Below, one piece after another: positions 1-64,000 of a stretch of DNA of 64,000 bases. This DNA comes from Crossaster papposus. Lineage: Eukaryota > Echinodermata > Asteroidea > Velatida > Solasteridae. The position numbers were made by a program, and so were the translations under genes. How positions within the stretch are numbered: position 1 is the first letter of the stretch; each line of letters starts with the position of its first letter. The notes under the pieces are model-generated. The model was not told where the DNA came from, did no database searches, and saw only the letters and a program-made list of their open reading frames with translations. The DNA lies in assembly GCA_037893245.1 (NCBI GenBank), contig JBAIAA010000009.1, positions 186,001 through 250,000 on the forward strand. The letters run 5' to 3'.

Positions 1-461
1 GGGGTCATTGTTAATTTAGCCTCAGTAAGTCACGTAGGAATTTGCAATGGCGAAACAGCCTTTTGTTATTCAGCACCTGTGCGCGCAGTGGTTTTTGTTC
101 ATTCAGTCTCCATTACGAGAAGTAGTGGTTTCTTGTTTGATGTATGTTTAATATATGTGTTTGTCGTATCTCTGTGCAGACAAATCCGTGACAGTTTTCA
201 ATGTGGTTTATGAGGGACGATCTGCGGCCAGCGTGGAGGCAGGTCAATCGGTAGGCAACAGGGACACACCGTCGGGATAACAGAAATCGTCTGAGAAAGC
301 AGGTAAGGTTTTTGGGTGCTTTGGGTTTTTGCTGTTATGATTTCATCGCTTAGATTGAAGACAGACAGACAGACAGACCTCGTTCAAAAAATGTATCCCT
401 GTCTTCACGAATCCAAAAATGGATGCGGTGCACTCAACCGTACAGTAAGTGTGTCGCGCGT
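1..461. other. H2B-H2A spacer (3' part)
   Basis: No recognised gene. It contains a short AGAC microsatellite (about 360-378) and an exon-like stretch (about 180-302) flanked by a possible 3' splice site (tctctgtgcag) and 5' splice site (cag/gtaagg), with a 41-codon reading frame from 155; I do not recognise the peptide and would not call it a gene. The complete spacer in other units is about 0.9 kb, for example 5836-6710, 12085-12959 and 18334-19208. Confidence 0.6.
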
Positions 462-541
462 GATTGGCTACTTGGCGTGCTTCGGCCAATCCACCGGAAC
501 GCTATAACTAGTGCTGTCACCCCCCTCGTACGGCACTTTCA
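462..541 (+). promoter_or_regulatory. H2A core promoter
   Basis: Two CCAAT boxes in opposite orientation (GATTGG at 462-467 and CCAATC at 486-491) stand upstream of a TATA-like box (ctataact, 502-509). A start site would be expected near 531-541, giving a 5' UTR of about 40-45 nt before the ATG at 579. The block is repeated unchanged upstream of every H2A copy. Inferred from motif spacing. Confidence 0.6.
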
Positions 542-578
542 CTGCAGATCGCAATCTACTGTCACCAATTACTTCAAG

Positions 579-956
579 ATGACTGGACGAGGAAAGAGCG
601 GAAAAGCAAGAAGCAAGGCCAGGAGCAGGTCCTCAAGGGCGGGACTGCAGTTCCCCGTGGGTCGCGTTCATCGATTTTTGCGAAGGGGCAACTACGCTGA
701 GCGGGTTGGAGCCGGTGCACCGGTCTACCTGGCAGCCGTGATGGAATACCTGACCGCGGAGATCCTGGAGCTGGCCGGTAACGCAGCACGAGACAATAAG
801 AAGACGAGAATTAACCCTCGACATCTGCAGCTTGCTATACGCAACGACGAAGAGCTTAACAAGTTGATGAGTGGGGTTACCATCGCGCAAGGCGGTGTGC
901 TTCCCAACATCCAGCAAGTACTTCTGCCCAAAAAGGCCGCCAAAGTATCAAAGTAA
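579..956 (+). CDS. H2A: Histone H2A (core, replication-dependent type)
   Basis: Core histone H2A, 125 aa, partner of H2B in the nucleosome. The sequence shows the histone fold with the canonical AGLQFPVGR and the NDEELNKL acidic-patch segment, and it ends in a short KKAAKVSK tail without the SQ(E/D) motif of H2A.X. An upstream in-frame ATG at 423 would add 52 residues, but it lies before the TATA box; the start at 579 gives the normal [12 protein letters not shown]-terminus. Unusual residues: Thr instead of Ser after the initiator Met (position of the S1 phosphosite), Asn in RINPRH where RIIPRH is usual, and Met in NKLMSG. The gene is intronless. The mRNA 3' stem-loop lies 46 nt past the stop codon. 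Confidence 0.98.
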
Positions 957-1001
957 TAGGCCTACAAACAAATTACTTTGCCTCCACAAACAAAACCAAA
1001 A

Positions 1002-1040
1002 GGCTCTTTTCAGGGCCACCACATAGTTACAAGAGAGAAA
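1002..1040 (+). terminator. H2A mRNA 3' stem-loop and downstream element
   Basis: GGCTCTTTTCAGGGCC (1002-1017) is a histone 3'-processing hairpin bound by SLBP; it has one U-G pair where the other genes have Watson-Crick pairs. A purine-rich CAAGAGAGAAA box (1030-1040) follows and is the expected U7 snRNA pairing site. An AATAAA occurs at 1070-1075 and might act as a backup polyadenylation signal. Same structure at 7251, 13500, 19749, 34586, 43389, 52203 and 58452. Confidence 0.93.
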
Positions 1041-2400
1041 CGCCGCTGTCTGTCTGTTCTTCATTTTTAAATAAAGTTTTAAAAGAGACAAATTTAGATA
1101 ATACATGTGTAGATTTTAACTTTCACAGCCAAAGGCCCGCTGAGTTTGTTCAATGGCTTCGTTTATTTTTTAAAGAATCGCCTTCCCTTTTCCTGCTTAT
1201 AAAAATATTAAGAAAGTGTTTTTTGTCATCCGGGCGCGCGTGCGTTTTAACTTGTATCCCGGCGACCTTCATATAAAAACTAGTTCATTAAATATGCAAC
1301 GCGCGCACTGTGACTTCAACAAAGCAAAAATAAATACGCGCTGTGTCTGTACTCTATAATTATATACATGTACTACGCGTACTGTACAGTACATGCATGT
1401 TCAGTTTGTAAAAGTACGTGAATGATATTATACCCGCGACCCAGCACATCAAAATCAAGAATAAGTCGGAAAAAGACTTTCGGAGATATAAATATAATAA
1501 GATTGCAAATTCAATAAGCTTTTTAATGACATCCATCACAAGCCTTTAGCTCGGAAATTATTGGTTACGAGTTACAGACTGGGGATGGCTATCAATAGAA
1601 AGCCTATGGAATTTCAAATGTTACTATGTACATATCGTGAATTGTCATTTCCCGCTTATTATTGATTTTGATATCCTGGGTCACATTTTCATAGATTTAA
1701 CAAAAACATTGGAAATGTGGTGAGTTGACACTTCGCGTGTGGTCTATTAGCTTTGTTTTCGTGTTCTGTCTTACCTGGGCCCAATTTCATAACAAATGTA
1801 AGCACAACAATTTGCTTAGCATGAAACATTTTCCTTGGCCAAACTGAAGATTTCCGAACACGTTTTATTGACGGTCGTGAATTCTCGTTAACGTTCGCGA
1901 CTACAATTTCGACGTCTGGGTGTACACAATTAAATGGTCAGGCCATAGAACCAGACTATTTTCACCGCCCACAAAGTGGGACATTTAGGTTCTGCTTAAA
2001 AACAAATAAACCGGCCTGAACGGTAAACGATCGAGGCGCGGTTGTGCCGAAGGGCGCCATCTATCGGCACGCTCGTACCGGCAGGTCTGTGTGTATTTAC
2101 AGCGGCGAGGCGCAGTGCAGCATGGCGATAATTTTGATACCAGTCGCATTTTTCCAGATTTTCAAGTGACTTTTGGTTAAAAAAAATGAATTTGTAAAAG
2201 AATATTGTCGATGTGTATGAAAATGTGTTATGAAAACCCCCCAAGCTCATGAATATTGATGTAAATTAACGTGCCAAAAGTTGGTAATTTCTATAAACGG
2301 GTTTGCGTCGGGCTCTGTGAGAAGTCCTTTTCTTGACCCGAAATACACAAATTAGAAAAGTTAAAATAAGAATATTATTCGGATGAGAACAATGGGCGGG
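1041..2400. other. H2A-U2 spacer
   Basis: AT-rich spacer of 1.36 kb with no credible ORF and no RNA gene that I can recognise (looked for H1, U1, U5, U6, 5S and tRNAs). At about 1774-1833 it holds a segment beginning gggcccaatttcataa and including gcttagcatgaaa, which resembles a dispersed repeat common in marine deuterostome genomes (from memory, unverified). A small inverted repeat is at 1367-1373/1389-1395. Equivalent spacers precede every U2 copy. Confidence 0.6.
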
Positions 2401-2456
2401 GGAATCAATTTGCATGCATAATTCCAGAGCGCCCTATTGGTTCAATGTCAATCGTT
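2401..2456 (+). promoter_or_regulatory. U2 snRNA proximal promoter
   Basis: The 56 bp before U2 nt 1 lack a TATA box, as expected for a Pol II snRNA promoter. An exact octamer-type motif, ATTTGCAT (2408-2415), lies at -49 to -42, where a proximal sequence element is expected. In vertebrates the octamer belongs to the distal element, so its function here is inference. The block is conserved before all eight U2 loci, interrupted or not. Confidence 0.45.
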
Positions 2457-2645
2457 ATCGCTTCTCGGCCTTTTGGCTAAGATCATGTGTAGTATCTGTT
2501 CTTTTCAGCTTAATATCTGAAACGCTGTTCATCGAACAGCCAGTATATTAATCTGATTTTTGGATTTGGGCCGTGGAATAGAGGCTTGCCTCGTCCCGGC
2601 CATGGGTTGGCCCGGTATAGCAGTACATCCGGGATTCGGCCCACT
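2457..2645 (+). ncRNA. U2: U2 spliceosomal snRNA
   Basis: U2 snRNA pairs with the intron branch site in the spliceosome. Evidence: the start ATCGCTTCTCGGCCTTTTGG matches the metazoan U2 5' end; the branch-site recognition GTAGTA is at nt 33-38 (2489-2494); an Sm-type site, gatttttgg, lies in the middle; the 3' half forms stem-loops III and IV, with CCCGG/CCGGG arms around tatagcagtacat. The 3' end is set near nt 189 by the closing TGGG/CCCA stem and may be off by a few bases. A possible snRNA 3' box (aatacaaaaacaggt) follows at about 2667-2681. Having U2 inside a histone repeat is unusual. Confidence 0.95.
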
Positions 2646-3340
2646 CCCCTCGGGGAACATCAATTAATACAAAAACAGGTCTCGTCTATTATGTGTATTC
2701 CTATGTCGCCTCACTTTTACAAGTTCTTTCTTCGCTTTACTTCGTGGCTTTCTTATATTTGAACATTTCAATTTGTCTCAATTAAATAATTGTATGAAGA
2801 CCGATCTCTTTGTTTTAGGTTGATTTCTGAAGAAAGGGAAAAACAACAACAACAAAAACAAACAAACAAACAAACAAACAAACAAACAGATCCTCTGCGA
2901 CTGGTTGTATTTTTTTTTGGCGAAGATGTATTAGATTTCTTTATCTTTTCCATATTTTTAGAAATTCATATGATTTCATATAAATGTAGACTTTAAATGT
3001 TCTTTTTGTTTTTGGTCTTGTTTGTTTGAATTCCATTTTTGTTCTAAATACTGTATAGGTAATAATGCAGGGCCCTTTTTTATAGCTTTTTTTTTTGTAA
3101 GTGATAAAACCTCAAATACAATAAATAACAGTGCTTTTAACAGTTCAGTTTTTATGTTTGTATTTTAATGTTGCGATTATTCGTTTGCTTGCTTTCCTCT
3201 CTCTCTCTCTCTCGTTGACTGTTTATTTCTCATCTCGTGTCGTTATTTCGGGAGGGAAACCTCTGCCACGATTTGTTGCTAGAGGGCGCCCTGACTTTCG
3301 TTTGCCTGGCGTGCTCCTATCGCGTCCGCGCATAGCAGTG
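2646..3340. other. U2-H4 spacer
   Basis: No gene. Holds a CAAA microsatellite (about 2855-2888), a CT run (about 3196-3212) and several T-rich tracts. Unit 1 carries A at 3232 where all other units have C. Equivalent stretches follow each U2 locus, intact or split. Confidence 0.7.
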
Positions 3341-3368
3341 ATATATAATACACTGCCTCGCCCATTCA
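3341..3368 (+). promoter_or_regulatory. H4 TATA box and cap motif
   Basis: ATATATAATA (3341-3350) is a strong TATA box; CCATTCA (3362-3368) fits the YCATTCR cap consensus of sea urchin histone genes. The resulting 5' UTR is about 55 nt. Same spacing at each H4 copy. Confidence 0.75.
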
Positions 3369-3383
3369 ATCGATCTAGTCTAG

Positions 3384-3731
<348 letters not shown>

Positions 3732-3766
3732 ATAGATGCATGATACATGCCATTTTCAAACCAAAC

Positions 3767-3805
3767 GGCTCTTTTCAGAGCCACCACGATTTCACAAAAA
3801 GAGAT
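3767..3805 (+). terminator. H4 mRNA 3' stem-loop and downstream element
   Basis: GGCTCTTTTCAGAGCC (3767-3782) is the canonical six-base-pair, four-base-loop histone hairpin; AAAAAGAGAT (3796-3805) is the purine-rich U7-binding candidate. Same structure at 10016, 16265, 31102, 39905, 48719, 54968 and 63771. Confidence 0.95.
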
Positions 3806-4104
3806 TGATTCCAGGTTTTAATTTGTGTGTACTCTGTTATTATTTGGGCATTGTCTCGCGGGATTCAGTGTGGATTTTCCTCCCTGTGTCTATTAGTATT
3901 AAGGTTTTTTTCTTTTCGTTTATTGCCCGTAATTATTCCCGGGATGTCTTTATCGAAGACACGGCCCATTTGTTTATTTTGGTAGCTGGGGAAAATTAAT
4001 TTGCTTGCAAAGTATCATGTACTCGTAGGTAATATTGACCGTATTGTTTCGGAGGGTAAATCAGTTGTGATCAGTGAAGCGTCCCGGCATGGTGTCCGAA
4101 TTAT
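3806..4104. other. H4-H3 spacer
   Basis: About 300 bp with no recognised gene. Small open frames here (for example 3736-3999) begin inside the H4 3' UTR, have no family resemblance and are treated as chance. Confidence 0.65.
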
Positions 4105-4194
4105 CCAATCGGAAGACTGCCCATTGTTATACTTCAGCCCCAGGATGCTATTCTCTAGTCTTAAGAGACGGCCTGTTCGTTGATTTGGCATTCA
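4105..4194 (+). promoter_or_regulatory. H3 promoter
   Basis: A CCAAT box (4105-4109), a weak TATA-like ttaagaga (4161-4168) and GCATTCA (4188-4194), close to the YCATTCR cap motif, are correctly spaced for a start near 4190 and a 5' UTR of about 45 nt. Confidence 0.55.
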
Positions 4195-4218
4195 CTTCTT
4201 ATCTACTCTCCATTCTGA

Positions 4219-4647
<429 letters not shown>

Positions 4648-4678
4648 GTCACAGCTGCGTGCGCAAAACTAACCGAAC

Positions 4679-4716
4679 GGCCCTTTTCAGGGCCAATATT
4701 TTTTTCAAAGAGAGAT
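4679..4716 (+). terminator. H3 mRNA 3' stem-loop and downstream element
   Basis: GGCCCTTTTCAGGGCC (4679-4694) is a GC-richer version of the histone hairpin (a C-G pair replaces U-A), followed by CAAAGAGAGAT (4706-4716). Same structure at 10928, 17177, 32014, 40817, 49631 and 55880. Confidence 0.93.
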
Positions 4717-5312
4717 TCATTCCAATCGCGTTTTCTGTAGAGTTTTGGAAAGTTAAGTTTGGTTACTATAGGTAAATACGAATTTTAACTGGCCAGAGCT
4801 CCGGAGAACGGATTAATAAAATTAATCGGATTAGTCTCTTTCCATTTTGTTTGTTTGTCTGTCTGTCTCTTATTTTTTGTTGTCCCCCCACCCCCCCAAA
4901 ATAAAAATAAAAAATTATTTTACTTTTAATACGGTAAAAAAGAAGAAGAGTAATTGCCTGGCCATGTACACAATTGTTTATGCAGTCATTTTGTGTCATA
5001 TTTTCGAAAACGGGAACTCTTCGTTACATTGGATGATACGCAAGTTTACCCGGCGTTTGGGGAAAAATAAATAATGAGTGAAACCACACCGGATTGTTGG
5101 CCTCTACCGAATATAATAAAAAAGTGGATATTCTAAATTATTGTTTGTAATTGTTTGTTTCTTGGAGTTTTCATTCGGATTCGGAAGGATAGCTTTTGCC
5201 CTCTGTGCGTGTGGCAAGCGCCAATGCATGTCACTTTGCACGCGTACATAATTCTTCACGCTTGGGTGATTGTGTGGACAATGCGTGTATGCCCAGAATC
5301 CTAGCGGGTACC
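4717..5312. other. H3-H2B spacer
   Basis: About 600 bp with no recognised gene. Contains TGTC/TTTG short repeats (about 4845-4868), a C-run ccccccaccccccc near 4885 and A/T tracts. The third unit has C at 17350 where the others have T. Confidence 0.65.
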
Positions 5313-5348
5313 ATAAAAGTCGTCCCGGCATGCTTGACCTTCCATTCG
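5313..5348 (+). promoter_or_regulatory. H2B TATA box and cap motif
   Basis: ATAAAAG (5313-5319) and CCATTCG (5342-5348, a perfect YCATTCR) are about 29 bp apart, as expected for TATA box and start site. The 5' UTR would be about 40 nt. Confidence 0.7.
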
Positions 5349-5382
5349 ATCGCACGATCACATACACTCATCTTCTCCAATC

Positions 5383-5751
5383 ATGGCTCCTAAAGTTAGC
5401 GGAAAAGGCCAGAAGAAGGCCGGCAACACCAAGGCTCCGGTCAGCACGAACAAGAAGAGGCGTCGGCGTCGCAAGGAGAGCTACGGCATCTACATCTACA
5501 AAGTCATGAAACAGGTGCACCCCGACACAGGAATCTCCAGCAAGGCAATGAGCATCATGAACAGCTTTGTCAACGACGTGTTTGAGCGCATCGCCGGCGA
5601 ATCTTCCCGCCTTGCCCACTACAACAAGAAGTCGACCATCTCAAGTCGTGAAGTGCAGACTGCAGTACGCCTAATCCTCCCGGGAGAGCTTGCCAAGCAT
5701 GCAGTCAGCGAAGGAACCAAGGCCGTCACCAAGTATACGACTTCAAAATAG
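5383..5751 (+). CDS. H2B: Histone H2B
   Basis: Core histone H2B, 122 aa, dimerises with H2A. It shows a basic tail ([14 protein letters not shown], then [18 protein letters not shown]), the histone fold ([28 protein letters not shown]) and the C-terminal AVTKYTTSK with the conserved lysine that is ubiquitinated in animals. The tail has no SPKK-type repeats of sea urchin sperm H2B, so it is the somatic/embryonic class. Intronless; the stem-loop starts 45 nt after the stop codon. Codon use (GC-rich third positions) matches the other histones in the unit. Confidence 0.98.
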
Positions 5752-5795
5752 GTTGACCGAGGGAGGAACAAATAACACGAAAAACATAACCAAAC

Positions 5796-5835
5796 GGCTC
5801 TTTTCAGAGCCAACACAATTTTAAAAAAAGAGATG
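5796..5835 (+). terminator. H2B mRNA 3' stem-loop and downstream element
   Basis: GGCTCTTTTCAGAGCC (5796-5811) with a purine box AAAAAAAGAGATG. Unit 1 reads aattttaaaaaaag just past the hairpin where the other units read aatttaaaaaaaag. Same structure at 12045, 18294, 33131, 41934, 50748 and 56997. Confidence 0.94.
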
Positions 5836-6827
5836 TGACTGTCTGATCTGTGTTACTAATTTAGTCAATATTCGTAGGTGGTAAAATCGTTCGGGTAGTG
5901 TTCCCGTCTTTACATTCTCCCTGACCTTAAAAGGAGAAATGAAGATCAACATTAACCTTCTGTTCTCGTCGCCTTTGAAAACAAATATGTGACTTGAAAA
6001 GGCATGACGGGGAAAAGTATTTCTGTAGTATTTGGAGTTCTATTGTTTTACACCGTAGTAAAGACCGATTCGTTAGTTTTGCAATGATACCAAAAGTATT
6101 TATTTACATCATTTAATTAACATGATATATACAACATTGCAGGGCTGACAGTGCGCCGCCCAACCTAAGCGATCGAATTTTTAAAACCAACGAATAGCTT
6201 TGACCAAAACAATTATACGCGTGCCCGCCAACAACGAAATTGACAAATGGGGGTCATTGTTAATTTAGCCTCAGTAAGTCACGTAGGAATTTGCAATGGC
6301 GAAACAGCCTTTTGTTATTCAGCACCTGTGCGCGCAGTGGTTTTTGTTCATTCAGTCTCCATTACGAGAAGTAGTGGTTTCTTGTTTGATGTATGTTTAA
6401 TATATGTGTTTGTCGTATCTCTGTGCAGACAAATCCGTGACAGTTTTCAATGTGGTTTATGAGGGACGATCTGCGGCCAGCGTGGAGGCAGGTCAATCGG
6501 TAGGCAACAGGGACACACCGTCGGGATAACAGAAATCGTCTGAGAAAGCAGGTAAGGTTTTTGGGTGCTTTGGGTTTTTGCTGTTATGATTTCATCGCTT
6601 AGATTGAAGACAGACAGACAGACAGACCTCGTTCAAAAAATGTATCCCTGTCTTCACGAATCCAAAAATGGATGCGGTGCACTCAACCGTACAGTAAGTG
6701 TGTCGCGCGTGATTGGCTACTTGGCGTGCTTCGGCCAATCCACCGGAACGCTATAACTAGTGCTGTCACCCCCCTCGTACGGCACTTTCACTGCAGATCG
6801 CAATCTACTGTCACCAATTACTTCAAG

Positions 6828-7205
6828 ATGACTGGACGAGGAAAGAGCGGAAAAGCAAGAAGCAAGGCCAGGAGCAGGTCCTCAAGGGCGGGACTGCAGT
6901 TCCCCGTGGGTCGCGTTCATCGATTTTTGCGAAGGGGCAACTACGCTGAGCGGGTTGGAGCCGGTGCACCGGTCTACCTGGCAGCCGTGATGGAATACCT
7001 GACCGCGGAGATCCTGGAGCTGGCCGGTAACGCAGCACGAGACAATAAGAAGACGAGAATTAACCCTCGACATCTGCAGCTTGCTATACGCAACGACGAA
7101 GAGCTTAACAAGTTGATGAGTGGGGTTACCATCGCGCAAGGCGGTGTGCTTCCCAACATCCAGCAAGTACTTCTGCCCAAAAAGGCCGCCAAAGTATCAA
7201 AGTAA
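6828..7205 (+). CDS. H2A: Histone H2A, copy 2
   Basis: Protein identical to the copy at 579. TATA-like box at 6751-6758, stem-loop at 7251-7266. The H2A-U2 spacer 7290-8649 is unchanged. Confidence 0.98.
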
Positions 7206-8705
7206 TAGGCCTACAAACAAATTACTTTGCCTCCACAAACAAAACCAAAAGGCTCTTTTCAGGGCCACCACATAGTTACAAGAGAGAAACGCCGCTGTCT
7301 GTCTGTTCTTCATTTTTAAATAAAGTTTTAAAAGAGACAAATTTAGATAATACATGTGTAGATTTTAACTTTCACAGCCAAAGGCCCGCTGAGTTTGTTC
7401 AATGGCTTCGTTTATTTTTTAAAGAATCGCCTTCCCTTTTCCTGCTTATAAAAATATTAAGAAAGTGTTTTTTGTCATCCGGGCGCGCGTGCGTTTTAAC
7501 TTGTATCCCGGCGACCTTCATATAAAAACTAGTTCATTAAATATGCAACGCGCGCACTGTGACTTCAACAAAGCAAAAATAAATACGCGCTGTGTCTGTA
7601 CTCTATAATTATATACATGTACTACGCGTACTGTACAGTACATGCATGTTCAGTTTGTAAAAGTACGTGAATGATATTATACCCGCGACCCAGCACATCA
7701 AAATCAAGAATAAGTCGGAAAAAGACTTTCGGAGATATAAATATAATAAGATTGCAAATTCAATAAGCTTTTTAATGACATCCATCACAAGCCTTTAGCT
7801 CGGAAATTATTGGTTACGAGTTACAGACTGGGGATGGCTATCAATAGAAAGCCTATGGAATTTCAAATGTTACTATGTACATATCGTGAATTGTCATTTC
7901 CCGCTTATTATTGATTTTGATATCCTGGGTCACATTTTCATAGATTTAACAAAAACATTGGAAATGTGGTGAGTTGACACTTCGCGTGTGGTCTATTAGC
8001 TTTGTTTTCGTGTTCTGTCTTACCTGGGCCCAATTTCATAACAAATGTAAGCACAACAATTTGCTTAGCATGAAACATTTTCCTTGGCCAAACTGAAGAT
8101 TTCCGAACACGTTTTATTGACGGTCGTGAATTCTCGTTAACGTTCGCGACTACAATTTCGACGTCTGGGTGTACACAATTAAATGGTCAGGCCATAGAAC
8201 CAGACTATTTTCACCGCCCACAAAGTGGGACATTTAGGTTCTGCTTAAAAACAAATAAACCGGCCTGAACGGTAAACGATCGAGGCGCGGTTGTGCCGAA
8301 GGGCGCCATCTATCGGCACGCTCGTACCGGCAGGTCTGTGTGTATTTACAGCGGCGAGGCGCAGTGCAGCATGGCGATAATTTTGATACCAGTCGCATTT
8401 TTCCAGATTTTCAAGTGACTTTTGGTTAAAAAAAATGAATTTGTAAAAGAATATTGTCGATGTGTATGAAAATGTGTTATGAAAACCCCCCAAGCTCATG
8501 AATATTGATGTAAATTAACGTGCCAAAAGTTGGTAATTTCTATAAACGGGTTTGCGTCGGGCTCTGTGAGAAGTCCTTTTCTTGACCCGAAATACACAAA
8601 TTAGAAAAGTTAAAATAAGAATATTATTCGGATGAGAACAATGGGCGGGGGAATCAATTTGCATGCATAATTCCAGAGCGCCCTATTGGTTCAATGTCAA
8701 TCGTT

Positions 8706-8894
8706 ATCGCTTCTCGGCCTTTTGGCTAAGATCATGTGTAGTATCTGTTCTTTTCAGCTTAATATCTGAAACGCTGTTCATCGAACAGCCAGTATATTAA
8801 TCTGATTTTTGGATTTGGGCCGTGGAATAGAGGCTTGCCTCGTCCCGGCCATGGGTTGGCCCGGTATAGCAGTACATCCGGGATTCGGCCCACT
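8706..8894 (+). ncRNA. U2: U2 snRNA, copy 2 (intact)
   Basis: Uninterrupted and identical by eye to the copy at 2457; the GTAGTA segment is at 8738-8743 and the octamer motif at 8657-8664. Confidence 0.95.
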
Positions 8895-9632
8895 CCCCTC
8901 GGGGAACATCAATTAATACAAAAACAGGTCTCGTCTATTATGTGTATTCCTATGTCGCCTCACTTTTACAAGTTCTTTCTTCGCTTTACTTCGTGGCTTT
9001 CTTATATTTGAACATTTCAATTTGTCTCAATTAAATAATTGTATGAAGACCGATCTCTTTGTTTTAGGTTGATTTCTGAAGAAAGGGAAAAACAACAACA
9101 ACAAAAACAAACAAACAAACAAACAAACAAACAAACAGATCCTCTGCGACTGGTTGTATTTTTTTTTGGCGAAGATGTATTAGATTTCTTTATCTTTTCC
9201 ATATTTTTAGAAATTCATATGATTTCATATAAATGTAGACTTTAAATGTTCTTTTTGTTTTTGGTCTTGTTTGTTTGAATTCCATTTTTGTTCTAAATAC
9301 TGTATAGGTAATAATGCAGGGCCCTTTTTTATAGCTTTTTTTTTTGTAAGTGATAAAACCTCAAATACAATAAATAACAGTGCTTTTAACAGTTCAGTTT
9401 TTATGTTTGTATTTTAATGTTGCGATTATTCGTTTGCTTGCTTTCCTCTCTCTCTCTCTCTCGTTGACTGTTTATTTCTCCTCTCGTGTCGTTATTTCGG
9501 GAGGGAAACCTCTGCCACGATTTGTTGCTAGAGGGCGCCCTGACTTTCGTTTGCCTGGCGTGCTCCTATCGCGTCCGCGCATAGCAGTGATATATAATAC
9601 ACTGCCTCGCCCATTCAATCGATCTAGTCTAG

Positions 9633-9980
<348 letters not shown>

Positions 9981-10467
9981 ATAGATGCATGATACATGCC
10001 ATTTTCAAACCAAACGGCTCTTTTCAGAGCCACCACGATTTCACAAAAAGAGATTGATTCCAGGTTTTAATTTGTGTGTACTCTGTTATTATTTGGGCAT
10101 TGTCTCGCGGGATTCAGTGTGGATTTTCCTCCCTGTGTCTATTAGTATTAAGGTTTTTTTCTTTTCGTTTATTGCCCGTAATTATTCCCGGGATGTCTTT
10201 ATCGAAGACACGGCCCATTTGTTTATTTTGGTAGCTGGGGAAAATTAATTTGCTTGCAAAGTATCATGTACTCGTAGGTAATATTGACCGTATTGTTTCG
10301 GAGGGTAAATCAGTTGTGATCAGTGAAGCGTCCCGGCATGGTGTCCGAATTATCCAATCGGAAGACTGCCCATTGTTATACTTCAGCCCCAGGATGCTAT
10401 TCTCTAGTCTTAAGAGACGGCCTGTTCGTTGATTTGGCATTCACTTCTTATCTACTCTCCATTCTGA

Positions 10468-10896
<429 letters not shown>

Positions 10897-11631
10897 GTCA
10901 CAGCTGCGTGCGCAAAACTAACCGAACGGCCCTTTTCAGGGCCAATATTTTTTTCAAAGAGAGATTCATTCCAATCGCGTTTTCTGTAGAGTTTTGGAAA
11001 GTTAAGTTTGGTTACTATAGGTAAATACGAATTTTAACTGGCCAGAGCTCCGGAGAACGGATTAATAAAATTAATCGGATTAGTCTCTTTCCATTTTGTT
11101 TGTTTGTCTGTCTGTCTCTTATTTTTTGTTGTCCCCCCACCCCCCCAAAATAAAAATAAAAAATTATTTTACTTTTAATACGGTAAAAAAGAAGAAGAGT
11201 AATTGCCTGGCCATGTACACAATTGTTTATGCAGTCATTTTGTGTCATATTTTCGAAAACGGGAACTCTTCGTTACATTGGATGATACGCAAGTTTACCC
11301 GGCGTTTGGGGAAAAATAAATAATGAGTGAAACCACACCGGATTGTTGGCCTCTACCGAATATAATAAAAAAGTGGATATTCTAAATTATTGTTTGTAAT
11401 TGTTTGTTTCTTGGAGTTTTCATTCGGATTCGGAAGGATAGCTTTTGCCCTCTGTGCGTGTGGCAAGCGCCAATGCATGTCACTTTGCACGCGTACATAA
11501 TTCTTCACGCTTGGGTGATTGTGTGGACAATGCGTGTATGCCCAGAATCCTAGCGGGTACCATAAAAGTCGTCCCGGCATGCTTGACCTTCCATTCGATC
11601 GCACGATCACATACACTCATCTTCTCCAATC

Positions 11632-12000
11632 ATGGCTCCTAAAGTTAGCGGAAAAGGCCAGAAGAAGGCCGGCAACACCAAGGCTCCGGTCAGCACGAAC
11701 AAGAAGAGGCGTCGGCGTCGCAAGGAGAGCTACGGCATCTACATCTACAAAGTCATGAAACAGGTGCACCCCGACACAGGAATCTCCAGCAAGGCAATGA
11801 GCATCATGAACAGCTTTGTCAACGACGTGTTTGAGCGCATCGCCGGCGAATCTTCCCGCCTTGCCCACTACAACAAGAAGTCGACCATCTCAAGTCGTGA
11901 AGTGCAGACTGCAGTACGCCTAATCCTCCCGGGAGAGCTTGCCAAGCATGCAGTCAGCGAAGGAACCAAGGCCGTCACCAAGTATACGACTTCAAAATAG
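11632..12000 (+). CDS. H2B: Histone H2B, copy 2
   Basis: Same protein as at 5383. TATA box at 11562-11568, cap motif at 11591-11597, stem-loop at 12045-12060. Confidence 0.98.
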
Positions 12001-13076
12001 GTTGACCGAGGGAGGAACAAATAACACGAAAAACATAACCAAACGGCTCTTTTCAGAGCCAACACAATTTAAAAAAAAGAGATGTGACTGTCTGATCTGT
12101 GTTACTAATTTAGTCAATATTCGTAGGTGGTAAAATCGTTCGGGTAGTGTTCCCGTCTTTACATTCTCCCTGACCTTAAAAGGAGAAATGAAGATCAACA
12201 TTAACCTTCTGTTCTCGTCGCCTTTGAAAACAAATATGTGACTTGAAAAGGCATGACGGGGAAAAGTATTTCTGTAGTATTTGGAGTTCTATTGTTTTAC
12301 ACCGTAGTAAAGACCGATTCGTTAGTTTTGCAATGATACCAAAAGTATTTATTTACATCATTTAATTAACATGATATATACAACATTGCAGGGCTGACAG
12401 TGCGCCGCCCAACCTAAGCGATCGAATTTTTAAAACCAACGAATAGCTTTGACCAAAACAATTATACGCGTGCCCGCCAACAACGAAATTGACAAATGGG
12501 GGTCATTGTTAATTTAGCCTCAGTAAGTCACGTAGGAATTTGCAATGGCGAAACAGCCTTTTGTTATTCAGCACCTGTGCGCGCAGTGGTTTTTGTTCAT
12601 TCAGTCTCCATTACGAGAAGTAGTGGTTTCTTGTTTGATGTATGTTTAATATATGTGTTTGTCGTATCTCTGTGCAGACAAATCCGTGACAGTTTTCAAT
12701 GTGGTTTATGAGGGACGATCTGCGGCCAGCGTGGAGGCAGGTCAATCGGTAGGCAACAGGGACACACCGTCGGGATAACAGAAATCGTCTGAGAAAGCAG
12801 GTAAGGTTTTTGGGTGCTTTGGGTTTTTGCTGTTATGATTTCATCGCTTAGATTGAAGACAGACAGACAGACAGACCTCGTTCAAAAAATGTATCCCTGT
12901 CTTCACGAATCCAAAAATGGATGCGGTGCACTCAACCGTACAGTAAGTGTGTCGCGCGTGATTGGCTACTTGGCGTGCTTCGGCCAATCCACCGGAACGC
13001 TATAACTAGTGCTGTCACCCCCCTCGTACGGCACTTTCACTGCAGATCGCAATCTACTGTCACCAATTACTTCAAG

Positions 13077-13454
13077 ATGACTGGACGAGGAAAGAGCGGA
13101 AAAGCAAGAAGCAAGGCCAGGAGCAGGTCCTCAAGGGCGGGACTGCAGTTCCCCGTGGGTCGCGTTCATCGATTTTTGCGAAGGGGCAACTACGCTGAGC
13201 GGGTTGGAGCCGGTGCACCGGTCTACCTGGCAGCCGTGATGGAATACCTGACCGCGGAGATCCTGGAGCTGGCCGGTAACGCAGCACGAGACAATAAGAA
13301 GACGAGAATTAACCCTCGACATCTGCAGCTTGCTATACGCAACGACGAAGAGCTTAACAAGTTGATGAGTGGGGTTACCATCGCGCAAGGCGGTGTGCTT
13401 CCCAACATCCAGCAAGTACTTCTGCCCAAAAAGGCCGCCAAAGTATCAAAGTAA
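13077..13454 (+). CDS. H2A: Histone H2A, copy 3
   Basis: Protein identical to the copy at 579. Stem-loop at 13500-13515; TATA-like box at 13000-13007. Confidence 0.98.
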
Positions 13455-14954
13455 TAGGCCTACAAACAAATTACTTTGCCTCCACAAACAAAACCAAAAG
13501 GCTCTTTTCAGGGCCACCACATAGTTACAAGAGAGAAACGCCGCTGTCTGTCTGTTCTTCATTTTTAAATAAAGTTTTAAAAGAGACAAATTTAGATAAT
13601 ACATGTGTAGATTTTAACTTTCACAGCCAAAGGCCCGCTGAGTTTGTTCAATGGCTTCGTTTATTTTTTAAAGAATCGCCTTCCCTTTTCCTGCTTATAA
13701 AAATATTAAGAAAGTGTTTTTTGTCATCCGGGCGCGCGTGCGTTTTAACTTGTATCCCGGCGACCTTCATATAAAAACTAGTTCATTAAATATGCAACGC
13801 GCGCACTGTGACTTCAACAAAGCAAAAATAAATACGCGCTGTGTCTGTACTCTATAATTATATACATGTACTACGCGTACTGTACAGTACATGCATGTTC
13901 AGTTTGTAAAAGTACGTGAATGATATTATACCCGCGACCCAGCACATCAAAATCAAGAATAAGTCGGAAAAAGACTTTCGGAGATATAAATATAATAAGA
14001 TTGCAAATTCAATAAGCTTTTTAATGACATCCATCACAAGCCTTTAGCTCGGAAATTATTGGTTACGAGTTACAGACTGGGGATGGCTATCAATAGAAAG
14101 CCTATGGAATTTCAAATGTTACTATGTACATATCGTGAATTGTCATTTCCCGCTTATTATTGATTTTGATATCCTGGGTCACATTTTCATAGATTTAACA
14201 AAAACATTGGAAATGTGGTGAGTTGACACTTCGCGTGTGGTCTATTAGCTTTGTTTTCGTGTTCTGTCTTACCTGGGCCCAATTTCATAACAAATGTAAG
14301 CACAACAATTTGCTTAGCATGAAACATTTTCCTTGGCCAAACTGAAGATTTCCGAACACGTTTTATTGACGGTCGTGAATTCTCGTTAACGTTCGCGACT
14401 ACAATTTCGACGTCTGGGTGTACACAATTAAATGGTCAGGCCATAGAACCAGACTATTTTCACCGCCCACAAAGTGGGACATTTAGGTTCTGCTTAAAAA
14501 CAAATAAACCGGCCTGAACGGTAAACGATCGAGGCGCGGTTGTGCCGAAGGGCGCCATCTATCGGCACGCTCGTACCGGCAGGTCTGTGTGTATTTACAG
14601 CGGCGAGGCGCAGTGCAGCATGGCGATAATTTTGATACCAGTCGCATTTTTCCAGATTTTCAAGTGACTTTTGGTTAAAAAAAATGAATTTGTAAAAGAA
14701 TATTGTCGATGTGTATGAAAATGTGTTATGAAAACCCCCCAAGCTCATGAATATTGATGTAAATTAACGTGCCAAAAGTTGGTAATTTCTATAAACGGGT
14801 TTGCGTCGGGCTCTGTGAGAAGTCCTTTTCTTGACCCGAAATACACAAATTAGAAAAGTTAAAATAAGAATATTATTCGGATGAGAACAATGGGCGGGGG
14901 AATCAATTTGCATGCATAATTCCAGAGCGCCCTATTGGTTCAATGTCAATCGTT

Positions 14955-15143
14955 ATCGCTTCTCGGCCTTTTGGCTAAGATCATGTGTAGTATCTGTTCT
15001 TTTCAGCTTAATATCTGAAACGCTGTTCATCGAACAGCCAGTATATTAATCTGATTTTTGGATTTGGGCCGTGGAATAGAGGCTTGCCTCGTCCCGGCCA
15101 TGGGTTGGCCCGGTATAGCAGTACATCCGGGATTCGGCCCACT
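14955..15143 (+). ncRNA. U2: U2 snRNA, copy 3 (intact)
   Basis: Uninterrupted; GTAGTA at 14987-14992. It is the last intact U2 before three consecutive interrupted loci. Confidence 0.95.
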
Positions 15144-15881
15144 CCCCTCGGGGAACATCAATTAATACAAAAACAGGTCTCGTCTATTATGTGTATTCCT
15201 ATGTCGCCTCACTTTTACAAGTTCTTTCTTCGCTTTACTTCGTGGCTTTCTTATATTTGAACATTTCAATTTGTCTCAATTAAATAATTGTATGAAGACC
15301 GATCTCTTTGTTTTAGGTTGATTTCTGAAGAAAGGGAAAAACAACAACAACAAAAACAAACAAACAAACAAACAAACAAACAAACAGATCCTCTGCGACT
15401 GGTTGTATTTTTTTTTGGCGAAGATGTATTAGATTTCTTTATCTTTTCCATATTTTTAGAAATTCATATGATTTCATATAAATGTAGACTTTAAATGTTC
15501 TTTTTGTTTTTGGTCTTGTTTGTTTGAATTCCATTTTTGTTCTAAATACTGTATAGGTAATAATGCAGGGCCCTTTTTTATAGCTTTTTTTTTTGTAAGT
15601 GATAAAACCTCAAATACAATAAATAACAGTGCTTTTAACAGTTCAGTTTTTATGTTTGTATTTTAATGTTGCGATTATTCGTTTGCTTGCTTTCCTCTCT
15701 CTCTCTCTCTCGTTGACTGTTTATTTCTCCTCTCGTGTCGTTATTTCGGGAGGGAAACCTCTGCCACGATTTGTTGCTAGAGGGCGCCCTGACTTTCGTT
15801 TGCCTGGCGTGCTCCTATCGCGTCCGCGCATAGCAGTGATATATAATACACTGCCTCGCCCATTCAATCGATCTAGTCTAG

Positions 15882-16229
<348 letters not shown>

Positions 16230-16716
16230 ATAGATGCATGATACATGCCATTTTCAAACCAAACGGCTCTTTTCAGAGCCACCACGATTTCACAAAAAGA
16301 GATTGATTCCAGGTTTTAATTTGTGTGTACTCTGTTATTATTTGGGCATTGTCTCGCGGGATTCAGTGTGGATTTTCCTCCCTGTGTCTATTAGTATTAA
16401 GGTTTTTTTCTTTTCGTTTATTGCCCGTAATTATTCCCGGGATGTCTTTATCGAAGACACGGCCCATTTGTTTATTTTGGTAGCTGGGGAAAATTAATTT
16501 GCTTGCAAAGTATCATGTACTCGTAGGTAATATTGACCGTATTGTTTCGGAGGGTAAATCAGTTGTGATCAGTGAAGCGTCCCGGCATGGTGTCCGAATT
16601 ATCCAATCGGAAGACTGCCCATTGTTATACTTCAGCCCCAGGATGCTATTCTCTAGTCTTAAGAGACGGCCTGTTCGTTGATTTGGCATTCACTTCTTAT
16701 CTACTCTCCATTCTGA

Positions 16717-17145
<429 letters not shown>

Positions 17146-17880
17146 GTCACAGCTGCGTGCGCAAAACTAACCGAACGGCCCTTTTCAGGGCCAATATTTT
17201 TTTCAAAGAGAGATTCATTCCAATCGCGTTTTCTGTAGAGTTTTGGAAAGTTAAGTTTGGTTACTATAGGTAAATACGAATTTTAACTGGCCAGAGCTCC
17301 GGAGAACGGATTAATAAAATTAATCGGATTAGTCTCTTTCCATTTTGTTCGTTTGTCTGTCTGTCTCTTATTTTTTGTTGTCCCCCCACCCCCCCAAAAT
17401 AAAAATAAAAAATTATTTTACTTTTAATACGGTAAAAAAGAAGAAGAGTAATTGCCTGGCCATGTACACAATTGTTTATGCAGTCATTTTGTGTCATATT
17501 TTCGAAAACGGGAACTCTTCGTTACATTGGATGATACGCAAGTTTACCCGGCGTTTGGGGAAAAATAAATAATGAGTGAAACCACACCGGATTGTTGGCC
17601 TCTACCGAATATAATAAAAAAGTGGATATTCTAAATTATTGTTTGTAATTGTTTGTTTCTTGGAGTTTTCATTCGGATTCGGAAGGATAGCTTTTGCCCT
17701 CTGTGCGTGTGGCAAGCGCCAATGCATGTCACTTTGCACGCGTACATAATTCTTCACGCTTGGGTGATTGTGTGGACAATGCGTGTATGCCCAGAATCCT
17801 AGCGGGTACCATAAAAGTCGTCCCGGCATGCTTGACCTTCCATTCGATCGCACGATCACATACACTCATCTTCTCCAATC

Positions 17881-18249
17881 ATGGCTCCTAAAGTTAGCGG
17901 AAAAGGCCAGAAGAAGGCCGGCAACACCAAGGCTCCGGTCAGCACGAACAAGAAGAGGCGTCGGCGTCGCAAGGAGAGCTACGGCATCTACATCTACAAA
18001 GTCATGAAACAGGTGCACCCCGACACAGGAATCTCCAGCAAGGCAATGAGCATCATGAACAGCTTTGTCAACGACGTGTTTGAGCGCATCGCCGGCGAAT
18101 CTTCCCGCCTTGCCCACTACAACAAGAAGTCGACCATCTCAAGTCGTGAAGTGCAGACTGCAGTACGCCTAATCCTCCCGGGAGAGCTTGCCAAGCATGC
18201 AGTCAGCGAAGGAACCAAGGCCGTCACCAAGTATACGACTTCAAAATAG
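17881..18249 (+). CDS. H2B: Histone H2B, copy 3
   Basis: Same protein as at 5383. TATA box at 17811-17817, stem-loop at 18294-18309. Its upstream spacer has the unit-specific C at 17350. Confidence 0.98.
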
Positions 18250-19325
18250 GTTGACCGAGGGAGGAACAAATAACACGAAAAACATAACCAAACGGCTCTT
18301 TTCAGAGCCAACACAATTTAAAAAAAAGAGATGTGACTGTCTGATCTGTGTTACTAATTTAGTCAATATTCGTAGGTGGTAAAATCGTTCGGGTAGTGTT
18401 CCCGTCTTTACATTCTCCCTGACCTTAAAAGGAGAAATGAAGATCAACATTAACCTTCTGTTCTCGTCGCCTTTGAAAACAAATATGTGACTTGAAAAGG
18501 CATGACGGGGAAAAGTATTTCTGTAGTATTTGGAGTTCTATTGTTTTACACCGTAGTAAAGACCGATTCGTTAGTTTTGCAATGATACCAAAAGTATTTA
18601 TTTACATCATTTAATTAACATGATATATACAACATTGCAGGGCTGACAGTGCGCCGCCCAACCTAAGCGATCGAATTTTTAAAACCAACGAATAGCTTTG
18701 ACCAAAACAATTATACGCGTGCCCGCCAACAACGAAATTGACAAATGGGGGTCATTGTTAATTTAGCCTCAGTAAGTCACGTAGGAATTTGCAATGGCGA
18801 AACAGCCTTTTGTTATTCAGCACCTGTGCGCGCAGTGGTTTTTGTTCATTCAGTCTCCATTACGAGAAGTAGTGGTTTCTTGTTTGATGTATGTTTAATA
18901 TATGTGTTTGTCGTATCTCTGTGCAGACAAATCCGTGACAGTTTTCAATGTGGTTTATGAGGGACGATCTGCGGCCAGCGTGGAGGCAGGTCAATCGGTA
19001 GGCAACAGGGACACACCGTCGGGATAACAGAAATCGTCTGAGAAAGCAGGTAAGGTTTTTGGGTGCTTTGGGTTTTTGCTGTTATGATTTCATCGCTTAG
19101 ATTGAAGACAGACAGACAGACAGACCTCGTTCAAAAAATGTATCCCTGTCTTCACGAATCCAAAAATGGATGCGGTGCACTCAACCGTACAGTAAGTGTG
19201 TCGCGCGTGATTGGCTACTTGGCGTGCTTCGGCCAATCCACCGGAACGCTATAACTAGTGCTGTCACCCCCCTCGTACGGCACTTTCACTGCAGATCGCA
19301 ATCTACTGTCACCAATTACTTCAAG

Positions 19326-19703
19326 ATGACTGGACGAGGAAAGAGCGGAAAAGCAAGAAGCAAGGCCAGGAGCAGGTCCTCAAGGGCGGGACTGCAGTTC
19401 CCCGTGGGTCGCGTTCATCGATTTTTGCGAAGGGGCAACTACGCTGAGCGGGTTGGAGCCGGTGCACCGGTCTACCTGGCAGCCGTGATGGAATACCTGA
19501 CCGCGGAGATCCTGGAGCTGGCCGGTAACGCAGCACGAGACAATAAGAAGACGAGAATTAACCCTCGACATCTGCAGCTTGCTATACGCAACGACGAAGA
19601 GCTTAACAAGTTGATGAGTGGGGTTACCATCGCGCAAGGCGGTGTGCTTCCCAACATCCAGCAAGTACTTCTGCCCAAAAAGGCCGCCAAAGTATCAAAG
19701 TAA
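19326..19703 (+). CDS. H2A: Histone H2A, copy 4
   Basis: Protein identical to the copy at 579. Stem-loop at 19749-19764. The next gene downstream is the doubly interrupted U2 locus. Confidence 0.98.
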
Positions 19704-21843
19704 TAGGCCTACAAACAAATTACTTTGCCTCCACAAACAAAACCAAAAGGCTCTTTTCAGGGCCACCACATAGTTACAAGAGAGAAACGCCGCTGTCTGT
19801 CTGTTCTTCATTTTTAAATAAAGTTTTAAAAGAGACAAATTTAGATAATACATGTGTAGATTTTAACTTTCACAGCCAAAGGCCCGCTGAGTTTGTTCAA
19901 TGGCTTCGTTTATTTTTTAAAGAATCGCCTTCCCTTTTCCTGCTTATAAAAATATTAAGAAAGTGTTTTTTGTCATCCGGGCGCGCGTGCGTTTTAACTT
20001 GTATCCCGGCGACCTTCATATAAAAACTAGTTCATTAAATATGCAACGCGCGCACTGTGACTTCAACAAAGCAAAAATAAATACGCGCTGTGTCTGTACT
20101 CTATAATTATATACATGTACTACGCGTACTGTACAGTACATGCATGTTCAGTTTGTAAAAGTACGTGAATGATATTATACCCGCGACCCAGCACATCAAA
20201 ATCAAGAATAAGTCGGAAAAAGACTTTCGGAGATATAAATATAATAAGATTGCAAATTCAATAAGCTTTTTAATGACATCCATCACAAGCCTTTAGCTCG
20301 GAAATTATTGGTTACGAGTTACAGACTGGGGATGGCTATCAATAGAAAGCCTATGGAATTTCAAATGTTACTATGTACATATCGTGAATTGTCATTTCCC
20401 GCTTATTATTGATTTTGATATCCTGGGTCACATTTTCATAGATTTAACAAAAACATTGGAAATGTGGTGAGTTGACACTTCGCGTGTGGTCTATTAGCTT
20501 TGTTTTCGTGTTCTGTCTTACCTGGGCCCAATTTCATAACAAATGTAAGCACAACAATTTGCTTAGCATGAAACATTTTCCTTGGCCAAACTGAAGATTT
20601 CCGAACACGTTTTATTGACGGTCGTGAATTCTCGTTAACGTTCGCGACTACAATTTCGACGTCTGGGTGTACACAATTAAATGGTCAGGCCATAGAACCA
20701 GACTATTTTCACCGCCCACAAAGTGGGACATTTAGGTTCTGCTTAAAAACAAATAAACCGGCCTGAACGGTAAACGATCGAGGCGCGGTTGTGCCGAAGG
20801 GCGCCATCTATCGGCACGCTCGTACCGGCAGGTCTGTGTGTATTTACAGCGGCGAGGCGCAGTGCAGCATGGCGATAATTTTGATACCAGTCGCATTTTT
20901 CCAGATTTTCAAGTGACTTTTGGTTAAAAAAAATGAATTTGTAAAAGAATATTGTCGATGTGTATGAAAATGTGTTATGAAAACCCCCCAAGCTCATGAA
21001 TATTGATGTAAATTAACGTGCCAAAAGTTGGTAATTTCTATAAACGGGTTTGCGTCGGGCTCTGTGAGAAGTCCTTTTCTTGACCCGAAATACACAAATT
21101 AGAAAAGTTAAAATAAGAATATTATTCGGATGAGAACAATGGGCGGGGGAATCAATTTGCATGCATAATTCCAGAGCGCCCTATTGGTTCAATGTCAATC
21201 GTTATCGCTTCTCGGCCTTTTGGCTAAGATCATGTGTATTTTTTTTGCTCCCGTGATCTTGAGGCGTAGTCAAGTTTTGTCGTACTAAACTGATATTTTT
21301 TGTATATCAGTTTATTCCGTTTGTTTTATAGACCAGGTTGGTCTTATTTTCGCCAAATTTCTCAGTATTTTTGGTTGTTGTTTTGGAGGTTTTTAGTTTT
21401 GTTTTTTGGTCGCTGGCTGTATACGCAGTGCGGTATCAGCCAGCGCCATTCGTTTACGTGCAGCCTTTGTTCCCCCCGTGTAAGTCCACGGGCCCATAGG
21501 TTTGCACGCGTTTCTTTGTCCGTCCCGTACAGTGTACGGCTTTTCCTTTGTTGTGCATTTACCCGTGGCGCTTACATAACACCAGTTGTGTGTGTGTAGT
21601 GCTACGGGTTTATCTATTTCTTTGTGTGCGTGGAGACAATAAGTCTTGCCTTCACGCCACTTTTTGTACATATATACTAGTGTCGTACATGTATGTACTG
21701 CGCTTGTATTTTTAATACATAGCGCTTATACATATATTGCTTTCTAGTTTAGCTGGACTAGGCAGTTGCTAGTCCAGCCTTTTTGTTTTAATACCCAGGA
21801 GGTTTTTTCCTTTCTTGGTATTTTGTTTGTGTTTATTTCCAGC

Positions 21844-23472
21844 ATGTCTGGAAATAATACTTCTAGTGCTAGGCGTCCCCGCGCTTTCGAACTTAGTTTC
21901 GATGGCAAGGAGACGCCTAGCGATGTCTTTAAGGTTCTCCGGGGGGTTGGGATTGTCCCGTCCACCCATCTGGAGGCCTTACAACCCCTTTCCGGCGGCC
22001 GGTTTGACCTCACGTTCAAATCGGCCGTCTTTGCTCGTCGTTTCGAGCTTGATCTGGACCAGCTTCCTGGGTGTCGAGTGACATCATTCGACCTGAAGCT
22101 GGTCTCAGTATATTATGTGGAGATGGATCTAGACGACAATGTCGTCAGATCCATTCTCTCTCAGTACGGCAGGGTCCATAAGGGTAGGTTTCTGACCTAC
22201 CCCGAGGAGCCTGCCGTATTTACTGGCACCCGGCAATACTTAATGTCGGGTGTCAGATCCATTCCCTCGGTTCTCCGCATCGGGAATCGCAATGCCTGGG
22301 TTGGCCACTCTGGTCAGACCCGGACTTGCGCCCGGTGCGGAAGCCCTGGCCACTCTGCAAGCAAATGTATCACCGTAAGGTGTTACAAATGCTTGCAGTT
22401 GGGTCATCCCTCCGGGGAGTGCCCCAACAAAGTGATGTGCACTTTCTGCGGGGACGAGGGGCACAGTTTTAAACTGTGCCCGAAGTCCTTCGCAAAGAGG
22501 GTGCGACCCACCAAACGGTGGGCAGATGTGGTGGTGCAGGGGAAATCTGCCCCTGCACAACATAAGGGGGAGGCTTCTCCGCCTCTTGAGGCGCCCACAC
22601 TTGTGGGCGCCGAGAAGGCGGTGAGCCCTTCCTCTTCTTCTAGCTCCGGGCCCGGTCTGTCGGGCTCGGAGACTGTAACGGTGTCCGATACCAATGTGGT
22701 ATCGGACTTCGAACTGCCTCGAGCACCGTGTATTCGGTGCTCGAAGGATGCCGGTCCTCTACGATCCGCGGAAGGGTGGCTTTGTTTCCACTGCAAACGC
22801 CGGATCGTGAGGACCGTTAAGTTCAACTTTGTCGGTTGCGACGGCTGCATGGGAGACGACGCGGAAATCGTTGTCTCTTGTGACACCGTTGGGTGTCAGG
22901 CCGCCGCGATCGATAGAGTTGTTCCTGCTGTCCCTGTATCAAAGAAGGGGAAGGCGAAGAAGAAGAAGAAGAGGTCGCGAGACCCTTCTTCTGACTCGGA
23001 TGCCCCCTCTTCCAAAATACAGGGAACTAACCTCTCGGACTCTCCGGAGTCGGAGATGGTGGTAGACGAGCCGATTGGCTCGTCTAAAGCCCCTATACCG
23101 GAGACCTCTGGTGAGCCTCTCCGGGGTGCCTCGTTTTACCTGGCCCGTCAGGCCCAGGACAAACTTGGTGGTCTAGTTGTCCCTGCTGGAGGATCGACGA
23201 CAACCTGCAATTTTGCGGGTTGCGGTGTCGATTTCCCGGGCTGGGAGCAAATTGTCGGTCACCGGCAGCAAGCCCACGGTTGTGAGACGTGGATTACGTG
23301 TCCGGTGTGTGTATTCAAGGCCGGCACGTCATTGATGTGGTTGAGCCATCTTGCCCGGGATCATACCCAGTATGTCCTGGACGTAGATGTGGCCGACCTT
23401 CAATCGTCGGTTAAAGTCGACGGATGTAGTTGGGTCCATCCAAAATGTGCTGGGCCCTTTTCAAGTACGTAG
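21844..23472 (+). CDS. ORF1/gag-like zinc-knuckle protein of element A1
   Basis: 542 aa from the ATG at 21844; an upstream in-frame ATG (21766) is not conserved in position among copies, while the MSGNNTSSARR start is. Residues 1-160 are an unassigned domain, RRM-like in character. Three CCHC knuckles follow: C162-C175, C180-C193, C199-C212 (each C-X2-C-X4-H-X4-C). An eight-Cys cluster lies at C296, C299, C314, C317, C332, C335, C346, C351; a Lys run near 368-377 may be a nuclear signal. The protein ends with two C2H2 fingers: C455/C460/H473/H478 and C486/C489/H502/H507. CCHC knuckles indicate RNA binding, as in ORF1p of L1/Tx1 elements; the C-terminal C2H2 pair could bind DNA. No RT or endonuclease domain. 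The open frame is intact. The ATG sits in the loop of a perfect hairpin. Confidence 0.85.
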   Translation: MSGNNTSSARRPRAFELSFDGKETPSDVFKVLRGVGIVPSTHLEALQPLSGGRFDLTFKSAVFARRFELDLDQLPGCRVTSFDLKLVSVYYVEMDLDDNVVRSILSQYGRVHKGRFLTYPEEPAVFTGTRQYLMSGVRSIPSVLRIGNRNAWVGHSGQTRTCARCGSPGHSASKCITVRCYKCLQLGHPSGECPNKVMCTFCGDEGHSFKLCPKSFAKRVRPTKRWADVVVQGKSAPAQHKGEASPPLEAPTLVGAEKAVSPSSSSSSGPGLSGSETVTVSDTNVVSDFELPRAPCIRCSKDAGPLRSAEGWLCFHCKRRIVRTVKFNFVGCDGCMGDDAEIVVSCDTVGCQAAAIDRVVPAVPVSKKGKAKKKKKRSRDPSSDSDAPSSKIQGTNLSDSPESEMVVDEPIGSSKAPIPETSGEPLRGASFYLARQAQDKLGGLVVPAGGSTTTCNFAGCGVDFPGWEQIVGHRQQAHGCETWITCPVCVFKAGTSLMWLSHLARDHTQYVLDVDVADLQSSVKVDGCSWVHPKCAGPFSST

Positions 23473-23547
23473 AGACTTTGTCTCTGGAGGGTCGGGCTGC
23501 GAAGCCCGCACCCGCACGCGTATATTCTTGTTTGTTTTTCTTTTGTC

Positions 23548-23607
23548 CAGAGAGTTAGGGTCGTACCCTACCATGGTGATGCGTGGGTAGCGTGGCTACA
23601 CTCTCTG
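23548..23607 (+). other. 3' UTR cloverleaf RNA element, A1 copy 1
   Basis: Sixty nt fold with no unpaired joints: outer stem CAGAGAGT/ACTCTCTG (8 bp) encloses three hairpins, TAGGGT-cgt-ACCCTA, CCATG-gtgatg-CGTGG and GTAGC-gtg-GCTAC. Loop sizes (3, 6, 3) do not fit a tRNA. It begins 76 nt after the ORF stop codon. A role in reverse transcriptase recognition is a guess. Confidence 0.75.
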
Positions 23608-23732
23608 TTTGTCCTTTTGATAGGAGTAGTGTCCTCTTTCAATAGGAGTAGCGTATATGACCTTTTAGGTCCATGTTGTTGTTTGTGAAATATTTGTCGT
23701 ATTGAGTGTTGATGGTACATTTCCGTTTCTGT

Positions 23733-23792
23733 CAGACAGTTAGGGTCGTACCCTTCCATGGTAACGCATGGGTAGCGTGGCTACACTGGCTG
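23733..23792 (+). other. 3' UTR cloverleaf RNA element, A1 copy 2
   Basis: Second copy in the same 3' UTR with paired changes that keep the fold: outer stem CAGACAGT/ACTGGCTG (G-C has become C-G; one A-G mismatch arises), and the middle hairpin is CCATG-gtaacg-CATGG (a U-G pair has become U-A). Confidence 0.75.
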
Positions 23793-23898
23793 CATGTCTT
23801 GTTCTTGTTTAGTGTTTGTTTCGTTTTTATAGATGTTAAAAAGGGCAGGGGGGCTCGTAGCCTCACGAACCTAGGTGTAGTGTGACTACCCTGTCCTA

Positions 23899-23922
23899 GG
23901 AGTTCTTCTTTAGGAAGACTCC
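23899..23922 (+). other. 3' terminal hairpin of element A1
   Basis: GGAGT-t-CTTC pairs with GAAG-ACTCC, 17 nt before the end of the element. Elements A2-A4 have an unrelated but equally placed hairpin (GGGGC-atttca-GCCCC), so the structure is kept while the sequence is not. Confidence 0.6.
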
Positions 23923-23942
23923 AAAACCATCAAAAATAAGTA

Positions 23943-23962
23943 TCTGTTCTTTTCAGCTTAAT
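23943..23962 (+). repeat. Target-site duplication of element B, left copy
   Basis: tctgttcttttcagcttaat (20 bp, U2 nt 39-58), perfectly matching 29830-29849. Confidence 0.92.
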
Positions 23963-24031
23963 CGTTATCGTTGATGCCCTACCGGAATACCTGGATATAA
24001 CCTGGATATAACCCTTCCTGATCTGGATATA

Positions 24032-27000
24032 ATGGAATATACTGCTGAAAGAGATACTTCACCTGATCGCCTCTGCACCCAACACTCCGTGGATGAATGC
24101 TCGGGCGCCCTTCGGGGCACCCGTAACACGGATGAGGGATCTTCCCCGGTTCTGACCCAACACTCTGTGGATGCATGCTCGGGAACCCTCCGGGGTGACC
24201 GTAACACAGATGAGGGTTCAGACCGGGGACGCAGCCACACCTGTGCGCTGTGTCAGAAGCCGCTCTCCACGGCTTCTGGCCTGCGGCGGCACATGGTGCG
24301 GATGCACCGGGAGGTTCCTGCTGAGGGCCCTGTCACCCTGACTGAAATATTTATGTATCCTCTGCCAAAGGAATGGCCATGCTTGGTGTGCCGGGAGTCT
24401 TTTTTTAACCGTCAAACTCTCCAGCGTCATCAGAAGAGAACTCACCCGGACACCGAGCTCACCACAGTTTTCCAGTGCTCGGTGTGTGGGCAGGAGTTTG
24501 ATATCCCGAGGAGAGCCGCCAACCACTACCAAGTCCACAAACGAACGTCTGCCACCACAATCTCTACGCCGCCGGAAACACCTTCGTCCCCAATGGACCT
24601 CATCCGAGGCCTGGTCGGCGAGCCACTACCAGCCTCACCTGCCCATCCACCGACGCCACCATTCCGGCCTCTCCAGCGGACAACCAACCCAACGCCCAGG
24701 TCAGCCAACCCACCGCCCCGGTCAGCCAACCAAACACCCCAGCCAGCCAGCAAACCTCCGCGGGCAGCCAGAGCACCGCCTCGGTCACCGAGCCCACCAC
24801 CAATGTCGCCGAGCCCACCACCCCAGTCAGCGAACCCGCCGCCCCGGTTAGCCAACCTGCCGCCCCGGTCAGACAACCCGCCGCTCCGGTCAGCCAACCG
24901 TCAGCCAGCCAGGAAACCTCGGCGGTCAGCCAGACCATCGATCCGGTCACCTAGCCCACCACCAAGGTCAGTGAACTCACCGCCCCGGTCAGCCAACCCA
25001 CCGCCCCGGCCAGCAAGCAAACCGCCGCGGTCAGCCAGACCACCGCTCCGGTCACCCAGCCCACCACCAAGGTCAGTGAACCCGCCGCCCCGGTCAGCCA
25101 ACCCACCGCCCCGGACAGCCAGCCTACCGCCCCGGTCAGCCAACCCATCGTCCCGACCAGCCAGCAAGCCGCCGCGGTCAGCCAGACCACCACTCCGGTC
25201 GCCCAGCCCACCGCCCCGGTCGCCCAGCCCACCACCCCGGTCACCCAGCCCACCGCCCCGGTCACCCAGCCCACTGCCACCAGCACCACACCCACCGAGA
25301 GGGCCAATACCAGCCCAGCCGCCTGCCCAGCCCCCACCTGACCCTGGTCACCCAACCGTGGAGCGTGAACCTCAACCAGCCCAACAGTCTGCAATTGACG
25401 AGTGGCTGGCTGAGCTTTCACGCTCGGATGATTTTCTTTCTTTTGAGTTTGTGTGTGACAGGTTTACTCAATTTGCTGCCACCGAGGGAAGGAACAATGG
25501 ACGCCCAGCTAGGCCAGCGCCACAGCCGGCCCGTGACAGGCCCCCTCGTGACCAGGCCCCCCGTGACCGGGCCCCTCGTGACAGACGCCCCCATCGCCGC
25601 GGGCTTGGACCAGAGTTCGACGCACAGGAGGCCAGTCGCCTGCAGAAACTGTACCGGACCAGCAGGAAGCGTGCCATGCGTACCATCATGGAAGGCTCCG
25701 ATGTCCGGTACAGCGGCGACGAGACCTCGCTGGTGGATTACTTCACCGACGTTTACTCCGCCCGTGAGGTCGACACCGACTCCATAGCAACAGACTGCCA
25801 CCTCCTGTTCCCAAACTCTGCCCAAGCCCGTGAGTCCGGCCAAGACCTGCTCCGCCCAGTCACCCAGCGTGAAGTCTCTCTACGTCTTGGCAGGATGTCC
25901 AACTCCGCACCAGGGAAGGACCGGTTGGAGTACCGCCACATCAGACAGGCCGACGGCGCTTTCCGTGTCACTGTGGCCATCTTCAACCGGTGCCTGCGTG
26001 AAAGCCGGGTCCCGTCCTCCTGGAAGTCAGCCACTACTGTTCTTATACACAAGAAGGGGGACCCTACCGACCCGGCCAACTTCCGCCCCATCGCCCTCCA
26101 GTCCTGCCTCTACAAGCTGCTGATGGCGATATTGTCCGACCGTGTTACCACATGGGCCTTGGACAATGAACTTATCAGCAGCTCGCAGAAGAGCGCCCGC
26201 CCCGGTGAAGGATGCTACGAGCACACGTTCCTGTTGTCCACCGTCGTGAAGGATGCCCGTCGAAACCAGAAAAACCTCAACGTAGCCTGGCTCGACCTCC
26301 AGAACGCCTTTGGCAGCATCCCTCACGACGCGATGTTCACCGTGCTTACCTCCATCGGGGCCCCGGAGGGCCTGGTATCCCTGGTGCGGGATATATACAC
26401 AGACGCCACCACCGACTTCGTCACACCCACCGGCCGCACTGCAGCAGTCCAGCTCCGCTCAGGCGTGAAGCAGGGCTGCCCCATCTCTCCCGTGCTGTTC
26501 AACCTGACGTTGGATTTACTCATCCGTGCAGTCTCTACCAAAGCAGCACGGGACCGCAGTGCGCCGGTGGTCCATGGCCAGGCCATCCCCATACTTGCGT
26601 ATGCGGATGACCTGGTCATACTCAGCCGATCTAGCGACCACCTGCAGAGTCTCCTGAGGGCCGCCTCCATCCTAGCGAACAAGCTCCAGCTGTCGTTCAA
26701 GCCAACAAAGTGTGCCACTTTAACCCTGGAGTGCCGACAGGGGACCAAGGTACGACCAACAGTCTTTACAGTGCAAGACCGCCCCATCCCAGCCCTGAGT
26801 GAGGAGCAGCACTACCGGTACCTTGGTGTCCCCATCGGCCTCTACCGCACCGACGACAGCCTGGAGAACTTGGTGACGAAGATGACGGATGACATCCGGC
26901 TCATCGAAGCCTCTCTGCTGGCACCCTGGCAGAAACTGGATGCCATCCGGACCTTTGTGCAGCCCTGCTTGGCCTACACCATGCGGGCGGGGGACTGCTT

Positions 27001-28228
27001 GAAGAAACATCTTCGTCAACTACGGGGACAGCTGGTGAAGACAGCACGTGCAGTATGCAACCTGCCCACCCGGGCCACCACAAACTACATCTTCGCAGAT
27101 CGTAGGGCGGGTGGCCTGGGATTTATCGACCCCAATGTCGATGCTGACATTCAAACCGTCACGCAGGCTGTACGCATGCTGTCTTCCCCTGATGACATCA
27201 CCAGAGCCATCGCCACCGGCCAGCTGTCCTCCGTAGTTCATCGCACCATCCACCGTGCACCGATGGAGGCGGAGATCGACATGTTCCTGACGGGGTCCAT
27301 GGAGGGAGACTTAGCCAACAGCGGGAACAGCGGACAGATCTCCTCCCTCTGGTCTAGAGCCCGGGCGGCGGCAAGACGTCTACAAGTCACCATCAGCGGC
27401 AGCCTTTCCGGTTCAGTGATTACCAAGTCAACAGAGAACCGGGAAATTGCTGCCAAGTCCATCACCGCCGCCCTGCGTGCAGCCAGCCGTGCCAAATACA
27501 CCAGCCGGCTGCTGTCGCTCCCGGACCAGGGGAAAGTTGGCAAGTCTCTCCACCAGGACTCCTACCTCAACGGGTCATCGTGGGTGAACTCCGGGAACTA
27601 CATCCGCTTCTGTGACTGGAGATTCATCCACCGCGCCCGACTCAACTGCCTACCGACCAACGCAACGGCGAAACGCTGGAACCCAAACACCAATCCAGCG
27701 TGCCGCCGTTGCAACTACCCTCAGGAGACCCTTCCCCACATCATTGACCACTGCCACCCGAACATGGTGCCAATTCGCCGCAGACACAACCTCATACAGC
27801 AACGAATCGTGTCTGCGGTCCGCCATGGAACGGTGTTCGTCGATCAACATGTGCCAGAGGATCCCCACCCCCGGGAGCGCCCAGACATCACGGTCGTCGA
27901 AGGCAACAAAGTCACCATAATTGATGTATGCTGCCCCTTCGACAACGGCCGTGATGCCTTGAAGATCGCCGCAGCCGCCAAGGAGACCAAGTATGCTGAC
28001 CTCAAGCAGACGCTGGTGGCTGCGGGCAAAGACGTCGAGGTGTTCGGATTTGCAATCGGAGCCCTGGGTTCCTGGTTGCCCACCAACGAACGAGCACTTC
28101 GACGTCTTGGAATCGCCAAGCGCTACCGGGGCCTGATGCGGAAACTGCTGTGCATCGACGCCATCAAGGGATCCCGAGACATATACATCGAGCACATGTG
28201 CGGACACCGCCAGTATGCCGAACAGTGA
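24032..28228 (+). CDS. Retrotransposon polyprotein: C2H2 fingers, RT, restriction-like endonuclease
   Basis: 1,398 aa. Residues 15-66 hold a 26-residue tandem duplication (CTQHSVDECSGALRG / LTQHSVDACSGTLRG). Three C2H2 fingers: C71/C74/H87/H92, C117/C120/H133/H138, C149/C152/H165/H169, expected to bind target DNA. Residues about 175-453 are a Pro/Arg/Ser-rich repeat linker. RT about 655-960: motif 0/1 WKSATTVLIHKKGD (W664) and NFRPIAL; QKSARPGEGCYEH; motif A WLDLQNAFG (D755); motif B VKQGCPISP (Q814); motif C YADD (857-860); motif E YRYLGVPIG. C-terminal CCHC: C1224/C1227/H1236/C1241. Endonuclease: RPD (D1285), D1298, then KETKY (K1317, K1320), the R2-type PD-D-K pattern. All catalytic residues are present. 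No RNase H or apurinic endonuclease domain seen. The first ATG follows an in-frame stop, so 24032 is the likely start. It would nick U2 and prime reverse transcription there. Confidence 0.92.
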   Translation: MEYTAERDTSPDRLCTQHSVDECSGALRGTRNTDEGSSPVLTQHSVDACSGTLRGDRNTDEGSDRGRSHTCALCQKPLSTASGLRRHMVRMHREVPAEGPVTLTEIFMYPLPKEWPCLVCRESFFNRQTLQRHQKRTHPDTELTTVFQCSVCGQEFDIPRRAANHYQVHKRTSATTISTPPETPSSPMDLIRGLVGEPLPASPAHPPTPPFRPLQRTTNPTPRSANPPPRSANQTPQPASKPPRAARAPPRSPSPPPMSPSPPPQSANPPPRLANLPPRSDNPPLRSANRQPARKPRRSARPSIRSPSPPPRSVNSPPRSANPPPRPASKPPRSARPPLRSPSPPPRSVNPPPRSANPPPRTASLPPRSANPSSRPASKPPRSARPPLRSPSPPPRSPSPPPRSPSPPPRSPSPLPPAPHPPRGPIPAQPPAQPPPDPGHPTVEREPQPAQQSAIDEWLAELSRSDDFLSFEFVCDRFTQFAATEGRNNGRPARPAPQPARDRPPRDQAPRDRAPRDRRPHRRGLGPEFDAQEASRLQKLYRTSRKRAMRTIMEGSDVRYSGDETSLVDYFTDVYSAREVDTDSIATDCHLLFPNSAQARESGQDLLRPVTQREVSLRLGRMSNSAPGKDRLEYRHIRQADGAFRVTVAIFNRCLRESRVPSSWKSATTVLIHKKGDPTDPANFRPIALQSCLYKLLMAILSDRVTTWALDNELISSSQKSARPGEGCYEHTFLLSTVVKDARRNQKNLNVAWLDLQNAFGSIPHDAMFTVLTSIGAPEGLVSLVRDIYTDATTDFVTPTGRTAAVQLRSGVKQGCPISPVLFNLTLDLLIRAVSTKAARDRSAPVVHGQAIPILAYADDLVILSRSSDHLQSLLRAASILANKLQLSFKPTKCATLTLECRQGTKVRPTVFTVQDRPIPALSEEQHYRYLGVPIGLYRTDDSLENLVTKMTDDIRLIEASLLAPWQKLDAIRTFVQPCLAYTMRAGDCLKKHLRQLRGQLVKTARAVCNLPTRATTNYIFADRRAGGLGFIDPNVDADIQTVTQAVRMLSSPDDITRAIATGQLSSVVHRTIHRAPMEAEIDMFLTGSMEGDLANSGNSGQISSLWSRARAAARRLQVTISGSLSGSVITKSTENREIAAKSITAALRAASRAKYTSRLLSLPDQGKVGKSLHQDSYLNGSSWVNSGNYIRFCDWRFIHRARLNCLPTNATAKRWNPNTNPACRRCNYPQETLPHIIDHCHPNMVPIRRRHNLIQQRIVSAVRHGTVFVDQHVPEDPHPRERPDITVVEGNKVTIIDVCCPFDNGRDALKIAAAAKETKYADLKQTLVAAGKDVEVFGFAIGALGSWLPTNERALRRLGIAKRYRGLMRKLLCIDAIKGSRDIYIEHMCGHRQYAEQ
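24077..24226 (+). repeat. 78-bp tandem duplication at the start of the element B ORF
   Basis: acccaacactc(c/t)gtggatg starts at 24077 and again at 24155; the copies have diverged at several bases but stay in frame (26 codons). Confidence 0.8.
24560..25390 (+). repeat. Pro/Arg/Ser-coding imperfect repeats in element B
   Basis: Degenerate repetition of units like ccaccgccccggtcagccaa, coding PPPRSAN, PPPRSPS and KPPRSARP. Almost no other amino acids occur over about 280 codons. The antisense strand is also open here by composition only. Confidence 0.8.
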
Positions 28229-28677
28229 CACTTCCCCCTACCAGGGACTTAAACCACCACTACGCTGGTATGCCAGTAACCGCCGCCAACCACCAGGATC
28301 AGTAGAACATTGAACTCTAATTTAATTAAACCTTCCCATCGGCTGTCGGCTGCTGGTTCACGTGCGTGGCGTGGCTCGGTGTGAACTTCCCCTGAGCGTT
28401 GCCCATGGATTTATTCCTCCAATGAGTTTGTTTACCTTGGTTTAAATCATGTGGGCGGCGCTCTGGTTTTGTTTACGCCTGGGTCATGTTGCGGTTGTGT
28501 GTTCCAGCCAGCTGACAGCCCCCTCTTCTCATTTTGTGTGACAGCAGTAATCACTCCTTTGTGTTTGCCGGGAAGAGATCCTCTGCAATTTTAATCTCCG
28601 AGTCTCTCCCTGGCCAACTCAATGGGTGGTCGCTGATGTCCACAACTGTTTTGTACATGTAACACTTTTATATTTTG
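28229..28677 (+). other. Proximal 3' UTR of element B
   Basis: No reading frame and no obvious repeat; it joins the ORF stop codon to the tandem repeats. Confidence 0.6.
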
Positions 28678-29630
28678 CCGTTATCTCGGCCAGCACTCAT
28701 CTATTTGTGTTCGCCGTGGACAGACACTTTGCGGTTTTCTCACCCTGAGTCTGTCTGCGGTTGACCCACTGGTTGAGTGCTGTGCCACTATTTACATTTT
28801 CGTGCTCACAGTTTACTGTTATGATGGCCAGTATTCGCCCTTTGTATACGCTGCGACTGGCCTCTGCGGTTCTCCGCACTGGATCAGCCTGCGGTTGATG
28901 CACTGGGCGAGTGCTGCGCCACTGTTTACATTTACATGTACTTGCTTACAGTTTACCGTTATGCTGGTCAGTGTTCGCCTTTTGTATTCTCGGCGGGCAG
29001 ACTCTCTGCGGTTTCCCGCACTGAGTCTGTCTGCGGTTGATGCACTGGGCGAGTGCTGTGCCACTATTTACATGTTCTTACTTAATGTTTACCGTTATGA
29101 CGGCCAGTATTCGCCCTTTGTATTCTCCGCGGGCAGACTCTCTGCGGTTTCCCGCACTGAGTCTGTCTGCGGTTGATGCACTGGGCGAGTGCTGTGCCAC
29201 TATTTACATGTTCTTACTTAATGTTTACCGTTATGATGGCCAGTATTCGCCCTTTGTATTCTCCGCGGGCAGACTCTCTGCGGTTTCCCGCACTGGGTCT
29301 GTCTGCGGTTGATGCACTGGGCGAGTGCTGTGCCACTATTTACATGTTCTTACTTAATGTTTACCGTTATGACGGCCAGTATTCGCCCTTTGTATTCTCG
29401 GCGGGCAGACTCTCTGCGGTTTCCCGCACTGAGTCTGTCTGCGGTTGATGCACTGGGCGAGTGCTGTGCCACTATTTACATGTTCTTACTTAATGTTTAC
29501 CGTTATGATGCCCAGTATTCGCCCTTTGTATTCTCCGCGGGCAGACTCTCTGCGGTTTCCCGCACTGGGTCTGTCTGCGGTTGATGCACTGGGTGAGTGC
29601 TGTGCCATTGTTTACTTTTATGTTTACCTA
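28678..29630 (+). repeat. 136-bp tandem repeat, seven copies, in element B 3' UTR
   Basis: Copies start at 28678, 28816, 28956, 29092, 29228, 29364 and 29500, each beginning c(c/t)gttat and including tgtctgcggttgatgcactg. The first two are divergent and slightly longer (138 and 140 bp); the last five are exactly 136 bp or nearly so and differ by few bases. The period is not a multiple of three, so the overlapping 91-codon frames are artefacts. Confidence 0.93.
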
Positions 29631-29829
29631 AGTTCACACTTCTTATTCGATCCTGGTGGCTAACTATTATTAATGTTCCTATTTACGTTTTTGTTTTAAT
29701 GGAGACTCATATAATCTACTTGTATAATGTTTACTCTTATGTTCAATACCCCCTTTCGTAGCGGTTTTTTTTATAATCGTATCTTGTTCAATTTCTGTAT
29801 CTTGTTTGATGAATATTTTAATAAACCAC

Positions 29830-29849
29830 TCTGTTCTTTTCAGCTTAAT
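29830..29849 (+). repeat. Target-site duplication of element B, right copy
   Basis: Same 20 bp as 23943-23962; it continues directly into U2 nt 59 at 29850. Confidence 0.92.
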
Positions 29850-30718
29850 ATCTGAAACGCTGTTCATCGAACAGCCAGTATATTAATCTGATTTTTGGAT
29901 TTGGGCCGTGGAATAGAGGCTTGCCTCGTCCCGGCCATGGGTTGGCCCGGTATAGCAGTACATCCGGGATTCGGCCCACTCCCCTCGGGGAACATCAATT
30001 AATACAAAAACAGGTCTCGTCTATTATGTGTATTCCTATGTCGCCTCACTTTTACAAGTTCTTTCTTCGCTTTACTTCGTGGCTTTCTTATATTTGAACA
30101 TTTCAATTTGTCTCAATTAAATAATTGTATGAAGACCGATCTCTTTGTTTTAGGTTGATTTCTGAAGAAAGGGAAAAACAACAACAACAAAAACAAACAA
30201 ACAAACAAACAAACAAACAAACAGATCCTCTGCGACTGGTTGTATTTTTTTTTGGCGAAGATGTATTAGATTTCTTTATCTTTTCCATATTTTTAGAAAT
30301 TCATATGATTTCATATAAATGTAGACTTTAAATGTTCTTTTTGTTTTTGGTCTTGTTTGTTTGAATTCCATTTTTGTTCTAAATACTGTATAGGTAATAA
30401 TGCAGGGCCCTTTTTTATAGCTTTTTTTTTTGTAAGTGATAAAACCTCAAATACAATAAATAACAGTGCTTTTAACAGTTCAGTTTTTATGTTTGTATTT
30501 TAATGTTGCGATTATTCGTTTGCTTGCTTTCCTCTCTCTCTCTCTCTCGTTGACTGTTTATTTCTCCTCTCGTGTCGTTATTTCGGGAGGGAAACCTCTG
30601 CCACGATTTGTTGCTAGAGGGCGCCCTGACTTTCGTTTGCCTGGCGTGCTCCTATCGCGTCCGCGCATAGCAGTGATATATAATACACTGCCTCGCCCAT
30701 TCAATCGATCTAGTCTAG

Positions 30719-31066
<348 letters not shown>

Positions 31067-31553
31067 ATAGATGCATGATACATGCCATTTTCAAACCAAA
31101 CGGCTCTTTTCAGAGCCACCACGATTTCACAAAAAGAGATTGATTCCAGGTTTTAATTTGTGTGTACTCTGTTATTATTTGGGCATTGTCTCGCGGGATT
31201 CAGTGTGGATTTTCCTCCCTGTGTCTATTAGTATTAAGGTTTTTTTCTTTTCGTTTATTGCCCGTAATTATTCCCGGGATGTCTTTATCGAAGACACGGC
31301 CCATTTGTTTATTTTGGTAGCTGGGGAAAATTAATTTGCTTGCAAAGTATCATGTACTCGTAGGTAATATTGACCGTATTGTTTCGGAGGGTAAATCAGT
31401 TGTGATCAGTGAAGCGTCCCGGCATGGTGTCCGAATTATCCAATCGGAAGACTGCCCATTGTTATACTTCAGCCCCAGGATGCTATTCTCTAGTCTTAAG
31501 AGACGGCCTGTTCGTTGATTTGGCATTCACTTCTTATCTACTCTCCATTCTGA

Positions 31554-31982
<429 letters not shown>

Positions 31983-32717
31983 GTCACAGCTGCGTGCGCA
32001 AAACTAACCGAACGGCCCTTTTCAGGGCCAATATTTTTTTCAAAGAGAGATTCATTCCAATCGCGTTTTCTGTAGAGTTTTGGAAAGTTAAGTTTGGTTA
32101 CTATAGGTAAATACGAATTTTAACTGGCCAGAGCTCCGGAGAACGGATTAATAAAATTAATCGGATTAGTCTCTTTCCATTTTGTTTGTTTGTCTGTCTG
32201 TCTCTTATTTTTTGTTGTCCCCCCACCCCCCCAAAATAAAAATAAAAAATTATTTTACTTTTAATACGGTAAAAAAGAAGAAGAGTAATTGCCTGGCCAT
32301 GTACACAATTGTTTATGCAGTCATTTTGTGTCATATTTTCGAAAACGGGAACTCTTCGTTACATTGGATGATACGCAAGTTTACCCGGCGTTTGGGGAAA
32401 AATAAATAATGAGTGAAACCACACCGGATTGTTGGCCTCTACCGAATATAATAAAAAAGTGGATATTCTAAATTATTGTTTGTAATTGTTTGTTTCTTGG
32501 AGTTTTCATTCGGATTCGGAAGGATAGCTTTTGCCCTCTGTGCGTGTGGCAAGCGCCAATGCATGTCACTTTGCACGCGTACATAATTCTTCACGCTTGG
32601 GTGATTGTGTGGACAATGCGTGTATGCCCAGAATCCTAGCGGGTACCATAAAAGTCGTCCCGGCATGCTTGACCTTCCATTCGATCGCACGATCACATAC
32701 ACTCATCTTCTCCAATC

Positions 32718-33086
32718 ATGGCTCCTAAAGTTAGCGGAAAAGGCCAGAAGAAGGCCGGCAACACCAAGGCTCCGGTCAGCACGAACAAGAAGAGGCGTCG
32801 GCGTCGCAAGGAGAGCTACGGCATCTACATCTACAAAGTCATGAAACAGGTGCACCCCGACACAGGAATCTCCAGCAAGGCAATGAGCATCATGAACAGC
32901 TTTGTCAACGACGTGTTTGAGCGCATCGCCGGCGAATCTTCCCGCCTTGCCCACTACAACAAGAAGTCGACCATCTCAAGTCGTGAAGTGCAGACTGCAG
33001 TACGCCTAATCCTCCCGGGAGAGCTTGCCAAGCATGCAGTCAGCGAAGGAACCAAGGCCGTCACCAAGTATACGACTTCAAAATAG
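32718..33086 (+). CDS. H2B: Histone H2B, copy 4
   Basis: Same protein as at 5383. TATA box at 32648-32654, stem-loop at 33131-33146. Confidence 0.98.
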
Positions 33087-34162
33087 GTTGACCGAGGGAG
33101 GAACAAATAACACGAAAAACATAACCAAACGGCTCTTTTCAGAGCCAACACAATTTAAAAAAAAGAGATGTGACTGTCTGATCTGTGTTACTAATTTAGT
33201 CAATATTCGTAGGTGGTAAAATCGTTCGGGTAGTGTTCCCGTCTTTACATTCTCCCTGACCTTAAAAGGAGAAATGAAGATCAACATTAACCTTCTGTTC
33301 TCGTCGCCTTTGAAAACAAATATGTGACTTGAAAAGGCATGACGGGGAAAAGTATTTCTGTAGTATTTGGAGTTCTATTGTTTTACACCGTAGTAAAGAC
33401 CGATTCGTTAGTTTTGCAATGATACCAAAAGTATTTATTTACATCATTTAATTAACATGATATATACAACATTGCAGGGCTGACAGTGCGCCGCCCAACC
33501 TAAGCGATCGAATTTTTAAAACCAACGAATAGCTTTGACCAAAACAATTATACGCGTGCCCGCCAACAACGAAATTGACAAATGGGGGTCATTGTTAATT
33601 TAGCCTCAGTAAGTCACGTAGGAATTTGCAATGGCGAAACAGCCTTTTGTTATTCAGCACCTGTGCGCGCAGTGGTTTTTGTTCATTCAGTCTCCATTAC
33701 GAGAAGTAGTGGTTTCTTGTTTGATGTATGTTTAATATATGTGTTTGTCGTATCTCTGTGCAGACAAATCCGTGACAGTTTTCAATGTGGTTTATGAGGG
33801 ACGATCTGCGGCCAGCGTGGAGGCAGGTCAATCGGTAGGCAACAGGGACACACCGTCGGGATAACAGAAATCGTCTGAGAAAGCAGGTAAGGTTTTTGGG
33901 TGCTTTGGGTTTTTGCTGTTATGATTTCATCGCTTAGATTGAAGACAGACAGACAGACAGACCTCGTTCAAAAAATGTATCCCTGTCTTCACGAATCCAA
34001 AAATGGATGCGGTGCACTCAACCGTACAGTAAGTGTGTCGCGCGTGATTGGCTACTTGGCGTGCTTCGGCCAATCCACCGGAACGCTATAACTAGTGCTG
34101 TCACCCCCCTCGTACGGCACTTTCACTGCAGATCGCAATCTACTGTCACCAATTACTTCAAG

Positions 34163-34540
34163 ATGACTGGACGAGGAAAGAGCGGAAAAGCAAGAAGCAA
34201 GGCCAGGAGCAGGTCCTCAAGGGCGGGACTGCAGTTCCCCGTGGGTCGCGTTCATCGATTTTTGCGAAGGGGCAACTACGCTGAGCGGGTTGGAGCCGGT
34301 GCACCGGTCTACCTGGCAGCCGTGATGGAATACCTGACCGCGGAGATCCTGGAGCTGGCCGGTAACGCAGCACGAGACAATAAGAAGACGAGAATTAACC
34401 CTCGACATCTGCAGCTTGCTATACGCAACGACGAAGAGCTTAACAAGTTGATGAGTGGGGTTACCATCGCGCAAGGCGGTGTGCTTCCCAACATCCAGCA
34501 AGTACTTCTGCCCAAAAAGGCCGCCAAAGTATCAAAGTAA
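34163..34540 (+). CDS. H2A: Histone H2A, copy 5
   Basis: Protein identical to the copy at 579. Stem-loop at 34586-34601. Confidence 0.98.
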
Positions 34541-36677
34541 TAGGCCTACAAACAAATTACTTTGCCTCCACAAACAAAACCAAAAGGCTCTTTTCAGGGC
34601 CACCACATAGTTACAAGAGAGAAACGCCGCTGTCTGTCTGTTCTTCATTTTTAAATAAAGTTTTAAAAGAGACAAATTTAGATAATACATGTGTAGATTT
34701 TAACTTTCACAGCCAAAGGCCCGCTGAGTTTGTTCAATGGCTTCGTTTATTTTTTAAAGAATCGCCTTCCCTTTTCCTGCTTATAAAAATATTAAGAAAG
34801 TGTTTTTTGTCATCCGGGCGCGCGTGCGTTTTAACTTGTATCCCGGCGACCTTCATATAAAAACTAGTTCATTAAATATGCAACGCGCGCACTGTGACTT
34901 CAACAAAGCAAAAATAAATACGCGCTGTGTCTGTACTCTATAATTATATACATGTACTACGCGTACTGTACAGTACATGCATGTTCAGTTTGTAAAAGTA
35001 CGTGAATGATATTATACCCGCGACCCAGCACATCAAAATCAAGAATAAGTCGGAAAAAGACTTTCGGAGATATAAATATAATAAGATTGCAAATTCAATA
35101 AGCTTTTTAATGACATCCATCACAAGCCTTTAGCTCGGAAATTATTGGTTACGAGTTACAGACTGGGGATGGCTATCAATAGAAAGCCTATGGAATTTCA
35201 AATGTTACTATGTACATATCGTGAATTGTCATTTCCCGCTTATTATTGATTTTGATATCCTGGGTCACATTTTCATAGATTTAACAAAAACATTGGAAAT
35301 GTGGTGAGTTGACACTTCGCGTGTGGTCTATTAGCTTTGTTTTCGTGTTCTGTCTTACCTGGGCCCAATTTCATAACAAATGTAAGCACAACAATTTGCT
35401 TAGCATGAAACATTTTCCTTGGCCAAACTGAAGATTTCCGAACACGTTTTATTGACGGTCGTGAATTCTCGTTAACGTTCGCGACTACAATTTCGACGTC
35501 TGGGTGTACACAATTAAATGGTCAGGCCATAGAACCAGACTATTTTCACCGCCCACAAAGTGGGACATTTAGGTTCTGCTTAAAAACAAATAAACCGGCC
35601 TGAACGGTAAACGATCGAGGCGCGGTTGTGCCGAAGGGCGCCATCTATCGGCACGCTCGTACCGGCAGGTCTGTGTGTATTTACAGCGGCGAGGCGCAGT
35701 GCAGCATGGCGATAATTTTGATACCAGTCGCATTTTTCCAGATTTTCAAGTGACTTTTGGTTAAAAAAAATGAATTTGTAAAAGAATATTGTCGATGTGT
35801 ATGAAAATGTGTTATGAAAACCCCCCAAGCTCATGAATATTGATGTAAATTAACGTGCCAAAAGTTGGTAATTTCTATAAACGGGTTTGCGTCGGGCTCT
35901 GTGAGAAGTCCTTTTCTTGACCCGAAATACACAAATTAGAAAAGTTAAAATAAGAATATTATTCGGATGAGAACAATGGGCGGGGGAATCAATTTGCATG
36001 CATAATTCCAGAGCGCCCTATTGGTTCAATGTCAATCGTTATCGCTTCTCGGCCTTTTGGCTAAGATCATGTGTAGCTTTTTTGCTCCCGTGATCTTGAG
36101 GCGTAGTCAAGTTTTGCCCTGCTAAACTGATATAATTTTTATACCAGTTTGTTCCTTTTTGTTTATAGACCAGGTTGGTCTTGTTTTCGCCGAATTTCTT
36201 CGGATTTTTGGTTGTTGTTTTGGAGGTTTTTGGTTTGGTTTTTTGGTCGCTGGCTGTATACGCAGTGCTGTAGCAGCCAGCGCCATTCGTTTTCGTGCAG
36301 CCTTTGTTCCCCCCGTGTAAGTCCACGGGCCCATAGGTTTGCACGCGTTCCTTTGTTCTTTCCGTACAGTGTACGGCGTTTCCTTTGTTGTTCATTTACC
36401 CGTGGCGCTTACATAACACCAGTTGTGTGTGTAGTGCTACGGGTTTTTCCTATTTCTTTGTGTGGGTGAAGGCAATAAGTCTTGCCTTCACGCCATTTTT
36501 GTATATACAACAGTGTTGTATATGTGCCGCGCTTGTATTTTGTTTTATACATAGCGCGTGTGCTTATACTTTACTTTCTTGTTTTGCTGGACTAGGCAGT
36601 TGCTAGTCCAGCCTTGTTTTAATACCCAGGAGGTTTTTCCTTTCTTGGTATTTTGTATTCTTTGGTTTATTTCCAGC

Positions 36678-38327
36678 ATGTCTGGAAATAATACTTCTAG
36701 TGCTAGGCGTCCCCGCGCTTTCGAACTTAGTTTCGATGGCAAGGAGACGCCTAGCGGTGTCTTTAAGGTCCTCCGGGGGATTGGGATTGTCCCGTCCGCC
36801 CACCTGGAGGCCTTACAACCCCTTTCCGGCGGCCGGTTTGACCTCACGTTCAAATCGGCCGTCTTTGCTCGTCGTTTCGAGTTTGATCTGGACCAGCTTC
36901 CTGGGTGTCGAGTTACATCCTTCGACATGAAGCTGGTCACAGTGAATTATATAGAGATGGATCTTGACGACAATGTCGTCAGATCCATTCTCTCTCAGTA
37001 CGGCAGGGTCCATAAGGGTAGGTTTCTGACCTACCCCGAGGAGCCTGCCGTATTTACTGGCACCCGGCAATACTTAATGTCGGGTGTCAGATCCATTCCC
37101 TCGGTTCTCCGCATCGGGAATCGCAATGCCTGGGTCGGCCACTCTGGTCAGACCCGGACTTGCGCCCGGTGCGGAAGCCCTGGCCACTCTGCAGGCAAAT
37201 GTATCACCGTAAGGTGTTACATATGCTTGCAGTTGGGTCATCCCTCCGGGGAGTGCCCCAACAAAGTCATGTGCACTTTCTGCGGGGACGAGGGGCACAG
37301 TTTTAAACTGTGCCCTAGGTCCTTCGCAGAGAGGGTGCGACCCGCCAAGCGGTGGGCAGATGTGGTGGTGCAGGGGAAATCTGCCCCTGCACATCATAAG
37401 GGGGAGGCTTCTCCGCCTCTTGAAGCGCCCACACTTGTGGGCGCCGAGGGGGCGGCAAGCCCTTCCTCTTTTTCTAGCTCCGGGCCCGGTCCGTCGGGCT
37501 CGGAGACTGTAACGGTGTCCGATACCAATATGGTATCGGACTTCGAACTGCCTCGAGCACCGTGTATTCGGTGCTCGAAGGATGCCGGTCCTCTACGATC
37601 CGCGGAAGGGTGGCTTTGTTTCCACTGCGACCGCTGGATCACGAGGACCGTTAAGTTCAGCTTTGTCGGTTGCGGCGGCTGCATGGGAGACGACGCTAAG
37701 GCTGTTGTCTCCTGTGACGCCGTTGAGTGTCAGGCCGCCGCGATCGAGAAAGCTGTTCCTTTTGTCCCTGTATCAAGGAAGGGGAAGGCGAAGAAGAAGA
37801 AGAAGAGGTCGCGAGACCCTTCTTCTGACTCAGATGCCCCCTCTTCCAAAATACAGGGAACTAACCTCTCGGACTCTCCGGAGTCTGAGATGGTATTAGA
37901 CGAGCCAATTGGCTCGGTTAAAGCCCCTACCGGCCCCCCCCACATCGTTGGTGGCGCCGGGGTGGAGGTAACACCGGAGTCTTCTGGTGAGCCTCTCCGG
38001 GGTGCATCGTTTGACCCGGTCTGTCAGGCCCAGGACAAACTTGATGGTCTAGTTGTCCCTGGTGTAACTGGGAGGATGACCTGCAACTTTGAGGGTTGCG
38101 GTGTCGATTTCCCGGGCTGGGGGCAAATGGTCGACCACCGGCGGATGGCCCACAGTTCTAAGACGCGGGTTCGGTGCCCGGTGTGTAGAGTTAAGGCCGT
38201 GACGCCAGATATTTGGTTGGCCCATCTTGCCCAGGATCATACTCAGTATGTCCTGGACATAGATGTGGCCGTCCTTCAATCGTTGTTTAAGGTCAGCGGA
38301 TGTAAATGGGTCTTTTCGACCCTTTAG
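36678..38327 (+). CDS. ORF1/gag-like zinc-knuckle protein of element A2
   Basis: 549 aa from the hairpin-loop ATG; the same domain order as in A1. Compared with A1 it has an extra segment around GPPHIVGGAGVEVTP before the C-terminal fingers and ends KVSGCKWVFSTL. The second knuckle reads CYICLQLGH: Ile replaces the basic residue (Lys in A1/A3, Arg in A4), which might weaken RNA contact. Confidence 0.85.
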   Translation: MSGNNTSSARRPRAFELSFDGKETPSGVFKVLRGIGIVPSAHLEALQPLSGGRFDLTFKSAVFARRFEFDLDQLPGCRVTSFDMKLVTVNYIEMDLDDNVVRSILSQYGRVHKGRFLTYPEEPAVFTGTRQYLMSGVRSIPSVLRIGNRNAWVGHSGQTRTCARCGSPGHSAGKCITVRCYICLQLGHPSGECPNKVMCTFCGDEGHSFKLCPRSFAERVRPAKRWADVVVQGKSAPAHHKGEASPPLEAPTLVGAEGAASPSSFSSSGPGPSGSETVTVSDTNMVSDFELPRAPCIRCSKDAGPLRSAEGWLCFHCDRWITRTVKFSFVGCGGCMGDDAKAVVSCDAVECQAAAIEKAVPFVPVSRKGKAKKKKKRSRDPSSDSDAPSSKIQGTNLSDSPESEMVLDEPIGSVKAPTGPPHIVGGAGVEVTPESSGEPLRGASFDPVCQAQDKLDGLVVPGVTGRMTCNFEGCGVDFPGWGQMVDHRRMAHSSKTRVRCPVCRVKAVTPDIWLAHLAQDHTQYVLDIDVAVLQSLFKVSGCKWVFSTL

Positions 38328-38430
38328 GTCTTTTTATAGGAGTATTGTACTCTTTTTAATAGGAGTATCGTTTATGACTGTTTAGGTCTTGTAGTGGATA
38401 GTATGTATTTTGTTTGTATACGTTCTATGG

Positions 38431-38490
38431 CAGAGAGTTAGGGTCGTACCCTACCATGGTAATGCGTGGGTAGCGTGGCTACACTCTCTG
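38431..38490 (+). other. 3' UTR cloverleaf RNA element, A2
   Basis: Single copy with outer stem CAGAGAGT/ACTCTCTG. Upstream, ataggagta occurs twice (about 38337 and 38362) with a small GAGTA-ttg-TACTC hairpin. Confidence 0.72.
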
Positions 38491-39521
38491 TCTGTACCGT
38501 CCTGTTTTAGTGTTTTGTGAGTTTTGTATTCCGGTTACGGGCAGGGGGGCTCGAGACCCCACAACACTGTAGTTCGGCGATTTGGTAAGTCGACCTGTCC
38601 GGGGCATTTCAGCCCCAAATCAAAAAACAGTATCTGTTCTTTTCAGCTTAATATCTGAAACGCTGTTCATCGAACAGCCAGTATATTAATCTGATTTTTG
38701 GATTTGGGCCGTGGAATAGAGGCTTGCCTCGTCCCGGCCATGGGTTGGCCCGGTATAGCAGTACATCCGGGATTCGGCCCACTCCCCTCGGGGAACATCA
38801 ATTAATACAAAAACAGGTCTCGTCTATTATGTGTATTCCTATGTCGCCTCACTTTTACAAGTTCTTTCTTCGCTTTACTTCGTGGCTTTCTTATATTTGA
38901 ACATTTCAATTTGTCTCAATTAAATAATTGTATGAAGACCGATCTCTTTGTTTTAGGTTGATTTCTGAAGAAAGGGAAAAACAACAACAACAAAAACAAA
39001 CAAACAAACAAACAAACAAACAAACAGATCCTCTGCGACTGGTTGTATTTTTTTTTGGCGAAGATGTATTAGATTTCTTTATCTTTTCCATATTTTTAGA
39101 AATTCATATGATTTCATATAAATGTAGACTTTAAATGTTCTTTTTGTTTTTGGTCTTGTTTGTTTGAATTCCATTTTTGTTCTAAATACTGTATAGGTAA
39201 TAATGCAGGGCCCTTTTTTATAGCTTTTTTTTTTGTAAGTGATAAAACCTCAAATACAATAAATAACAGTGCTTTTAACAGTTCAGTTTTTATGTTTGTA
39301 TTTTAATGTTGCGATTATTCGTTTGCTTGCTTTCCTCTCTCTCTCTCTCTCGTTGACTGTTTATTTCTCCTCTCGTGTCGTTATTTCGGGAGGGAAACCT
39401 CTGCCACGATTTGTTGCTAGAGGGCGCCCTGACTTTCGTTTGCCTGGCGTGCTCCTATCGCGTCCGCGCATAGCAGTGATATATAATACACTGCCTCGCC
39501 CATTCAATCGATCTAGTCTAG

Positions 39522-39869
<348 letters not shown>

Positions 39870-40356
39870 ATAGATGCATGATACATGCCATTTTCAAACC
39901 AAACGGCTCTTTTCAGAGCCACCACGATTTCACAAAAAGAGATTGATTCCAGGTTTTAATTTGTGTGTACTCTGTTATTATTTGGGCATTGTCTCGCGGG
40001 ATTCAGTGTGGATTTTCCTCCCTGTGTCTATTAGTATTAAGGTTTTTTTCTTTTCGTTTATTGCCCGTAATTATTCCCGGGATGTCTTTATCGAAGACAC
40101 GGCCCATTTGTTTATTTTGGTAGCTGGGGAAAATTAATTTGCTTGCAAAGTATCATGTACTCGTAGGTAATATTGACCGTATTGTTTCGGAGGGTAAATC
40201 AGTTGTGATCAGTGAAGCGTCCCGGCATGGTGTCCGAATTATCCAATCGGAAGACTGCCCATTGTTATACTTCAGCCCCAGGATGCTATTCTCTAGTCTT
40301 AAGAGACGGCCTGTTCGTTGATTTGGCATTCACTTCTTATCTACTCTCCATTCTGA

Positions 40357-40785
<429 letters not shown>

Positions 40786-41520
40786 GTCACAGCTGCGTGC
40801 GCAAAACTAACCGAACGGCCCTTTTCAGGGCCAATATTTTTTTCAAAGAGAGATTCATTCCAATCGCGTTTTCTGTAGAGTTTTGGAAAGTTAAGTTTGG
40901 TTACTATAGGTAAATACGAATTTTAACTGGCCAGAGCTCCGGAGAACGGATTAATAAAATTAATCGGATTAGTCTCTTTCCATTTTGTTTGTTTGTCTGT
41001 CTGTCTCTTATTTTTTGTTGTCCCCCCACCCCCCCAAAATAAAAATAAAAAATTATTTTACTTTTAATACGGTAAAAAAGAAGAAGAGTAATTGCCTGGC
41101 CATGTACACAATTGTTTATGCAGTCATTTTGTGTCATATTTTCGAAAACGGGAACTCTTCGTTACATTGGATGATACGCAAGTTTACCCGGCGTTTGGGG
41201 AAAAATAAATAATGAGTGAAACCACACCGGATTGTTGGCCTCTACCGAATATAATAAAAAAGTGGATATTCTAAATTATTGTTTGTAATTGTTTGTTTCT
41301 TGGAGTTTTCATTCGGATTCGGAAGGATAGCTTTTGCCCTCTGTGCGTGTGGCAAGCGCCAATGCATGTCACTTTGCACGCGTACATAATTCTTCACGCT
41401 TGGGTGATTGTGTGGACAATGCGTGTATGCCCAGAATCCTAGCGGGTACCATAAAAGTCGTCCCGGCATGCTTGACCTTCCATTCGATCGCACGATCACA
41501 TACACTCATCTTCTCCAATC

Positions 41521-41889
41521 ATGGCTCCTAAAGTTAGCGGAAAAGGCCAGAAGAAGGCCGGCAACACCAAGGCTCCGGTCAGCACGAACAAGAAGAGGCG
41601 TCGGCGTCGCAAGGAGAGCTACGGCATCTACATCTACAAAGTCATGAAACAGGTGCACCCCGACACAGGAATCTCCAGCAAGGCAATGAGCATCATGAAC
41701 AGCTTTGTCAACGACGTGTTTGAGCGCATCGCCGGCGAATCTTCCCGCCTTGCCCACTACAACAAGAAGTCGACCATCTCAAGTCGTGAAGTGCAGACTG
41801 CAGTACGCCTAATCCTCCCGGGAGAGCTTGCCAAGCATGCAGTCAGCGAAGGAACCAAGGCCGTCACCAAGTATACGACTTCAAAATAG
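41521..41889 (+). CDS. H2B: Histone H2B, copy 5
   Basis: Same protein as at 5383. Stem-loop at 41934-41949. Confidence 0.98.
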
Positions 41890-42965
41890 GTTGACCGAGG
41901 GAGGAACAAATAACACGAAAAACATAACCAAACGGCTCTTTTCAGAGCCAACACAATTTAAAAAAAAGAGATGTGACTGTCTGATCTGTGTTACTAATTT
42001 AGTCAATATTCGTAGGTGGTAAAATCGTTCGGGTAGTGTTCCCGTCTTTACATTCTCCCTGACCTTAAAAGGAGAAATGAAGATCAACATTAACCTTCTG
42101 TTCTCGTCGCCTTTGAAAACAAATATGTGACTTGAAAAGGCATGACGGGGAAAAGTATTTCTGTAGTATTTGGAGTTCTATTGTTTTACACCGTAGTAAA
42201 GACCGATTCGTTAGTTTTGCAATGATACCAAAAGTATTTATTTACATCATTTAATTAACATGATATATACAACATTGCAGGGCTGACAGTGCGCCGCCCA
42301 ACCTAAGCGATCGAATTTTTAAAACCAACGAATAGCTTTGACCAAAACAATTATACGCGTGCCCGCCAACAACGAAATTGACAAATGGGGGTCATTGTTA
42401 ATTTAGCCTCAGTAAGTCACGTAGGAATTTGCAATGGCGAAACAGCCTTTTGTTATTCAGCACCTGTGCGCGCAGTGGTTTTTGTTCATTCAGTCTCCAT
42501 TACGAGAAGTAGTGGTTTCTTGTTTGATGTATGTTTAATATATGTGTTTGTCGTATCTCTGTGCAGACAAATCCGTGACAGTTTTCAATGTGGTTTATGA
42601 GGGACGATCTGCGGCCAGCGTGGAGGCAGGTCAATCGGTAGGCAACAGGGACACACCGTCGGGATAACAGAAATCGTCTGAGAAAGCAGGTAAGGTTTTT
42701 GGGTGCTTTGGGTTTTTGCTGTTATGATTTCATCGCTTAGATTGAAGACAGACAGACAGACAGACCTCGTTCAAAAAATGTATCCCTGTCTTCACGAATC
42801 CAAAAATGGATGCGGTGCACTCAACCGTACAGTAAGTGTGTCGCGCGTGATTGGCTACTTGGCGTGCTTCGGCCAATCCACCGGAACGCTATAACTAGTG
42901 CTGTCACCCCCCTCGTACGGCACTTTCACTGCAGATCGCAATCTACTGTCACCAATTACTTCAAG

Positions 42966-43343
42966 ATGACTGGACGAGGAAAGAGCGGAAAAGCAAGAAG
43001 CAAGGCCAGGAGCAGGTCCTCAAGGGCGGGACTGCAGTTCCCCGTGGGTCGCGTTCATCGATTTTTGCGAAGGGGCAACTACGCTGAGCGGGTTGGAGCC
43101 GGTGCACCGGTCTACCTGGCAGCCGTGATGGAATACCTGACCGCGGAGATCCTGGAGCTGGCCGGTAACGCAGCACGAGACAATAAGAAGACGAGAATTA
43201 ACCCTCGACATCTGCAGCTTGCTATACGCAACGACGAAGAGCTTAACAAGTTGATGAGTGGGGTTACCATCGCGCAAGGCGGTGTGCTTCCCAACATCCA
43301 GCAAGTACTTCTGCCCAAAAAGGCCGCCAAAGTATCAAAGTAA
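42966..43343 (+). CDS. H2A: Histone H2A, copy 6
   Basis: Protein identical to the copy at 579. Stem-loop at 43389-43404. Confidence 0.98.
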
Positions 43344-45491
43344 TAGGCCTACAAACAAATTACTTTGCCTCCACAAACAAAACCAAAAGGCTCTTTTCAG
43401 GGCCACCACATAGTTACAAGAGAGAAACGCCGCTGTCTGTCTGTTCTTCATTTTTAAATAAAGTTTTAAAAGAGACAAATTTAGATAATACATGTGTAGA
43501 TTTTAACTTTCACAGCCAAAGGCCCGCTGAGTTTGTTCAATGGCTTCGTTTATTTTTTAAAGAATCGCCTTCCCTTTTCCTGCTTATAAAAATATTAAGA
43601 AAGTGTTTTTTGTCATCCGGGCGCGCGTGCGTTTTAACTTGTATCCCGGCGACCTTCATATAAAAACTAGTTCATTAAATATGCAACGCGCGCACTGTGA
43701 CTTCAACAAAGCAAAAATAAATACGCGCTGTGTCTGTACTCTATAATTATATACATGTACTACGCGTACTGTACAGTACATGCATGTTCAGTTTGTAAAA
43801 GTACGTGAATGATATTATACCCGCGACCCAGCACATCAAAATCAAGAATAAGTCGGAAAAAGACTTTCGGAGATATAAATATAATAAGATTGCAAATTCA
43901 ATAAGCTTTTTAATGACATCCATCACAAGCCTTTAGCTCGGAAATTATTGGTTACGAGTTACAGACTGGGGATGGCTATCAATAGAAAGCCTATGGAATT
44001 TCAAATGTTACTATGTACATATCGTGAATTGTCATTTCCCGCTTATTATTGATTTTGATATCCTGGGTCACATTTTCATAGATTTAACAAAAACATTGGA
44101 AATGTGGTGAGTTGACACTTCGCGTGTGGTCTATTAGCTTTGTTTTCGTGTTCTGTCTTACCTGGGCCCAATTTCATAACAAATGTAAGCACAACAATTT
44201 GCTTAGCATGAAACATTTTCCTTGGCCAAACTGAAGATTTCCGAACACGTTTTATTGACGGTCGTGAATTCTCGTTAACGTTCGCGACTACAATTTCGAC
44301 GTCTGGGTGTACACAATTAAATGGTCAGGCCATAGAACCAGACTATTTTCACCGCCCACAAAGTGGGACATTTAGGTTCTGCTTAAAAACAAATAAACCG
44401 GCCTGAACGGTAAACGATCGAGGCGCGGTTGTGCCGAAGGGCGCCATCTATCGGCACGCTCGTACCGGCAGGTCTGTGTGTATTTACAGCGGCGAGGCGC
44501 AGTGCAGCATGGCGATAATTTTGATACCAGTCGCATTTTTCCAGATTTTCAAGTGACTTTTGGTTAAAAAAAATGAATTTGTAAAAGAATATTGTCGATG
44601 TGTATGAAAATGTGTTATGAAAACCCCCCAAGCTCATGAATATTGATGTAAATTAACGTGCCAAAAGTTGGTAATTTCTATAAACGGGTTTGCGTCGGGC
44701 TCTGTGAGAAGTCCTTTTCTTGACCCGAAATACACAAATTAGAAAAGTTAAAATAAGAATATTATTCGGATGAGAACAATGGGCGGGGGAATCAATTTGC
44801 ATGCATAATTCCAGAGCGCCCTATTGGTTCAATGTCAATCGTTATCGCTTCTCGGCCTTTTGGCTAAGATCATGTGTAGCTTTTTTGCTCCCGTGATTTT
44901 GAGGCGGAGTCAGGTTTTGTCGTGTTAGGCTGATATATTTTGTATACCAGTGTATTCCTTTTGGTTTATAGACCAGGTTGGTCTTATTTTCGCCAAATTT
45001 CTTTGGATTTTTGGTTGTTGTTTTGGAGGTTTTTAGTTTTGGTTTTTGGTCGCTGGCTGTATACGCAGTGCTGTAGCAGCCAGCGCCATTCGTTTACGTA
45101 CAGCCTTTGTTCTCCCCGTGTAAGTCCACGGGCCCATAGGTTTGTACGTCTTTCTTTGTCCGTCCCGTACAGTGTACGGCTTTTCCTTTGTTGTGCATTT
45201 ACCCGTGGCGCTTACATAACACCAGTTGTGTGTGTGTAGTGCTACGGGTTTATCTATTTCTTTGTGTGCGTGGAGACAATAAGTCTTGCCTTCACGCCAC
45301 TTTTTGTACATATATACTAGTGTTGTATATGGGTGTACTGCGCGTGTATTTGTTTTTAATACACAGCGCGTGTGCATACATTGCTTTCTAGTTTAGCTGG
45401 ACTAGGCAGTTGCTAGTCCAGCCTTTTTTTTTAAATACCCAGGAGGTTTTTTCCTTTCTTGGTATTTTGTATTCTTTGGATTATTTCCAGT

Positions 45492-47141
45492 ATGGCTGGA
45501 GGTAATACTTCTAGTGCTAGGCGTCCCCGCGCTTTCGAACTTAGTTTCGATGGCAAGGAGACGCCTAGCGATGTCTTTAAGGTCCTCCGGGGGATTGGGA
45601 TTGTCCCGTCCACCCACCTGGAGGCCTTACAACCCCTTTCCGGCGGCCGGTTTGACCTCACGTTCAAATCGGCCGTCTTTGCTCGTCGTTTCGAGCTTGA
45701 TCTGGACCAGCTTCCTGGGTGTCGAGTGACATCTTTCGACCTGAAGCTGGTCTCAGTACATTATGTAGAGATGGATCTAGACGACAATGTCGTCAGATCC
45801 ATTCTCTCTAGGTACGGCAGGGTTCATAAGGGTAGGTTTTTGACCTACCCCGAGGAGCCTGCCGTATTTACTGGCACCCGGCAGTACTTAATGTCGGGTG
45901 TCAGATCCATTCCATCGGTTCTCCGCATCGGGAATCGCAATGCCTGGGTCGGCCATTCTGGTCAGACCCGGACTTGCGCCCGGTGCGGAAGCCCTGGCCA
46001 CTCTGCAAGCAAATGTATCACCGTAAGGTGTTACAAATGCTTGCAGTTGGGTCATCCCTCCGGGGAGTGCCCCAACAAAGTGATGTGCACTTACTGCGGG
46101 GACGAGGGGCACAGTTTTAAACTGTGCCAGAAGTCCTTCGCAGTAAAGGTGCGACCCGCCAAGCGGTGGGCAGATGTGGTGGTGCAGGGGAAATCTGCCC
46201 CTGCACAACATAAGGGGGAGGCTTCTCCGCCTCTTGAAGCGCCCACGCTTGTGGGTGCCGAAGTGGCGGCAAGCCCTTCCTCTTTTTCTAGCTCCGGGCC
46301 CGGTCCGTCGGGCTCGGAGACTGTAACGGTGTCCGATACCAATATGGTATCGGACTTCGAACTGCCTCGAGCACCGTGTATTCGGTGCTCGAAGGATGCC
46401 GGTCCTCTACGATCCGCGGAAGGGTGGCTTTGTTTCCACTGCGACCGCTGGATCACGAGGACCGTTAAGTTCAGCTTTGTCGGTTGCGGCGGCTGCATGG
46501 GAGACGACGCTAAGGCTGTTGTCTCCTGTGACGCCGTTGAGTGTCAGGCCGCCGCGATCGAGAAAGCTGTTCCTTTTGTCCCTGTATCAAGGAAGGGGAA
46601 GGCGAAGAAGAAGAAGAAGAGGTCGCGAGACCCTTCTTCTGACTCAGATGCCCCCTCTTCCAAAATACAGGGAACTAACCTCTCGGACTCTCCGGAGTCT
46701 GAGATGGTATTAGACGAGCCAATTGGCTCGGTTAAAGCCCCTACCGGCCCCCCCCACATCGTTGGTGGCGCCGGGGTGGAGGTAACACCGGAGTCTTCTG
46801 GTGAGCCTCTCCGGGGTGCATCGTTTGACCCGGTCTGTCAGGCCCAGGACAAACTTGATGGTCTAGTTGTCCCTGGTGTAACTGGGAGGATGACCTGCAA
46901 CTTTGAGGGTTGCGGTGTCGATTTCCCGGGCTGGGGGCAAATGGTCGACCACCGGCGGATAGCCCACAGTTCTAAGACGCGGGTTCGGTGCCCGGTGTGT
47001 AGAGTTAAGGCCGTGACGCCAGATATTTGGTTGGCCCATCTTGCCCAGGATCATACTCAGTATGTCCTGGACATAGATGTGGCCGTCCTTCAATCGTTGT
47101 TTAAAGTCAGCGGATGTAAATGGGTCTTTTCGACCCTTTAG
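45492..47141 (+). CDS. ORF1/gag-like zinc-knuckle protein of element A3
   Basis: 549 aa, start MAGGNTSSARR. Shares with A1 the residues SDVFKVLRG, ELDLDQLPG and CYKCLQLGH, but shares with A2/A4 everything from ASPSSFSSSGPGPSG to the end. The third knuckle is CTYCGDEGH. The ATG loop hairpin TATTTCCAG/CTGGAGGTA (45482-45504) is kept through two G-U pairs. Confidence 0.85.
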   Translation: MAGGNTSSARRPRAFELSFDGKETPSDVFKVLRGIGIVPSTHLEALQPLSGGRFDLTFKSAVFARRFELDLDQLPGCRVTSFDLKLVSVHYVEMDLDDNVVRSILSRYGRVHKGRFLTYPEEPAVFTGTRQYLMSGVRSIPSVLRIGNRNAWVGHSGQTRTCARCGSPGHSASKCITVRCYKCLQLGHPSGECPNKVMCTYCGDEGHSFKLCQKSFAVKVRPAKRWADVVVQGKSAPAQHKGEASPPLEAPTLVGAEVAASPSSFSSSGPGPSGSETVTVSDTNMVSDFELPRAPCIRCSKDAGPLRSAEGWLCFHCDRWITRTVKFSFVGCGGCMGDDAKAVVSCDAVECQAAAIEKAVPFVPVSRKGKAKKKKKRSRDPSSDSDAPSSKIQGTNLSDSPESEMVLDEPIGSVKAPTGPPHIVGGAGVEVTPESSGEPLRGASFDPVCQAQDKLDGLVVPGVTGRMTCNFEGCGVDFPGWGQMVDHRRIAHSSKTRVRCPVCRVKAVTPDIWLAHLAQDHTQYVLDIDVAVLQSLFKVSGCKWVFSTL

Positions 47142-47244
47142 GTCTTTTTATAGGAGTATTGTACTCTTTTTAATAGGAGTATCGCTTATGACTGTTTAGG
47201 TCTTGTAGTGGATAGTATGTTTTTTGTTTGTATACGTTCTATGG

Positions 47245-47304
47245 CAGAGAGTTAGGGTCGTACCCTACCATGGTAATGCGTGGGTAGCGTGGCTACACTC
47301 TCTG
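47245..47304 (+). other. 3' UTR cloverleaf RNA element, A3
   Basis: Same sequence as the A2 copy, all four stems intact. Confidence 0.72.
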
Positions 47305-48335
47305 TCTGTACCGTCCTGTTTTAGTGTTTTGTGAGTTTTATATTCCGGTTACGGGCAGGGGGGCTCGAGACCCCACAACACTGTAGTTCGGCGATTTGGT
47401 AAGTCGACCTGTCCGGGGCATTTCAGCCCCAAATCAAAAAACAGTATCTGTTCTTTTCAGCTTAATATCTGAAACGCTGTTCATCGAACAGCCAGTATAT
47501 TAATCTGATTTTTGGATTTGGGCCGTGGAATAGAGGCTTGCCTCGTCCCGGCCATGGGTTGGCCCGGTATAGCAGTACATCCGGGATTCGGCCCACTCCC
47601 CTCGGGGAACATCAATTAATACAAAAACAGGTCTCGTCTATTATGTGTATTCCTATGTCGCCTCACTTTTACAAGTTCTTTCTTCGCTTTACTTCGTGGC
47701 TTTCTTATATTTGAACATTTCAATTTGTCTCAATTAAATAATTGTATGAAGACCGATCTCTTTGTTTTAGGTTGATTTCTGAAGAAAGGGAAAAACAACA
47801 ACAACAAAAACAAACAAACAAACAAACAAACAAACAAACAGATCCTCTGCGACTGGTTGTATTTTTTTTTGGCGAAGATGTATTAGATTTCTTTATCTTT
47901 TCCATATTTTTAGAAATTCATATGATTTCATATAAATGTAGACTTTAAATGTTCTTTTTGTTTTTGGTCTTGTTTGTTTGAATTCCATTTTTGTTCTAAA
48001 TACTGTATAGGTAATAATGCAGGGCCCTTTTTTATAGCTTTTTTTTTTGTAAGTGATAAAACCTCAAATACAATAAATAACAGTGCTTTTAACAGTTCAG
48101 TTTTTATGTTTGTATTTTAATGTTGCGATTATTCGTTTGCTTGCTTTCCTCTCTCTCTCTCTCTCGTTGACTGTTTATTTCTCCTCTCGTGTCGTTATTT
48201 CGGGAGGGAAACCTCTGCCACGATTTGTTGCTAGAGGGCGCCCTGACTTTCGTTTGCCTGGCGTGCTCCTATCGCGTCCGCGCATAGCAGTGATATATAA
48301 TACACTGCCTCGCCCATTCAATCGATCTAGTCTAG

Positions 48336-48683
<348 letters not shown>

Positions 48684-49170
48684 ATAGATGCATGATACAT
48701 GCCATTTTCAAACCAAACGGCTCTTTTCAGAGCCACCACGATTTCACAAAAAGAGATTGATTCCAGGTTTTAATTTGTGTGTACTCTGTTATTATTTGGG
48801 CATTGTCTCGCGGGATTCAGTGTGGATTTTCCTCCCTGTGTCTATTAGTATTAAGGTTTTTTTCTTTTCGTTTATTGCCCGTAATTATTCCCGGGATGTC
48901 TTTATCGAAGACACGGCCCATTTGTTTATTTTGGTAGCTGGGGAAAATTAATTTGCTTGCAAAGTATCATGTACTCGTAGGTAATATTGACCGTATTGTT
49001 TCGGAGGGTAAATCAGTTGTGATCAGTGAAGCGTCCCGGCATGGTGTCCGAATTATCCAATCGGAAGACTGCCCATTGTTATACTTCAGCCCCAGGATGC
49101 TATTCTCTAGTCTTAAGAGACGGCCTGTTCGTTGATTTGGCATTCACTTCTTATCTACTCTCCATTCTGA

Positions 49171-49599
<429 letters not shown>

Positions 49600-50334
49600 G
49601 TCACAGCTGCGTGCGCAAAACTAACCGAACGGCCCTTTTCAGGGCCAATATTTTTTTCAAAGAGAGATTCATTCCAATCGCGTTTTCTGTAGAGTTTTGG
49701 AAAGTTAAGTTTGGTTACTATAGGTAAATACGAATTTTAACTGGCCAGAGCTCCGGAGAACGGATTAATAAAATTAATCGGATTAGTCTCTTTCCATTTT
49801 GTTTGTTTGTCTGTCTGTCTCTTATTTTTTGTTGTCCCCCCACCCCCCCAAAATAAAAATAAAAAATTATTTTACTTTTAATACGGTAAAAAAGAAGAAG
49901 AGTAATTGCCTGGCCATGTACACAATTGTTTATGCAGTCATTTTGTGTCATATTTTCGAAAACGGGAACTCTTCGTTACATTGGATGATACGCAAGTTTA
50001 CCCGGCGTTTGGGGAAAAATAAATAATGAGTGAAACCACACCGGATTGTTGGCCTCTACCGAATATAATAAAAAAGTGGATATTCTAAATTATTGTTTGT
50101 AATTGTTTGTTTCTTGGAGTTTTCATTCGGATTCGGAAGGATAGCTTTTGCCCTCTGTGCGTGTGGCAAGCGCCAATGCATGTCACTTTGCACGCGTACA
50201 TAATTCTTCACGCTTGGGTGATTGTGTGGACAATGCGTGTATGCCCAGAATCCTAGCGGGTACCATAAAAGTCGTCCCGGCATGCTTGACCTTCCATTCG
50301 ATCGCACGATCACATACACTCATCTTCTCCAATC

Positions 50335-50703
50335 ATGGCTCCTAAAGTTAGCGGAAAAGGCCAGAAGAAGGCCGGCAACACCAAGGCTCCGGTCAGCACG
50401 AACAAGAAGAGGCGTCGGCGTCGCAAGGAGAGCTACGGCATCTACATCTACAAAGTCATGAAACAGGTGCACCCCGACACAGGAATCTCCAGCAAGGCAA
50501 TGAGCATCATGAACAGCTTTGTCAACGACGTGTTTGAGCGCATCGCCGGCGAATCTTCCCGCCTTGCCCACTACAACAAGAAGTCGACCATCTCAAGTCG
50601 TGAAGTGCAGACTGCAGTACGCCTAATCCTCCCGGGAGAGCTTGCCAAGCATGCAGTCAGCGAAGGAACCAAGGCCGTCACCAAGTATACGACTTCAAAA
50701 TAG
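50335..50703 (+). CDS. H2B: Histone H2B, copy 6
   Basis: Same protein as at 5383. Stem-loop at 50748-50763. Confidence 0.98.
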
Positions 50704-51779
50704 GTTGACCGAGGGAGGAACAAATAACACGAAAAACATAACCAAACGGCTCTTTTCAGAGCCAACACAATTTAAAAAAAAGAGATGTGACTGTCTGATC
50801 TGTGTTACTAATTTAGTCAATATTCGTAGGTGGTAAAATCGTTCGGGTAGTGTTCCCGTCTTTACATTCTCCCTGACCTTAAAAGGAGAAATGAAGATCA
50901 ACATTAACCTTCTGTTCTCGTCGCCTTTGAAAACAAATATGTGACTTGAAAAGGCATGACGGGGAAAAGTATTTCTGTAGTATTTGGAGTTCTATTGTTT
51001 TACACCGTAGTAAAGACCGATTCGTTAGTTTTGCAATGATACCAAAAGTATTTATTTACATCATTTAATTAACATGATATATACAACATTGCAGGGCTGA
51101 CAGTGCGCCGCCCAACCTAAGCGATCGAATTTTTAAAACCAACGAATAGCTTTGACCAAAACAATTATACGCGTGCCCGCCAACAACGAAATTGACAAAT
51201 GGGGGTCATTGTTAATTTAGCCTCAGTAAGTCACGTAGGAATTTGCAATGGCGAAACAGCCTTTTGTTATTCAGCACCTGTGCGCGCAGTGGTTTTTGTT
51301 CATTCAGTCTCCATTACGAGAAGTAGTGGTTTCTTGTTTGATGTATGTTTAATATATGTGTTTGTCGTATCTCTGTGCAGACAAATCCGTGACAGTTTTC
51401 AATGTGGTTTATGAGGGACGATCTGCGGCCAGCGTGGAGGCAGGTCAATCGGTAGGCAACAGGGACACACCGTCGGGATAACAGAAATCGTCTGAGAAAG
51501 CAGGTAAGGTTTTTGGGTGCTTTGGGTTTTTGCTGTTATGATTTCATCGCTTAGATTGAAGACAGACAGACAGACAGACCTCGTTCAAAAAATGTATCCC
51601 TGTCTTCACGAATCCAAAAATGGATGCGGTGCACTCAACCGTACAGTAAGTGTGTCGCGCGTGATTGGCTACTTGGCGTGCTTCGGCCAATCCACCGGAA
51701 CGCTATAACTAGTGCTGTCACCCCCCTCGTACGGCACTTTCACTGCAGATCGCAATCTACTGTCACCAATTACTTCAAG

Positions 51780-52157
51780 ATGACTGGACGAGGAAAGAGC
51801 GGAAAAGCAAGAAGCAAGGCCAGGAGCAGGTCCTCAAGGGCGGGACTGCAGTTCCCCGTGGGTCGCGTTCATCGATTTTTGCGAAGGGGCAACTACGCTG
51901 AGCGGGTTGGAGCCGGTGCACCGGTCTACCTGGCAGCCGTGATGGAATACCTGACCGCGGAGATCCTGGAGCTGGCCGGTAACGCAGCACGAGACAATAA
52001 GAAGACGAGAATTAACCCTCGACATCTGCAGCTTGCTATACGCAACGACGAAGAGCTTAACAAGTTGATGAGTGGGGTTACCATCGCGCAAGGCGGTGTG
52101 CTTCCCAACATCCAGCAAGTACTTCTGCCCAAAAAGGCCGCCAAAGTATCAAAGTAA
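51780..52157 (+). CDS. H2A: Histone H2A, copy 7
   Basis: Protein identical to the copy at 579. Stem-loop at 52203-52218. Confidence 0.98.
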
Positions 52158-53657
52158 TAGGCCTACAAACAAATTACTTTGCCTCCACAAACAAAACCAA
52201 AAGGCTCTTTTCAGGGCCACCACATAGTTACAAGAGAGAAACGCCGCTGTCTGTCTGTTCTTCATTTTTAAATAAAGTTTTAAAAGAGACAAATTTAGAT
52301 AATACATGTGTAGATTTTAACTTTCACAGCCAAAGGCCCGCTGAGTTTGTTCAATGGCTTCGTTTATTTTTTAAAGAATCGCCTTCCCTTTTCCTGCTTA
52401 TAAAAATATTAAGAAAGTGTTTTTTGTCATCCGGGCGCGCGTGCGTTTTAACTTGTATCCCGGCGACCTTCATATAAAAACTAGTTCATTAAATATGCAA
52501 CGCGCGCACTGTGACTTCAACAAAGCAAAAATAAATACGCGCTGTGTCTGTACTCTATAATTATATACATGTACTACGCGTACTGTACAGTACATGCATG
52601 TTCAGTTTGTAAAAGTACGTGAATGATATTATACCCGCGACCCAGCACATCAAAATCAAGAATAAGTCGGAAAAAGACTTTCGGAGATATAAATATAATA
52701 AGATTGCAAATTCAATAAGCTTTTTAATGACATCCATCACAAGCCTTTAGCTCGGAAATTATTGGTTACGAGTTACAGACTGGGGATGGCTATCAATAGA
52801 AAGCCTATGGAATTTCAAATGTTACTATGTACATATCGTGAATTGTCATTTCCCGCTTATTATTGATTTTGATATCCTGGGTCACATTTTCATAGATTTA
52901 ACAAAAACATTGGAAATGTGGTGAGTTGACACTTCGCGTGTGGTCTATTAGCTTTGTTTTCGTGTTCTGTCTTACCTGGGCCCAATTTCATAACAAATGT
53001 AAGCACAACAATTTGCTTAGCATGAAACATTTTCCTTGGCCAAACTGAAGATTTCCGAACACGTTTTATTGACGGTCGTGAATTCTCGTTAACGTTCGCG
53101 ACTACAATTTCGACGTCTGGGTGTACACAATTAAATGGTCAGGCCATAGAACCAGACTATTTTCACCGCCCACAAAGTGGGACATTTAGGTTCTGCTTAA
53201 AAACAAATAAACCGGCCTGAACGGTAAACGATCGAGGCGCGGTTGTGCCGAAGGGCGCCATCTATCGGCACGCTCGTACCGGCAGGTCTGTGTGTATTTA
53301 CAGCGGCGAGGCGCAGTGCAGCATGGCGATAATTTTGATACCAGTCGCATTTTTCCAGATTTTCAAGTGACTTTTGGTTAAAAAAAATGAATTTGTAAAA
53401 GAATATTGTCGATGTGTATGAAAATGTGTTATGAAAACCCCCCAAGCTCATGAATATTGATGTAAATTAACGTGCCAAAAGTTGGTAATTTCTATAAACG
53501 GGTTTGCGTCGGGCTCTGTGAGAAGTCCTTTTCTTGACCCGAAATACACAAATTAGAAAAGTTAAAATAAGAATATTATTCGGATGAGAACAATGGGCGG
53601 GGGAATCAATTTGCATGCATAATTCCAGAGCGCCCTATTGGTTCAATGTCAATCGTT

Positions 53658-53846
53658 ATCGCTTCTCGGCCTTTTGGCTAAGATCATGTGTAGTATCTGT
53701 TCTTTTCAGCTTAATATCTGAAACGCTGTTCATCGAACAGCCAGTATATTAATCTGATTTTTGGATTTGGGCCGTGGAATAGAGGCTTGCCTCGTCCCGG
53801 CCATGGGTTGGCCCGGTATAGCAGTACATCCGGGATTCGGCCCACT
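53658..53846 (+). ncRNA. U2: U2 snRNA, copy 7 (intact)
   Basis: The only uninterrupted U2 in the right-hand two thirds of the window, between loci carrying A3 and A4. GTAGTA at 53690-53695. Confidence 0.95.
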
Positions 53847-54584
53847 CCCCTCGGGGAACATCAATTAATACAAAAACAGGTCTCGTCTATTATGTGTATT
53901 CCTATGTCGCCTCACTTTTACAAGTTCTTTCTTCGCTTTACTTCGTGGCTTTCTTATATTTGAACATTTCAATTTGTCTCAATTAAATAATTGTATGAAG
54001 ACCGATCTCTTTGTTTTAGGTTGATTTCTGAAGAAAGGGAAAAACAACAACAACAAAAACAAACAAACAAACAAACAAACAAACAAACAGATCCTCTGCG
54101 ACTGGTTGTATTTTTTTTTGGCGAAGATGTATTAGATTTCTTTATCTTTTCCATATTTTTAGAAATTCATATGATTTCATATAAATGTAGACTTTAAATG
54201 TTCTTTTTGTTTTTGGTCTTGTTTGTTTGAATTCCATTTTTGTTCTAAATACTGTATAGGTAATAATGCAGGGCCCTTTTTTATAGCTTTTTTTTTTGTA
54301 AGTGATAAAACCTCAAATACAATAAATAACAGTGCTTTTAACAGTTCAGTTTTTATGTTTGTATTTTAATGTTGCGATTATTCGTTTGCTTGCTTTCCTC
54401 TCTCTCTCTCTCTCGTTGACTGTTTATTTCTCCTCTCGTGTCGTTATTTCGGGAGGGAAACCTCTGCCACGATTTGTTGCTAGAGGGCGCCCTGACTTTC
54501 GTTTGCCTGGCGTGCTCCTATCGCGTCCGCGCATAGCAGTGATATATAATACACTGCCTCGCCCATTCAATCGATCTAGTCTAG

Positions 54585-54932
<348 letters not shown>

Positions 54933-55419
54933 ATAGATGCATGATACATGCCATTTTCAAACCAAACGGCTCTTTTCAGAGCCACCACGATTTCACAAAA
55001 AGAGATTGATTCCAGGTTTTAATTTGTGTGTACTCTGTTATTATTTGGGCATTGTCTCGCGGGATTCAGTGTGGATTTTCCTCCCTGTGTCTATTAGTAT
55101 TAAGGTTTTTTTCTTTTCGTTTATTGCCCGTAATTATTCCCGGGATGTCTTTATCGAAGACACGGCCCATTTGTTTATTTTGGTAGCTGGGGAAAATTAA
55201 TTTGCTTGCAAAGTATCATGTACTCGTAGGTAATATTGACCGTATTGTTTCGGAGGGTAAATCAGTTGTGATCAGTGAAGCGTCCCGGCATGGTGTCCGA
55301 ATTATCCAATCGGAAGACTGCCCATTGTTATACTTCAGCCCCAGGATGCTATTCTCTAGTCTTAAGAGACGGCCTGTTCGTTGATTTGGCATTCACTTCT
55401 TATCTACTCTCCATTCTGA

Positions 55420-55848
<429 letters not shown>

Positions 55849-56583
55849 GTCACAGCTGCGTGCGCAAAACTAACCGAACGGCCCTTTTCAGGGCCAATAT
55901 TTTTTTCAAAGAGAGATTCATTCCAATCGCGTTTTCTGTAGAGTTTTGGAAAGTTAAGTTTGGTTACTATAGGTAAATACGAATTTTAACTGGCCAGAGC
56001 TCCGGAGAACGGATTAATAAAATTAATCGGATTAGTCTCTTTCCATTTTGTTTGTTTGTCTGTCTGTCTCTTATTTTTTGTTGTCCCCCCACCCCCCCAA
56101 AATAAAAATAAAAAATTATTTTACTTTTAATACGGTAAAAAAGAAGAAGAGTAATTGCCTGGCCATGTACACAATTGTTTATGCAGTCATTTTGTGTCAT
56201 ATTTTCGAAAACGGGAACTCTTCGTTACATTGGATGATACGCAAGTTTACCCGGCGTTTGGGGAAAAATAAATAATGAGTGAAACCACACCGGATTGTTG
56301 GCCTCTACCGAATATAATAAAAAAGTGGATATTCTAAATTATTGTTTGTAATTGTTTGTTTCTTGGAGTTTTCATTCGGATTCGGAAGGATAGCTTTTGC
56401 CCTCTGTGCGTGTGGCAAGCGCCAATGCATGTCACTTTGCACGCGTACATAATTCTTCACGCTTGGGTGATTGTGTGGACAATGCGTGTATGCCCAGAAT
56501 CCTAGCGGGTACCATAAAAGTCGTCCCGGCATGCTTGACCTTCCATTCGATCGCACGATCACATACACTCATCTTCTCCAATC

Positions 56584-56952
56584 ATGGCTCCTAAAGTTAG
56601 CGGAAAAGGCCAGAAGAAGGCCGGCAACACCAAGGCTCCGGTCAGCACGAACAAGAAGAGGCGTCGGCGTCGCAAGGAGAGCTACGGCATCTACATCTAC
56701 AAAGTCATGAAACAGGTGCACCCCGACACAGGAATCTCCAGCAAGGCAATGAGCATCATGAACAGCTTTGTCAACGACGTGTTTGAGCGCATCGCCGGCG
56801 AATCTTCCCGCCTTGCCCACTACAACAAGAAGTCGACCATCTCAAGTCGTGAAGTGCAGACTGCAGTACGCCTAATCCTCCCGGGAGAGCTTGCCAAGCA
56901 TGCAGTCAGCGAAGGAACCAAGGCCGTCACCAAGTATACGACTTCAAAATAG
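56584..56952 (+). CDS. H2B: Histone H2B, copy 7
   Basis: Same protein as at 5383. Stem-loop at 56997-57012. The spacer after it has A at about 57212 where the others have G. Confidence 0.98.
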
Positions 56953-58028
56953 GTTGACCGAGGGAGGAACAAATAACACGAAAAACATAACCAAACGGCT
57001 CTTTTCAGAGCCAACACAATTTAAAAAAAAGAGATGTGACTGTCTGATCTGTGTTACTAATTTAGTCAATATTCGTAGGTGGTAAAATCGTTCGGGTAGT
57101 GTTCCCGTCTTTACATTCTCCCTGACCTTAAAAGGAGAAATGAAGATCAACATTAACCTTCTGTTCTCGTCGCCTTTGAAAACAAATATGTGACTTGAAA
57201 AGGCATGACGGAGAAAAGTATTTCTGTAGTATTTGGAGTTCTATTGTTTTACACCGTAGTAAAGACCGATTCGTTAGTTTTGCAATGATACCAAAAGTAT
57301 TTATTTACATCATTTAATTAACATGATATATACAACATTGCAGGGCTGACAGTGCGCCGCCCAACCTAAGCGATCGAATTTTTAAAACCAACGAATAGCT
57401 TTGACCAAAACAATTATACGCGTGCCCGCCAACAACGAAATTGACAAATGGGGGTCATTGTTAATTTAGCCTCAGTAAGTCACGTAGGAATTTGCAATGG
57501 CGAAACAGCCTTTTGTTATTCAGCACCTGTGCGCGCAGTGGTTTTTGTTCATTCAGTCTCCATTACGAGAAGTAGTGGTTTCTTGTTTGATGTATGTTTA
57601 ATATATGTGTTTGTCGTATCTCTGTGCAGACAAATCCGTGACAGTTTTCAATGTGGTTTATGAGGGACGATCTGCGGCCAGCGTGGAGGCAGGTCAATCG
57701 GTAGGCAACAGGGACACACCGTCGGGATAACAGAAATCGTCTGAGAAAGCAGGTAAGGTTTTTGGGTGCTTTGGGTTTTTGCTGTTATGATTTCATCGCT
57801 TAGATTGAAGACAGACAGACAGACAGACCTCGTTCAAAAAATGTATCCCTGTCTTCACGAATCCAAAAATGGATGCGGTGCACTCAACCGTACAGTAAGT
57901 GTGTCGCGCGTGATTGGCTACTTGGCGTGCTTCGGCCAATCCACCGGAACGCTATAACTAGTGCTGTCACCCCCCTCGTACGGCACTTTCACTGCAGATC
58001 GCAATCTACTGTCACCAATTACTTCAAG

Positions 58029-58406
58029 ATGACTGGACGAGGAAAGAGCGGAAAAGCAAGAAGCAAGGCCAGGAGCAGGTCCTCAAGGGCGGGACTGCAG
58101 TTCCCCGTGGGTCGCGTTCATCGATTTTTGCGAAGGGGCAACTACGCTGAGCGGGTTGGAGCCGGTGCACCGGTCTACCTGGCAGCCGTGATGGAATACC
58201 TGACCGCGGAGATCCTGGAGCTGGCCGGTAACGCAGCACGAGACAATAAGAAGACGAGAATTAACCCTCGACATCTGCAGCTTGCTATACGCAACGACGA
58301 AGAGCTTAACAAGTTGATGAGTGGGGTTACCATCGCGCAAGGCGGTGTGCTTCCCAACATCCAGCAAGTACTTCTGCCCAAAAAGGCCGCCAAAGTATCA
58401 AAGTAA
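58029..58406 (+). CDS. H2A: Histone H2A, copy 8
   Basis: Protein identical to the copy at 579. Stem-loop at 58452-58467. Confidence 0.98.
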
Positions 58407-60543
58407 TAGGCCTACAAACAAATTACTTTGCCTCCACAAACAAAACCAAAAGGCTCTTTTCAGGGCCACCACATAGTTACAAGAGAGAAACGCCGCTGTC
58501 TGTCTGTTCTTCATTTTTAAATAAAGTTTTAAAAGAGACAAATTTAGATAATACATGTGTAGATTTTAACTTTCACAGCCAAAGGCCCGCTGAGTTTGTT
58601 CAATGGCTTCGTTTATTTTTTAAAGAATCGCCTTCCCTTTTCCTGCTTATAAAAATATTAAGAAAGTGTTTTTTGTCATCCGGGCGCGCGTGCGTTTTAA
58701 CTTGTATCCCGGCGACCTTCATATAAAAACTAGTTCATTAAATATGCAACGCGCGCACTGTGACTTCAACAAAGCAAAAATAAATACGCGCTGTGTCTGT
58801 ACTCTATAATTATATACATGTACTACGCGTACTGTACAGTACATGCATGTTCAGTTTGTAAAAGTACGTGAATGATATTATACCCGCGACCCAGCACATC
58901 AAAATCAAGAATAAGTCGGAAAAAGACTTTCGGAGATATAAATATAATAAGATTGCAAATTCAATAAGCTTTTTAATGACATCCATCACAAGCCTTTAGC
59001 TCGGAAATTATTGGTTACGAGTTACAGACTGGGGATGGCTATCAATAGAAAGCCTATGGAATTTCAAATGTTACTATGTACATATCGTGAATTGTCATTT
59101 CCCGCTTATTATTGATTTTGATATCCTGGGTCACATTTTCATAGATTTAACAAAAACATTGGAAATGTGGTGAGTTGACACTTCGCGTGTGGTCTATTAG
59201 CTTTGTTTTCGTGTTCTGTCTTACCTGGGCCCAATTTCATAACAAATGTAAGCACAACAATTTGCTTAGCATGAAACATTTTCCTTGGCCAAACTGAAGA
59301 TTTCCGAACACGTTTTATTGACGGTCGTGAATTCTCGTTAACGTTCGCGACTACAATTTCGACGTCTGGGTGTACACAATTAAATGGTCAGGCCATAGAA
59401 CCAGACTATTTTCACCGCCCACAAAGTGGGACATTTAGGTTCTGCTTAAAAACAAATAAACCGGCCTGAACGGTAAACGATCGAGGCGCGGTTGTGCCGA
59501 AGGGCGCCATCTATCGGCACGCTCGTACCGGCAGGTCTGTGTGTATTTACAGCGGCGAGGCGCAGTGCAGCATGGCGATAATTTTGATACCAGTCGCATT
59601 TTTCCAGATTTTCAAGTGACTTTTGGTTAAAAAAAATGAATTTGTAAAAGAATATTGTCGATGTGTATGAAAATGTGTTATGAAAACCCCCCAAGCTCAT
59701 GAATATTGATGTAAATTAACGTGCCAAAAGTTGGTAATTTCTATAAACGGGTTTGCGTCGGGCTCTGTGAGAAGTCCTTTTCTTGACCCGAAATACACAA
59801 ATTAGAAAAGTTAAAATAAGAATATTATTCGGATGAGAACAATGGGCGGGGGAATCAATTTGCATGCATAATTCCAGAGCGCCCTATTGGTTCAATGTCA
59901 ATCGTTATCGCTTCTCGGCCTTTTGGCTAAGATCATGTGTAGCTTTTTTGCTCCCGTGATCTTGAGGCGTAGTCAAGTTTTGCCCTGCTAAACTGATATA
60001 ATTTTTATACCAGTTTGTTCCTTTTTGTTTATAGACCAGGTTGGTCTTGTTTTCGCCGAATTTCTTCGGATTTTTGGTTGTTGTTTTGGAGGTTTTTGGT
60101 TTGGTTTTTTGGTCGCTGGCTGTATACGCAGTGCTGTAGCAGCCAGCGCCATTCGTTTTCGTGCAGCCTTTGTTCCCCCCGTGTAAGTCCACGGGCCCAT
60201 AGGTTTGCACGCGTTCCTTTGTTCTTTCCGTACAGTGTACGGCGTTTCCTTTGTTGTTCATTTACCCGTGGCGCTTACATAACACCAGTTGTGTGTGTAG
60301 TGCTACGGGTTTTTCCTATTTCTTTGTGTGGGTGAAGGCAATAAGTCTTGCCTTCACGCCATTTTTGTATATACAACAGTGTTGTATATGTGCCGCGCTT
60401 GTATTTTGTTTTATACATAGCGCGTGTGCTTATACTTTACTTTCTTGTTTTGCTGGACTAGGCAGTTGCTAGTCCAGCCTTGTTTTAATACCCAGGAGGT
60501 TTTTCCTTTCTTGGTATTTTGTATTCTTTGGTTTATTTCCAGC

Positions 60544-62193
60544 ATGTCTGGAAATAATACTTCTAGTGCTAGGCGTCCCCGCGCTTTCGAACTTAGTTTC
60601 GATGGCAAGGAGACGCCTAGCGGTGTCTTTAAGGTCCTCCGGGGGATTGGGATTGTCCCGTCCGCCCACCTGGAGGCCTTACAACCCCTTTCCGGCGGCC
60701 GGTTTGACCTCACGTTCAAATCGGCCGTCTTTGCTCGTCGTTTCGAGTTTGATCTGGACCAGCTTCCTGGGTGTCGAGTTACATCCTTCGACATGAAGCT
60801 GGTCACAGTGAATTATATAGAGATGGATCTTGACGACAATGTCGTCAGATCCATTCTCTCTCAGTACGGCAGGGTCCATAAGGGTAGGTTTCTGACCTAC
60901 CCCGAGGAGCCTGCCGTATTTACTGGCACCCGGCAATACTTAATGTCGGGTGTCAGATCCATTCCCTCGGTTCTCCGCATCGGGAATCGCAATGCCTGGG
61001 TCGGCCACTCTGGTCAGACCCGGACTTGCGCCCGGTGCGGAAGCCCTGGCCACTCTGCAGGCAAATGTATCACCGTAAGGTGTTACAGATGCTTGCAGTT
61101 GGGTCATCCCTCCGGGGAGTGCCCCAACAAAGTCATGTGCACTTTCTGCGGGGACGAGGGGCACAGTTTTAAACTGTGCCCTAGGTCCTTCGCAGAGAGG
61201 GTGCGACCCGCCAAGCGGTGGGCAGATGTGGTGGTGCAGGGGAAATCTGCCCCTGCACATCATAAGGGGGAGGCTTCTCCGCCTCTTGAAGCGCCCACAC
61301 TTGTGGGCGCCGAGGGGGCGGCAAGCCCTTCCTCTTTTTCTAGCTCCGGGCCCGGTCCGTCGGGCTCGGAGACTGTAACGGTGTCCGATACCAATATGGT
61401 ATCGGACTTCGAACTGCCTCGAGCACCGTGTATTCGGTGCTCGAAGGATGCCGGTCCTCTACGATCCGCGGAAGGGTGGCTTTGTTTCCACTGCGACCGC
61501 TGGATCACGAGGACCGTTAAGTTCAGCTTTGTCGGTTGCGGCGGCTGCATGGGAGACGACGCTAAGGCTGTTGTCTCCTGTGACGCCGTTGAGTGTCAGG
61601 CCGCCGCGATCGAGAAAGCTGTTCCTTTTGTCCCTGTATCAAGGAAGGGGAAGGCGAAGAAGAAGAAGAAGAGGTCGCGAGACCCTTCTTCTGACTCAGA
61701 TGCCCCCTCTTCCAAAATACAGGGAACTAACCTCTCGGACTCTCCGGAGTCTGAGATGGTATTAGACGAGCCAATTGGCTCGGTTAAAGCCCCTACCGGC
61801 CCCCCCCACATCGTTGGTGGCGCCGGGGTGGAGGTAACACCGGAGTCTTCTGGTGAGCCTCTCCGGGGTGCATCGTTTGACCCGGTCTGTCAGGCCCAGG
61901 ACAAACTTGATGGTCTAGTTGTCCCTGGTGTAACTGGGAGGATGACCTGCAACTTTGAGGGTTGCGGTGTCGATTTCCCGGGCTGGGGGCAAATGGTCGA
62001 CCACCGGCGGATGGCCCACAGTTCTAAGACGCGGGTTCGGTGCCCGGTGTGTAGAGTTAAGGCCGTGACGCCAGATATTTGGTTGGCCCATCTTGCCCAG
62101 GATCATACTCAGTATGTCCTGGACATAGATGTGGCCGTCCTTCAATCGTTGTTTAAGGTCAGCGGATGTAAATGGGTCTTTTCGACCCTTTAG
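60544..62193 (+). CDS. ORF1/gag-like zinc-knuckle protein of element A4
   Basis: 549 aa, identical to the A2 protein except Arg in the second knuckle (CYRCLQLGH). Domain order as in A1. Confidence 0.85.
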   Translation: MSGNNTSSARRPRAFELSFDGKETPSGVFKVLRGIGIVPSAHLEALQPLSGGRFDLTFKSAVFARRFEFDLDQLPGCRVTSFDMKLVTVNYIEMDLDDNVVRSILSQYGRVHKGRFLTYPEEPAVFTGTRQYLMSGVRSIPSVLRIGNRNAWVGHSGQTRTCARCGSPGHSAGKCITVRCYRCLQLGHPSGECPNKVMCTFCGDEGHSFKLCPRSFAERVRPAKRWADVVVQGKSAPAHHKGEASPPLEAPTLVGAEGAASPSSFSSSGPGPSGSETVTVSDTNMVSDFELPRAPCIRCSKDAGPLRSAEGWLCFHCDRWITRTVKFSFVGCGGCMGDDAKAVVSCDAVECQAAAIEKAVPFVPVSRKGKAKKKKKRSRDPSSDSDAPSSKIQGTNLSDSPESEMVLDEPIGSVKAPTGPPHIVGGAGVEVTPESSGEPLRGASFDPVCQAQDKLDGLVVPGVTGRMTCNFEGCGVDFPGWGQMVDHRRMAHSSKTRVRCPVCRVKAVTPDIWLAHLAQDHTQYVLDIDVAVLQSLFKVSGCKWVFSTL

Positions 62194-62296
62194 GTCTTTT
62201 TATAGGAGTATTGTACTCTTTTTAATAGGAGTATCGTTTATGACTGTTTAGGTCTTGTAGTGGATAGTATGTATTTTGTTTGTATACGTTCTATGG

Positions 62297-62356
62297 CAGA
62301 GAGTTAGGGTCGTACCCTACCATGGTAATGCGTGGGTAGCGTGGCTACACTATCTG
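62297..62356 (+). other. 3' UTR cloverleaf RNA element, A4
   Basis: As in A2 but the outer stem reads CAGAGAGT/ACTATCTG (base 62352), so one outer base pair is lost. Confidence 0.68.
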
Positions 62357-63387
62357 TCTGTACCGTCCTGTTTTAGTGTTTTGTGAGTTTTGTATTCCGG
62401 TTACGGGCAGGGGGGCTCGAGACCCCACAACACTGTAGTTCGGCGATTTGGTAAGTCGACCTGTCCGGGGCATTTCAGCCCCAAATCAAAAAACAGTATC
62501 TGTTCTTTTCAGCTTAATATCTGAAACGCTGTTCATCGAACAGCCAGTATATTAATCTGATTTTTGGATTTGGGCCGTGGAATAGAGGCTTGCCTCGTCC
62601 CGGCCATGGGTTGGCCCGGTATAGCAGTACATCCGGGATTCGGCCCACTCCCCTCGGGGAACATCAATTAATACAAAAACAGGTCTCGTCTATTATGTGT
62701 ATTCCTATGTCGCCTCACTTTTACAAGTTCTTTCTTCGCTTTACTTCGTGGCTTTCTTATATTTGAACATTTCAATTTGTCTCAATTAAATAATTGTATG
62801 AAGACCGATCTCTTTGTTTTAGGTTGATTTCTGAAGAAAGGGAAAAACAACAACAACAAAAACAAACAAACAAACAAACAAACAAACAAACAGATCCTCT
62901 GCGACTGGTTGTATTTTTTTTTGGCGAAGATGTATTAGATTTCTTTATCTTTTCCATATTTTTAGAAATTCATATGATTTCATATAAATGTAGACTTTAA
63001 ATGTTCTTTTTGTTTTTGGTCTTGTTTGTTTGAATTCCATTTTTGTTCTAAATACTGTATAGGTAATAATGCAGGGCCCTTTTTTATAGCTTTTTTTTTT
63101 GTAAGTGATAAAACCTCAAATACAATAAATAACAGTGCTTTTAACAGTTCAGTTTTTATGTTTGTATTTTAATGTTGCGATTATTCGTTTGCTTGCTTTC
63201 CTCTCTCTCTCTCTCTCGTTGACTGTTTATTTCTCCTCTCGTGTCGTTATTTCGGGAGGGAAACCTCTGCCACGATTTGTTGCTAGAGGGCGCCCTGACT
63301 TTCGTTTGCCTGGCGTGCTCCTATCGCGTCCGCGCATAGCAGTGATATATAATACACTGCCTCGCCCATTCAATCGATCTAGTCTAG

Positions 63388-63735
<348 letters not shown>

Positions 63736-64000
63736 ATAGATGCATGATACATGCCATTTTCAAACCAAACGGCTCTTTTCAGAGCCACCACGATTTCACA
63801 AAAAGAGATTGATTCCAGGTTTTAATTTGTGTGTACTCTGTTATTATTTGGGCATTGTCTCGCGGGATTCAGTGTGGATTTTCCTCCCTGTGTCTATTAG
63901 TATTAAGGTTTTTTTCTTTTCGTTTATTGCCCGTAATTATTCCCGGGATGTCTTTATCGAAGACACGGCCCATTTGTTTATTTTGGTAGCTGGGGAAAAT

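Follow-up and report, generated by a model that had tools for sequence, protein, structure and literature searches.

An ORF1-only retroelement in U2 snRNA genes of Crossaster papposus and the probable selection of its RNA for folding

Mobile elements within the U2 genes

The window analysed is a 64,000 nt stretch of Crossaster papposus contig JBAIAA010000009.1 (186,001-250,000, forward strand), which carries histone clusters and U2 snRNA genes. An Rfam scan of the whole window at E 0.1 matched only U2 and histone stem-loops, and a tRNA search returned none. Intact U2 copies elsewhere in the window match the model in full (1-192 of 192); the gene interrupted by A1 gives a partial match (21204-21312) of 39.8 bits, below the cut-off of 46, and its U2 letters restart after the insertion at 23939 with AGTATCTG.

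21204..21238, + strand: nucleotides 1-35 of the U2 snRNA gene upstream of A1, where the match to uninterrupted repeats stops
21239..23938, + strand: element A1, 2700 bp, inside the U2 gene (U2-gene junctions)
36076..38628, + strand: element A2, 2553 bp (U2 junctions)
44879..47442, + strand: element A3, 2564 bp (U2 junctions)
59942..62494, + strand: element A4, 2553 bp (U2 junctions)
21844..23472, + strand: ORF1-type protein of A1, 542 aa, without reverse transcriptase (RT) (ORF translation, Pfam, copies)
22321..22488, + strand: zinc-knuckle (CCHC) region of the ORF, one of the strongly folded stretches of the RNA (Pfam, windowed z)
23963..29829, + strand: element B, Utopia-like, in the U2 remnant after A1 (RT and C2H2 fingers, 20-bp target duplication)

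The presence of element A in U2 snRNA genes, and its lack of a reverse transcriptase, are absent from the preliminary description of this DNA. Further copies were picked by their best ORF matches (80 of 1137 candidates scored), a choice biased to intact copies. Among the family A sequences obtained, 63 of 64 (61 distinct places) are flanked on both sides by U2 at a single insertion point, and the remaining one (L031) reaches the end of its contig. Family members measure 2.5-2.7 kb. At the A junction U2 restarts with AGTA (nt 35-38), letters which can also belong to the element. By eye the copies look mosaic, A3 resembling A1 in parts and A2 elsewhere. Known RNA families and ribozymes matched A1 only below the families' cut-offs, and 59 pattern matches to viral contigs yielded none that was confirmed.

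A full-length ORF (542-562 aa) was found in 54 of the 54 distinct A copies read. The A1 protein shows, by eye, three CCHC knuckles and, close to its C-terminus, two C2H2-like motifs; Pfam zf-CCHC matched two stretches at E 6.7e-4 and 20.1 bits, slightly below the cut-off of 20.8, and we take the CCHC architecture to be like that of Tx1-clade ORF1. No ORF for an APE endonuclease or an RT-type ORF2 occurs in A1-A4, and the other copies read have no room for one, as a length of 2.5-2.7 kb leaves no space for an RT ORF beside ORF1. Family A thus combines an ORF1, no RT and several like copies, as HAL1-like elements do. Measured from A1, dN/dS is 0.71-1.20 in the last part of the ORF. An AlphaFold model of the ORF, built using the four copies in the window, had a mean pLDDT of 27 and was set aside.

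Other insertions share the U2 genes. Element B has a single ORF (24032-28228) encoding an RT with N-terminal C2H2 fingers (RVT_1, E 6.7e-33), a 20 bp target duplication (23943-23962 and 29830-29849) and a U2 3' flank which restarts at nt 39; a PD-like motif near its C-terminus was seen by eye only. The accessible part of PMC4640811 states the same 3' flank, from nt 39, for both Keno and Utopia, and reports 20-bp target duplications for reptile Utopia families. Element C is a second ORF1-only element inside a U2 gene, its ORF1 sharing 38% identity over 141 aa with that of A; its start codon lies 12 nt past the last U2-matching base, a position in keeping with U2-driven transcription. A 0.5-kb RT-less element shares its 3' end with A (folding z -4.0), and Rfam found in it only the U2 flanks and one sub-threshold match. 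A partner RT was absent among 20 further junctions read, which comprised 11 A copies, eight copies of the 0.5-kb element and one of C. A 4-kb insertion (L061), tried as the RT partner, was rejected since it looks like the 0.5-kb element interrupted by a long inverted-repeat element.

Stems, hairpins and folding energy of element A

The preliminary description had reported consecutive perfect inverted repeats through the A1 ORF, 14 with coordinates (13 and one nested). All 14 are present; perfection held for only ten, two others containing one G-U pair and two a one-base bulge.

21868..21921, + strand: stem 21868-21877/21912-21921, perfect
22057..22104, + strand: stem 22057-22066/22095-22104, perfect
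22125..22152, + strand: stem 22125-22137/22141-22152, one-base bulge
22165..22218, + strand: nested stems 22165-22173/22210-22218 and 22182-22189/22195-22202, perfect
22223..22256, + strand: stem 22223-22232/22247-22256, one G-U
22459..22481, + strand: stem 22459-22469/22471-22481, perfect
22534..22558, + strand: stem 22534-22542/22550-22558, perfect
22590..22611, + strand: stem 22590-22599/22602-22611, perfect
22644..22671, + strand: stem 22644-22654/22661-22671, one G-U
22683..22707, + strand: stem 22683-22693/22697-22707, perfect
22719..22744, + strand: stem 22719-22728/22735-22744, perfect
22752..22816, + strand: stem 22752-22768/22801-22816, one bulge
23063..23086, + strand: stem 23063-23072/23077-23086, perfect in A1; most other copies have a shorter one
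21239..21843, + strand: 5' UTR of A1, hairpin-rich (windowed z, RNAalifold consensus)
21833..21857, + strand: hairpin whose loop holds the start codon, TTATTTCCAG-CATGT-CTGGAAATAA (variants across 54 distinct copies)
23548..23803, + strand: two units in the 3' UTR, 85% alike (23548-23618, 23733-23803), predicted multi-hairpin junction (direct repeat, consensus fold)
23843..23922, + strand: structured domain at the 3' end, GGGCAGGG ... CCCTGTCC, followed by a terminal hairpin (consensus fold; GGGCAGGG/CCCTGTCC pairing by eye)

In the predicted fold the innermost pair opens in stems with one- or two-base loops (22459, 22590). The 5' UTR, said earlier to show the same pattern, does so in eight of ten sense windows (starts 21239-21779; z < -2), one window reaching +0.83. 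Variants of the start-codon hairpin across the 54 distinct copies include G-U pairs and double changes, with two exceptions of five copies each, one variant predicted to fold otherwise and another with an internal mismatch. The 3' terminal domain of A1 is common to the 0.5-kb element, and a second version, differing in sequence, is found in A2-A4.

A1 contains 26 non-overlapping Watson-Crick helices of at least 7 bp (229 pairs), 14 of them of at least 9 bp, against 3-6 (22-45 pairs) and 0-2 in ten dinucleotide shuffles; natural 2.7-kb stretches gave 11 and 14 helices in B and 7 and 12 in histone DNA. In 120-nt windows the mean z was -3.46 sense and -3.22 antisense for A1 (43 windows), -3.08 and -3.34 for A3 (41 windows), -0.71 and -0.75 for B (39 windows) and -0.01 and 0.02 for the histone region (37 windows), with A2 and four further copies (L019, L023, L044, L046) between -3.4 and -4.4. 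The strongest A1 sense window starts at 22139 (z -9.57), and windows 22379 and 22439 in the CCHC part reach -6.99 and -7.40 sense and -4.53 and -8.89 antisense. Fragments of 350 nt had an energy excess over dinucleotide shuffles of 38.2% in A1, 36.9% in A2 and 35.7% in L044, the fourteen A1 fragments covering its whole length at z -3.0 to -17.0. Eight LINE ORFs of the genome, several from one family and all A+T-richer than A, had 2.9% overall (range -0.5 to 5.0%). The contrast first drawn with the histone genes and element B stands for the former (-1.5% at 350 nt, z about 0), but B is not unstructured, its excess of 13.4% being weak beside A.

The comparison with codon- and dinucleotide-preserving shuffles, proposed with the preliminary description, bore it out: the ORFs of A1 (z -15.1) and A3 (z -14.2) were each reached by none of 40 shuffles, and histone ORFs treated alike gave sense-strand z of -0.1 to 1.5. 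Only the high G+C of the A ORF speaks for an artefact of base composition or codon use; with no shuffle in 40 reaching the native energy at z -15, and element C at G+C 0.56 gaining only 12.6%, we consider it vanishingly improbable. Windowed z, codon-preserving shuffles and helix counts likewise led us to reject a chance or compositional origin of the stems.

Some 59 terminal hairpins are predicted in the 2700 nt of A1. Their number, the zinc-knuckle ORF1p that A encodes, the position of the start codon within a loop and the six short UUCG hairpins that L023 has, and that all 22 other representatives lack, could also describe many discrete sites rather than a bulk fold, each hairpin binding ORF1p as a dispersed packaging signal in an assembly code. 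Stem lengths and loops differ, however, and we hold this possible at a fairly low probability.

Evolution of the paired sites

Single departures from pairing in helices of at least 6 bp were G-U in 88 cases and A-C in 41 (53 and 25 for at least 7 bp), counts that take in overlapping pairs and are not fully independent. On the stems of A1, A2 and L044 alone the ratios were 25:10, 25:11 and 22:14, against 210:184, 204:194 and 196:194 for the matching classes outside those stems; the 3' 900 nt with more diverged copies gave 62:45, which is not significant. A tree null, in which the G-U share was 0.65 against 0.68 observed (16 of 100 nulls as high at 7 bp, 7 of 100 at 6 bp), was rejected as unsuitable since it fixes which columns vary, and the asymmetry thus rests on the comparison with sites outside stems.

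Within 150-nt bins, 65 of 468 ORF stem sites were variable against 88.8 +/- 6.7 expected (0 of 2000 permutations as low), as were 23 of 160 third codon positions (36 +/- 4 expected, p 0.001) and 11 of 76 4-fold sites (15.2 expected, p 0.07). UTR stems were not less variable. Sliding the stem mask by 25-60 nt gave a variable fraction of 0.196-0.246, against 0.195 in stems and 0.304 outside stems overall, and the low variation is therefore partly regional. Covariation, which the preliminary description had made a test of its claim, was found in the larger copy set: at 14 pairs the copies differ in Watson-Crick type, where a tree null gives 7.5 +/- 2.3 (14 reached by 1 of 100), so that compensatory changes modestly exceed this null. 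In stem 22752 the pairs 22763-22806 and 22768-22801 vary in Watson-Crick type among copies, and pair changes occur at 23736-23789 and 23737-23788 in the 3' UTR unit.

The energy excess of A is equally strong on the antisense strand. This symmetry, the mostly perfect Watson-Crick stems, the partly regional low variation, the tandem arrays in which the elements lie and the mosaic look of the copies all agree with palindromes at the DNA level, arising by template-switch or quasi-palindrome correction or kept for tandem-array recombination, with the RNA fold a by-product. A strand-blind process is however not expected to favour G-U over A-C by 88 to 41, third codon positions in stems are less variable within bins, the start-codon stem tolerates G-U, and histone DNA in the same array has a mean z near 0; we regard this origin as unlikely. 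Less probable again is an inherited relic under no present selection, its low variability left by gene conversion and a recent spread: the representatives of the clusters are 85-98% alike and dS from A1 is 0.04-0.14 over the first 900 nt of the ORF, but the binned and tree-based tests stay significant, sense-biased wobble is not expected of a relic, and in more diverged copies an excess of 11-22%, weaker though still clear, persists in the 3' 900 nt.

The sense RNA of A is thus likely the object of selection, though both strands show the same energy excess: G-U exceeds A-C, and paired ORF sites are less variable within bins. The hairpins go far beyond those of shuffles and of the mobile elements used for comparison, and this suggests selection on the RNA fold itself. 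The initial proposal of a folded RNA object, resembling the genome-scale ordered RNA structure (GORS) of some RNA viruses, survived the shuffle and covariation tests. On balance, and with appreciable doubt, we read family A as a non-LTR retroelement that resides in U2 genes, encodes ORF1 but no RT, and has a sense RNA selected for folding along its length, the ORF included.

A possible life cycle and its relation to known systems

In the cycle we propose, the host U2 promoter would co-transcribe a U2(1-35)-A RNA, which would be translated into ORF1p from the start codon in the hairpin loop and then be coated by ORF1p. An RT acting in trans, from a Keno-like element or Utopia B, might recognise the 3' structured domain shared with the shorter RT-less element and copy the RNA into the U2 gene near nt 38/39. 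The likeliest role of the fold as a whole would be to hold so long and unusual a transcript in a compact, stable form that antisense silencing reaches poorly, which agrees with the shielding role put forward for GORS of RNA viruses.

Like HAL1, A encodes only ORF1p, so its RT would come from elsewhere. HAL1 is described in the accessible part of PMC5753468 as a non-autonomous L1 derivative encoding only ORF1p; A differs in lying inside U2 genes (copies with flanks read), in its full-length ORFs (distinct copies read) and extreme predicted folding, and its parent element was not found. With the APE-encoding Keno it shares the U2 target, and its 3' flank is compatible with nt 39 if the element owns AGTA, yet the A copies read have neither endonuclease nor RT. 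The RLE-encoding Utopia uses the same target gene with a compatible 3' flank, whereas A lacks an RT and encodes a different protein, the Utopia-like element here being B.

Pervasive ordered RNA structure is, to our knowledge, known mainly from RNA viruses, and narrow literature searches, over sources available in part, found no publication on it in retroelements. As in GORS viruses, consecutive stem-loops run through the coding sequence of A, with a whole-length energy excess over dinucleotide shuffles and coding structure beyond codon use; unlike them, A is an integrated cellular retroelement in U2 genes and no RNA virus genome. Less variable paired sites, reported for these viruses in the accessible text of PMC7642675, are seen in A for the ORF within bins but not for the UTRs, and the slid-mask values make part of this regional. 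The same text quotes genome means up to 23.4%, and 36% and more for short viral regions; at 36-38% over 2.7 kb, the mean of A lies above the highest genome mean quoted there for vertebrate RNA viruses.

We offer only tentatively, as a rather doubtful idea, that residence in snRNA genes selects for folded RNA, U2-promoter transcripts of this kind being long and outside the normal mRNA route, and that A, a near-continuous hairpin array with a gag-like protein, may be a virus-like packaged RNA. On this idea the separate U2-resident elements would have become structured (A 36-38%, B 13.4%, C 12.6%, the 0.5-kb element z -4.0), against 2.9% in the LINE ORFs compared. Several elements of U2 genes lack an RT, and one must ask what copies them. 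With many copies bearing full-length ORFs, with relatives at this site that fold less strongly and with LINEs that hardly fold, family A offers a natural comparison for the purpose of such a fold, be it escape from silencing, stability of a message that lacks ordinary mRNA ends or its packaging by a gag-like protein.

Family A in U2 snRNA genes

The tandem histone repeat in the window has a unit of 6249 bp and holds one U2 snRNA gene per unit, identified by Rfam at 182 bits for each of the four uninterrupted window copies. The hairpin-rich family A elements A1, A2, A3 and A4 share an identical insertion point within this gene, and behind A1 the same gene is broken a second time by a Utopia-like reverse transcriptase (RT) element:

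21239-23938: element A1, with U2 nt 1-35 on one side and the remainder of U2 on the other
23963-29829: element B, Utopia-like, 3' of A1 within that interrupted U2 gene

Element B has a 20-bp target duplication, and U2 picks up again at nt 39, as is likewise stated for Utopia in a passage of PMC4640811.

When the A1 ORF was searched against the window's genome (1.02 Gb in 1841 contigs), 80 of 1137 candidates were scored, and these were 83-100% identical to the query. Sixty loci together with A1-A4, representing 61 of the 80 scored places, made a set of 64 sequences; U2 flanks both sides at the same point in 63, and the other (L031) ends with its contig. The set collapses to 54 distinct sequences in 23 clusters (minimum identity 0.85), and the ORF, an ORF1 that may be Tx1-like, is uninterrupted at 542-562 aa in all 54, though as the set was drawn from the best matches broken copies may go unseen. 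A perfect 10-bp hairpin (21833-21857) carries the start codon of A1 in its loop; most variants retain this hairpin via G-U or double changes, and one variant (five copies) is predicted to adopt another fold. The 3' UTR of A1 contains a multi-hairpin unit present twice, and the 3' terminal domain of the family exists in two versions dissimilar in sequence.

On G000 contig C136 (814962-834854) four U2 junctions recur at intervals of 5965-5969 bases, and two of them follow A ORF matches; this spacing is shorter than the histone unit plus A, and perhaps marks amplification of a U2-A unit that lacks a complete histone set. On the reverse strand of locus L087, the first 378 bases, upstream of an A 3' part, are unlike A and by eye rich in AACCC-type repeats, possibly another insertion.

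Strength of the predicted fold

The preliminary description had A elements as consecutive stem-loops running through the ORF, and suggested that the RNA itself is folded as in some RNA viruses. All 14 stems it had located in A1 were found, ten of them perfect, two with one G-U and two with a one-base bulge. Windows of 120 nt, each set against 30 dinucleotide shuffles, gave A1 a mean z of -3.46 sense and -3.22 antisense (z < -2 in 81% of 43 sense windows), A3 -3.08 and -3.34, and copies A2, L019, L023, L044 and L046 -3.4 to -4.4; element B gave -0.71 sense and -0.75 antisense, and the histone region about 0. Codon- and dinucleotide-preserving shuffles of the ORFs, which hold the protein and every dinucleotide count constant, placed native A energy far below the controls: A1 folded at -52.6 kcal/mol per window vs. 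-38.4 +/- 0.94 shuffled (z -15.1, none of 40 shuffles reaching native) and A3 at z -14.2 (0/40), with the sense strands of the H3, H2A and H2B ORFs at z -0.1 to 1.5. The element B ORF reached z -8.1 (0/12), yet the difference was only 8%.

Folded whole (span 150), A1 reached -1200 kcal/mol vs. -817 to -849 in six shuffles. The fold has 59 terminal hairpins, roughly one every 46 nt, and 59-64% of A1's pairs recur when six other copies are folded individually. Among the strongest rivals to a fold selected in bulk is that discrete hairpins dispersed along the RNA are binding sites for ORF1p.

Computed on 350-nt fragments with 20 shuffles, the energy excess of A1 was 38.2% (43.8% antisense), that of A2 36.9% and that of L044 35.7%, compared with 13.4% for element B (moderate folding, z down to -6.1), -1.5% for histone DNA and 2.9% overall (range -0.5 to 5.0%) for eight LINE ORFs from this genome, several of one family and every one A+T-richer than A. 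Sections of PMC7642675 give genome means of 7.5-10.7% for HCV, 12.5% for human pegivirus and ~15% for SARS-CoV-2, 23.4% being the top genome mean on record there for a vertebrate RNA virus, with single regions attaining 36% and one peak >50%; the A fragments are fewer and wider-spaced than in that comparison.

Substitutions in stems

The other of the strongest rivals is that the stems are DNA-level palindromes, and the energy excess of A is equal for sense and antisense strands. A G-U change retains the sense-strand pair; A-C would retain the antisense pair. Where three or more of the 23 representatives support a pair, helices >=6 bp showed 88 single departures of the G-U kind and 41 of the A-C kind (53 and 25 in helices >=7 bp). 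With the stems of one copy alone the ratio was 25:10 (A1), 25:11 (A2) and 22:14 (L044), and matching change classes off stems were near-even (210:184, 204:194 and 196:194, respectively). The GU share was 0.68 vs. 0.65 in a tree-based null, which cannot test this asymmetry because it fixes which columns vary.

Covariation in the larger copy set modestly exceeded that null: 14 pairs showed more than one Watson-Crick type, vs. 0-5 after sliding partners and 7.5 +/- 2.3 on the tree (1/100 as high), rising in helices >=6 bp to 24 vs. 15.0 +/- 3.7 (2/100). Within 150-nt bins, 65 of 468 paired ORF sites were variable vs. 88.8 +/- 6.7 expected, as were 23 of 160 third positions in ORF stems (36 +/- 4 expected). 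Four-fold stem sites taken by themselves missed significance (11 of 76 vs. 15.2 expected, p 0.07; unbinned p 0.036), and UTR stems showed no reduction in variability. With the stem mask shifted by 25-60 nt, the fraction of variable sites was 0.196-0.246 vs. 0.195 in true stems and 0.304 off stems, and the low variation is therefore partly regional, which slightly lowers confidence in a selected fold. In the last 900 nt, with nine more diverged copies added (energy excess of these copies 11-22%), 26 pairs were multi-type vs. 10-14 for slides, and GU:AC was 62:45, not significant. Measured from A1, dN/dS was 0.19-0.53 over the opening 900 nt of the ORF and 0.71-1.20 over its remainder.

We interpret these substitution patterns to mean that the sense RNA is under selection, with the ORF giving the best support and the element's last third weaker support. 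The earlier interpretation of a folded RNA gains support, qualified by the strand-equal energy excess, the partly regional low variation and the weaker last third.

Other elements at U2 sites and a model for family A

A scan for the U2 3' junction (<=1 mismatch) returned 861 matches, intact U2 included, and among the matches listed 20 further junctions were read: 11 diverged A copies, eight of a short element or close variants and one new element (C). No autonomous RT-encoding partner of A was found among these 20.

L062:697-1219: short U2 element, 523 bp, RT-less; also at L074, L083-L085, L091 and L092
L094:4390-5401 plus L079:1-904 (G000 C9, about 499990-501903): element C, ORF1-only, ~1.9 kb, in a U2 gene

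The short element (L062) carries a UUCG hairpin array and has its 3' domain in common with A; it folds at z -4.0, and inspection by eye reported no ORF. L080 and L082 resemble variants of it, and a 3.4-kb foldback element with long inverted repeats (L061:1415-4857) sits within a 0.5-kb U2 element. The A copy L023 has six short UUCG hairpins, at least part of them in the 3' UTR, found in none of the other 22 representatives, and resembles a recombinant of A with the 0.5-kb element.

Element C encodes a 499-aa protein with CCHC knuckles (Pfam zf-CCHC, E 5.3e-13, three stretches within a 321-aa piece), and its ORF matches that of A at 38% identity across 141 aa (E 3e-26). The start codon lies 12 nt past the last U2-matching base, leaving a 5' UTR after the U2 head of nearly nil, and energy excess is 12.6% sense and 8.0% antisense. 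G000 contig C8 (>5 Mb) carries dozens of RTs with open frames of ~442 aa and scores alike, comparable in size to group II intron proteins, and may be a bacterial symbiont.

From the location, ORF, predicted fold and substitution patterns of family A, which are directly established, we lean somewhat towards a U2-resident, ORF1-only retroelement that takes RT in trans via its 3' domain and in which selection acts on the RNA fold as a bulk property. The U2 promoter would drive transcription, the transcript would be translated into ORF1p, RT supplied in trans would copy the RNA through its 3' domain, and the fold may serve some purpose in bulk. Neither ORF1-only non-LTR elements nor U2-targeted ones are new; what stands out in family A is the hairpin make-up of nearly the entire message.
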